Of a stretch of 43,240 nucleotides of DNA, positions 1 to 43,240 are shown one piece after another; positions within the stretch are counted from its first letter, which is position 1; the number at the start of each line of letters is the position of its first letter. This stretch comes from Candidatus Omnitrophota bacterium. GTDB taxonomy: Bacteria; Omnitrophota; Omnitrophia; Omnitrophales; Aquincolibacteriaceae. The notes under the pieces are model-generated. The model worked only from the letters and a program-made list of their open reading frames with translations. It was not told where the DNA came from and made no database searches. Position numbers and translations under genes: made by a program. Location of the stretch: assembly GCA_003140935.1 (NCBI GenBank), contig PLLJ01000053.1, positions 1 to 43,240 on the forward strand, given 5' to 3'.

Positions 1-753
1 CCGGCTTATTCCCCCTACGCCGTAGCCGAACACGCGGTCGCCCTTATGCTGGCTCTGAACCGCAAGGTCCACCGGGCTTATTACCGGACCCGCGACAACA
101 ATTTCACATTGAATGGTTTATTGGGCTTCGACATGCACGGAAAGACCGCGGGCATCATCGGCACGGGAAAGATCGGAAGGGTTTTGATCGAGATCCTCAA
201 AGGTTTTGGAATGCGTATCCTTGCTTACGATACCTTGCCTGACCTGGAATATCAGAAAAAAACGGGGTTCGAGTACGTGGACCTTAATACCCTTTACAAA
301 AATTCCGACATCCTTTCACTCCACTGCCCGCTCACAAAGGAGACTTACCGTTTGATCAACGAGACGAGCATCTCAAAAATGAAGCAGGGCGTGATGATCA
401 TCAACACGGGCCGGGGCATGCTGATCGATTCCAAGGCCCTCATCGGAGGACTCAAAACGGGCAAGATCGGCTTCGCCGGCCTGGACGTTTACGAGGAAGA
501 AAGCGACTATTTCTTCGAAGATTTTTCCAACAAAATCATCACGGACGACGTCCTTGCGCGCCTCCTCTCCTTTAACAATGTGGTGGTCACTTCGCATCAA
601 GGATTTTTTACCCGGGAAGCAATCCAGAATATCGCGTCCACCACGCTTGAGAACGTCCGGGAATTTTTTACGGAAGGAAAAATGCCGAATGAGGTCTGCT
701 ACAAGTGCTCCACAACCCCCTGCCCGCGCAAAACCACGGGAAAGTGTTTTTAA
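1..753 (+). CDS. ldhA: D-2-hydroxyacid dehydrogenase, LdhA-like (5' end outside window)
   Basis: The reading frame is open from base 1, so the N-terminal third lies upstream of the window; about 250 residues are visible. The visible part begins PAYSPYAVAEHAVALMLALN and carries the NAD-binding loop GIIGTGKIG. It also has the catalytic Arg of NTGRGMLID, a Glu in LDVYEEE and the catalytic His in TSHQGF. Together with FFEDFSNKIITDDV this is the pattern of the fermentative D-lactate dehydrogenase branch, which reduces pyruvate to D-lactate with NADH in the cytoplasm. The last 20 residues are unusual: four Cys spaced C-x2-C-x4-C-x7-C, with the last Cys one residue before the end. The cupin gene follows 15 bp downstream, so the two are probably co-transcribed. 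The family assignment is firm; the exact substrate is inferred. Confidence 0.9.
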   Translation, partial: PAYSPYAVAEHAVALMLALNRKVHRAYYRTRDNNFTLNGLLGFDMHGKTAGIIGTGKIGRVLIEILKGFGMRILAYDTLPDLEYQKKTGFEYVDLNTLYKNSDILSLHCPLTKETYRLINETSISKMKQGVMIINTGRGMLIDSKALIGGLKTGKIGFAGLDVYEEESDYFFEDFSNKIITDDVLARLLSFNNVVVTSHQGFFTREAIQNIASTTLENVREFFTEGKMPNEVCYKCSTTPCPRKTTGKCF

Positions 754-768
754 CCCAAGGAGTCTTTT

Positions 769-1122
769 ATGAAGCGCCCTTCAGGATCTTCAGCCGCCCA
801 ACCTGGAAATTTTATCGGAACACCGCTTGCGATCGCAAGCCTGGTGGAGTATCAAACACACGCGGTCGTCAGCAAGCAGATCCTGAACAAAAAAACGGGA
901 TCGCTTACGCTCTTCGCCTTCGATAAAGGCGAAGGGTTAAGCGAGCATACCGCCCCTTTCGATGCGTCGGTCCTCATCCTCGACGGAAAAGCCACGATCA
1001 TGATCGATGGGAAACCCCACAAACTGGGGAAAGGTGAGATGATCATCATGCCCGCGGGCATTCCGCATTCGCTCAAAGCCACTCGCCCTTTTAAAATGCT
1101 CCTGATCATGATCCGGTCTTAA
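769..1122 (+). CDS. Small single-domain cupin protein
   Basis: This 117-residue protein has the small beta-barrel cupin fold. The first motif is degenerate (SEHTAPFDASVLILDGK) and the second is clear (GEMIIMPAGIPHSL, ending in a metal-ligand-type His). AAGGAG lies at a good distance before the ATG. The gene starts 15 bp after the dehydrogenase, which suggests a shared transcript. Small cupins of this size may bind a metal or a small effector, or act as isomerases or oxygenases. Because motif 1 lacks the usual HxH pair, metal binding may be weak, so no reaction can be assigned. Confidence 0.8.
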   Translation: MKRPSGSSAAQPGNFIGTPLAIASLVEYQTHAVVSKQILNKKTGSLTLFAFDKGEGLSEHTAPFDASVLILDGKATIMIDGKPHKLGKGEMIIMPAGIPHSLKATRPFKMLLIMIRS

Positions 1123-1204
1123 ACCTCAAAAAAAGGGCAAGCGCTCGAAGAATCTTCTTTTTCACTTGTGCAAACTATGGAAAATTAGTGCAGAATAGAA
1201 CCCT

Positions 1205-2281
1205 ATGGATTCGATCGTTCCGACAAAATACTGGCACAAACTCGAAGGCGGCAAGATCCAATGCGATCTCTGCCCCCGCCACTGCAAACTCGTGGAAGGC
1301 CAGCGGGGTTTTTGTTTTGCGCGGGCCTGTCAGGAAGGCCAGATCGTCCTCACGACTTACGGCCGTTCCAGCGGTTTTTGTGTGGATCCAATCGAAAAAA
1401 AACCTCTTTTCCATTTCCTGCCCGGTACGCCGGTCCTGTCTTTCGGCACAGCGGGCTGCAACCTGGGCTGTAAATTCTGCCAAAATGCAGATATCAGCCA
1501 TTCCCGGGAGATGGACACGCTCGCAGATGCCGCCTCACCCGAGATGATCGCGAAAACCGCCGAGAAGCTCTGCTGCCGGAGCGTCGCCTTCACTTACAAT
1601 GAACCGCATATCTTCCATGAATACGCCGTCGACACGGCCAGAGAATGCCGCAAACTCGGGATCAAGACGGTGGCCGTAACCGCCGGTTACGTGTGCGCCG
1701 AACCCCGGCAAGAATTTTATGCGTGGATGGACGCGGCCAACGTGGACTTGAAAGGGTTCACGGAAGCCTTCTATAAAAAATATACGGATAGTTCTCTGCA
1801 GCCCGTCCTCGAAACGCTTCTTTATCTCAAAAAAGAAACGAAGGTCTGGCTTGAGATCACCACGCTTCTCATTCCGGGTCTGAATGATTCCGAAAAAGAA
1901 CTGCAGGCCTTAACGTCTTGGGTCGTCAAGAACTTGGGGCAAGACGTCCCTCTTCATTTCACGGCGTTTCACCCTGCGTATAGACTTCGGGAGCCTCCCC
2001 CGACCCCGGCCTCAACACTTCAAAAAGCCAGGCAAATCGCTCTCGCGAACGGGATCCGTTATTGTTATCCGGGGAACATCGAGGACCCCGAAGGGGAAAC
2101 AACTTTTTGCCATGCCTGCGGCAAAAAACTGGTGGGCCGGAGCGGCTATGAAATATCCGGCTGGAATTTGAAGGGAAACGGCCTTTGCAAATTTTGCGGA
2201 ACGCCCTGCGCCGGAGTTTTTGAACCCACCCCCGGGAACTGGGGATCCAAACGCCTTCCCGTCAGACTTCAAAACCCATAG
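1205..2281 (+). CDS. amrS: AmmeMemoRadiSam-type radical SAM enzyme (AmrS/PflA-like)
   Basis: This 358-residue cytoplasmic protein is of the COG1180 type. The N-terminus has a Cys set (CDLCPRHC around residues 20-27, then GFCFARAC). The radical SAM cluster motif is C85-x3-C89-x2-C92 in AGCNLGCKFCQN. The C-terminus carries two Cys pairs (CHACGKK and CKFCGTPC) that look like a zinc or Fe-S knuckle. AmrS enzymes usually sit beside AMMECR1 and Memo genes, which are absent here, so the partners may be elsewhere. The ATG at 1205 has no Shine-Dalgarno sequence. A weak -10-like CAGAAT (1191-1196) ends eight bases before it, which hints at a very short leader. A palindromic repeat begins at the stop codon. 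Confidence 0.88.
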   Translation: MDSIVPTKYWHKLEGGKIQCDLCPRHCKLVEGQRGFCFARACQEGQIVLTTYGRSSGFCVDPIEKKPLFHFLPGTPVLSFGTAGCNLGCKFCQNADISHSREMDTLADAASPEMIAKTAEKLCCRSVAFTYNEPHIFHEYAVDTARECRKLGIKTVAVTAGYVCAEPRQEFYAWMDAANVDLKGFTEAFYKKYTDSSLQPVLETLLYLKKETKVWLEITTLLIPGLNDSEKELQALTSWVVKNLGQDVPLHFTAFHPAYRLREPPPTPASTLQKARQIALANGIRYCYPGNIEDPEGETTFCHACGKKLVGRSGYEISGWNLKGNGLCKFCGTPCAGVFEPTPGNWGSKRLPVRLQNP

Positions 2282-2342
2282 GGACTCGCCTCTCGGGACT
2301 AGGGACTGGCCTTAAAAACGAGGATTGAGTCCCGAGTCCCGG
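2281..2342. repeat. Imperfect palindromic repeat, GGGACTCG family, copy 1
   Basis: The left arm CTCGGGACTAGGGACT and the right arm GAGTCCCGAGTCCCGG are near-perfect inverted complements around a loop of about 20 bases. The same words recur at 21623-21686 and, in part, at 30058-30125. The element touches the amrS stop codon. It also supplies the last ten or so codons of the convergent CYTH gene, so it has changed a protein C-terminus. Confidence 0.8.
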
Positions 2343-2869
2343 TTTTTGATCGACTTCAGTCTGAGTAACTGATCGCTATAAGAATCCCGGACAAGCTCTT
2401 GGGCCCGGATCCCTAAAAGCTTTCGATAGGATTCGCACTGTCCCCTGAGCTTCGCCACACTCGAGCTTCCCTTCCGGCCGAAAACTTCGATCTCCACAAA
2501 ATTCCCGAGGCGTTTGACGCGATCGATGTGGAATTTTGCATTTTGAATGAAATAGATCTCGCGTTTTTTATCGACCACGGTCAGAACACCGAGCGCACCG
2601 GTCAGGAGTTTTTTAAGAGAATTTTTTTTCCTACAGAGGAAAAGCATGGCATCGCACTTTTTGGATTTTTTTTGATCGGCGCGTTTATAATAGATGAGGG
2701 CGTTCTCGATATTCCCTTCGCGAAGCTTGAGCCGGCCGGAGGGAACGCAGAAATACGTGTCAACCTGGCGGTCCAAGCCTTTAAAGGACGCGCCCTGAGC
2801 GAGAAGGATCTTCCGGATACGGTTTGGATCGGGACACCGCGCCTTGATCTCAAGACTCAGGGAACCCAT
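2312..2869 (-). CDS. CYTH-domain protein (class IV adenylate cyclase / triphosphatase family)
   Basis: This protein of about 185 residues opens with SLEIKARC, the CYTH-type metal-binding strand. It continues with the LAQGASFKGLDRQVDTYF and GRLKLREG segments typical of the bacterial CyaB-like and ThTPase-like group. Such proteins bind a triphosphate with divalent metal inside a beta tunnel; known activities are cAMP synthesis and hydrolysis of thiamine triphosphate or tripolyphosphate. Which applies here cannot be read from sequence. The gene begins a few bases after the histidine kinase stop, so the two form an operon. A TTG at 2872 is an alternative start to the ATG at 2869. The C-terminal residues are encoded by a palindromic repeat. 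Confidence 0.75.
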   Translation of the reverse strand: MGSLSLEIKARCPDPNRIRKILLAQGASFKGLDRQVDTYFCVPSGRLKLREGNIENALIYYKRADQKKSKKCDAMLFLCRKKNSLKKLLTGALGVLTVVDKKREIYFIQNAKFHIDRVKRLGNFVEIEVFGRKGSSSVAKLRGQCESYRKLLGIRAQELVRDSYSDQLLRLKSIKNRDSGLNPRF

Positions 2870-2876
2870 CAAGGAC

Positions 2877-4103
2877 TCAGGAAGGCTTCAGGGGAAGCCT
2901 GAAGGTGAATGTGGAACCTTTGCCCGGCTCGCTTTCGACCCCGATCTTTCCGCCATGGGCTTCCACCATGCGTTTGGCGATCGCGAGCCCAAGCCCGGTG
3001 CTTTTTTCACCGGCTGTCGGAAGAACAGTGGTCCTGCCAAAATACTGGAACATTTTTGATATCTCTGCGCTGGGAATACCTTGGCCTTGATCCGTGACCG
3101 AGATCGCGACCGTCTCTTCCGAAGGAACGACCCGAAGAACGATCCGGCTCTTGGGTGCTGAAAACTTGATCGCGTTCGTAATAAGGTTGTTGATCACTTG
3201 ATCAATGCGAAAGGGATCCATCCAAACCTTGGGAAGAGTTTTTGGTATTTCTAAAATAAGTTCGATCGATTTTGATTTGGCCAGAAGCGCGTTATTCCTA
3301 TGGACCTCCGCCAAATAGGCTCCCAGATCGACCTCCCGCATCTCCATCGTCAAATGACCCGATTCGATCGTGCTGACGTCCAGAAGATCATTGATCAAAG
3401 CGAGCATTTTGTCACAAAGCCTGGCAATAGCCCGCATCGGTTCTTTCTGGCCAGCGTCAAGATCCCCCATCAGACCTTCTGTAAAAAGGTCCGCATAACC
3501 TTTAATGACCGCGATGGGGCTGCGAAGATCATGCGCCGCCATCCCCAGGAACTTGTTCTTCAGATCATTGAACCGGACCACCTGTTCGTAAAGCCGGCTT
3601 TTTTCCAGAGTCAAAGCCAGCTGGCCCGCGATCTCCTGGAAAAGTCCCACATGCGCGTCTTGATATCGACAGGGCTCCCTGCTTGAAAAAAAGAGAAAAC
3701 CGATCGGCTTCCCGGAAGCGATCAAGGGACATGTCAGACTCGAACGCATCCCCTCTGCCACAATATCCTTTGTAGATTTCGAGTCCGGGTGATCCTTAAG
3801 GTAGGCTTCCAGATCATTCAGAATACGCGGCTCTTGGGTCTGAAGAACTTTTTCGAGACTGCTACCCTTTATGGCCGCGAAATAGCCCTTTCCGATCTTC
3901 ACCTCGGACGCTTGCGAACGTGCCCAGTACGCGCGCAGAAGAGTATCGTTCTCTTCTAAAAGCGAGAATCCGATCCGGTCATAAGGAATAATAGCGTGCA
4001 GGGTCTTGTAAGCATAGTCCAGAACTTCCTCGACCGTCAGACCCGTATTGATCTGATGCGTGATGCTCAGAAGGGTCTTAAGCTCTTTCTCACGATTTTT
4101 CAT
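2877..4103 (-). CDS. Soluble GAF-domain sensor histidine kinase
   Basis: This protein has 408 residues with no signal peptide or membrane segment, so it is cytoplasmic. A GAF domain fills roughly residues 10-170 (including [16 protein letters not shown]). A short coiled linker follows, then the HisKA domain with the H-box AAHDLRSPI, phospho-acceptor His191. The HATPase domain has the N box around [13 protein letters not shown] (303-315), the G1 box DQGQGIP (338-344) and the G2 box STGLGLAIA. It should sense an intracellular ligand or redox state and phosphorylate a response regulator, but no regulator gene is nearby. It is followed within a few bases by the CYTH gene. Confidence 0.9.
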
Positions 4104-4146
4104 AGACCCGCTTTGGTTCCAGATGTGAGGATCAAAAATCGCTTTT

Positions 4147-5031
4147 TCAGAATGAGAGTTTCAATTTATTTTTAAGACTGCTTGCAGCGCTCTTAACCCC
4201 GCCGGCCACTCCTTTGACCGTGCTTTCGGCGGCACCCGAAGTACCTTGAAGCACACCCTCAACCTGGCCTGGGATCCCGCTCGGGTTCTCCGCCGCTGTT
4301 TTCAAAGTATCCAGACTTTTTGCCGCGGCCTGGGCTGCTAATTTCGTGGAAGTACTGAAAGCACCCGTGAGGGTCCCTTCAAGCCCGCCGATGTCGAAAT
4401 TCACAAGATTCGAGATCCCGGAGCTTAGCATGGCCTTCAGGACGATCAAGCGCACAACGCTATTGAGGTCCGTGATGTTCTGATAGCTTTGATCGAGATT
4501 GATCCGGAATTCCCGGGTCGAGGGCTGACCGATGGCATAATCCACATAAACGACTTTTCCGATCTTAAGGCGCATCATGTCGATCTGGATCGGCAGAGCC
4601 TTCGCTGGGGTTTTCGGCTTCTCCTGGGTTGTCGGGGCGGAAGATTTTTGGGTTCCCTGGAGCGCCTTGAGCCGGTCCAAATTGAGTTCGCCTCTTTCAT
4701 TCTTCACGACCGTGAACTGCTTCATATCAAACTCGATATTATTAAGATGAACGTTCCCCTTCAGAATATCAGAAAGATTATAGCCCACGTAAATTTTTGG
4801 GATCTCCACCAAGGAAGTATCATGAAAACCCGAAGGATTTTTTACAATGAGATCCTCGAGGTCTACGAATGAGTTCTGAAAATTAAGGTCGAGTTTCCCC
4901 ATGGAAAGCGGCATGCCGGTCACCCTCTTCACGCCATATTCCACCGCCACCTTCACCACAACATTACGCGCGAGCACCAAAATGACCAACACCACGACCA
5001 ACACCATCACCAGCTTCATGAGCAGCTTCAT
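4147..5031 (-). CDS. Membrane-anchored AsmA/DUF748-like protein
   Basis: This 294-residue protein has a single N-terminal hydrophobic segment (residues 5-22, [17 protein letters not shown]) and would be anchored in the inner membrane facing the periplasm. The middle part ([20 protein letters not shown], then [11 protein letters not shown] and NLDRLKAL) has the layout of AsmA/DUF748 repeats, a group linked to lipid transfer and envelope maintenance. The C-terminal 80 residues are Ala/Gly/Ser-rich with amphipathic repeats ([18 protein letters not shown]). CAGGAGG stands seven bases before the ATG. Family membership is judged by pattern only; the substrate is unknown. Confidence 0.6.
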
Positions 5032-5098
5032 ATTTGCCTCCTGAATGTTGAAAATCGTTAAAAACCAAAAGGCATCAAAACCCTGTGCAACGAACGCA

Positions 5099-6859
5099 CT
5101 AATCTACCACTGATCTTTTTTTCAGAACAGCCGTTTTGACGGGTCGCCGGAAGATCGCGTCTTCGACCGCGATCTCCTTACGCGAACGGATGCGGTCGAG
5201 ATGATATTCGATCCTTTCCCTGGAAATATCCAATTGCCCGAGAACCAGGCGATTCAGTTCGTGACCCGCTTCCCACTCTTCGGTCACCACAATATCCGCA
5301 CCCAGCTCAAAGAGTTTCGGCATCTGTCCTTCGTAACGCGCCCGGACCGCGAGGGTCACATCCGGATTGAGGTCCTGCACCACGCGGATGATCTGTGTGA
5401 TGCCAAGCGGGTCGGGAAAACTTACGATGACCGCCCGTGCGCGACTGATCCCGACCCTTTTCAGGACCTCCCGATTGGCCGCATCCCCGTAAATGGCCTT
5501 CATGTGCATCTTCTTGGCCTCCCGCATCCTGACCGGATTCATCTCAATGATCACGAACGGGACCTTTTCTTCCTGAAAGGCTATGGCCAGGTCACGGCCC
5601 GTGGGTCCGAACCCGCAAAGGATCACATGCCCCGCGAGAGAGGAAAGCGTGCGGTCCTGTTTGGTCCAGTTCCCAGGCGGCACACCGAAGATCACGAACC
5701 GGCTCAGGACCTTCAGAACGAACGGGATCGCCGCAAAGAGAAGGGGCGTCATGAGCATGGTCATGAACGCCGTCGAAAGCAGGACCTGATAAAGCTCGGG
5801 CGTAATACGTCCCGACCCGCGCGCCATTTCGATCAAAAGGAACGAGAATTCTCCGATCTGTGAAAGGATGATCCCGGTGACCACGGCCACGCGCGGCGGA
5901 AATCCGAAAGCCATGATCAGAAGCGTCATGATGAAAAAATTGATAAAGAGAACAAGGCTCACCACCGAAAGCACGAGGAAGATGTGGCTCAGGAAAAAGT
6001 GTGCGTCGAATAAAAGTCCGATCGAAACGAAGAAAATGCTCACGAAAAGGTGGCGAAACGGAATAATGTCGCCGATCAGCTGATGCGAAAATCCGGTGTT
6101 CGCGAACATGAAACCGGCCAGAAGCGCCCCGATGGCCATGGAAAGACCGAGGGCGCCGCTCCCCCACGCCATGCCCAGGCACACCACGACCGAGAAGAGA
6201 AAAAAGATCTCGCGGTTCCGGATCGCAACGATGCGGTACAGAAGCTGCGGAAGAAGAAAACGCGAAAAAACGAAAGCCCCGGCCAGGAGCAGGACCGTTT
6301 TCAAAAAAGCGAGCCCGAGCGCCGGACCCACCGAGCTCAGGGATTGCCCGAAGGCTGAAAGGAAGATCATGAGCGGCACGACTGCGAGATCTTGAAAGAT
6401 CAGGATCGAGATCGCGACACGGCCATGCGGCGAATCGATCTCCCCGCGATCCATCAGGTATTTCAACACGATCGCCGTCGAGCTGAGCGCGATGACCGAG
6501 CCCAGAAAAAATCCTTCATAAAAGGTCCAGCCGCGCCACCAGCCGAAGGCCATCGAAACACCGATCGAGATAAGGATCTGCAGCGTCCCGCCGATCACCG
6601 CGATATTTTGCATCCCGCGCAAACGCTCGACCGAAAACTCCAGCCCGATCGTGAGCATGAGAAGCACCACTCCGAGCTCCGCGAGCATCCGGATATGTTC
6701 ATTGTTAGAAAGAATGCCGAGACCCTGGGGCCCGATAATCACGCCCGTCAAAAGAAATCCGAGGATCGTCGGAAGGCGGAATTTTTCGAAAATCACAGCC
6801 ACCACCGTGGCCATCAGGAGGACCAGGAGGATCTCGGTTAAAAACGAAGGAGTTTGCAT
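5099..6859 (-). CDS. KefB-type monovalent cation:proton antiporter with TrkA-N domain
   Basis: This 586-residue protein begins with a CPA2 antiporter domain of about 12 membrane helices (residues 1-380). Typical segments are LTIGLEFS, ALSSTAIVLKYL and LLAGFMFANTGF. A cytosolic TrkA-N (RCK) domain follows from about residue 408, with the dinucleotide-binding loop GFGPTGR and the acidic IIEMNP strand end. Such proteins exchange K+ or Na+ for H+ across the inner membrane and are gated by nucleotide binding. AAAGGAAA precedes the ATG. It is probably a single-gene transcript. Confidence 0.92.
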   Translation of the reverse strand: MQTPSFLTEILLVLLMATVVAVIFEKFRLPTILGFLLTGVIIGPQGLGILSNNEHIRMLAELGVVLLMLTIGLEFSVERLRGMQNIAVIGGTLQILISIGVSMAFGWWRGWTFYEGFFLGSVIALSSTAIVLKYLMDRGEIDSPHGRVAISILIFQDLAVVPLMIFLSAFGQSLSSVGPALGLAFLKTVLLLAGAFVFSRFLLPQLLYRIVAIRNREIFFLFSVVVCLGMAWGSGALGLSMAIGALLAGFMFANTGFSHQLIGDIIPFRHLFVSIFFVSIGLLFDAHFFLSHIFLVLSVVSLVLFINFFIMTLLIMAFGFPPRVAVVTGIILSQIGEFSFLLIEMARGSGRITPELYQVLLSTAFMTMLMTPLLFAAIPFVLKVLSRFVIFGVPPGNWTKQDRTLSSLAGHVILCGFGPTGRDLAIAFQEEKVPFVIIEMNPVRMREAKKMHMKAIYGDAANREVLKRVGISRARAVIVSFPDPLGITQIIRVVQDLNPDVTLAVRARYEGQMPKLFELGADIVVTEEWEAGHELNRLVLGQLDISRERIEYHLDRIRSRKEIAVEDAIFRRPVKTAVLKKRSVVD

Positions 6860-7191
6860 GATTTTCCTTTAATTGAAAGATAAATCGAAATCGAATGTAA
6901 GTAGTATACAAAATCGCAGGGGCAAGAATCCAGAGATATGCGCCACGCATAAATCGCTTTCCGGCTTACGTTGTGTTGCGAATTTTGTTTTAGCCTGACG
7001 AACTGGTTCAAAAAACATGCCTCAGAAATTTTTTATTGATTGTTCAAAGATAAAAAATTTAAGACCGAAGCCGTTCATAGAAAATGGTGGAGCATCATGG
7101 ATTTTTCACCCTATCGTCAAGAATAATGATGGTTCTTATAAATATCAAAAAATGATAGTTTTTGATATATTAAAGACTTTTTAATATAATA
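6860..7191. other. AT-rich intergenic region with repeated ATGAT boxes
   Basis: This stretch contains no credible gene. Its right half is very AT-rich and carries two imperfect copies of the box found just upstream of the pilin promoter: ATGATGGTTCTTATAAAT at 7126 and ATGATAGTTTTTGATATATT at 7152. They look like extra binding sites for the factor that would recognise the proximal box at 7192. The left part (6860-6990) should hold the promoter of the divergent antiporter gene, but I cannot place it with confidence. Confidence 0.5.
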
Positions 7192-7247
7192 ATGATCATT
7201 TTTACTAGTTAAACAATCTTGCGCAACCCTCTGCATGGACCTATACT
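7192..7247 (+). promoter_or_regulatory. Promoter plus upstream box of pilin operon 1
   Basis: The -35 TTGCGC (7219-7224) and -10 TATACT (7242-7247) are 17 bp apart. The 27 bases before the -35, starting ATGATCATTTTTACTA, match the second pilin promoter at 20 of 27 positions and at the same spacing. Transcription should start near 7254, giving a leader of about 57 nt. Confidence 0.8.
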
Positions 7248-7310
7248 TATATTAGGAACAGGGAGAGGGGTTCCAGCAGAGGTAGCGATGAAAAGTGGAC
7301 GGGAGAAAAA

Positions 7311-7742
7311 ATGAAAATAGTACCTCGCAATAAGCAGGCTGGTTTTACGCTTTTAGAGACCGTGGTTGCCCTTTTAATTTTTCTAGTCCTTTTTTTAGGC
7401 GCAGCAGTAGCCATCATCACCAGTATGTACCTCGGCTCAGTCATAAAGCACAAGGTTCAGGCGATGTATTGGGCTCAGAGATTCATTGAGGAGGAGCGCA
7501 GATTGCCTTTTTCGACCCTCGCAAGCCTCCCTTCTGCTTCTGTTTCTCTCGATACCAACGGCACTTTTGACACAACTGCGGATGATCGGACGGGAAACAG
7601 GATCGTCACAGTCACCAATATTGATACCTATCGGAAGCGACTCAAAATCGAAATAAACTGGACAGAAAAATTCCTGAGAGGAACAAACACCATGCGGGAA
7701 TATTATTCGACGGATATCGCGCAGGAGTCTCAACTCAACTGA
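7311..7742 (+). CDS. Minor pilin / pseudopilin, PilV/GspI-like (operon 1)
   Basis: This 143-residue protein has a class III signal peptide. The leader MKIVPRNKQAG is cut after Gly11, followed by FTLLETVVALLIFL with Glu16 as the conserved Glu5 of the mature pilin. The rest is a short beta-rich head with polar ends. It should be processed by a prepilin peptidase and built into the tip of a type IV pilus or pseudopilus. GGGAG precedes the ATG. It is first in a four-gene operon with PilW-like and PilX-like partners, and its counterpart is the gene at 10266. Confidence 0.82.
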   Translation: MKIVPRNKQAGFTLLETVVALLIFLVLFLGAAVAIITSMYLGSVIKHKVQAMYWAQRFIEEERRLPFSTLASLPSASVSLDTNGTFDTTADDRTGNRIVTVTNIDTYRKRLKIEINWTEKFLRGTNTMREYYSTDIAQESQLN

Positions 7743-7757
7743 CAAAGGTATGCCGCT

Positions 7758-8330
7758 ATGGCAAAAACGATCTTTTTTTTAAAATGCGGAAAAACCAGGT
7801 TTTCGGATGAGAAGGGATTTACTCTCGCAGAGCTCCTCGTCGTAATCGGCCTGTCCGTCTTATTCACAGGTTTGATCTTCGCGGCCCTCATATCTTCAAG
7901 ACAGATCTGCACCTCAAATACCGCGAATCAAGAACTCCAGCAAACCGCTAACGTAATCATGGATAAGATCATCAAAGGCGGTTCGGAACCCGGCGGGATT
8001 TTCCGTCTATCGGAAGCAACTTCTTATACGATTGTAAATATCAGTGAGTTGCATTTTATTGGAATTGACGGCATTGAAAGAAGGTATTTCCTGAATAATG
8101 CGGGGGCATCATTAATGTACCGCCATCCCACAGCAAATGGCACACAGGATGAGATGCTTTATGTCGCTCCTGCGGGAACAACGCTCACGTTACGCTTCTG
8201 GACGCTTGCAGGAAGTACTTATGCCAATATCACGGTCGGCATTGATGTCGGGCTCGCTAGGGTTGTTAACGGGAGAAACGTCACGGGTTCCGCGACAACA
8301 ATGATCAACATAAGGAACCATGTCACATGA
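7758..8330 (+). CDS. Minor pilin, PilW/GspJ-like (operon 1)
   Basis: This 190-residue protein has a prepilin leader ending at Gly20 (DEKG), then FTLAELLVVIGLSVLFTG with Glu25 at mature position 5. The head domain begins with a long helix (RQICTSNTANQELQQTANVI) typical of PilW/GspJ. It ends in ATGA, overlapping the next start by four bases, so translation of the PilX-like gene is probably coupled. Its counterpart in the second operon is the gene at 10681. Confidence 0.82.
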   Translation: MAKTIFFLKCGKTRFSDEKGFTLAELLVVIGLSVLFTGLIFAALISSRQICTSNTANQELQQTANVIMDKIIKGGSEPGGIFRLSEATSYTIVNISELHFIGIDGIERRYFLNNAGASLMYRHPTANGTQDEMLYVAPAGTTLTLRFWTLAGSTYANITVGIDVGLARVVNGRNVTGSATTMINIRNHVT

Positions 8331-9616
8331 TTACTCCAATGAAAAGTAAAAATAACCGGGGATTTTTATTGATCATGACCATGATCTGCACCTTTTTGAT
8401 CATGGCATTCTTAGGGGCCTTTTGGGTCATGGTGACAGGGGGTCTCAGACAAGCAAATAAAGCGACCGAGAGCACGCGCGCCTATTATGTTGCGGATGCG
8501 GGCCTCGCGGATGCATTCATGCAATTAAGGGCGCGCGCTTCTTTTCCCGCAGCGTTCAATGCGAACAATGCCAGTTACCCTGTCGGGCCTAACAATCTCA
8601 ATGGGAGTTACACGGTGAACGTCACCCCAGATAACGCAATATGGCCCACTTACACACTGGCTTCTCAAGGAACCTTTGGAAATACCCAAAAAACCTTGAC
8701 GCTGCGTGTCAAAGCCACATCGTATTCAAAATGGAATTACTTGAGCGTTACCGAGATCTCTCCCACATGGGGAACTTTGTGGTGGGTGACGGGCATGTAC
8801 GCAGAAGGCCCTGTTCACACGAACGGTCAATTTAACATCTGGGGTTCTCCTGTCTACAATGGTCCGGTAAGCCAAGTTTCTCCTACGATCAATTATGGAA
8901 ACGGCGGGCCGCCCACAGACAATCCTGATTTTGAGAACGGGATAACTTTGAATGCAGACTCCATTGCTTTTCCCACCACAGAGTTACTGACCAGTGTTCA
9001 AACCGGCGCGGCACAAGCTCAGGGGATTTCGCTGACCGGCGACACTACGGTAACCTTGGTATCGGATGGCACCATGAAAGTCACTAATTCGGCCAAAAAT
9101 TGGAACGCCAAGAGCATGGCGATCCCGGCCAATGGCGCTCTTTATGTTAACAATGGGGATGTCACCGTGGGGGGAACATTAAAAGGAAAGCTCACCATTG
9201 CTTCCAATAAAAATGTCTTGATCAGCGGGAACATTCGCTATAACACGAATCCAAGAACAGATCCCACCAGTGCGGATCTTTTAGGATTAGTGGCAAACAC
9301 CAATGTGACCGTTAAACAAACTGCCCCTTCGAATCTCGAGATCGATGCTTATATCGTCGCTCTGAATGGCGCGTTCCAGTTGGAGAATTTCGCAACCGGC
9401 GGTTACAAAGGAGATATGGTTCAGTTCGGCGGTCTGATGAATAAATATTGCGGTCCAACAGGCGTCATAGATTCTCATGGAAACATTATTGATGGCTATA
9501 ATCAACTTCAATACTATGACACACGGCTTAAAAATACAGCGCCGGCCTGGTTTACAGCCGCAAAAGACTCGACCGGAAGAATCCTTTATTACAAGGTTGA
9601 TCTCAAAGAAACATAA
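8327..9616 (+). CDS. PilX-like minor pilin with large beta-rich head (operon 1)
   Basis: The 429-residue product starts with a short leader (NNRG), then FLLIMTMICTFLIMAFLGAFWVM. It lacks the Glu5 found in other pilins, as is usual for PilX and GspK members, which sit at the pilus tip. The motif TRAYYVADAGLADAFMQL is the conserved PilX N-terminal signature. The remaining 350 residues form a Gly/Asn/Thr-rich head (for example NGQFNIWGSPVYNGPVSQ) that looks like a beta-solenoid with exposed loops. The start overlaps the previous stop (ATGA). The head may act in adhesion; this is inference. Confidence 0.78.
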   Translation: MITPMKSKNNRGFLLIMTMICTFLIMAFLGAFWVMVTGGLRQANKATESTRAYYVADAGLADAFMQLRARASFPAAFNANNASYPVGPNNLNGSYTVNVTPDNAIWPTYTLASQGTFGNTQKTLTLRVKATSYSKWNYLSVTEISPTWGTLWWVTGMYAEGPVHTNGQFNIWGSPVYNGPVSQVSPTINYGNGGPPTDNPDFENGITLNADSIAFPTTELLTSVQTGAAQAQGISLTGDTTVTLVSDGTMKVTNSAKNWNAKSMAIPANGALYVNNGDVTVGGTLKGKLTIASNKNVLISGNIRYNTNPRTDPTSADLLGLVANTNVTVKQTAPSNLEIDAYIVALNGAFQLENFATGGYKGDMVQFGGLMNKYCGPTGVIDSHGNIIDGYNQLQYYDTRLKNTAPAWFTAAKDSTGRILYYKVDLKET

Positions 9617-9638
9617 AGGGATTTATTAGGGAGCTGCT

Positions 9639-10106
9639 ATGAGTGAGGATAGAAAAAAGATGATCGCCATAGGCGCTATTTTGTTTATTTTATCTATTTT
9701 TGCAGTGTATTCGATATTTATATTCGTAATAAATTCAAAAGAGGTTCAAGCCCCTCTTCAGCCGTATCCGGTTGAAACCGTCGCTCCTTCCGCTTCCGCT
9801 CCGGCTTCAGAGACCACGTTCCCTTCAAATGGCAGCCACCCGGTCGGCTACATGCCTACCGCTGAGGAGATAAACCAGAGCATTGAGGATCGAAGTAAAA
9901 AGCAGGAAGTCATGAAAGAATTGATAGCGGTAAGAAACAAAAAAGAGGAAAAAGTTATGGCCTCTGCAGCTGCGGCATTATCGTCACCCGTTTCCCAGGA
10001 AACGGTCTCTGAGGATGCCGCGCCGGCGTTTTCACCAGAGGCAAGAGCCGAGCGTAACAAAGAACTTCAGGACGGTATTGCGGCCCATCGATACTTTCCC
10101 CGCTAG
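9639..10106 (+). CDS. Single-pass membrane protein of unknown function (operon 1)
   Basis: I do not recognise a family. The 155-residue protein has one membrane helix (residues 10-32, IAIGAILFILSIFAVYSIFIFVI). A Pro/Ala/Ser-rich linker follows (residues 40-75), then a charged helical region (ADE... to KKEEKVMASAAAALSS). The topology suggests a short cytoplasmic N-terminus and a periplasmic C-terminus. AGGGAG lies before the ATG. It follows the PilX-like gene by 22 bp and has no counterpart in the second pilin operon, so it may be an accessory or assembly factor for operon 1. Confidence 0.65.
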   Translation: MSEDRKKMIAIGAILFILSIFAVYSIFIFVINSKEVQAPLQPYPVETVAPSASAPASETTFPSNGSHPVGYMPTAEEINQSIEDRSKKQEVMKELIAVRNKKEEKVMASAAAALSSPVSQETVSEDAAPAFSPEARAERNKELQDGIAAHRYFPR

Positions 10107-10168
10107 TTCAAGCCTAATAGTCTCAGAAATGATTGATATTACGATAATAAATTCTTTTAAATGATTAA

Positions 10169-10224
10169 ATGATCGTTTTTGCTATTAAGTCACTCTTGCC
10201 CTTTGCTACAGGGGGCTTTATACT
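10169..10224 (+). promoter_or_regulatory. Promoter plus upstream box of pilin operon 2
   Basis: The -35 TTGCCC (10196-10201) and -10 TATACT (10219-10224) are 17 bp apart. The upstream box ATGATCGTTTTTGCTA starts 27 bp before the -35, exactly as in operon 1. The expected transcription start is near 10231. This rules out the in-frame GTG at 10230 as the pilin start. Confidence 0.82.
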
Positions 10225-10265
10225 AGTAAGTGGACAAGAGTAATAGAGTTCAGAAAGAAGGGACG

Positions 10266-10679
10266 ATGCAACAGGAAAAGGAGTGTATCAAGAGCCAGTT
10301 TGGTTTCACGATCATAGAGTTGATGATCGCGCTCCTTGTTCTGACTGTGATGATTGCCGCCTTTGTGGGGGCTAACGGTGCGGCACAGCGGACTGCAGAA
10401 GAAATGAACCAGCGTACTGTCGCGATCCAGGATGCGAATCGTGTGATCGAACAGATGAGAGATAGTTCAAAAACCGGAACATTTCCGGCGAACGTTGTCG
10501 CAGCTTATCCCCAGGATGGAGACGCGGCCGGGATCAGCAGTTTGCTCGACGAAGTGATCACCGTGACTTACGCCGACACAACGGCAAATCCGCTCGTTGC
10601 CACCGTCACGGTAACGTGGACGACTTACACAGGACGCCAATATACGGAAGCGGTCGAGACTTATATCACACAAAGGTGA
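10266..10679 (+). CDS. Minor pilin, PilV/GspI-like (operon 2)
   Basis: This protein of about 137 residues has a leader ending at Gly13 (KSQFG), then FTIIELMIALLVLTVMIAA with Glu18 at mature position 5. AGAAGGG precedes the ATG at 10266. An in-frame GTG at 10230 is open but falls at or before the predicted transcription start. The head is short and Thr-rich. It should be a tip or priming subunit of a type IV pilus-like fibre, assembled with the PilW-like and PilX-like proteins encoded next. Confidence 0.83.
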   Translation: MQQEKECIKSQFGFTIIELMIALLVLTVMIAAFVGANGAAQRTAEEMNQRTVAIQDANRVIEQMRDSSKTGTFPANVVAAYPQDGDAAGISSLLDEVITVTYADTTANPLVATVTVTWTTYTGRQYTEAVETYITQR

Positions 10680-10680
10680 C

Positions 10681-11268
10681 ATGATGAGAGACGCGCAGAA
10701 GGGTTTCACGCTTGTTGAAGTAATGATCGTCACCGCCATTTCGACGGTCATTCTCTTCGGAGTGTTCGGCATCCTCAAGGTAAGCAACGAGCAACTCGGA
10801 ACCATCCATGCGAAAATGAGCCTCGAGGAAAACTCGCGCGAAGCCTTGTTCAAAATGGCCCAGGAGATACGCCAAACATCCAATAACAAGATTACAGATA
10901 ACTTCGGGGCCGAGGACGCAAACCACATCGAATCGACAAACACGCTTATTTTCATCGTCCCGATCCCCTCTCCAAATGCGGCGTCCCTTGTGGATGTCAA
11001 CTTTGATCCAAAATGGGCCAACAGCATTCAGTACTCCTTGGACGAAGATACGCACCAGATCATCCGGACCTCGACCGATCTCATCACGCTTGCGGCAAAG
11101 CGGGCCATTCTTGCCAACGACGTCACGGCTCTGGCATTCTCCAGGAAGGCCACTACCCCTGAACTCATTACGATCACCGCAAATGCCCAACAAACGCTTG
11201 CGAACGGCAAAAAGATCCCGGCAACCCCCATCCAAATGACCATGCAAGCACAAGCGAGGAACCCATGA
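10681..11268 (+). CDS. Minor pilin, PilW/GspJ-like (operon 2)
   Basis: This 195-residue protein has a very short leader cut after Gly8 (DAQKG), then FTLVEVMIVTAISTVILFGVF with Glu13 at mature position 5. The SLEENSREALFKMAQEIRQ helix is typical of PilW/GspJ heads. It starts one base after the preceding stop and ends in ATGA, overlapping the PilX-like start. This is the same coupling as in operon 1. Confidence 0.83.
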   Translation: MMRDAQKGFTLVEVMIVTAISTVILFGVFGILKVSNEQLGTIHAKMSLEENSREALFKMAQEIRQTSNNKITDNFGAEDANHIESTNTLIFIVPIPSPNAASLVDVNFDPKWANSIQYSLDEDTHQIIRTSTDLITLAAKRAILANDVTALAFSRKATTPELITITANAQQTLANGKKIPATPIQMTMQAQARNP

Positions 11269-12524
11269 AAACCCTGAAAGCAAGAAACCATGAAAGAGGC
11301 TTTATCCTGCTGGCGGTGTATATGGCCGCGATATTTATTTGCCTTTTCTCGACCGTATTATTTGCAAGACACCAGGTCGCCGTCCAGGCCACGGAACGGT
11401 ACCAGAACCGGATCCTCGCCTTTAACGCCGCAGAAGCCGGCATCGATTCCGCTCTGAGTGGACTTGCTGCTACGAATTCCACACTAAGAGGCACCCCCCC
11501 GACGGATACTACCCCCTCAACCAATCTTATCTTCCAGACCCCTTACTATTCATTCAATAATACTACTAATACATTCGGCTTTAAGATCACTTACGTCCCC
11601 GGTCGATCTGATCTCCGCAGGATCGACGCGAAAGGTTGCGCTCCCGATTGCACAAACACTTCGCGAGCTGATCAAACTTCGGACATTGCGGTTTATTCCA
11701 GGATCACAGCAGGGTCACCGCCTCCGTCTTTGTTTATGTACGGTATTTACGCAAAGGATCGCATTTCGATGTCGGGCAATGCAGTTTTTGACAGTTATAA
11801 TTCAAACTATGGCGCTTACGGAGGCTCTAACAAGAGCACAGACGGAACGATGGCGGTCAACAGTACGCAAACCGGTCAACTGGGCCTAAGTGGCAACGCC
11901 AAAATAAACGGCAACGTTCTTGTCGGTTATGGCGGCGGCTCCAGTGTCGTGACCACTTCTGGGAACGCTAAGGTCACCGGGACCCGTTCCAATCTCCCGC
12001 AAGCCTGGTCCAACCCCGACACGGTAACAGCCCCAGAGGGGGCTACCGCCATTAGTCTCAGCGTGAGTGGCAACAACACCCTCACACTGCCTGCCGGGAC
12101 CTACTCCGCTTCTTCGATCTCAATCTCAGGTAACGCAAAGATCGTCACCTCCGGAGTGGTCAAGATCTATGTGTCCGGTTCGATCAGTATCTCGGGGAAT
12201 GGCATATTAGTCACGAACAATCATCCGGCGAACCTCCTTCTATATTCCACGGGTTCTTCGAGCGTGAGCATCTCGGGGAACGGCTCTTTTTACGGAGGTG
12301 TTTATGCGCCGAATTCTGCCGTCACAACAAGCGGTAACGGTGACTTTTTTGGCGCTATGATCTCAAAAACCTACACCCAGTCGGGAAACGGTTCGATCCA
12401 TTACGATCTTGCCATGAATGCTGTACCGGGCACCGTGGATCTCAATCAAACCGAGATCGTCCGCATCAAAGCCTGGCAGGAAATGAACAGTCTTGCTTGG
12501 GGGACCGGGCAAACGATAACATAA
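11265..12524 (+). CDS. PilX-like minor pilin with nine SGN beta-repeats (operon 2)
   Basis: The 419-residue product starts NHERG, then FILLAVYMAAIFICLFSTV with Ala instead of Glu5, as in the PilX/GspK branch. AFNAAEAGIDSALSGL is the conserved signature. From residue 155 the head carries nine SGN[A/G/N] units (near residues 170, 209, 232, 268, 288, 310, 337, 356, 373). Hydrophobic strands lie between them, so the head is probably a right-handed beta-solenoid ending in GGVYAPNSAV. It resembles DUF7305-type heads. A strong terminator follows, closing the operon. Confidence 0.78.
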   Translation: MKTLKARNHERGFILLAVYMAAIFICLFSTVLFARHQVAVQATERYQNRILAFNAAEAGIDSALSGLAATNSTLRGTPPTDTTPSTNLIFQTPYYSFNNTTNTFGFKITYVPGRSDLRRIDAKGCAPDCTNTSRADQTSDIAVYSRITAGSPPPSLFMYGIYAKDRISMSGNAVFDSYNSNYGAYGGSNKSTDGTMAVNSTQTGQLGLSGNAKINGNVLVGYGGGSSVVTTSGNAKVTGTRSNLPQAWSNPDTVTAPEGATAISLSVSGNNTLTLPAGTYSASSISISGNAKIVTSGVVKIYVSGSISISGNGILVTNNHPANLLLYSTGSSSVSISGNGSFYGGVYAPNSAVTTSGNGDFFGAMISKTYTQSGNGSIHYDLAMNAVPGTVDLNQTEIVRIKAWQEMNSLAWGTGQTIT

Positions 12525-12537
12525 ACAAATAAAAAAA

Positions 12538-12574
12538 GGGACAGGCAGTTGGTGAATGCCTGTCCCTTTTTTTT
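12538..12574. terminator. Bidirectional intrinsic terminator after pilin operon 2
   Basis: GGGACAGGCA (12538-12547) pairs perfectly with TGCCTGTCCC (12557-12566) around a nine-base loop. Eight T follow, and a run of A precedes, so it can stop the pilin operon on + and the lipoprotein/trpB transcript on -. Confidence 0.93.
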
Positions 12575-12600
12575 ATTTTTCTATCTCTCAGCGCTAAGTT

Positions 12601-12963
12601 CTATCCCCTGTCTTTCTCTTCCCATGCGCAAACCTTGGGGATCTGGAGAAAGCCGCTGTATTGCAGGAAGGAAACACCAAGATATTGCTTTCCGCTCGCA
12701 TTCTCACGGAAACGGAAAACACCGGCCGTCAGCTCCGCAGATTTTGTATATCCCTCGCCTTTTGCTATCTTCCCCGCCGGGATCGACGGATCCCCCTTAT
12801 CGTCCCGGCAAACTTTGTCCGCAAGCATCCCTTGCTGAGCGGCCTGGTAGAATTTGTTGGCGGGATGATCCTTGGGGACCGAAGGGATATTCACATTTGC
12901 CGGGACCGAACATCCGGACAAGAACGGCAAAAGAAGGATCATTCCTATTAGATTTTTTACCAT
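12601..12963 (-). CDS. Small lipoprotein of unknown function
   Basis: This 120-residue protein has a lipoprotein signal: a basic MVKN start, a hydrophobic stretch, and the lipobox LSGC with the lipidated Cys at residue 18. The mature part has two further Cys (VCRDD and VCAWEE) that could form a disulfide. No family is recognised. The start codon lies inside the end of trpB2 (ATGGTAA contains both the trpB2 stop and this ATG), so it is translated from the trpB2 message. It is an odd operon partner for a biosynthetic gene. Confidence 0.75.
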   Translation of the reverse strand: MVKNLIGMILLLPFLSGCSVPANVNIPSVPKDHPANKFYQAAQQGMLADKVCRDDKGDPSIPAGKIAKGEGYTKSAELTAGVFRFRENASGKQYLGVSFLQYSGFLQIPKVCAWEEKDRG

Positions 12964-14348
12964 TTTCCGGTCTTTTGAGTAGAAGGTTTCGGGTGATGCT
13001 GGATCACGGAGATCGCTTCAGATAGAAGAGAATCCGGAAGAGAATACTCTTTGAGCTCTCCGTTCAAAAACTTGTCATAGCCGGAAAGATCCATGAGCCC
13101 ATGGCCGCTGTAGCAGAAAAGAATCGCCTTTTCCTTGCCCTCTTCACGCGCCTTGATGGCCTCATCGATCGTGCAGGCGATCGCGTGACTCGTCTCCGGA
13201 GCGCAGATCGCGCCTTCGGTCCGGGCCCAGAGCATGGCGGCCTCGTAACATTTGATCTGGTCCATCGCGCGCGGCTCGAGAAGTCCTTCGACCACGCCCT
13301 GGCTCACAAGCGGCGACATGCCGTGATAACGCAAGCCCCCGGCATGGATCGGCTCGGGAATAAAGGTGTGCCCGAGCGTGTGCATGGGAAGAAGCGGCGT
13401 CATTTTCGCTACATCCCCATGGTCATAGCTGAAGGGTCCGCGCGTCAGGGTCGGACACGCCGTCGGCTCCACGGGAATGATCTGGATCTTCGCGCCATGG
13501 ATCTTGTCGCAAACGAACGGGAATGAAATGCCGGCGAAATTGCTTCCGCCGCCCGCGCATCCGATCACGATGTCTGGTTTTTTTTCTCCGACTAATGCGA
13601 GCTGTTTTTTCGCCTCCAGACCGATAATGGTCTGATGAAGTATCACGTGGTTGAGAACGCTCCCAAGACAGTAGCGCGTTTTGCCGCTCGGATCCCCCAC
13701 GGCCTCTTCGATGGCTTCGCTGATCGCGATGCCGAGACTTCCCGGCGTTTTCGGGTCTTTTTTCAGGATCTCACGGCCGGCATGCGTCTCATGGCTCGGG
13801 CTCGCGACGCAGTTCGCCCCCCACACCCGCATCAGACTCTTGCGGAACGGCTTCTGGTCAAAACTGATACGGACCATGAAGACCTTGCACTCGAGGCCCA
13901 AAAGCTGCGAGGCGAAAGCAATCGCGCTTCCCCATTGGCCGGCTCCGGTCTCGGTCGTGAGCTTTTTAATCCCGAATTTTTTATTGTACCAGGCCTGTGC
14001 CACGGCAGTGTTGGGTTTGTGGCTGCCGGCGGGGCTGACGCTTTCGTCTTTATAATAAATACGTGCGGGTGTTTTTAGATATTGCTCAAGATAGACCGCG
14101 CGCCTCAGCGGCGCAGGACGCCAGCGATAAAGCATCTCCAGGATCTCTTCCGGGATATCGATCCAGCGGTCGGTGCTCATTTCCTGCTCGATCAGGTTCA
14201 TGGGGAATACTTTTGCGAGCATGTCCGGGGAAATAGGCTGACCGTCCGGCCCAAGCGGCGGCTGCATCGGGGTCGGCAGGTCCGCGGCCAGATTGTACCA
14301 CTGCTTCGGCATGTCCTTTTCGCTCAGAACGACTTTGATATTTTTCAC
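12957..14348 (-). CDS. trpB: Tryptophan synthase beta chain, TrpB2 type
   Basis: This enzyme of about 463 residues would condense indole with serine using PLP, in the cytoplasm. The long N-terminal extension (PKQWYNLAADLPTPMQPPL) marks the TrpB2 branch. The PLP lysine is in AGSHKPNTA (Lys111 from the chosen start) and the phosphate loop is CAGGGSNFAG. I chose the GTG at 14348 because AAGGAG (14355-14360) sits six bases before it; an upstream in-frame ATG at 14378 lacks such a site. TrpB2 often acts without TrpA, and no other trp gene is nearby. A role in scavenging free indole is inference. Confidence 0.93.
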   Translation of the reverse strand: MKNIKVVLSEKDMPKQWYNLAADLPTPMQPPLGPDGQPISPDMLAKVFPMNLIEQEMSTDRWIDIPEEILEMLYRWRPAPLRRAVYLEQYLKTPARIYYKDESVSPAGSHKPNTAVAQAWYNKKFGIKKLTTETGAGQWGSAIAFASQLLGLECKVFMVRISFDQKPFRKSLMRVWGANCVASPSHETHAGREILKKDPKTPGSLGIAISEAIEEAVGDPSGKTRYCLGSVLNHVILHQTIIGLEAKKQLALVGEKKPDIVIGCAGGGSNFAGISFPFVCDKIHGAKIQIIPVEPTACPTLTRGPFSYDHGDVAKMTPLLPMHTLGHTFIPEPIHAGGLRYHGMSPLVSQGVVEGLLEPRAMDQIKCYEAAMLWARTEGAICAPETSHAIACTIDEAIKAREEGKEKAILFCYSGHGLMDLSGYDKFLNGELKEYSLPDSLLSEAISVIQHHPKPSTQKTGKW

Positions 14349-14614
14349 TTTCAACTCCTTAAAATTTTTGAAAAGCAAGCACCCTCACATTACCCGATAC
14401 AAAAACAATCTTATGCGTAGTCCCAATATCTATCCATTTCCACTTTGCGGAAATGGGGGGCAATCCTTATCACCCATTTAGATAAAAAATTCAAGACAAG
14501 GATAGTTTATCCATTTTTATGGAAATAATCATGCGGTTTTTTTGCAGGCGATCCCAATGCGCTCCGGGATTGCTGACCGTCTAAAACAGAGTGCGGACTG
14601 CGCCATAAAAAGGT

Positions 14615-14643
14615 TTGTCGCCGGCGCCGATTCTTCCTATAAT
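14615..14643 (+). promoter_or_regulatory. Promoter of the CHASE2 cyclase, probably leaderless
   Basis: TTGTCG (14615-14620) and a perfect TATAAT (14638-14643) are 17 bp apart. The ATG starts only six bases after the -10, so the mRNA should begin at or next to the start codon, and there is no Shine-Dalgarno sequence. The remaining intergenic bases (14349-14614) show no recognisable element. Confidence 0.8.
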
Positions 14644-14648
14644 CCCTC

Positions 14649-16841
14649 ATGCGAAAAATCCTTTCTTATGTCATTCCCGCATTGATTCTCTTCGGCGTGC
14701 TCGCGCTCCAGTACAGTTTTCCGTCCCAGATCGAATCCTTCCGCGCTAAGGTTTTTGACATTTTTCAAATGATCAAACCGCGCGTTTTTCAAGACACGCC
14801 CGTGCGCATCATCGATATCGATGACGAAAGCCTCGAAAAGATCGGGCAATGGCCCTGGCCGCGCACGATCCTGGCAAAACTTGTCTCGCGCCTCGCCGCG
14901 GGCAGCGCCACCGTGATCTCCTTTGACGGGGTCTTTCCGGAATCCGACCGCACTTCCCCGCAGAATATGCTTCCGATCTGGACAGACGGCGCGCCCAGCG
15001 AATTCCTACGCGCCCAGCTTGAAATGATCCCGGACCATGACACGATATTTGCAAAAGCCATTGCCAAAGCTCCCGTGGTCCTCTCCTTCGGCCTCACGAA
15101 CGAGCCTCACTCAAGATTACCCCAGCTAAAAACAGGGTTCCTGGAGCACGGCACGAGCAAAGACCGCGCCATCGATCATATTGGGCCCATCTTCAAAGGT
15201 GCAGTCGTCAATCTTCCTATCCTGGAAAAAGCCGCGAAAGGGAACGGCTGTTTTAATATGGGCACAGAATGGGACAGTATCGTCAGACGTGTCCCGTCGA
15301 TCTTTCGCCTTAACAACGCCCTCTATCCTGCCCTCATCCTTGAAACCATGCGCATCTACCAGGGCGCTTCCGCTTACAAGATCACACTCGCCGGCGCAAC
15401 GGGCGAAACTTCCTTCGGGGAAAAAACGGGACTCGTAAGCATTAAAACCGGCCTGCTGGAAATCCCCACCGATGCCATGGGCAGGATCTGGCTTTATGAC
15501 ACCGGTTATAAAAAAGAACGTTTCATTCCCGCCTGGAAAGTCCTTGAGAGTGACAAGCTCTTGAAAGAAATGCAAGAAAAGGTTCTTTTCATCGGCGCAA
15601 GCGCGATGGCCATGAAGGACCTCCGGGCCACGCCCCTCAATCCCCGCGCCTCGGGAGTCGAGGTCCATGCCCAGATCGTGGAACAAATGTTCCTCGGGAA
15701 TTTTCTGGAACGGCCGGACTGGGCCGCAGGGCTCGAGTTCACCTATCTGACTTTACTGGGGATCCTGCTTATTTTGATCCTGCCTAAGGCCGGCGCTATA
15801 CGCTGCGCCGTCATCGCTTTTTTAGCTATCGCCTCGGCGTTCGGGGTTTGCTGGTTCGCGTTCATCCGTTGGCATTTATTAATCGACCCGGTCTTCCCCT
15901 CGTTCGCCGTCTTTGGGATCTATTTAGCGTCGTCCTTTCTCAACTTTCTCGGCACCGAACGGGAGCGCGGTCAGATCCGTGGCGCCTTTAGCCGGTACCT
16001 CTCTCCCGCGCTCGTTGAAAGACTTGCCAAGAACCCGGGGCAACTCAAGCTGGGTGGCGAGATACGTCCCATGACATTCCTCTTCTTGGATATCCGCAAT
16101 TTCACAGGGATCGCCGAAGATTTCACGCCGGAGGAACTGACTCAATTCATGAACAGTTTTCTCACACCGATGACCGATATTATTCTTCAACACGGCGGCA
16201 CGATCGACAAATATATGGGCGATTGCATCATGGCTTTCTGGAACGCCCCGTTCGAAGATGCGGACCACGCCCTCCACGCGTGTCAATCGGCTCTTGTGAT
16301 GCAGGAATTTCTCCGGGCCACACCGGGTTTTGAGAAGGTCCGTGTCGGAATCGGCATCAATACCGGGAATGCCTGCGTCGGCAACATGGGCTCCGAGCAA
16401 CGTTTTGATTATACGGCCCTCGGCGATGAGGTGAATCTGGCCTCACGGATCGAAGGGCTTTCTAAAAATTATGGCGTTACAGCCGTGATGGGCCAAAACA
16501 CCGTCACCGCAGCGCCGGCGTTCGCCTCACTTGAGATCGATCTGATCCGCGTCAAAGGAAAGACGAAACCCGTCAAGATCTTCGCTCTTTTGGGAGATGC
16601 GGCATTGGAAAGCCAGCCGCTTTTTAGAGAAGTACGCGGGCATTTTGAAAAAATGCTCGCAGCTTACCGGAACCGGCAGTGGAATGAAGCTGAAAAGGCC
16701 CTTGAGAATTGTCGCCGCAGCACTCTGCCCGGTATCGACCTTGGCGTGCTTTATGAGCTTTATGTCTCACGCATGCTTGCCTACAAGATCAATCCCCCGG
16801 CCCTTAACTGGGATGGCGTCACCACCGCCGATTCAAAATAA
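14649..16841 (+). CDS. CHASE2-domain class III adenylate cyclase
   Basis: This 730-residue membrane protein starts with one N-terminal helix (residues 7-23). A periplasmic CHASE2 sensor follows (about 30-350, with DIDDESLEKIGQWPWPR and the VLFIGASAM and GVEVHAQIVEQ signatures). Three membrane helices come next (about 362-378, 384-405, 412-432), then a cytoplasmic cyclase domain (470-645). Metal ligands are Asp481 (FLDIRNF) and Asp525 (MGDCIMAFW); Lys521 and the DYTALGDEVNLASR segment fit ATP as substrate. It should convert ATP to cAMP in response to an envelope signal. It converges on a FecR/TPR-barrel gene set that may supply that signal. Confidence 0.9.
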   Translation: MRKILSYVIPALILFGVLALQYSFPSQIESFRAKVFDIFQMIKPRVFQDTPVRIIDIDDESLEKIGQWPWPRTILAKLVSRLAAGSATVISFDGVFPESDRTSPQNMLPIWTDGAPSEFLRAQLEMIPDHDTIFAKAIAKAPVVLSFGLTNEPHSRLPQLKTGFLEHGTSKDRAIDHIGPIFKGAVVNLPILEKAAKGNGCFNMGTEWDSIVRRVPSIFRLNNALYPALILETMRIYQGASAYKITLAGATGETSFGEKTGLVSIKTGLLEIPTDAMGRIWLYDTGYKKERFIPAWKVLESDKLLKEMQEKVLFIGASAMAMKDLRATPLNPRASGVEVHAQIVEQMFLGNFLERPDWAAGLEFTYLTLLGILLILILPKAGAIRCAVIAFLAIASAFGVCWFAFIRWHLLIDPVFPSFAVFGIYLASSFLNFLGTERERGQIRGAFSRYLSPALVERLAKNPGQLKLGGEIRPMTFLFLDIRNFTGIAEDFTPEELTQFMNSFLTPMTDIILQHGGTIDKYMGDCIMAFWNAPFEDADHALHACQSALVMQEFLRATPGFEKVRVGIGINTGNACVGNMGSEQRFDYTALGDEVNLASRIEGLSKNYGVTAVMGQNTVTAAPAFASLEIDLIRVKGKTKPVKIFALLGDAALESQPLFREVRGHFEKMLAAYRNRQWNEAEKALENCRRSTLPGIDLGVLYELYVSRMLAYKINPPALNWDGVTTADSK

Positions 16842-16844
16842 AAA

Positions 16845-16882
16845 GGGCAAGCGTTTTTTTAAAAAGTGCCTGCCCCTCTTTT
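16845..16882. terminator. Bidirectional terminator between cyclase and FecR genes
   Basis: GGGCAAGCG (16845-16853) pairs with TGCCTGCCC (16867-16875) with one mismatch and a final G-T pair. The stem is extended by T and A runs inside the loop and flanked by A on the left and TCTTTT on the right. It lies between two convergent genes. Confidence 0.75.
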
Positions 16883-16904
16883 AAAATATCAGGAAATACA
16901 AATC

Positions 16905-17486
16905 CTACGTTGGCTGCTTTTGACCCTCGGAAGATTTGTTACCGTGGGTTACAGGCGTGTCCACCGTATCGATAGCACTGCCGAGTTCCGCCAACGCCGA
17001 AGCATCATTCTGAACTTCCGGTAAAGAAGCCTCTGGGCCGGCTTTCGCCGTATCCGGACCGCCGCCGCCCGATGTGTCCTCTGGATTATTCTGCGCCATC
17101 TTGCTGGACACGGCCCGGAAGATCCCTTTCACCATGCTGGCTTTAGCTCCGGCATTCCTGGGATCGTAGATAAATTCATCGACCATGATCGTACTTAAGG
17201 GTCCCAGCGTAAAAAAAGTCTTGTCGAGGAGAAGGATCTGAAGTTGTCCCTCGGCTCCCGTCTCGATCTTATCCCCCATAAAGATCTTGTCCCCCTCTTT
17301 CAGTAAATGCGCGGTTCTTTCCGGAGGTGTCGTCGCCTTCACTTCGCCTTTCACGGCTCCCGCAACTCCCGCCTGAACTTCAAGGTGAGACCCGCCCGTC
17401 TCCGTAACCTCGGCGAATAAATTCCCATGCTCTCCAACCGAAACAGCAAAGAGAGCAACGACGAAGGCCCGAAGGAGTTTTTTCAT
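16905..17486 (-). CDS. Exported FecR-domain protein, C-terminally reduced paralog
   Basis: This protein of about 193 residues has a signal peptide (MKKLLRAFVVALFAVSVG...FAE). It is followed by the first two thirds of a FecR domain: VAGAVKGEVKATTP, GDKIFMGDKIETG, LQILLLDKTFFTLGP. It is clearly paralogous to the two genes upstream. It lacks the closing LPAxSIGFRGT segment and everything after it; those residues are replaced by a Gly/Pro/Asp-rich tail. I chose the MKKLLR start because the upstream extension adds no signal-peptide features. It is last in a four-gene minus-strand set. FecR-like periplasmic domains bind partner proteins; a degraded copy may be a decoy or a decaying gene. Confidence 0.75.
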   Translation of the reverse strand: MKKLLRAFVVALFAVSVGEHGNLFAEVTETGGSHLEVQAGVAGAVKGEVKATTPPERTAHLLKEGDKIFMGDKIETGAEGQLQILLLDKTFFTLGPLSTIMVDEFIYDPRNAGAKASMVKGIFRAVSSKMAQNNPEDTSGGGGPDTAKAGPEASLPEVQNDASALAELGSAIDTVDTPVTHGNKSSEGQKQPT

Positions 17487-17584
17487 GGATAGAATTTCCG
17501 CTTCTTTATAAAACTTTTGGCTTGAAACAACGTCACCCAATACCGCTATTGAATGTCTTCCTTTTTTTATTAAACTTTTAAAAA

Positions 17585-18478
17585 TCAGCCAACGCTCTTG
17601 ATCGAGTGACTCCCCTGATCCTGGGAACTGGTTTGATGCGCATCTTTTTTTGCGGATTCCTGTGCCGCATTCTGAGCGCCGATCGTACTTGTTTGATTCA
17701 GGTCGTCCACGTTATTGAGGATGTCCATCAGATCCTGCGCGTTCACCTGTCCCTTCGGCAAAGAGGTGGCACCCGTATTAACTCCGGTCGTATCGGTTCC
17801 GGCACCCGTTGCCTTCTGGGTTAATGCTGCAGCGATCCGGTTAAGATCCGCTTCCGAGACCTGAAATACCGCCGTGGGGGCGCTGTTCGCCCCTTCCACG
17901 ATCGTGGCATTTCCGGCCTGATCGATATCGACGCCCACCACCTCGCCATTCACGATATTGGTCACGTAAATACGTCCCGCGCCCACGGGACCCAGCAGAA
18001 CGATCGTGGATCTCTTCCCGTCAATGATCCCGGCCACGTTCGTGCCTCGAAAACCGATGGACCCGGCAGGAAGATCGACCGACATGTTCTCCGGTTTTTT
18101 ATGCGCCACTTTTCCGGACACAACTCTGAAAATCCCTTTCATCATGCTCGCCTTTACCTTACCGTTATCATTGGCGGGATCATACATGAACTCGTCCACC
18201 ACGATCCCGCCTGAGGGACCGAGCGTGAAGACCGTCTGATCGAGAAGCAGAATCTGAAGTTGCCCGTCCGCCCCTGTTTCAATCTTGTCGCCCATAAATA
18301 CTTGATCCCCGCTCTTGAGCGGATGAGCCGTCTTTCCCGGCGGCGTGACAGCTTTGACTTCTCCTTTCACCGCCGCCGCAACGCCTGCTTGTATTGATTC
18401 CGCCGCCCATAAACTGCCGGACATCCCAAAAATAAAACCAATCAAGATCATCATTGCCAAAACCAAATTTTTTTTCAT
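17585..18478 (-). CDS. Exported FecR-domain protein
   Basis: This 297-residue protein has a signal peptide cleaved near SLWAAES. The full FecR domain spans about residues 30-170, with GDQVFMGDKIETG, LQILLLDQTVFTLGPSG, VRVVSGKVAHKKPE and LPAGSIGFRGTNVAG. The C-terminal region (180-297) is low-complexity but shares FQVSEADLN and an AQDLMDILNNVDDLNQTST-like stretch with the larger paralog at 18573. AAGGAAA precedes the ATG. It is secreted, probably to the periplasm or surface. It stands between two paralogs and downstream of a TPR/beta-barrel protein, all probably co-transcribed. Confidence 0.85.
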   Translation of the reverse strand: MKKNLVLAMMILIGFIFGMSGSLWAAESIQAGVAAAVKGEVKAVTPPGKTAHPLKSGDQVFMGDKIETGADGQLQILLLDQTVFTLGPSGGIVVDEFMYDPANDNGKVKASMMKGIFRVVSGKVAHKKPENMSVDLPAGSIGFRGTNVAGIIDGKRSTIVLLGPVGAGRIYVTNIVNGEVVGVDIDQAGNATIVEGANSAPTAVFQVSEADLNRIAAALTQKATGAGTDTTGVNTGATSLPKGQVNAQDLMDILNNVDDLNQTSTIGAQNAAQESAKKDAHQTSSQDQGSHSIKSVG

Positions 18479-18572
18479 AGGATTTTCCTTGGATCGAAGG
18501 AGGGAAGTCTCTCTAAAATCTCAAAGAAACTGCCCCCTTAGAACAAAACAATTGCGGCTTTTTTTCTCTTGA

Positions 18573-19925
18573 TCAGACTGTTCCCGGACTAAGCGTTGCC
18601 GAGACGGTTCCACTGCCTGAAGTCGGGTAAGCACCGCCGCCCGTATTAGTGTAAGTTACGTTCACCACCGCATTCTGGGCGACCACTCCATTGCTATTTG
18701 ATAATGCGACCGTAAAATCAAAATTCCCGCCCGAGGCGGTTTCGTGCCAAGAAAGATCTGTCGCAGGTCCACTTCGCCCGGCAAAGGAAGTCCCGCTACC
18801 GCCGCCAACAGAAGTACTATCAAAGCGGGTGCTTTGAGAGATGGAAATAAAGGAATTCCCGCCACCGATGGATCCGCTAGGACCAAAAATGATATTGCCC
18901 TGAACAGTTATAGAACCTCCGCCGGAATAGGACCCGCTATTAGCGTAATGGCCGGATCCTGATGCAGTTTGTAATTGCTCATAGGTTGTGGTGCCATTGG
19001 GCACGGCACCACCGCCGCCGGCAGCGTTCAGGGCATCCTGAGCTCCTTTGGTGCTGACATCGTTCATATTGTTGTTAAGGTTGTTCAGACCGCCTGCAAG
19101 AGTGACGTTATCGCCGGTGACGACTTTGTTCTCTCCCGAAAGGGCGCCCATGTTCGTGTTGCCTCCGAAACTGCCGCCGTTGCCTCCGCCACCGCCCTGC
19201 TGGCCTCCACCGCCTTGGCCGCCGCCAAGTCCCTGGGTCAGACCGTTGATCTGTGTATCGGAGAGCTGGAACACACCTGAAAGCCCTCCGCCCGCGCCGA
19301 CCTCGACGCCAAAACCCGTGCGATTCACATTCTGATGATCCCCTCCCGCTCCGTCGATCGTGAAACTTCCGGTTCGCGCACCGGTGTCGTTGTTATTCCC
19401 GGGACCCAAGAGCCCCACAAGTCCTTGACCGTTTGTACCCACGGACCCGCCCACGATCGTTCCGCGGAATCCGATGGATGCCGCAGGAAGCTTCACCTTC
19501 ACGCTGTCCGGATTTTTGGCCGCGATCTTGCCCGAGACGTAGCGGAAAACACCTTGCGTGATACTCGCCTTGATCTCGCCCTTATAGCTTTTCGGATCAT
19601 AAACAAATTTATCAATGGTGATCGTACTGTTCGGTCCGATCGTAAAAACGGTTTCGTCCAAAAGCAGGATCTGAAGATGCCCCTGTGCGTCGGTCTTCAC
19701 TTCGTCTCCTATAAAGATTGGCTGCCCGCTTTGCGCAACACGTCCGACCTGGCCCGGCGTCGTAAGCTCGACTTTTCCTCCGGCCGCGGCCACGACCCCG
19801 ATCCTTGCAAGGTCTTGAGAGATCCCCGGCGCCACAGGAACCCCCATCGGCATCTGGGCGAAAAGAACGGGGACGGAAAAAACGAGAAGGAAAGCGGCAA
19901 AAAAAGCGGCGATTTTTTTCATCAT
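18573..19925 (-). CDS. Exported FecR-domain protein with glycine-rich and beta-rich C-terminus
   Basis: This protein of about 450 residues has a signal peptide (MMKKIAAFFAAFLLVFSVPVLFA). A complete FecR domain (about 35-165) contains IFIGDEVKTD, LQILLLDETVFTIGP and LPAASIGFRGTIVGG. A Gly/Gln/Asn-rich linker follows (about 230-265), then a Ser/Gly/Thr beta-rich end resembling a surface or filament module. GGGAGG sits seven bases before the ATG at 19925; the ATG at 19931 is too close to it. It is the largest of three paralogs, and the low-complexity linker suggests a reach through the envelope. Confidence 0.85.
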   Translation of the reverse strand: MMKKIAAFFAAFLLVFSVPVLFAQMPMGVPVAPGISQDLARIGVVAAAGGKVELTTPGQVGRVAQSGQPIFIGDEVKTDAQGHLQILLLDETVFTIGPNSTITIDKFVYDPKSYKGEIKASITQGVFRYVSGKIAAKNPDSVKVKLPAASIGFRGTIVGGSVGTNGQGLVGLLGPGNNNDTGARTGSFTIDGAGGDHQNVNRTGFGVEVGAGGGLSGVFQLSDTQINGLTQGLGGGQGGGGQQGGGGGNGGSFGGNTNMGALSGENKVVTGDNVTLAGGLNNLNNNMNDVSTKGAQDALNAAGGGGAVPNGTTTYEQLQTASGSGHYANSGSYSGGGSITVQGNIIFGPSGSIGGGNSFISISQSTRFDSTSVGGGSGTSFAGRSGPATDLSWHETASGGNFDFTVALSNSNGVVAQNAVVNVTYTNTGGGAYPTSGSGTVSATLSPGTV

Positions 19926-20063
19926 GGTCATCCCTCCCAGGTATCGGTTTAGCAGGTGGCGTTATTATATCGCAATTTCGTTTCCGGAATATTGATATTC
20001 ATTTCACGAACCGCAGAGCTGCCGATGTCTTTGAGAGGCACCGAGCCTGCCCCATTCGACGTG

Positions 20064-21488
20064 CTAAAACTCCAGGCGCTTGGTAAGCAGGAGTTGAAAT
20101 TTGTTGTTGGTGTAACTGTAATTCGTGATATTGGAGAGAGCGCGGTAAAATTCGTAAGAACCTGTAAAAACAATATCCTTGATCTGCTTGGGAAGGAGCT
20201 TGCCGAAAAAAATCGTGTTGAGAGGCGTTCCGTAGGTCACGCGATACCGCAGGGACCTGTCATACCGGGTGATGCTCGCAACGGAGAACTCCGGAGTCTC
20301 GTAGCTGTCAAAATTCACGTTGAAGGAGTTAATCAGGAACTGGCCCCGCGGCAGGACCCAGGTGTGCGTATTATTCAGGCTGAAGCGCTGATAGGCGAAA
20401 TAGTCCTCTTTGGCCTTTTTATCCGAATACCCAACGCTGGTCGTCCATTTCATGGTCGGGATGATCACATAACTGGCACCCCAAATGTTGCTGAACTCGG
20501 GCCCCTTGTTTTCAACGGAGTTCGTATTCTCCGAGATGTTCATGTAATCCTGGCGTTCGATCCTGAAATTATAAAACGCGTGGAGTTTTTTGGTCAGGTC
20601 CCTTTCAAAAAGAAAGTTCCCTCCCTGCGTCCTCAAGAAATTCTCGCTGGAAAGGAAAATGTCGCTCGCGACGAACGAAGGGGTGATATCGCAAAACTTG
20701 CTTTTGTAAGTCCCGCCGAGTTCGTACTGGTAAGAGCCGAGGTCCAGCGAATTCACGTTCGTCTGTTCCTGGAGATAATACGTGAAATTCCCGAACACCG
20801 AATGGCCCGCCTGGAACCCGAGATCATGCGTCACATCCACGCTGGAAATATTCAAAAAATTCGTGTCTGCGCGCCGGTTGTTCGACCCGAGGAGGTCCTG
20901 CGCTACATTATTTACGAGCTGGATTTTTGAGGAGGGCGCGGCATTGCGGTTCGTGTCATAGCCCCAACCGTTGCTTTGACGTAATCCGATATGGGTGCGG
21001 CGCTTCCTTTGTTTGATCTTCTTTTCGTAGGCGGTCACCTGCTCCCGGATCGCCGGAGGAAGCGTCACAGCTTTCAAAGACTCCAATTCCTTCCCCGCCT
21101 CATTCAGACTGTCCAAGCGGTAGAGGACCACGGCATAAAGAAGCCGGACGTCCGCAAGATTGGGATTGACCATCAAAATACGTTCAAGGGTCGCAGCCGC
21201 GCTCAAAAGTTCCCCGCGGGCGATCTGTTCCTGGGCATAGCGGGCGTTCAGCTCAATATTGTCCGGATCCTTAAGGATGTCTTCATAGGTGACCCCGGTC
21301 CGATACTTATCGTTCGCCTCTTTTTCCTTCGACTTTTCCGCAACGCGGGAGGCCTGCTTGACACGAGATGTCTCAGTGCGCAAGTTCTGCGTTTCGTTAG
21401 TGATATCTTCGGCAAAGGAGTTGGGGCGAAACGCAAGTAGAAAGAATAGGAGAACGGCAAGGAACTTCAGAGGAGATCTTAAGAACAT
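20064..21488 (-). CDS. Outer-membrane TPR / beta-barrel protein (Slam/DUF560-like)
   Basis: This protein of about 474 residues has a signal peptide (FLRSPLKFLAVLLFFLLAFRPNSFAE). A helical TPR part (about 60-160, ARYAQEQIARGELLSAAATL, LYAVVLYRLDSLNEAG) is followed by about 300 residues of alternating beta strands starting at NGWGYDTNRNAAP. It ends in Phe (LTKRLEF), the classic outer-membrane barrel signature. This layout matches Slam-like surface-protein export barrels, and it stands just upstream of three exported FecR proteins that could be its clients. AAGGA precedes the ATG at 21488. Longer in-frame extensions run into a palindromic repeat and are rejected. Export by this barrel is inference. 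Confidence 0.75.
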   Translation of the reverse strand: MFLRSPLKFLAVLLFFLLAFRPNSFAEDITNETQNLRTETSRVKQASRVAEKSKEKEANDKYRTGVTYEDILKDPDNIELNARYAQEQIARGELLSAAATLERILMVNPNLADVRLLYAVVLYRLDSLNEAGKELESLKAVTLPPAIREQVTAYEKKIKQRKRRTHIGLRQSNGWGYDTNRNAAPSSKIQLVNNVAQDLLGSNNRRADTNFLNISSVDVTHDLGFQAGHSVFGNFTYYLQEQTNVNSLDLGSYQYELGGTYKSKFCDITPSFVASDIFLSSENFLRTQGGNFLFERDLTKKLHAFYNFRIERQDYMNISENTNSVENKGPEFSNIWGASYVIIPTMKWTTSVGYSDKKAKEDYFAYQRFSLNNTHTWVLPRGQFLINSFNVNFDSYETPEFSVASITRYDRSLRYRVTYGTPLNTIFFGKLLPKQIKDIVFTGSYEFYRALSNITNYSYTNNKFQLLLTKRLEF

Positions 21489-21622
21489 CATCTTCCTTTC
21501 ATTTTTCAGCCAAAAACCCAGAGAACTTTCCTCCGTCGGAAAACGGAACCCGCGGCCCCTTCTGATTCTTGGCTCGTGGTAGTGTATCTTTAGTGAAATA
21601 AAAAAGCAAATTACAAAATGCT

Positions 21623-21686
21623 GGGACTCGGGACTAGGGACTCGTCTCGGTTTTTCGTTCTTTCGAGGCACGAGGAACGAGTCCCG
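21623..21686. repeat. Imperfect palindromic repeat, GGGACTCG family, copy 2
   Basis: The left arm begins GGGACTCGGGACTAGGGACT and the right arm ends GAGGAACGAGTCCCG; the outer nine bases are inverted complements. The left words match the copy at 2281, and the right end is identical over 16 bases to 30058-30072 in the ispH region. It lies between two divergent genes, just upstream of the helicase promoter. Confidence 0.8.
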
Positions 21687-21710
21687 TTTCGCATTTAAGG
21701 ATTTTCAGGC

Positions 21711-21716
21711 TATACT
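21711..21716 (+). promoter_or_regulatory. -10 element of the helicase promoter (leaderless)
   Basis: TATACT ends six bases before the duplicated ATG at 21723, with no Shine-Dalgarno sequence between. The surrounding GGCTATACTAC recurs in front of the PFK gene at 39099-39109. The -35 is weak (TTTCGC about 18 bp upstream). Confidence 0.65.
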
Positions 21717-21720
21717 ACGC

Positions 21721-21809
21721 GCATGTCCGATTCTTCGTCAGAAAATTCAAAGGTTAATGGGACTAGTCCTGGCAACCCTCTGTCAAAAGAAAATAGATAC
21801 CAGGGCATG
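21721..21809 (+). mobile_element. 84-bp in-frame mini-element, copy 1 (helicase N-terminus)
   Basis: A 79-bp core is flanked by GCATG at 21721-21725 and 21805-21809 (GCATGTC if extended). The flanks are exactly 84 bp apart. The flanking repeat contains the start codon, so the insertion duplicated the helicase ATG. Translation can start at the upstream copy and read the 28-codon insert in frame before reaching the original Met (residue 29). The core carries the CCTGG...CCAGG hairpin and the GGACTAGTCC palindrome. Confidence 0.88.
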
Positions 21810-23858
21810 TCATTTCAATTGGACCCGTTTCAACTGCAAGCCATCGAGTGGATCGAAAAGGAGCATTCTCTTCTCGTCTCTGCGCCCACGGGCTCCGGGA
21901 AGACGCTCATCGCCGAAAAGGCCGTCGAAAAAGCCCTTTCGCGCGGCGAACAGGTCATTTATACCGCCCCGATCAAGGCCCTGAGTAATCAGAAATTCCG
22001 GGATTTCCAGGAACATTTTGGCAAAGAAACGGTCGGGATCCTCACCGGAGACGTTTCCATCAACCGGGAAGCACCGCTTCTCATCATGACGACCGAGATC
22101 TACCGGAATTCCCTTTTTGAGGACTCGGAACGCATTCGAAAGATCGGCTGGGTCATTTTTGACGAAGTCCATTATCTGGACGACGCCCAGCGCGGTACGG
22201 TCTGGGAAGAAGCTCTCCTTTTCACGCCTCCGGAGATCCGCATCCTTGCTCTGAGCGCCACGATCCCGAACGTCCAGGAACTTGCGGACTGGATCCGTCA
22301 GATCCACCAGCGCCCCATCGCCGTGATCGAAGAGACGCATCGTCCTGTTCCGCTCCATTTCCTGTTCCAATGTCAGGGCAAGATCCTCACAAATACGAAA
22401 TCACTCCGGAAAGAAGGCTATCTTCAGCGCGATAATTGGCAGCTCTCTATGCGGGAAAGGCGCCGCGGGTTCCAACCGCCCCGCGCCCGGCCGAACCGCC
22501 TCTATGACATCCTGAAACATCTCATCAATGGGGACCAACTCCCTGCTATTTATTTTGCGTTTGGACGGAAACGTACGGCCATGCTTGCTTGGGAAGTCGC
22601 GCATTTCGACCTTTTGAGGGAAGCAGAGCGCCGCGAAGTCCGGACTCTTTACGACGAACTCCTGGCGCGTTACGATCTGGCGGGTGATAAGACCGCCGAA
22701 GAGATACGTCCGCTCGTCGAGCAAGGCATCGCCTACCATCACGCCGGCATGCTCCCGACGCTCAAAGAGGTCATCGAAAGACTTTTCACGAGCCGCCTGA
22801 TCAAGCTCATCTTCACTACCGAAACCTTCGCCTTGGGGATCAATATGCCGGCGCGCTCCGTGGTCTTTGACGAGCTTGAAAAATTCTACGGCACGGGGTT
22901 CAAACCGCTCACCACGCGCGATTTTTTTCAGATGGCCGGACGTGCGGGACGGCGCGGTATGGACCCGGAAGGTTTCGTTTACTGCCGTATCCATCCGAAT
23001 GACATCCCCTTCCCGGAAGTGGAACGCATTCTTTACGGGAAACCGGAGCCCGTGCGCAGTCAGCTGAACGCCACGTACGCGACGCTTCTGAATCTCTATA
23101 GGACACTCGGACACAGGCTCCTCGAGATCTATCCGCGTTCCTTCCATTTTTTCCAATCTTCCAAAAGGAAACGCGACGAAGGGCTCGAGCTTCTGAAGAA
23201 CAAGCTCGCGCTCCTGCAGGAAATGGGCTATATCACCGACCAGGGAACGACGGGGACTCAAGGCACGTCCAATTCTCCATCAAAAAATTCAACGGTTAAT
23301 TGGGCGAGTCCTGGCAACCCTTTATCAAAAGAAAATAACTGCCAGGGCACGCTCACGGTCAAAGGAGAATTCGCGGCCTCGATCTTCGGTTTTGAGCTGC
23401 TTCTTACGGAAATGTACACCGATGGCGCGCTGGAACAGCTGGATGAAGCGAAATTGAACGTCCTTTTGGCGGGATTGATCTTCGAACCGAGAAAGAACGA
23501 TGAGGCCCCGCGGCTCAGCAAGGACCACGGCGAGTTACTGAAAATGACCCAGCATTACCACCGGATGGTCTTCAAATGGGAATCCAATTTTCGCGTCACG
23601 CCCCACACCAAGCCCCCCTATTTCCATCTCGCCCGTCCGATCGAGGCGTGGACGCAGGGTAAGGACTTCGAGAAGATCTGTCAGCTGACCTCGGAAGACG
23701 AGGGAAGCCTGGTGCGTTACATCCGGATGGTGATCCAACTCTTGCGGGAGATCGCCAACGCACCGCACGCCTCCGAGGGCCTCAAGGCGAAGGCGAGACG
23801 CGCGAGAACCATGATCGACCGAGATGTGGTGGACGCGGAAAAACAACTGCGGATCTAA
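21723..23858 (+). CDS. DEAD/DEAH-box helicase, Ski2-like, with two inserted repeats
   Basis: This is a 711-residue superfamily 2 ATPase. Walker A is APTGSGKT (54-61), motif II is DEVH (147-150), motif III is LSATIPN (177-183), and motif VI is AGRAGRRGMDPEGF (about residue 410). This order and the RRGMD form fit the Ski2/Mtr4/HelY branch of 3'-5' RNA or DNA helicases. Residues 1-28 and about 514-541 are encoded by copies of the same 84-bp mini-element. The first adds a new N-terminus before the ancestral Met29; the second lies in a linker after the helicase core. The promoter -10 directly abuts the start codon. The gene converges on an AddB-like nuclease. Confidence 0.9.
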   Translation: MSDSSSENSKVNGTSPGNPLSKENRYQGMSFQLDPFQLQAIEWIEKEHSLLVSAPTGSGKTLIAEKAVEKALSRGEQVIYTAPIKALSNQKFRDFQEHFGKETVGILTGDVSINREAPLLIMTTEIYRNSLFEDSERIRKIGWVIFDEVHYLDDAQRGTVWEEALLFTPPEIRILALSATIPNVQELADWIRQIHQRPIAVIEETHRPVPLHFLFQCQGKILTNTKSLRKEGYLQRDNWQLSMRERRRGFQPPRARPNRLYDILKHLINGDQLPAIYFAFGRKRTAMLAWEVAHFDLLREAERREVRTLYDELLARYDLAGDKTAEEIRPLVEQGIAYHHAGMLPTLKEVIERLFTSRLIKLIFTTETFALGINMPARSVVFDELEKFYGTGFKPLTTRDFFQMAGRAGRRGMDPEGFVYCRIHPNDIPFPEVERILYGKPEPVRSQLNATYATLLNLYRTLGHRLLEIYPRSFHFFQSSKRKRDEGLELLKNKLALLQEMGYITDQGTTGTQGTSNSPSKNSTVNWASPGNPLSKENNCQGTLTVKGEFAASIFGFELLLTEMYTDGALEQLDEAKLNVLLAGLIFEPRKNDEAPRLSKDHGELLKMTQHYHRMVFKWESNFRVTPHTKPPYFHLARPIEAWTQGKDFEKICQLTSEDEGSLVRYIRMVIQLLREIANAPHASEGLKAKARRARTMIDRDVVDAEKQLRI
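23263..23351 (+). mobile_element. 84-bp in-frame mini-element, copy 2 (inside helicase gene)
   Basis: GCACG flanks both ends (23263-23267 and 23347-23351), 84 bp apart. The core begins TCCAATTCTCC and ends TGCCAGG. It adds 28 residues in the same frame as the other copies (NSPSK...NNCQG) without a stop. The 25 bases before it (GGGAACGACGGGGACTCAAG) resemble the GGGACTCG palindrome family, so this may be a composite site. Confidence 0.9.
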
Positions 23859-23895
23859 CGTTCTCTTTCTTCAAAAACCTCCGGAGGCATCGCGT

Positions 23896-26800
23896 CTATT
23901 CTTCTGACGCTTGCTTCTCTATCAGCCCTGCTTTTTCATCCTCTTGGCGGATCTTTTCAAGAATGATCGGCAGTTTCCATTTCTCGATGCGGCATACGGT
24001 GTCGTAAGGGCAGAAGCTTTCACACTCCCGGGGCCGCGCGGAGATCTCGGCGAGTTCGATCTCCTTCGTAAATTTGCGGACGAACGCCACCGCCCGGTCC
24101 AAAGTCCTTTGGAACACTTCGTCCGGAAGTTGCGACCTTGAGGAAAATTCCTTTTCAAATAGTTGGGCGTTCCCTTCGCTATAAAACCCGCTCCTCTTGT
24201 GATCACGGATGGAATAGATCTCGGCGCCGAGAGGCGTAAGTCCCAGGTGCTTTTGCGCGGCCAAAAGATAGAGCGGCAACTGGAGCGCAGTCCCGAGCTC
24301 GAGGTTCGCGGCCTTGAATCTCGCGGAGCGTTTGTAGTCGATCACGACCGCGAACTTCTTTTCTGCATCCGTATCGATCCGGTCCACCCGTCCCCGCAAT
24401 TTGATCTTCTTGCCCTGGCCTCTACTTTCTTCTGTCTGAAGGTTGCCAGGACAAGTCCCATTAACCTTCGAATTTTTTGATGGAGAATGGGGCTTGCCTT
24501 CGCCCTCGATCTCGAGAGCCGGATGATCATTCTCACCCAGAGTACCGAAAGAATATTCCACACGGTAGGGCTTGAAAGGCGCGTTTTTCAGACGCTCCGT
24601 TTCATAGCTTATAAAATCCATGAGCATCTCAAAGAGTTCACGGCGGTCGAGAGCTTCCTCGTAGGGTTCCGTCCACAGTATCGGATGCCGTTTAAAGCCT
24701 TCTTCCATCTCGCGCCGGACGAATCCTTCGAGCGTTTCTTTCGGATCTTTTTTCCTACGGTCCGCCACAAGGCTTTGGACGTTCGCCGAAGGACGAATCC
24801 GTCCGGAGATTTGTGGCGGAGATCCGTCCTCCGGCGGAGGATCAAAATACTGCTGGAGCACATGATGCAGGATACTTCCTTTTTGCATCGCGCGGATGTC
24901 CTCGCCCGTCTCTTTCAACTTGAGGATCTTGTCGGAAAAATAACGGAAAGGACACTTGGCATAAGTTTCAAGCCGCGTGGGGCTCGTTTCCGGGATCTCG
25001 AAATATCCCCCCTTCAAGATCTTCTCATCCAGGATCTTCGCCTCAACGGGTTTTACGGCAGAAAGAAGACGTTCACGGCTCCCAGGATCCCCGGAAAGTT
25101 GGGCCAGAGCCTCACGAAGGCCGGCCTCGTGTCCCTTTGCGTTACGAAGAGCGCCGGCCACCGAGGCTTCTAATTCACGACGTGTGATCGCCTCGCCGAC
25201 TGCGGGAAAAGGCCGCGAAAGGTCCTGACGTAGGATGGGCGCCCGGCCACAAAAAAGTTCTTTGACTTCTTCGAGATAGAAGGATGGCAGGGATTCTTTT
25301 CCCTCAAAATCAAGATGCGGGTAGCTTAAAAAAAGCTTTTCCTTCGCGCGCGTAACGGCGATGTAGAAAAAGAACCTCTCGATATTCTGCCGTGGCAGGC
25401 ACTCCGCGAGAGGATGTTCCATGCCGCCGTTCATCAATTTCCGTTCCCAATCCGAAAGCAACGGATCTTCCCGGACCTGCATGGGAAAAACTTTTTCCAG
25501 GAGGCCCGCCACGAACACGACCTTGTACTCTTTCTGCCGGGCGAGCGAGACGTCGTAGACTTGCACGCGGTTCTTGTCACGTTCGTGGAGCGAATAAACG
25601 TCCAATTCTACAAGGCCGAGAAAATGGTCGGCGAAATTTTCAAAAGAAATCTCCGAAGCCTTGATCTTCAGGAAATAGCCCCGGATCTCATCCAGAAGAG
25701 CCTCGAACCTCTTGGCGCAGGCCGCATCCCGGCGCGTGAACGGCGTGTAGCGATCGCTGATCTCCAGGATCCCGAAAGTATCATACACCGCCCGTTTAAA
25801 GATCCGGATATGATCTTCCGCAGTCTTCGCCGTACGGAACCGGTCCTCGAGTTCCGCGAGAGCCTTAAGTGTTTCCGTCTTTTTTCTATTAAACCCAGAC
25901 AGGCTTTCGGACTCCCCCTCTTTCCAGTCCCCAAGCCAGGCCTCACGCGTGAGTGCTATGCCTTCCCGGAACGACCGCTGCTCGAACTCCGCGAGCCATT
26001 CGTTGTTTTTTTCGATATCTTTTCCGAAGCGACGCGTGTAGCCGGATTTCAGGAAAGCGAAAAGGTCCTCTCTCTGCCAGGCATTACGGAAAATCGAAAG
26101 AAGTGATACGACTGCCGCAATCCAGGAGGAGAATTTCAAGCGGTCGCGTTCATGGATCTCAGCGGGGATCCCGTAATGTGAAAAGACCGAAGCAATGACA
26201 GGCGCGTAATGCCGGATCTGACGGAACAGGACCGCAAAATCGCTGTACCGATAATCCCCGGTCGCGTAGAGCTTATGGATCTGGCGTGCGATCAGCTCGA
26301 TCTCACCTTCGGTTCCGATAGCGTCAAGGATGACGATATCCTGTCCCGGTTCCGGCGCGGGTCTGGCAGATTTTTGAGAAAAAATATTTTTTTGAAGGAA
26401 AAGAAGCGAGGGCTTTTCGGTGCGCCGGGAGCGCGATTTTATCGTTTGCGTTTCGAATCCGAGCTTTTTGAGATCCTGCTCTGTCCGGTTCACGGCTTCA
26501 AACGCATCTTCGGACCCTTGGTCCCCTTCCTTGGTCAGCGCAATCGTAATGTTCTCGGTAATGGCAGAAAGCTCCCGGAGATATTCCAATTGTAAATTCG
26601 AAAAATCAAAAAAACCGTCGACCCAGATCCCCTTGAATCGCATGCCCGGAAGATCCGCCTTCTTTTTCCTTTCCCGGAAGATACGGAGAGCGTCCTGGCT
26701 GTCCCGGAGTCCCTGCTTTTCGAGACGCATCTCGTATTGCTCATAGAAATCGGCGAGCGCTTCGTACTTCGCGGTATAGGCCGGCTCAAAACCCTTGAGC

Positions 26801-27297
26801 GCGTTCATGCGTTCACGAAAAACTTCGGGAGGAACGCAGGACTCTTTGAGCTCGGTCATGAACTGTGCCATCAGGCCCAGGAACCCCGGCTGTTCACACA
26901 CTCCCTCGAAATAATCCCATGCATTCTCGCGGATAAGGTCGCGAACGATCAGCGCGCGCGTCAAGCTCGAAGCTACGGGAATATCGGCCACGCGAAAAAT
27001 ATCTCCCGCAAGCCGGGAGAGTGTGGTCACGCGCGGGTGAAAAAATCCCTTGAGCCCTCGCTGGATCAAAAGCGAGACCACGCGTTCGGTGTGTTCCGCA
27101 GAAGGAACGACGAAGAAAAGGTCGGCGGCAAGAGGATCGGCTGCGCTCGCAAGCGCCTCTCCGAAAGAATCCAGAAGTTGGTGCGTCTTCCCGCAACCGG
27201 CAGGACCGATCAGTAATGTCTTAGACATGCTTTTACCGGGAAGAAGAAAAGCAGAAGAGGGATGGCCCCTGTTGGAAAACGGAATGAAAAAGGCCAT
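23896..27297 (-). CDS. AddB-like helicase/PD-(D/E)XK nuclease subunit
   Basis: This 1133-residue protein has a Walker A (IGPAGCGKT, about residue 31), a UvrD-like C-terminal motif (AVTRAKEKLFLSYP) and a C-terminal nuclease with GRVDRID and the catalytic VVIDYKRS. Four Cys (AKCPFRYF and CESFCPYDTVC) fit the Fe-S cluster of AddB/RecB-type nucleases. It probably processes DNA ends for recombination, but no AddA gene is adjacent. Two repeat elements lie in frame: one just before the nuclease core (about 934-961), one in a linker (about 820-846). The ATG at 27297 has a good GGAGGA site; an alternative Met at 27228 starts nearer Walker A. Confidence 0.85.
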   Translation of the reverse strand: MAFFIPFSNRGHPSSAFLLPGKSMSKTLLIGPAGCGKTHQLLDSFGEALASAADPLAADLFFVVPSAEHTERVVSLLIQRGLKGFFHPRVTTLSRLAGDIFRVADIPVASSLTRALIVRDLIRENAWDYFEGVCEQPGFLGLMAQFMTELKESCVPPEVFRERMNALKGFEPAYTAKYEALADFYEQYEMRLEKQGLRDSQDALRIFRERKKKADLPGMRFKGIWVDGFFDFSNLQLEYLRELSAITENITIALTKEGDQGSEDAFEAVNRTEQDLKKLGFETQTIKSRSRRTEKPSLLFLQKNIFSQKSARPAPEPGQDIVILDAIGTEGEIELIARQIHKLYATGDYRYSDFAVLFRQIRHYAPVIASVFSHYGIPAEIHERDRLKFSSWIAAVVSLLSIFRNAWQREDLFAFLKSGYTRRFGKDIEKNNEWLAEFEQRSFREGIALTREAWLGDWKEGESESLSGFNRKKTETLKALAELEDRFRTAKTAEDHIRIFKRAVYDTFGILEISDRYTPFTRRDAACAKRFEALLDEIRGYFLKIKASEISFENFADHFLGLVELDVYSLHERDKNRVQVYDVSLARQKEYKVVFVAGLLEKVFPMQVREDPLLSDWERKLMNGGMEHPLAECLPRQNIERFFFYIAVTRAKEKLFLSYPHLDFEGKESLPSFYLEEVKELFCGRAPILRQDLSRPFPAVGEAITRRELEASVAGALRNAKGHEAGLREALAQLSGDPGSRERLLSAVKPVEAKILDEKILKGGYFEIPETSPTRLETYAKCPFRYFSDKILKLKETGEDIRAMQKGSILHHVLQQYFDPPPEDGSPPQISGRIRPSANVQSLVADRRKKDPKETLEGFVRREMEEGFKRHPILWTEPYEEALDRRELFEMLMDFISYETERLKNAPFKPYRVEYSFGTLGENDHPALEIEGEGKPHSPSKNSKVNGTCPGNLQTEESRGQGKKIKLRGRVDRIDTDAEKKFAVVIDYKRSARFKAANLELGTALQLPLYLLAAQKHLGLTPLGAEIYSIRDHKRSGFYSEGNAQLFEKEFSSRSQLPDEVFQRTLDRAVAFVRKFTKEIELAEISARPRECESFCPYDTVCRIEKWKLPIILEKIRQEDEKAGLIEKQASEE
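24409..24497 (-). mobile_element. 84-bp in-frame mini-element, copy 3 (inside AddB-like gene)
   Basis: On the gene strand, GCAAG flanks both ends (24493-24497 and 24409-24413), again 84 bp apart. The core encodes HSPSKNSKVNG... to ...RGQGK in the same frame as the other coding copies. It sits between two beta strands just ahead of the GRVDRID nuclease motif, in a probable surface loop. Confidence 0.9.
24761..24838. repeat. Palindromic repeat, TCCGCC...GGCGGA family, inside AddB-like gene
   Basis: TCCGCCACAA (24761-24770) is the inverted complement of TTGTGGCGGA (24811-24820). It is followed by GATCCGTCCTCCGGCGGA, which matches the repeat at 39020 in reverse. It encodes a Pro/Ser/Arg-rich linker (PPPEDGSPPQISGRIRPSAN) in frame. 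Confidence 0.78.
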
Positions 27298-27326
27298 ATC
27301 CGTCCTCCGCCCTCCGCCATCCTTTT

Positions 27327-27728
27327 TTATTCATGGTAGATGGCACAACTATCCTGATTCTCCCAAAGCGTGACCTTGGAAACCGGGAGTTTCAGACGGC
27401 GGGCTGCTTGAAAGATCTTCCGGGCGAGCATTTCCGCCGTCGGGTTTTCGTCCACGAGAACTATAGGCTCGCCGGCTTTTTTGAGAAGCTTCGCGAGAGG
27501 ATCTTTGTGCCAAAGGATCATTTTGTGATCGAGATGCCGGTCGATCCACTTTCCAATCGTCCGCTTGATATCGAAAAAATCTACGACCATCCCCTTGGGG
27601 TTGAGTTCCGGAGTCGTCATTTCGATCTCCACGTGTGCGCTGTGGCCGTGAAGATGAGAGCATTTGTCGTGTCCACCCAAAAGCCGGTGCCCATAATTGA
27701 AATAGATCATCTTTGAAACTTTATACAT
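27327..27728 (-). CDS. queD: QueD-like 6-carboxytetrahydropterin synthase
   Basis: This protein of about 133 residues belongs to the PTPS/QueD fold. Zinc ligands are His14 (NYGHRL) and His27/His29 in the C23-x3-HGH motif that marks QueD. MVVDFFDIK and PTAEMLARKIF are conserved. QueD turns dihydroneopterin triphosphate into carboxytetrahydropterin for queuosine synthesis. Other que genes are not in the window. I chose the Met at 27728 because longer versions run into intergenic sequence next to a mini-element; the Shine-Dalgarno is weak. It is followed by the AddB-like gene on the same strand after 29 bp. Confidence 0.88.
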   Translation of the reverse strand: MYKVSKMIYFNYGHRLLGGHDKCSHLHGHSAHVEIEMTTPELNPKGMVVDFFDIKRTIGKWIDRHLDHKMILWHKDPLAKLLKKAGEPIVLVDENPTAEMLARKIFQAARRLKLPVSKVTLWENQDSCAIYHE

Positions 27729-27793
27729 TGCCTGGATCCCTCGAGAACAGTTGCGGAGTAACTGAGTAGGGTCATTATGGCCGATTTCCTGGA

Positions 27794-27882
27794 ACAAGTC
27801 CAATTCTCCATCAGAAGATCAAAAGGTTAATTGGGCTAGTCCTGGTAACCATCTGTCAGAAGAAAATAGATGCCAGGACAAG
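27794..27882 (+). mobile_element. 84-bp mini-element, copy 4 (intergenic)
   Basis: ACAAG (ACAAGT if extended) flanks both ends at 27794 and 27878, 84 bp apart. This copy lies between queD and efpL, which are divergent. Its peptide frame is still open (NSPSEDQKVNW...CQDK, then stop) although no start codon precedes it in that frame. That suggests a recent insertion or purely structural constraint. Confidence 0.88.
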
Positions 27883-27946
27883 TAAACACGGTCCCGGCAT
27901 TTCCGAGAGGTGGAAGTTGGGGTCGGCCCTGATCCCACGGAAGAAC

Positions 27947-27975
27947 TTTCCCATTACCGGGGTATCGTATAGAAT
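27947..27975 (+). promoter_or_regulatory. Possible promoter of efpL
   Basis: TTTCCC (27947-27952) and TAGAAT (27970-27975) are 17 bp apart, 48 bp before the efpL start. The -35 is poor. Between here and the mini-element (27883-27946) I see nothing. Confidence 0.4.
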
Positions 27976-28022
27976 GCTGCCTCATTTATAGGAAACGCTC
28001 TTATCTCCTGAAAGGAGCCTTT

Positions 28023-28595
28023 ATGTCCGAGATCTCGGCCAGTGAACTTGAGAAAAAACTTTATATCGAAGTGGACGGCCAGCCGTATTTCGTGCTCGAT
28101 GTCAAATTTGCATCGCCTACCGCGCGGGGAGCTTCGACCATGGTCAAGGCCAAGGTGCGCAATCTCCTGAACGGCGCGGTGCTGGACAAGACCTTCAAAA
28201 CAAGTGAAAAATTCGAGGTCCCCGACGTGGAAAAAGTCCCGGCGGTCTTTCAGTACATCACCGGTTCCGAATATCATTTTATGGATAACGTCGCTTATGA
28301 GGAATTCGCGCTCACCGCGGAAAAACTCGGCGAACAAAAATTTTATCTCAAGGAGAACCAGGAAGTGCTGGCTTTGAAGTTAAGAGGCACGGTGGTTTCG
28401 CTGGAGCTTCCGGTCTATGTCGAGCTCGCCATCACGGAAACCGACCCCGTCGTCAAGGGGATCTCCGCCTCCGGGCGTTCGCTGAAAAAAGCAAAGCTCG
28501 AAACGGGGCTTGAAGTCCAAGCGCCCCTTTACGCGGAAGCAGGCACTATCCTGCGCGTGAACACCGAGACCGGAGAAGTATCCGGTCGCGCTTAA
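28023..28595 (+). CDS. efpL: Elongation factor P-like protein, EfpL/YeiP type
   Basis: This protein has 190 residues with the three beta-barrel layout of EF-P. The tip loop is SPTARGAST with Arg35. This matches the PTARGA loop of YeiP (EfpL) rather than the Lys or Arg loops of classical EF-P. ELAITETDPVVKG and the C-terminal ETGLEVQAPLY are conserved. EF-P proteins relieve ribosome stalling at proline runs; the YeiP/EfpL branch acts with its unmodified Arg loop. AAAGGAG precedes the ATG. No EpmA, EpmB or EarP gene is nearby. Whether a classical EF-P exists elsewhere cannot be seen. Confidence 0.88.
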   Translation: MSEISASELEKKLYIEVDGQPYFVLDVKFASPTARGASTMVKAKVRNLLNGAVLDKTFKTSEKFEVPDVEKVPAVFQYITGSEYHFMDNVAYEEFALTAEKLGEQKFYLKENQEVLALKLRGTVVSLELPVYVELAITETDPVVKGISASGRSLKKAKLETGLEVQAPLYAEAGTILRVNTETGEVSGRA

Positions 28596-28606
28596 GAGTT
28601 TCTTTT

Positions 28607-28954
28607 CTAATGGATGCTCATTCCGGCATCGACCGGCGCATCATTCATCGGCAAATTCTCAGGAGCTTTTTCACCAGCCTTGGAATCCGAATCACCTTCA
28701 AAGGCCGACGGGTCTGATCCCCCGACATCATCTTGGCTCATGACCTCTTTAACATGCGGCATACGGGAACCGGAATTTTGTCCTGCGTCTTCATTAAGGG
28801 TAGCGCCCTCCCCTCCGTCAAAAGTGGAAGGGACCGAGGCGACCTCCTGAGCCTGGCCAGAAGCCCCTGAACTGTCCTCCTCGGCATACAATACCGGTGC
28901 TCCTATCATCGCGACGAGAAAAAGAGCCAAAAACACATAAGCGGTTTTCTTCAC
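28607..28954 (-). CDS. Small exported acidic protein of unknown function
   Basis: This 115-residue protein starts at a GTG with a strong AAGGAGG six bases upstream. The signal peptide (KKTAYVFLALFLVAMIGAPVLYA) is cut before EEDSSG. The mature part is acidic, rich in Asp, Ser, Gly and Glu, without Cys and probably disordered. No family is recognised. It converges with efpL with only 11 bp between stops. Confidence 0.65.
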   Translation of the reverse strand: MKKTAYVFLALFLVAMIGAPVLYAEEDSSGASGQAQEVASVPSTFDGGEGATLNEDAGQNSGSRMPHVKEVMSQDDVGGSDPSAFEGDSDSKAGEKAPENLPMNDAPVDAGMSIH

Positions 28955-28975
28955 TCGGTCCTCCTTTTCGTTTCA

Positions 28976-29533
28976 TTAACTCTTGTTGGGGATGTATGAA
29001 TTGAACGAACTGATCTCCTCCAGGGACTTCCTTGTTTTTGGAAGTATTTTATCTTCCGCAGAAAACCCAAGAGCGAGCACGATATCGATCTTTTTATCCT
29101 TGGGGATCCGAAGCTCTTCTTTCAAGGCTTTTTCATCGAACCAGCCGATCCAGCAACTTCCGATCCCGAGTTCCTGCGCCTGCAGGATCAAATGTTCGCA
29201 AGCGATCCCGATATCCACAAGGCAATAACTTGTATCCCGGATCTGACCTCCGAATGACGTCAGGAACTTTTCCTTTTCCGAAACGACGGCGACAAGCACC
29301 GGCGCTTCCACGGCGAACTTGTTCATGGAATAGATCCCGGAAAAGATCCGAGCCGCCACACGTTTCCGGAGCTCCGGTTCGTTGATCACGATAAAATGCC
29401 ATGGTTGAGAATTGCATCCCGAGGGCGCAAGGCGCGCTGCCTCAAGACATTTGAGGAGGTCCTCTTTTGCGACCGGATGGTCCGAATACTTCCTGACACT
29501 TCTCCGCTTGTGAACGAGCTCTTCGAACGTCAT
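28976..29533 (-). CDS. Nitroreductase-family flavoprotein
   Basis: This protein of about 185 residues has the FMN-binding signature KRRSVRKYSD at the N-terminus, AARLAPSGCNSQPWHF, and GIGSCWIGWFDE near the C-terminus. Such enzymes use FMN and NAD(P)H to reduce nitro groups, quinones or other acceptors; the natural substrate is unknown. The ATG at 29533 overlaps the ispH stop (ATGA), so it is translationally coupled to ispH. A longer in-frame version reaching into ispH is rejected. About 20 bp separate its stop from the start of the acidic exported protein gene. Confidence 0.87.
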   Translation of the reverse strand: MTFEELVHKRRSVRKYSDHPVAKEDLLKCLEAARLAPSGCNSQPWHFIVINEPELRKRVAARIFSGIYSMNKFAVEAPVLVAVVSEKEKFLTSFGGQIRDTSYCLVDIGIACEHLILQAQELGIGSCWIGWFDEKALKEELRIPKDKKIDIVLALGFSAEDKILPKTRKSLEEISSFNSYIPNKS

Positions 29534-30732
29534 GTGCCCCCCGAAATGTCGATAAGACGTTGGATCACTTCTTCGACCACGCGATTCGGCGTAGACGCCC
29601 CGGCCGTAATGCCGACCTTGATCTTTCCCGGAGGGAGCCAACCCGAAGTCTCAAGGATGTCCCGGGCTCCGGTCTTCTTGTGCCGGATCTTCTCCTGCGA
29701 GATGAGTGAGGTCGCGTCCTCGACATGGAACGCGGGACAGAATTCGGAGGCGATCTCCACCAGGTGACCGGTATTGCTTGACCGGTAACCGCCGATCACG
29801 AGAATCACATCCATTTTTTTCTCGCCCAGTTCGCGGATCGCGTCCTGCCGGTCCTGGGTCGCGGAACAGATCGTGTCAAAATGACGGAACCGGTCCGGGA
29901 GCTCCCCCTCGCCATAACGGACCCGGAGGGCATCGCGCAACATATCCGAGATCTCGATCGATTCGCGCGACAGCATGGTCGTCTGGTTCGCGAACCCTAT
30001 TTTTCCGAGGTCCTTGTCCGGGTTAAAACCCTCCGAACAGGCATCTTTAAAACTTGCGAGGAACGAGTCCCGGGTTCCGCCGGAGGACGGACCCGTCCGA
30101 CGTATTGTGGCGGGCCCGAGTCCCGCGATGTATTGACAAACCTGCTCCGCCTGCCGCCTGTCCTTCACCACCAGATATTTTGCGGCCCGCGAACAAGTCG
30201 CGCGCGTTTCTTCGTGGTCGTATTTACCGTGGATCACGGAAGTGAAACCATCCCGGCTGTAGGATTCCACGCGGCGCCACACGCTCATCACGGACCCGCA
30301 GGTCGTGTCCACGATGACACAGCGTTTCTTTTGAAATTCTCTCAGTGCCTCGACCGGCACCCCGAAGGCCGGCATGATCACCACGTCCTTTTCGGTGATC
30401 TCGGAACGCGAGGCCTGATCGGTGAGGATCTTGACGCCCATGCCCTGGAGTTCCGCGTTCACGCGCGGATTATGGATGATCTCATTGGTCAGAAAAATGC
30501 GCCGGTCCGGAAAACGCGCGCGGGTCTCATAGGCATATTCCACGGCACGTTCCACCCCGTAACAAAAACCGAATTCCTCCGCGAGATGGATCTCAAGGCA
30601 TCCTGCCTTCAGAGAAAATCCGGAAGCGCGGACCTTATCGATGAGCGGGCTGTGATAACTTCGGTCGAGTTGGCGTTGGACGATCCCTTTGAGTTCGGGA
30701 CTTTTATGGAAGGTCTTACCTTCTGCGGTCAT
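29530..30732 (-). CDS. ispH: 4-hydroxy-3-methylbut-2-enyl diphosphate reductase, long cyanobacterial/plant type
   Basis: This 400-residue enzyme catalyses the last step of the MEP isoprenoid pathway, making IPP and DMAPP with a 4Fe-4S cluster. The cluster Cys are 57 (EFGFCYGVERA), 145 (VDTTCGSV) and 289 (DTICSATQDRQDA). Substrate His87 is in NEIIHNPRVN and His168 in IHGK, followed by YDHEETRATC with the proton-donor Glu. The length and DLGKIGFANQTTML block mark the cyanobacterial/plant branch, about 80 residues longer than E. coli IspH. Residues about 205-221 (GPATIRRTGPSSGGTR) come from palindromic repeat sequence and look like an inserted loop. It starts 11 bp after the deaminase gene. Confidence 0.93.
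   Translation of the reverse strand: MTAEGKTFHKSPELKGIVQRQLDRSYHSPLIDKVRASGFSLKAGCLEIHLAEEFGFCYGVERAVEYAYETRARFPDRRIFLTNEIIHNPRVNAELQGMGVKILTDQASRSEITEKDVVIMPAFGVPVEALREFQKKRCVIVDTTCGSVMSVWRRVESYSRDGFTSVIHGKYDHEETRATCSRAAKYLVVKDRRQAEQVCQYIAGLGPATIRRTGPSSGGTRDSFLASFKDACSEGFNPDKDLGKIGFANQTTMLSRESIEISDMLRDALRVRYGEGELPDRFRHFDTICSATQDRQDAIRELGEKKMDVILVIGGYRSSNTGHLVEIASEFCPAFHVEDATSLISQEKIRHKKTGARDILETSGWLPPGKIKVGITAGASTPNRVVEEVIQRLIDISGGT
30058..30125. repeat. Composite palindromic repeat inside ispH
   Basis: TCCGCCGGAGGACGGACC (30076 on) and ATTGTGGCGGG (to 30114) form a copy of the TCCGCC...GGCGGA family. It is flanked by GAGTCCCG at 30065 and 30118, and the left flank is identical to the end of the repeat at 21623-21686. 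It encodes a Gly/Arg/Ser-rich insert in IspH. Confidence 0.75.
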
Positions 30733-30743
30733 GAAGACCCCGA

Positions 30744-31745
30744 TCAGGAAAAAACGATCTTGCGGACCGTGACACCGGCCTGCTCGAGCAGCTTAAGAGA
30801 GGTTTCCAGGAACGAATAATTCCCCTGGTAGACGACTTCGCTGATCCCGGAATTGATGATCATCTTGGTGCACATCAGACAGGGAGAAAAAGTCGTGTAA
30901 AGCGTGGCGCCCTTGAGGCTCACGCCATGATAGGCCGCCTGCACGATCGCGTTCTCTTCGCCATGCGAGCAGAGACATTCTCCCAGGTCTTTTCCGGAAG
31001 CATCGATCGCATTGCAACGGGGGCAACCGCCGTCGCTGCAATTCTTGATCCCCCGGGGCGTTCCGTTGTAACCAGTCGAAATAATGCGCTTGTCCTTTAC
31101 GATCACGGCGGCGATCTTCCGTTTCATGCAGTTGGCACGCATGGCCACGACCTTGGCGATATTCATGAAATACTCGTCCCAGCCCGGTCTGGAGGCCTTC
31201 TGAGCAAGATCGAGAAAAATCAACTTCACCTTCTCATGCAACTCCTTGAGCGGTCCGTTGTTATCGACCTGAAGGTCCGCCAAAGCGATCGTCTGATCAA
31301 GCTGCTGGTCAGTCTTGCTCGGACTTTTTGCTTCCTTGGCCTCAAGCGCCTGAAAATCCTCCCACACCCGGGGATCATTCTCCCTGCCGCGCTGCTTGAG
31401 ACGTTCGAAACGAAGCTTTTCCGGGGCATGGACCCGGACAAGGGTGAAATCACCGCGCCGGCGGAAGACTTGGACTTCCGAGGGATGGCGGATAGAATCG
31501 ATCACATAATTTTTTTCGGGATCCAGCTTCGCAAAGATCCGTTCGGCGAGACAACCCGGCCCTTCTTTTTCGCGCAATTCATTGCCGAGTGAGACGAGCA
31601 CATCCCGCGCGATCTCCAAGCCGCGTTTCTTGGCCTCCTCCCGGAGCGCGTCAGAAAGCGAATAATAATGAAAGCCCCGGTCTTTGAGAAAATCCGCCGC
31701 TTCCCCCTTCCCTGAACCGTTCTTTCCCGTGAGTCCGATGATCAT
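30744..31745 (-). CDS. P-loop kinase-like domain fused to dCMP deaminase
   Basis: This is a 333-residue fusion. The N-terminal 165 residues form a P-loop nucleotide-kinase-like domain (Walker A GKNGSGKG, 7-14; VIDSIRHPSEV; RGRENDPR). The C-terminal half is a cytidine/dCMP deaminase: zinc ligands His261 and Cys289/Cys292 (SPCLMCTKM), proton shuttle Glu263 (HGEENA), plus an extra Cys/His set (CSDGGCPRC, CLC) as in dCMP deaminases. It should deaminate dCMP to dUMP for thymidylate synthesis, with the kinase-like part perhaps regulating. The same two-domain order is known in AvcD antiphage deaminases, but this protein is shorter. It is in a minus-strand run with ispH. Confidence 0.85.
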   Translation of the reverse strand: MIIGLTGKNGSGKGEAADFLKDRGFHYYSLSDALREEAKKRGLEIARDVLVSLGNELREKEGPGCLAERIFAKLDPEKNYVIDSIRHPSEVQVFRRRGDFTLVRVHAPEKLRFERLKQRGRENDPRVWEDFQALEAKEAKSPSKTDQQLDQTIALADLQVDNNGPLKELHEKVKLIFLDLAQKASRPGWDEYFMNIAKVVAMRANCMKRKIAAVIVKDKRIISTGYNGTPRGIKNCSDGGCPRCNAIDASGKDLGECLCSHGEENAIVQAAYHGVSLKGATLYTTFSPCLMCTKMIINSGISEVVYQGNYSFLETSLKLLEQAGVTVRKIVFS

Positions 31746-31757
31746 AAGATTCCTTTA

Positions 31758-32345
31758 TTAGGGATGGATCCAAAAATCAGGCGCATAGAAACGCTGATCG
31801 CCCGTGTGCCGTTCCACCAGAATAAGGTGGTGGGCGTTCTTACCGTCTTTAATTTCAGGCAACGCGGCGATCTCGCGAAGGGTTTCCCCGCGTTTCCCCG
31901 CGGGAGGCCTTATAAAACCCACGGACTGTTTTTCCAGATGGAAAGCCGCCTCTTCAATGTCATCCACGCGAAGCGCCATGGCATAAGGCTTCTTATCTCC
32001 GAAATGCGTGACCCATTCCAGCCCCATTTTTTCATGGGGGTGTTCGACCAGGATCGCCGGGGCGCATCCTTTTCGAAAAACCTCAACGTTGTGGCCTTTG
32101 TGTTCAAGAACTTTGGCGGCGGGATCTCTTTCATATCCCATTTCGAGGAATTCGCCCACTCTGTCTTTGAGATGAACGGTCCGGAAAATGAAATGGTCCA
32201 GAATCGAAAGGAGGCCGACCCCGACAAGCGACAAACCACGCGTCACGACCTGGGCCGCGGTATTCTCCATGGCAAGCCCTACGGCATATTGCTTCAGGAT
32301 CTTTTCAAAAAGGGCGGGGTCCTTGCAGCCGGCAGTAAATGGCAT
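31758..32345 (-). CDS. VOC/glyoxalase-fold protein
   Basis: This 195-residue protein has a VOC metalloenzyme-like pattern: LDHFIFRTVHLKDRVGEFLEMGY (50-75), EVFRKG..AILVEHP, and a second half with AMALRVDDIEEAAFHLEK. It resembles half of a 4-hydroxyphenylpyruvate-dioxygenase-type or glyoxalase-type fold. Potential metal ligands are His and Glu residues, but I cannot assign the full set. The first 40 residues are outside the fold. AAGGGAG precedes the ATG. It is next to the deaminase gene (12 bp), so probably in the same transcript. The reaction is unknown. Confidence 0.6.
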   Translation of the reverse strand: MPFTAGCKDPALFEKILKQYAVGLAMENTAAQVVTRGLSLVGVGLLSILDHFIFRTVHLKDRVGEFLEMGYERDPAAKVLEHKGHNVEVFRKGCAPAILVEHPHEKMGLEWVTHFGDKKPYAMALRVDDIEEAAFHLEKQSVGFIRPPAGKRGETLREIAALPEIKDGKNAHHLILVERHTGDQRFYAPDFWIHP

Positions 32346-32385
32346 CTTGACTCCCTTATGGATGTGCTACCTACAAAGACAAAGC

Positions 32386-32414
32386 TTGCCTACCCTGGGA
32401 TCCAGGGTAGGCAA
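32386..32414. terminator. Perfect hairpin, possible terminator after ferredoxin
   Basis: TTGCCTACCCTGG and CCAGGGTAGGCAA form a 13-bp perfect stem with a three-base loop. There is no clear T run on either strand, so it may be a processing or stability hairpin rather than a classical terminator. Confidence 0.5.
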
Positions 32415-32451
32415 ACCGGGGAAAACTCAAATGAACTTTGAATGGCTCTTT

Positions 32452-32763
32452 TTATTTCAGCTTGTTCCCCGGTTTTTTCGGGGCTTCATCCCTTGAGCGA
32501 GGTGCCGCTTTGGGGTTCGACTTGAACTGGACCGAAAGGTCCGCATTGATCTTGGCATAGGTCGGGTCCATATCCTCGGACTCGACGATCGAACCCACCG
32601 GGCATTCCGCCGCGCAAGCGCCGCATGAAATGCAGACCAACGGATCGATCACCATGAAATCTTTGCCCTGATAGGTCCCCGGATAGATCGCTTCGACGGG
32701 GCAAATGGCAGCGCAAAGACCGTAGCGCTCGCCGTGACATTTCTCTGTAATAACATAAGCCAT
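32452..32763 (-). CDS. Two-cluster ferredoxin with charged C-terminal tail
   Basis: This 103-residue cytoplasmic electron carrier holds two cluster sites. The first is C9-x7-C17-x3-C21-P (EKCHGERYGLCAAICP). The second is the classical CISCGACAAECP. The spacing fits the 7Fe/8Fe ferredoxin branch. After residue 75 the protein has a lysine/proline-rich tail (KSNPKAAPRSRDEAPKKPGN) not found in minimal ferredoxins. AAGGAG lies nine bases before the ATG. It is separated from htpX by 76 bp on the same strand. The partner enzyme is unknown; radical SAM enzymes and IspH in the window need such donors. Confidence 0.9.
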   Translation of the reverse strand: MAYVITEKCHGERYGLCAAICPVEAIYPGTYQGKDFMVIDPLVCISCGACAAECPVGSIVESEDMDPTYAKINADLSVQFKSNPKAAPRSRDEAPKKPGNKLK

Positions 32764-32839
32764 TCTGTGATTCTCCTTATGGGTGTTGGTTTTGAAAGAG
32801 GCCGTATTTTAACCGCTGCTTCCCCCATCGTCAATGCTT

Positions 32840-33712
32840 TCAAAGCTGGGGCTCAGACCTCTTGGGAGTCAGGCTCATGGCCTCAAGACGGGCCATACGG
32901 TCTTCTAGGGGAGGATGCGTGCTGAAAAGAGCGGACCACCCTTTGCCCGAAAGCGGATTCGTGATGAAAAGATGGGCGGTCGCGGGCTGGGCTTCGCGAA
33001 GTGGAAGCCGTTTGGAAGCGGCATCGATCTTTCGAAGCGCACTCGAGAGATAAAGAGGTTCTTCACAGAGTTTGGCTCCGCCGAGATCCGCTCCGTATTC
33101 CCTGGAGCGTGAGATCGCAAGCTGGATGAGCATCGCGACAAAGGGCATCACGACCGATATCAAAATCAGCGCCAGCGGATGGCCGTTGTCCCGTTCATCA
33201 CGCTCCCCGCCCCAGAAAAATGACCAGCGGAACATGGAAGCGATCATGCTGAGCGCACCGGCCAATGTCGCCACGATCGAGGATAATAAGATATCGTAAT
33301 TCAGGATATGCGACAGCTCGTGCCCCAACACACCGGAAAGCTCCTCCTTATTAAGAAGCCCGACGATCCCGTGTGTGACCGCGATCGCCGCATGCTTGGG
33401 ATCGCGGCCCGTGGCGAAGGCGTTCGCCGAAGCCGAAGGAAGCATGTAAAGCCGCGGCATGGGAACGCCGGCTTTTGACGAAAGCTTCCTCAGGATCTCA
33501 AAAACCTCAGGGGCTTCATCCTCGGTCAGGAGTTGTGCCCGATGCATCGCAAGCACGATCTTGTCGCTAAACCAGTAAGCGCCAAAATTCATCACGCAGG
33601 CAAAACAGAACGCAATCGACATGCCGCGCCCTCCGCCCAGGGCAAACCCAAAAAAAACCACCAAAAGCGTCAGGAGCGTCAGAAGAAATGTTGTTTTAAA
33701 AAAGTTGGCCAT
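32840..33712 (-). CDS. htpX: M48 family membrane metalloprotease HtpX
   Basis: This 290-residue protein has two N-terminal membrane helices (7-27, 30-48), then the zinc motif HELSH (131-135) and two more helices (about 145-165, 180-200). SREYGADLGGAKL supplies the third zinc ligand Glu. ATGRDPKHAAIAVTHGI is the HtpX signature. It degrades damaged inner-membrane proteins from the cytosolic side together with FtsH. AAGGGA precedes the ATG. It starts 11 bp after the HAD gene, so probably one operon. Confidence 0.93.
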   Translation of the reverse strand: MANFFKTTFLLTLLTLLVVFFGFALGGGRGMSIAFCFACVMNFGAYWFSDKIVLAMHRAQLLTEDEAPEVFEILRKLSSKAGVPMPRLYMLPSASANAFATGRDPKHAAIAVTHGIVGLLNKEELSGVLGHELSHILNYDILLSSIVATLAGALSMIASMFRWSFFWGGERDERDNGHPLALILISVVMPFVAMLIQLAISRSREYGADLGGAKLCEEPLYLSSALRKIDAASKRLPLREAQPATAHLFITNPLSGKGWSALFSTHPPLEDRMARLEAMSLTPKRSEPQL

Positions 33713-33723
33713 TCTTTGTTCCC

Positions 33724-34347
33724 TTAGAACTTGATATCGAGTTTCCGAAGGGTCTTAAGGAGGGCGGGACGGCCCTTGAAATGGATGGCATGCATGCCAG
33801 CTTTTCGGGCGCCTTCGGTAAAACTTTTCATGTCGTCGATGAAGACGGTCTCCTGGGGTTTCAACTTGATCTTTTTAAGAACACGCCGGTAGATGTTGAG
33901 GTAGGGTTTGCGCGCGCCCACCTCATGCGACGGGAATTTCCGGTTGAAATGTCGGAGGAGTTTGAAATGCTTCTTAAGATGGGTGAAATGAAGGGCGTTG
34001 GTGTTTGAGATCAGATAAAGTGGGTAATGCCTTTTGATCCGCTTAAGGAGCTTGTCCATCCCCGGATTCTCCCAGAAGATGTCGTTCCAATAATGGCGGA
34101 AGGTCGCCAGAGGCATGGAAACGCCGAGGGTTTTGCAAGCGATCCGGTGGAACTCGCGGGTCGAGAGTTCGCCGCGCGTATAGGCCTGCTCGAACCGGGA
34201 AAGAAAAAAACGCTTCCAGATCTCCCGGGTGGAAAGACCCGATGCGGCCGAAAAACGCTTCGCGGCTTTTTCGACATCGTAATTCACAAGCACGTTGCCG
34301 AGATCGAAGATAACGGCCTTGATGTCCGGCTTGGCTGTTTTTTTCAT
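33724..34347 (-). CDS. HAD-superfamily phosphatase, YihX-like
   Basis: This protein of about 207 residues has the HAD motif I VIFDLGNVLVNYD (nucleophile Asp), motif II in YLISNTN, the conserved Lys in VGARKPYLNIYRRVLKK, and motif IV VFIDDMK. The helical cap near residues 20-80 is of the C1 type. YihX-type enzymes dephosphorylate sugar phosphates or FMN-like substrates; the natural substrate is unknown. The ATG at 34347 is preferred to an upstream in-frame TTG. It is first of a minus-strand run with htpX. No good Shine-Dalgarno precedes the start. Confidence 0.88.
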   Translation of the reverse strand: MKKTAKPDIKAVIFDLGNVLVNYDVEKAAKRFSAASGLSTREIWKRFFLSRFEQAYTRGELSTREFHRIACKTLGVSMPLATFRHYWNDIFWENPGMDKLLKRIKRHYPLYLISNTNALHFTHLKKHFKLLRHFNRKFPSHEVGARKPYLNIYRRVLKKIKLKPQETVFIDDMKSFTEGARKAGMHAIHFKGRPALLKTLRKLDIKF

Positions 34348-34398
34348 AGAAAGATATTTTAACAAAGAAAAAAAGTAACGCTACTCCTTTAACAAACG

Positions 34399-34445
34399 GG
34401 GAATGGGTCATGCGAGCCGGATTTCGTGACCTATTCCCTTTTTTT
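34399..34445 (+). terminator. Orphan intrinsic terminator on + strand
   Basis: GGGAATGGGTCA (34399-34410) pairs with TGACCTATTCCC (34427-34438), 12 bp with one G-T pair, followed by seven T. No + strand gene ends here; the neighbours to the left are all on the minus strand. It may end a small RNA or insulate the following promoter. Confidence 0.75.
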
Positions 34446-34530
34446 GTACCTTACAAAAAAATTACAAAGCATCACACAAAAAAGGCCGCAATACGTGCCG
34501 CTCCCGGACGGGATTGTGCAAAAACGTCTA

Positions 34531-34559
34531 TTGCTTCACTCTGGGCGGAGGAGTAGAAT
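34531..34559 (+). promoter_or_regulatory. Promoter of the SbtA-like peptide gene
   Basis: TTGCTT (34531-34536) and TAGAAT (34554-34559) are 17 bp apart. They end 37 bp before the start codon, which has a strong AAGGAGG. Confidence 0.72.
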
Positions 34560-34595
34560 TTTTCGCACTTTAACACCAGGTAAGAAGGAGGGTTT

Positions 34596-34844
34596 ATGAG
34601 CAAAGGGAAGATCAAGAAGGTTCTTGCGGGGCTTAGCATGGTAGGCCTGATCGCAGGAATGGCGGGAACCGTCCATGCCGAGGGCACGGGCTGCGGGAAA
34701 GGTTCCTGCGGTTCAGGGGCCAGTAAAGAAATGACGGAAGAGACATCGACCCCCAATCCCGATATGAAGACCGGAGAGTCCGCTGACATGCCGACAACGA
34801 TGGATGCGAAAGCGCCGGACGATAGCAGCAAAAAACAGATGTAA
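34596..34844 (+). CDS. Putative SbtA-like RiPP precursor peptide
   Basis: This is an 82-residue peptide. The N-terminus MSKGKIKKVLAGLSMVGLIA looks like a leader with the LAGLS and GLIAG words I associate with SbtA-type thio(seleno)oxazole precursors. It is followed by a Cys/Gly core (TGCGKGSCGSG, residues 31-41) with just two Cys. No in-frame TGA occurs, so Sec is not used. The remaining 40 residues are acidic and low-complexity (EETSTPNPDMKTGESADM), an odd extension for a core peptide. AAGGAGG precedes the ATG. A radical SAM/SPASM gene follows 112 bp downstream, past a partial terminator. Alternatively it is a small exported protein, because the leader could act as a signal peptide (cut after VHA). 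Confidence 0.7.
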   Translation: MSKGKIKKVLAGLSMVGLIAGMAGTVHAEGTGCGKGSCGSGASKEMTEETSTPNPDMKTGESADMPTTMDAKAPDDSSKKQM

Positions 34845-34873
34845 GCAGGATCATTTCAAAAAGAATTTTCGCA

Positions 34874-34903
34874 CGGCCCGCGCTTGATCACGCGGGCCGT
34901 TTT
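34874..34903 (+). terminator. Attenuating terminator between precursor and maturase
   Basis: CGGCCCGCG (34874-34882) pairs with CGCGGGCCG (34891-34899), followed by only four T. A strong stem with a weak T run should allow partial read-through, giving more precursor than maturase mRNA. Confidence 0.7.
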
Positions 34904-34956
34904 GCTTTTGGGCGCACGGGGGCGCTGCCCGAGATCACCCCCGGGAATGGAAAATA

Positions 34957-36567
34957 ATGACCAAGACGAGGCCGACAAAAGATCCGGACACTTTATTCCC
35001 ACTGATAAAATGCGTGGTGGGAAAAGCGCGGTGGGGACTTTTTACCGGACGAAAAACCGCCGGTCCACAGGCGGCTGTCCCTTCCCGGGACCTTTTCCGC
35101 ATTGAAGCGATCCTCCGCGAGGTCGCTTCACGCAAAACGCTGCCGCCCCGAACAAGGGATACCCTCCGGATCAATCCGGCCCTCGAAATCGTGGAATTAA
35201 AACCCCGAATCCTGCCTCTTTTTAAAAGACCTGCTGGCGGGTCCGGAAAAGGCACCGGGTTCCTGCTCGTGTGGCGGGAACCGGGCGAGGCAGGTGCCCT
35301 GAGGGCCGAAGCGGCCACAAGCGGCGCGCTTCTCGTTTTGAAAATGATCGCTGAGGGGATCCCAACTAAAGAAGTTGCCCTTACCGGCGGCGTCACGCTT
35401 TGTTCGATCAACGACGCGGTGCGGGAAGCGGTCCAAAAGGGTCTTTTGTTGAAACCCGTTTCAAAACTACGGCGTAATATCCCGCGATTCTGCAACGCTC
35501 CCGATATCCCCGAGAGGCTTTTAGCGGCCGAGTTCTTCACCCTCCAGTGGCACATCACCCATGCCTGCGATCTTCATTGCAAACACTGTTATGACCGGAC
35601 AGAGCGTTCATCCTTAACACCCGCCGAAGGGATCCGATTATTGGACGGCCTTAAAAAGTTCTGCGGTGATAAACATGTCTGGGGGCATGTTTGTTTCTCG
35701 GGAGGCAATCCCTTTATGTCTCCTCATTTTTTCAAGTGGTATAAGGCGGCTGCGGAACGCGGGTTCGCGACGTCGATCCTCGGAAATCCGGTCTCGCGTG
35801 AAGCTCTGAGGAAGATGACAGAGATCCAAAGGCCCCGCTATTTTCAAGTCAGTCTGGAGGGACTCGCGGACCACAATGACTTCATTCGGGGAAAAGATTT
35901 TTTCGTGCGCATTATCAATTTTCTCGCCTTGCTGAAAGAACAACGGGTCCCGTCAGCGGTCATGCTGACGCTGACGAAGAGCAATCGGGCGGACGTCCTG
36001 CCTCTAGCCGCGAAGCTTCGCGGCGTGGCGGATTATTTTACTTTTAACCGCCTTTCCGGCGTGGGCGAAGGAGCCAAGCTGGCCAGCGTTCCCCCGGCGG
36101 ATTACGCCGCGTTCCTTGAAGATTACATTAAAGCGTCCGAAGATAACACGATGATGGGTTTCAAGGATAATTTGATCAACGTTGCGCTCGCGAAGAAGGG
36201 CGACAGGCTTTTCAGCGGTTGCACCGGCTACGGCTGTGGGGCGGCATTTAATTTTGTGGCAGTGCTCCCCGACGGCGAGGTACACGCCTGCCGGAAATTC
36301 CCCTCCCCGCTCGGATACATCACCCGGAATAGTCTTCTGGAGATCTACGACTCGGCCAAGGCAGAGCGCTATCGCGAAGGGACAAATGCGTGCAGAAGCT
36401 GCGCGCTAAAACCAAGATGTGGCGGATGCCTGGCCGTAACCAAGGCCGCGGGTCTCAACATTTTCATTAAACGTGACCCCTATTGCTTTATGGATGATCG
36501 CTCCCAAAAGATAATAGCAAATCATCCTGGAACTTTGTCCGGCTCCGCTTGGAGCGACTGTCACTGA
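34957..36567 (+). CDS. Radical SAM/SPASM peptide maturase, SbtM-like
   Basis: This is a 536-residue cytoplasmic enzyme. The first 190 residues include a winged-helix-like region (about 120-170, ALLVLKMIAEGIPTKEVAL) that may bind the leader peptide. The radical SAM cluster is C204-x3-C208-x2-C211 (THACDLHCKHCYD). A SPASM domain follows from about residue 410: CTGYGCGA, VHACRKF, ACRSCALKPRCGGC and a final CF, enough Cys for two extra Fe-S clusters. Such enzymes modify ribosomal peptides. I recall the SbtM family as thio(seleno)oxazole maturases, and the Cys/Gly peptide upstream fits as substrate. No exporter or protease gene is adjacent. Family by memory; chemistry inferred. Confidence 0.8.
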   Translation: MTKTRPTKDPDTLFPLIKCVVGKARWGLFTGRKTAGPQAAVPSRDLFRIEAILREVASRKTLPPRTRDTLRINPALEIVELKPRILPLFKRPAGGSGKGTGFLLVWREPGEAGALRAEAATSGALLVLKMIAEGIPTKEVALTGGVTLCSINDAVREAVQKGLLLKPVSKLRRNIPRFCNAPDIPERLLAAEFFTLQWHITHACDLHCKHCYDRTERSSLTPAEGIRLLDGLKKFCGDKHVWGHVCFSGGNPFMSPHFFKWYKAAAERGFATSILGNPVSREALRKMTEIQRPRYFQVSLEGLADHNDFIRGKDFFVRIINFLALLKEQRVPSAVMLTLTKSNRADVLPLAAKLRGVADYFTFNRLSGVGEGAKLASVPPADYAAFLEDYIKASEDNTMMGFKDNLINVALAKKGDRLFSGCTGYGCGAAFNFVAVLPDGEVHACRKFPSPLGYITRNSLLEIYDSAKAERYREGTNACRSCALKPRCGGCLAVTKAAGLNIFIKRDPYCFMDDRSQKIIANHPGTLSGSAWSDCH

Positions 36568-36609
36568 AACCAGCTTGCGGGTCATGGATAAAATCTTCGT
36601 CCTAGAATT

Positions 36610-37779
36610 TCAGAACGAGCCCACCCATTTGCACAACGGTGCGCAAAGCAGGCCGCAATACGTGCCGATCACGTTGCCGAATACCCCCAAAAGAAGGCCG
36701 ACGGGCGCGAGGGCAGGTTCGTAGATCGCAGCTACCACCGGCGCCGACGCGGGACCACCGATATTCGCCTGGCTTGCCGCGGCTAGAAGACAGAGTGGCG
36801 TTCGTGTCAAGCGGCCAGCGACGACAAGAAAAAGTGCATGGATCAGAACCCACACGAATCCGGCTACCACCAGCAGAGGCGCCGAAATGATCGCCCCAAG
36901 ACTTGCCCGCGCGCCGATCGACGTCAGCACAAAATAAAGAAGCACATACCCGATCTTCGAAGCGCCGTGCGCTTCCAGTTTTTTGACCGGTGTGAACGAC
37001 AGCGTGATTCCGAGCGTCGAGGCGATCAGGATCAGCCCCGTGTTCTGCGGAACGTGCGTCATCGTGCTCAAGACCTTCGCTCCACCTGACGCGATCAAGG
37101 CCCCCGCGATCCCGGTCAGCAGGACCAACACCATAAATTCTAGCCGCAGGACCTTAGAGACCGTGGCCGGTTCCGCCGCGATCTTTTGATGAAGTTCCTC
37201 GATGATAACGCGATCCGAACGGTTCCATTTATCATAAGCGACTTGAACGCCCGCAAGAAGGATCAAGATCCCCATCCACGAATACGCCACTAATGTGTCC
37301 ACCACGACCATCGGCAGGAAAACGGCGTCTGGTGTACCGAGTGCTTCCTTCACCGCGATCATGTTCGCGCTGCCGCCGGTCCAGGAGGCGGAAAGCGCCG
37401 CGAACCCCGACCACATCTCTGCCGGAAGCTGGGATCTGAAAATAAAAAGAACGGCCGGCGCGCCGAGGATCACCCCCAGCGATCCCACGAGCATCATCCC
37501 GAGTGCCGGTTTTCCGAGTTTTAAAATAGCCTTCAGGTCTGCGGCAATGAGCAACAGGATCAGGCTCGCGGGCAGAACGTATGTCCCGACCCGCGAGTAA
37601 AGAACGCTTTGATGAGGGATCACGTTTGCGCTCGAAAAGACCATCGGCAGGAAATAGATCCAGAACATGGCCGGCGGGAAATGAAAAAACCGTTTTGTTT
37701 TCGGGTGGCCGGAAAAGAGAAGGACCGCCGCCTCAATGGCAATCAGGACCGCCAAAACACCGAAAGGATTTTGGATCAT
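36610..37779 (-). CDS. DUF819 family membrane protein (YjcL-like)
   Basis: This protein of about 389 residues has around ten membrane helices. Its conserved blocks are SASWTGGSANMIAVKEALG (about residue 130) and ASQANIGGPASAPVVAAIYEP near the end, typical of the DUF819/YjcL family. The family resembles transporters, but the substrate is not established. The ATG at 37779 overlaps the epimerase stop (ATGA), so the two are translated together. That coupling suggests transport of a cell-wall peptide or dipeptide; this is inference. Confidence 0.85.
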   Translation of the reverse strand: MIQNPFGVLAVLIAIEAAVLLFSGHPKTKRFFHFPPAMFWIYFLPMVFSSANVIPHQSVLYSRVGTYVLPASLILLLIAADLKAILKLGKPALGMMLVGSLGVILGAPAVLFIFRSQLPAEMWSGFAALSASWTGGSANMIAVKEALGTPDAVFLPMVVVDTLVAYSWMGILILLAGVQVAYDKWNRSDRVIIEELHQKIAAEPATVSKVLRLEFMVLVLLTGIAGALIASGGAKVLSTMTHVPQNTGLILIASTLGITLSFTPVKKLEAHGASKIGYVLLYFVLTSIGARASLGAIISAPLLVVAGFVWVLIHALFLVVAGRLTRTPLCLLAAASQANIGGPASAPVVAAIYEPALAPVGLLLGVFGNVIGTYCGLLCAPLCKWVGSF

Positions 37780-38855
37780 GGGAGGATCGGCACGATGCCG
37801 ATACCGGCTTTGATCTTCCGGAGGTCGTAAACGCCGGAACGCGTCACGCAATGGCCCCGTGTTACATTTTCCGCCATAAAAAAGGGCGCATCCAGGTCCA
37901 CGAAATCAAAACCGCCGAGCCCTGCCGCGAAATGCGCCGCCGCGGTGACCGCCAGAGGCGTTTCCATCATCGTCCCGATCATCAACTTGATCCCGTTCCG
38001 TTTCGCGAGACGCGCGATCTCGTAGGCCTCCAGAACGCCTGCTTTCATGAATTTGACGTTGATCGCACCGGCAGCTTTTGTCTTGATGAGACGCTTGGCG
38101 TCCTGAAGTGACGCGATGCTTTCATCAGCACAAACAAGCGTTTTGCCTTCACGCGTCACTTTCGCGAGCCCTTCCCAATCCTCTTTCGGCACCGGTTGTT
38201 CAACAAGCGCGGGTTTTATTTTTAGCCTTTTCAGTTCTTTTAAAAATTTGAGCGTCTGAGCGGCCGTAAATCCTTGATTCGCGTCAAGATAGACCGGGCA
38301 TTTCCCGGTGATCCGAACCACCGCCGCGACACGCTTGAGGTCCCGGTCAAAATTCCGGCCGATCTTCACTTTGAAAGAACGTATCCCCCGCCGCAAGATC
38401 TCACGTGTTGCGGTTTCGGCTTCGGTGACATCACCAAGCACTACGGTCATGTCGGTCTTGAGTGAGTGCGGCTGCGTCCCGAAAGCTTTCCAAAGCGGCA
38501 TCTTCCTTTCGCGTGTTGCTGCGTCCAGAAGCGCCATTTCCAGCGCCGCCAACGCGCATTTGTTCTTCGCCCATTTCATTTTGAATTCTTCCGCGATCTC
38601 CGGAAATGCCGGAAGACCCAGCCCGGCGACGGACCCGGCCGTGTCTTTTAGGTTTTTCAGTGTTTCATGGACGGTCTCGCCGGTGATGTGTGTCGCCACC
38701 GCCGCCTCACCGAACCCGCGAATCCCGTTTGAAAGCTCTATGGAGAAAAGAACATTTTCGAGAAGATCGTGCTGACCTTTGGCCGTGCTGAACGGGCGCA
38801 CGAGCTTCGCGCGCCAGATCCTGGCATTTGCTTTTTGGATACTGATGGATTTCAC
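37776..38855 (-). CDS. Dipeptide epimerase (L-Ala-D/L-Glu epimerase, enolase superfamily)
   Basis: This protein of about 359 residues has the muconate-lactonizing-type enolase fold. The catalytic pair is KVK in SFKVKIG. Metal ligands are Asp in YLDANQGF, Glu in LVEQPVP and Asp in CADESI, and the opposite Lys is in NVKFMKAG. Such enzymes epimerise L-Ala-D-Glu from murein so the cell can reuse it. I chose the GTG at 38855 because a GAGA-containing site precedes it and the fold begins there; an ORF start at 38930 adds 25 unconvincing residues. It overlaps the DUF819 gene by four bases. Confidence 0.87.
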   Translation of the reverse strand: MKSISIQKANARIWRAKLVRPFSTAKGQHDLLENVLFSIELSNGIRGFGEAAVATHITGETVHETLKNLKDTAGSVAGLGLPAFPEIAEEFKMKWAKNKCALAALEMALLDAATRERKMPLWKAFGTQPHSLKTDMTVVLGDVTEAETATREILRRGIRSFKVKIGRNFDRDLKRVAAVVRITGKCPVYLDANQGFTAAQTLKFLKELKRLKIKPALVEQPVPKEDWEGLAKVTREGKTLVCADESIASLQDAKRLIKTKAAGAINVKFMKAGVLEAYEIARLAKRNGIKLMIGTMMETPLAVTAAAHFAAGLGGFDFVDLDAPFFMAENVTRGHCVTRSGVYDLRKIKAGIGIVPILP

Positions 38856-38957
38856 AGTTTCTCTTTCAGGGGGTTTTGCTGGCACTGCGTTACTATTGAT
38901 TTTAAGAATTCGTAGTGCCGTATCGCCCAAACTTTATATTTCTTTTCCGAAATGGTC

Positions 38958-39008
38958 ATTGGGGCGGCCCCAATCTCAGCGAAGCTGAGATTGATTGGTA
39001 TTGGGGCC
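38958..39008. repeat. Multi-arm palindrome between epimerase and PFK genes
   Basis: CAATCTCAGC (38971-38980) pairs perfectly with GCTGAGATTG (38984-38993). GGCCCCAA (38966-38973) pairs with TTGGGGCC (39001-39008), and ATTGGGG at 38958 offers a competing arm. The rest of 38856-39158 holds this, the repeat at 39020 and the PFK promoter. Confidence 0.75.
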
Positions 39009-39019
39009 GTTAACCCTTA

Positions 39020-39057
39020 TCCGCCGGAGGACGGATCCGCTTATGCGTTGTGGCGGA
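39020..39057. repeat. Palindromic repeat, TCCGCC...GGCGGA family, intergenic copy
   Basis: TCCGCC at the left end and GGCGGA at the right end are inverted complements, with GGAGGACGGATCCG inside. The same sequence occurs in reverse at 24820-24838 and, diverged, at 30076-30114. A shorter remnant (ATCCGTCCTCCGCC) lies at 27298-27312. Confidence 0.8.
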
Positions 39058-39078
39058 AAATTAAATAAAGAACGGTAC

Positions 39079-39107
39079 TGGTCTTCATTTTTCGTTCGGG
39101 CTATACT
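39079..39107 (+). promoter_or_regulatory. Promoter of the PFK gene
   Basis: TGGTCT (39079-39084) and TATACT (39102-39107) are 17 bp apart. GGCTATACTAC around the -10 is the same as at the helicase promoter. The leader is about 45 nt and shows no clear Shine-Dalgarno site. Confidence 0.55.
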
Positions 39108-39158
39108 ACCTCAAATTCGGAAAAGGGGATAGTTCCCTCAACAAATCGGATTCGTCCT

Positions 39159-40436
39159 ATGAAGAAAATGATACTAAAAGGCAAGCCCAATTCTCCATCA
39201 AAAGATTTAAATGTTAATTGGACTAGTCCTGGCAACCTTCTATTTAAAAATAATAGATGCCAGGGCAAGGCTGTCGTCGGCCAGTCCGGCGGGTGCACGG
39301 CGGTCATCAATCAAAGTCTCGCGGGCGTCGTGGAAGAGGCACGGACTTGCCGCGCGATCACGGGGATCCTCGGATCGCGGAATGGCATCGAAGGCATCCT
39401 GAACGGTTCTTTCGTCAACCTCAAGGCAAAACCGTCGAAATCGATCCTCCGGATCGCCCAATCCCCCTCTGCCGCCCTCGGTTCTTCCCGCTACAAACTC
39501 AAACTCGGAGACGACAGGAAGATCATTGCAAGCCTCCGGAAACATAACATCCGCTACGTGTTCCTGATCGGAGGGAATGATACGGCAAACACCAGCCTCC
39601 AGATCGCAAAAGCCGCGGAAAAAGATCATTACGAGATCCGGGTCATCCATATCCCGAAGACCATCGATAACGACCTGATAGAAACCGACCATTCTCCCGG
39701 ATATGGCTCCGTCGCGCGCTTTGCGGCCGTTACCACGCAGGAGGCGGCGCTGGACACCAAAGCCATGAAAAATGTCGATCCTGTGAAGATCATCGAGCTT
39801 ATGGGAAGAAATTCCGGCTGGATCGTCGCGGCCTCGGCTCTTTTGAAGAAAGCGCCGGAGGATGCTCCCCATCTCTTGCTCATCCCCGAAGTCCCGTTCG
39901 ACGAAACGGCTTTTATTAAAAGAACTGAGGCCATTCTTCAATCCGTGGGCTATTGCGTTATTGTGATCTCGGAGACGATCCGCGACTATCAGGGAAACCG
40001 CATCGGCTGTAAAACCGAGGGAGTGACGGCCGATCCTTTCGGCCACCAATATGTCGAAGGCACGGCGGCACGGCTTGCCGCGATCCTTGAAAAAAACCTG
40101 GGGGTCCGTGCCCGTTTCGACAAGCCAGGAACGATCCAGCGCATGTCGATGGCTTATATCTCAGAGACCGATCAAAAAGAAGCTTATCAGGCGGGTGTTC
40201 ACGCGGTCCAGTGGGCTCTCCGGGGACTGACCCGGGTGATGGTGGGATTTGAAAGAAAACCGGGAAAGAAATACCTTATCACTTACAAGTCGGTACCGCT
40301 CGAAAAGATCCCGAACTGTGAGCGAGATCTCCCCTTAGGATTTTTTGACAAGAAAAAAGGGATGGTCACACCGGCCTTCATAGAATACGCTTTACCGCTT
40401 CTCGGCAAAAACCTCCCTCGTTTTGCTTCGCTTTAA
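39159..40436 (+). CDS. 6-phosphofructokinase, PPi-dependent type, with inserted repeat
   Basis: This 425-residue protein converts fructose 6-phosphate to the 1,6-bisphosphate. The phosphate-donor loop GQSGGCTAVINQS and the GGNDTANT and PKTIDND blocks place it in the group A PFK family. The Lys in PKTIDND (Gly in ATP enzymes) and the Asp in GGND favour pyrophosphate as donor. MGRNSGW and the SETIRD region are conserved. Residues 8-35 (NSPSKDLNVNW... to ...RCQGK) come from the 84-bp mini-element. Without them the protein would start MKKMILKGKAVVGQSGG, a normal N-terminus for the family. The insert therefore sits right before the first beta strand. Confidence 0.92.
   Translation: MKKMILKGKPNSPSKDLNVNWTSPGNLLFKNNRCQGKAVVGQSGGCTAVINQSLAGVVEEARTCRAITGILGSRNGIEGILNGSFVNLKAKPSKSILRIAQSPSAALGSSRYKLKLGDDRKIIASLRKHNIRYVFLIGGNDTANTSLQIAKAAEKDHYEIRVIHIPKTIDNDLIETDHSPGYGSVARFAAVTTQEAALDTKAMKNVDPVKIIELMGRNSGWIVAASALLKKAPEDAPHLLLIPEVPFDETAFIKRTEAILQSVGYCVIVISETIRDYQGNRIGCKTEGVTADPFGHQYVEGTAARLAAILEKNLGVRARFDKPGTIQRMSMAYISETDQKEAYQAGVHAVQWALRGLTRVMVGFERKPGKKYLITYKSVPLEKIPNCERDLPLGFFDKKKGMVTPAFIEYALPLLGKNLPRFASL
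39181..39269 (+). mobile_element. 84-bp in-frame mini-element, copy 5 (PFK N-terminus)
   Basis: GCAAG flanks both ends (39181-39185 and 39265-39269), 84 bp apart. Two stems are visible: CCAATT (39187) with AATTGG (39216), and CCTGGCA (39228) with TGCCAGG (39258). The second is extended by TCTATT/AATAGA. The frame and orientation are the same as in the other coding copies. Confidence 0.9.
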
Positions 40437-40486
40437 AGAGTGAGCAGAATTTCCGAGCAATCCCTTTTCGCCGCTTGTTTTTCCCC

Positions 40487-40504
40487 AGCGAGGAAAAACT
40501 CGCT
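40487..40504. repeat. Small perfect hairpin before the structured region
   Basis: AGCGAG and CTCGCT pair around the loop GAAAAA. It lies 50 bp after the PFK stop and just before the long structured region, and could be a processing or stability hairpin. Confidence 0.6.
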
Positions 40505-40523
40505 CGCACCTCAGGTCTTGCTC

Positions 40524-40668
40524 GGCGGGCAGAAGACCGGGAGGCAGCGTTCGAGAACCTGGGAGCTTGGTCCTGCTCCGAAGCAGCAGGTCCCAGGGGC
40601 GAGACCCGAAGGCGGTCGATTCTCGCAGGAAGAAGCGGCCGCCGGTGACGACAGGCCTTCTGCCCGCC
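40524..40668. ncRNA. Long nested hairpin, candidate structured RNA
   Basis: Between the convergent PFK and prfC genes, GGCGGGCAGAAG (40524-40535) pairs perfectly with CTTCTGCCCGCC (40657-40668). Nested inside are ACCGG/CCGGT (40536/40642), CGAGAA/TTCTCG (40552/40620), CCTGGGA/TCCCAGG (40558/40591) and CTGCT/AGCAG with a CCGA loop (40573/40582). An alternative 3' arm GCCCGCCGA at 40674 can also pair with TCGGCGGGC at 40522, so a switch is possible. The rod-like shape with internal loops recalls 6S RNA, but no 6S, RNase P, SRP or tmRNA consensus was found. The strand is not certain. No protein fits better here. Confidence 0.5.
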
Positions 40669-40722
40669 ACCTTGCCCGCCGACCTTCGGAGCGCGCTTCA
40701 GGATTCTTGGAAATTCTGGTTT

Positions 40723-42318
40723 TTATGTCGGGGAGTTCCGGAGAACGACATGAGGATTTTTTTCCTGGAAATTCTTAAGAAGCCATTCGCTTAAGAAAAG
40801 AAGCACACGGCGTTCCTGTTCATCCCCGGCCAAAGCAACGCCGTAGGAAAGCACTTCCCCAAGATCCGCATCGTTCAACGCGCTCTCCGCCCATCTCAGG
40901 ATCTTCCACGGCAACATTTCAAGCTGCGACTCCGCACCGTACTCTTCCTTCAACCGGTACTGCAGCACCTCATATTGAAGAGGACCCACGGCTCCCAGAA
41001 GCGCGGTGTTGGGGTTGGCCGGCTTGATCCAGCTGAAAACCTGCACAATATCCTCGGCAAGCAAATGCTCCAGGCCTTTTCGAAAGGGCTTATATTTCGC
41101 CGGTGAAGGATTGTGGATCGAGGCAAAACATTCGGGAGCGAACCGCGGAATAGCATTGAAGGTGATCGAGGGATCTTCGCTCACCGTATCCCCCACGCGA
41201 AAATCTGATTTAACCGCAAAGCCGATGATGTCCCCGGGAAATGCTTCGTTAACGGTTTCGCGGCTCTGTCCTAAAAGCGTGTGAGATCCCGCAAGCCTCA
41301 CGTTCTTTCCTGTCCGTGTGTGATAAACGTCCATATCGCGGGAAAATTTCCCCGAGCAAATGCGCAAAAAGGCGATCCGGTCACGGTGCAACGGGTTCAT
41401 GTTGGTCTGGATCTTAAAGATAAAACCGGAAAAATCTTTTGAGATGACAGGAATCGGCCGGTCTCCCGCATGTCTCTCCACCGGTCCCGTGGAGTACTTG
41501 ATGAAACCGTCCAGCAGAAGTTGTACGCCGAAGTTGTTCGAAGCACTCCCGAAAAAAACAGGCGTTGTCTTTCCTTGAAGCACCGACTCCGGAGAAAAAC
41601 CGACATGCGCCGTGTCCAAAAGCTCCAATTCCTCCGCAGCTTGATCATAGGAACTTTCATCGACGATCTCTTTCACCGCGGAGTCCGAGAACCCATGGAT
41701 CGATACCGGAGCTTTGTAGGCACCCCCGGGAACCTTCTGAAAAAGATGCACTTCCTTTTGAAGCCGGTCATAAACGCCTCTGAATTCCCGACCGCTCCCG
41801 AGAGGCCAGTTGACCGGATAAGCATGAATCCCAAGAACGTTTTCGAGCTCATCGATCAACGCGAGGGGGACCAGACCCGGACGATCCAACTTGTTCATGA
41901 AGGTAAAGATCGGGATCCCGCGATGGCGGCATATCTCAAAAAGCTTGCGCGTCTGACTCTCGATACCCTTCCCGGAATCGATCACCATCACGACCGCATC
42001 GACCGCCATCAGTACCCGGTAGGTATCTTCCGAAAAATCTTTATGTCCCGGCGTGTCGAGAAGATTGATCCTCCACGGACCGTAATCGAACTGAAGGAGC
42101 GTAGAACTAATAGAGATCCCACGCTTCTTCTCCATTTCCATCCAGTCCGAGGCTGTCTCCCGCTCCTGCTTCCGGGCAGTCACAGAACCGGCCAGCTGAA
42201 CGGCTCCGCCATAGAGGAGGAATTTTTCCGTGAGCGTCGTCTTGCCGGCATCCGGATGTGAAATGATCGCGAACGTCCGCCGTCTTAAAATTTCGTCGTG
42301 GATCAAGCCTGTCTGCAT
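40723..42318 (-). CDS. prfC: Peptide chain release factor 3
   Basis: This 531-residue translational GTPase recycles RF1 and RF2 from the ribosome after termination. GTP-binding motifs are G1 SHPDAGKTT (about residue 20), switch I GISISST, G3 DTPGHKDF and G4 NKLDRP. The QLAGSVTARKQERETASDWM block and the C-terminal EYGAESQLEMLPW part fit RF3 rather than EF-G. Length is normal for the family (about 530). The ATG at 42318 gives the expected N-terminus. It converges on PFK with the structured region between. Confidence 0.95.
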   Translation of the reverse strand: MQTGLIHDEILRRRTFAIISHPDAGKTTLTEKFLLYGGAVQLAGSVTARKQERETASDWMEMEKKRGISISSTLLQFDYGPWRINLLDTPGHKDFSEDTYRVLMAVDAVVMVIDSGKGIESQTRKLFEICRHRGIPIFTFMNKLDRPGLVPLALIDELENVLGIHAYPVNWPLGSGREFRGVYDRLQKEVHLFQKVPGGAYKAPVSIHGFSDSAVKEIVDESSYDQAAEELELLDTAHVGFSPESVLQGKTTPVFFGSASNNFGVQLLLDGFIKYSTGPVERHAGDRPIPVISKDFSGFIFKIQTNMNPLHRDRIAFLRICSGKFSRDMDVYHTRTGKNVRLAGSHTLLGQSRETVNEAFPGDIIGFAVKSDFRVGDTVSEDPSITFNAIPRFAPECFASIHNPSPAKYKPFRKGLEHLLAEDIVQVFSWIKPANPNTALLGAVGPLQYEVLQYRLKEEYGAESQLEMLPWKILRWAESALNDADLGEVLSYGVALAGDEQERRVLLFLSEWLLKNFQEKNPHVVLRNSPT

Positions 42319-42419
42319 CAGTTACTTCTCCCGTGAATTGCAAAAATATCGGTTTCGGACATTATTGAAGTTCAAGCGGATATTCCGGCCAGCCCGCATA
42401 TTTCTTAGAGTCTATCCCG

Positions 42420-42514
42420 GCAATAGCATTTCGTTATTGCAAGGACCTGCTTCTTGCTTTCGCAAGAAAGGGGCAGGAATGCGGCAATCTTTTGGGGTCG
42501 CACTTCTGCGACCC
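42420..42514. repeat. Three tandem small hairpins between prfC and the sulfatase gene
   Basis: The stems are GCAATA/TATTGC (42420/42435), CCTGCTTCTTGC with GCAAGAA and GCAGG (42446-42477), and GGGTCGCA/TGCGACCC (42495/42507). The last could stop the minus-strand sulfatase transcript, but no T run follows. The rest of 42319-42543 holds nothing else I can identify; the prfC promoter should be here. Confidence 0.6.
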
Positions 42515-42543
42515 AAGCGCTTTATATTATAATTTTATTGTAA

Positions 42544-43240
42544 CTATTCCGGCGATTTCAGCTGAGAAGCCAGCTCGTCATTTTTTTGTACTAAAGACAC
42601 AGGTTTAGAACCCATTTTCTCTCTAACAACCTTATTTTCCATAAAAATATCTTTGGCGATAAAACGCATTTGTTCCGTGACCTTCGTCTGTTCAACGGCA
42701 AGATTATTTTTTTCCAGGGGGTCTTTTTTGATATTAAAAAGCTGCTCTTTCGTTGTCCTTGTGTTTTCGCTGGAATAAACGAAGGGTTCCTTAATGAGCC
42801 TCACTGTGTCGCGATGCACTTGCATGTTATAACTGACGATGAGTGGAGAATAACCTCCCCTTCCCGTGATCAGGGGGCTGAAAGAGATGCCCTGGATCAT
42901 ATTTTTGATCTTAATATTTAAGAAATCAAAAAGCGTGGGCATGACATCCATGGTTCTGACCCATTCATGGATCACCCTTGCCCCGAACTTATTCCCGGGG
43001 AATTTAATGATCAGAGGTACATGCAGCTGCTCGATATATAGTCGGCCATGTCCCTTACCCAAGTGCTCATAAAATTCTTCGCCGTGATCGGAAAGCAGGA
43101 TAATGATCGAGTTGTCATAGAACTTTTCTTTTTTGAGAATCTCGACTACTTTGCCAAAAATATAATCTTCGTAGGATATGCCTCCGTCGTAGAGAGAAAT
43201 AATATACTTAAGATGTTGCGGGTTGCTTAGATCCACATTC
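42544..43240 (-). CDS. Sulfatase-family hydrolase, C-terminal part (N-terminus outside window)
   Basis: The frame is open to the window edge, so only the last 230 or so residues are seen. YIISLYDGGISYEDYIFGKV, then IILLSDHGEEFYEHLGKGHG and LHVPLIIKFPG, are the alkaline-phosphatase-superfamily sulfatase pattern, with Asp-His metal ligands in SDHGEE. The catalytic Cys/Ser, which would be formylglycine in sulfatases, is in the missing part, so sulfatase and phosphotransferase cannot be told apart. LFNIKKDPLEKNNLA near the C-terminus is typical of arylsulfatase-like proteins. The local sequence is more AT-rich than the genes before it. Confidence 0.85.
   Translation of the reverse strand, partial: NVDLSNPQHLKYIISLYDGGISYEDYIFGKVVEILKKEKFYDNSIIILLSDHGEEFYEHLGKGHGRLYIEQLHVPLIIKFPGNKFGARVIHEWVRTMDVMPTLFDFLNIKIKNMIQGISFSPLITGRGGYSPLIVSYNMQVHRDTVRLIKEPFVYSSENTRTTKEQLFNIKKDPLEKNNLAVEQTKVTEQMRFIAKDIFMENKVVREKMGSKPVSLVQKNDELASQLKSPE

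Follow-up and report, generated by a model that had tools for sequence, protein, structure and literature searches.

A probable mobile mini-element at the predicted leaderless start codon of a helicase gene in Candidatus Omnitrophota

Small peptide-coding repeats found both between genes and, in frame, within unrelated housekeeping genes that are conserved are known as Rickettsia palindromic elements (RPEs), and have a counterpart in Wolbachia (PMC10969869, PMC2229807). RPEs are long stem-loops of 105-146 bp with 12-bp terminal inverted repeats, and their target duplication is listed as unknown (PMC2229807). The GTAG REPs and REPtrons (RAYT, Y1) are short hairpins beside a tetranucleotide, and form direct arrays and composite units (PMC3733652). 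Among the bacterial MITEs (ERIC, Correia/NEMIS, YPAL), some families are able to make in-frame fusions (PMC2229807).

The repeat described here was met at the start of a helicase gene in a 43,240-nt stretch of DNA from Candidatus Omnitrophota, the whole of which is called the window below (Table 1). An initial annotation had proposed a mini-element insertion at this point, and this was borne out both by the repeat family, of which the insert is a copy, and by element-free orthologs which show the insert-less state. Like RPEs, the Omnitrophota repeat lies in frame in unrelated protein genes. In contrast to RPEs, it consists of two separate hairpins whose ends pair only within each hairpin, with no long palindrome; its length of about 80 nt plus the target repeat falls outside 105-146 bp; it carries a tetranucleotide duplication; and its exact pattern, scanned against 84,980 species genomes, matched only MAGs of Candidatus Omnitrophota, a different phylum, with 0 matches in viral contigs. 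The elements thus act like RPEs but are not RPEs, being set apart by architecture and host. As in GTAG REPs and REPtrons, hairpins are found at a tetranucleotide, in arrays and in composites, but the foot of the hairpins carries neither GTAG nor CGTC (the tags are CAAG, CTAG, CAGT, TAG and others), copies lie in genes and in frame, and none of 18 Y1 loci had an F1 end. The elements share with MITEs that they are non-autonomous, short and multicopy and have a target-site duplication, but they differ from ERIC, Correia/NEMIS and YPAL in having neither a terminal inverted repeat beyond YCC...GGR nor 5'-TA termini. Very probably, the insert is a copy of a non-autonomous mobile mini-element, confined to related Omnitrophota and inserting at a tetranucleotide, which has given a putatively leaderless gene a 28-residue N-terminal fusion.

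Table 1. Features of the helicase locus and other F1 copies in the window
Feature	Position	Strand	Evidence
Ski2/Mtr4-like DEAD-box helicase with DSHCT domain, host gene of two in-frame elements	21723..23858	+	Pfam PF00270, PF08148; PDB match SKI2W
-10 box TATACT, putative helicase promoter	21711..21716	+	TATACT/TATAAT exactly 6 nt before start ATG in G000-G005, G021, G016
Left target repeat GCATG, holding the presumed present start ATG (21723-21725)	21721..21725	+	Sequence; left/right repeat statistics, 41 copies
F1 element body, 80 nt; CTAG joins its two hairpins	21726..21805	+	Repeat family; covariance model match 93.1 bits; alignment
Hairpin 1, arm TCCGATT pairing with AATGGGA; one decayed pair	21726..21762	+	Alignment, pair counts across copies
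Hairpin 2, arm TCCTGGCA pairing with TACCAGGG	21767..21805	+	Alignment, pair counts
Right target repeat GCATG; ATG 21807-21809 is Met29, predicted ancestral start, as in element-free orthologs	21805..21809	+	Ortholog N-termini; PDB homology from residue 29
Second F1 copy in helicase gene, in frame, GCACG repeats both sides	23262..23351	+	Absent from 8/8 orthologs compared, protein contiguous
F1 copy, in frame in AddB-like nuclease/helicase gene (23896-27297, minus), GCAAG repeats	24409..24498	-	Pfam; site empty in G001, G002, G003, G004, G005, G021
F1 copy outside coding frame, upstream of QueD/PTPS-like gene, ACAAG repeats	27793..27882	+	Site empty in the G005 ortholog: CTCTGACAAGTAAAC
F1 copy, in frame near N-terminus of phosphofructokinase gene, GCAAG repeats	39180..39269	+	Pfam PF00365; absent from G001, G021

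The helicase frame contains the Pfam domains DEAD, Helicase_C and DSHCT, and its best solved relatives in the PDB are human SKI2W and MTR4, the homology to human Ski2W starting exactly at residue 29. It reads MSDSSSENSKVNGTSPGNPLSKENRYQG followed by MSFQLDPF... without a stop, and the sequence GCATGTC is present at 21721-21727 and again at 21805-21811, with a spacing of exactly 84 nt. Of 58 related genomes, 46 yielded a helicase ortholog, and the upstream DNA was read for 29 of these. G000 denotes the genome of the window, where the site is filled, G001-G005 the rest of the six genomes of genus g1, and G021 and G016 sister genera. The element-free orthologs in G001, G002, G003, G004, G021 and G016 begin MSFQLDPF (or MAFQ/MSFE), the G004 helicase being 96% identical and without the insert, and in all six (genus g1 and the two sister genera) TATACT or TATAAT is located exactly 6 nt before that ATG. 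None of the element-free orthologs started well upstream of Met29: no ATG was found upstream of its equivalent in G002-G004, G016 and G025, and the in-frame stretch upstream in G001, LSSYTTS, is without a start codon. A pre-insertion start at MSFQLDPF directly behind a -10 TATACT had been claimed before these orthologs were consulted, and they agree with it. In the filled genes of G000 and G005, the 6-nt spacer between the -10 box and the ATG is retained at the promoter-proximal ATG, again as claimed, and the 28 new codons (84 nt) are fused in frame and stop-free through the ORF.

No ribosome-binding site is evident in the sequence before ATG 21723. A -10 box 5-8 nt before the start, the lack of a ribosome-binding site and conservation among orthologs were taken as the marks of a leaderless gene, and all three are seen here (6 nt in 8 genomes). 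In 360 kb of the G000 genome surveyed, only 3 of 367 candidate ATGs were preceded, at a distance of 5-7 nt, by a strict TATA[AC]T; leaderless starts would appear to exist in this genome, although these counts do not imply that they are common. Because of the ortholog starts, the 6-nt spacing and the PDB homology, Met29 is read as the ancestral start, the gene as leaderless-looking and the 28 codons as an N-terminal fusion, and a leaderless start of the helicase is well supported by these comparisons. It could be argued that translation continues to begin mainly at Met29 and leaves the upstream ATG unused, since ATG 21807 is the ancestral start. However, the -10 box ends 90 nt upstream of Met29 as against 6 nt before ATG 21723, and no ribosome-binding site is evident in the sequence before Met29 either, and we consider this quite unlikely.

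Two claims of the initial annotation stood only in part. The GCATG(TC) repeat on both sides is a host duplication of GCATG or CATG, about 4-5 bp, but TC is not duplicated; it matches on both sides because the element begins TCC and the gene continues TCA. The statement that the duplication preserved both the transcription and the translation start is geometrically true, but any insertion immediately 3' of the ATG does the same. A leaderless start-codon insertion is predicted to keep the promoter and start geometry, and what the element itself adds at the start codon is 84 nt, free of stops and correctly phased. The helicase start is one instance of a genus-wide system and not a singular accident.

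Five copies of the 80-84 nt repeat, about 80-83% identical, are present in the window, the helicase insert among them. The other four were matched with E values of 5.9e-21 to 7.4e-17, far beyond chance, and more copies are found elsewhere in the genome. Five of the highest-scoring F1 copies of G000 are located within 17.5 kb (window 21720-39269), while the window makes up 1.8% of the assembly, and this clustering suggests local spreading. When 35 copies, taken from the genus and a single sister genus, were aligned (92 columns), they had a shared architecture, [CAAG]-hairpin 1-CTAG-hairpin 2-[CAAG], with the stems CCAATT..AATTGG and CCTGGCA..TGCCAGG; the flanking tetranucleotide is mostly CAAG, and CATG at the helicase start. 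The stem pairs covary. At the one pair of hairpin 1 which is decayed to G.G in the helicase-start copy, and is A-T or C-G elsewhere, C-G was counted 16 times and A-U 13 times. The observed covariation score was reached by 0 of 500 shuffles, and sliding the partners abolished the signal. The helicase-start copy itself folds no better than shuffles (DNA fold z +0.65); it is probably decayed and, because its hairpins are weak, probably inactive.

Some F1 copies are composite. In these, an F3 double hairpin has entered the CTAG that separates the two F1 hairpins, and the array as a whole is still in frame in genes (L069:3848-4021, L089:989-1162, L077:2148-2424); F3 sits at CTAGT with TAG on either side, a nested insertion into known sequence. 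Several copies of G004 and G001 (L092:960-1071, L102:1004-1112, L214:1001-1114, L077, L083) have a perfect hairpin of 23-25 nt, GCCTGCCTGCCGGACAGGCAGG(C), at the same position of hairpin 1.

Among 25 coding copies, the stems were the least variable parts (low entropy), third codon positions were no freer than the others, and dN/dS was about 1.2. Given this ratio we take the peptide to be incidental, with selection acting on the nucleic-acid structure and the open frame rather than on the peptide. The alternative is a beneficial N-terminal extension, the 28 residues being kept for localisation or regulation of the helicase, and the presence of the element at the helicase start in a second species, G005, could be cited for it. 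Besides the dN/dS ratio and the third codon positions, which are the least variable, the occurrence of the same peptide in the unrelated UvrA, GltX, AddB, PFK and LeuS and the lack of the element in most helicase orthologs argue against such a function, and we regard it as very unlikely.

Clean empty and filled ortholog pairs demonstrate insertion with a duplication of about 4-5 bp. The GltX site is empty in G000 (TGGAAAGGCAAGATC) and filled in G001 and G004, and a Nuo-like site is empty in G000 (CAAGGGAAAAAA) and filled in G004 and G021; none of the orthologs compared has an element at the AddB, helicase-internal or PFK site. Over 41 elements or arrays, left and right flanks agreed more often than in shuffles at the final two positions of the tetranucleotide (p<0.0002 and 0.0004), and also at the base preceding it (p 0.015). 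Variant targets are matched on both flanks, as CATG/CATG, CACG/CACG, CAAA/CAAA and CAGG/CAGG. This last observation bears on the most serious alternative, in which there is no true duplication, and an IS200/IS605- or REP-like element (HUH/Y1, single-stranded) with family-specific ends goes in on the 3' side of CAAG and has a CAAG of its own at its end. Each family does keep its own tetranucleotide (CAAG in F1, TAG in F3, also CAGT and CCTG), the paired hairpins look like a left and a right end, each junction in a tandem array has a single, shared tetranucleotide, and Y1 genes are present in several genomes. The matched variant targets CATG, CACG, CAAA and CAGG speak against it, however, as do the failure to detect Y1 genes in G005 and G003 and the lack of F1 ends at Y1 loci, of which the only one close to an element-like array is bounded by terminal repeats of its own. 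Family-specific ends are therefore possible, but we hold them to be doubtful.

Of 41 copies compared for their frames, 31 are open in one and the same frame, running into host ORFs, nearly all of them long, and always on the strand of the gene; of the other 10, 9 have stops in that frame, several of them with lengths not divisible by three. This contrast is partly circular, coding status having been read from open frames, and the ortholog comparisons are its independent support. The hosts, named by eye or by Pfam, include UvrA, GltX, AroE, LeuS, TatD, XerD-like, AddB and PFK, and the net lengths of in-gene copies are 81, 84 or 168 nt. The insert contains hairpins and is bordered by identical codons, which recalls T4 gene 60, where take-off and landing codons match (PMC5009743), and it might be absent from the protein through removal from the RNA or ribosome bypass by way of these codons. 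Skipping would require neither an open frame nor a length divisible by three, yet in-gene copies have both and copies outside genes have stops or odd lengths; bypassing or splicing was rejected as extremely improbable.

Further copies were noted at other positions in and near genes. The internal helicase insertion is placed between the helicase core and the DSHCT domain; in this stretch the alignment shows a long additional region in human SKI2W, the arch domain. The single UvrA-like ORF of G004 (L077:762-3065) appears to hold three elements or arrays. Elements within a few codons of gene ends (L069:3848-4021, L087:959-1048) give altered C-termini, in genes that are LspA-like and glycosyltransferase-like by eye. 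In G001, locus L128 upstream of the QueD/PTPS gene has a truncated element remnant, GCATGTCCAATCCTCCATC, roughly where the window has its 27793 copy.

By DNA query, each of the six g1 genomes has copies, as does G021, with weak partial matches elsewhere. By the covariance model, each g1 genome has at least 15-61 double-hairpin relatives, G021 has 25, two g12 genomes have about 10, and most other family members have none. An Rfam scan of the window gave nothing at a family's gathering score, with weak matches elsewhere in the window, and a tRNA search found none. As it is not in Rfam, the repeat superfamily is apparently undescribed, and it is apparently lineage-restricted. Several sites are occupied in two genomes: the helicase start in G000 and G005, GltX in G001 and G004, AroE in G000 and G005, Nuo in G004 and G021, and QueD in G004 and G026. 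A tree of the element copies was undecided between shared and independent insertion at the helicase start (p-AU 0.315), and G000 groups with G004 in the helicase DNA tree (86/92) but with G005 in the concatenated-protein tree (71/93); the helicase-start copies of G000 and G005 may stem from shared descent or from recurrent insertion.

The search for an autonomous partner covered Y1 genes and gave no transposase with matching ends; the element ends share only YCC...GGR as an inverted repeat. A Y1/RAYT transposase was rejected as the mobiliser, because such genes, though present in some other genomes, were not detected in G005 (95% complete) or G003 (82%), both of which have many copies, and no F1 end was found at 18 Y1 loci. 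The Y1 gene of G002 (L115:1180-1960) is flanked by its own ACACACCGGGTGTGT-type repeats and adjoins a divergent hairpin array with CCGG spacers. Pairing of the middle tetranucleotide with the target as a guide was also rejected, as it would account for some copies (CTTG with CAAG), while those at CATG or CACG do not conform to it.

Most likely, a non-autonomous, hairpin-recognised element is moved in trans, leaves a 4-5 bp target repeat and survives in genes only in phase. The insertion, the duplicated target, the conserved hairpins, the in-frame fusion of 28 codons and the unchanged 6-nt spacing can all be read directly from the DNA. In the proposed sequence of events, an element of about 80 nt with two hairpins would insert at a tetranucleotide, with CAAG preferred and CATG used at the helicase, and leave the target on both sides. 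If the helicase is transcribed leaderlessly from the ATG, the first ATG would be used and a 28-residue N-terminal tail produced. In-gene copies would persist only where the open frame is in phase, selection removing the rest, and a recombinase recognising the paired hairpins might, tentatively, mobilise the element in trans. A bolder idea, which we judge unlikely, is a dedicated DNA-hairpin mobility system with chosen tetranucleotides, perhaps precise excision, and a fixed, stop-free cargo of 28 codons. If true, such a system could live inside essential genes, even on start codons, and the patchy occupation of the same sites (helicase start, GltX, Nuo, QueD) would reflect repeated targeting or precise excision.

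In-frame selfish DNA in conserved genes is known mainly from Rickettsiales and a few MITE families. The Omnitrophota case is abundant, apparently independent and from a distant phylum, offers multiple empty and filled ortholog pairs, and has a visible target duplication, a point given as unknown for RPEs. With it, the ways in which mobile DNA can add peptide segments to housekeeping proteins become open to test, and the helicase suggests that a leaderless gene can accept an insertion on its initiation site with promoter and start geometry retained.
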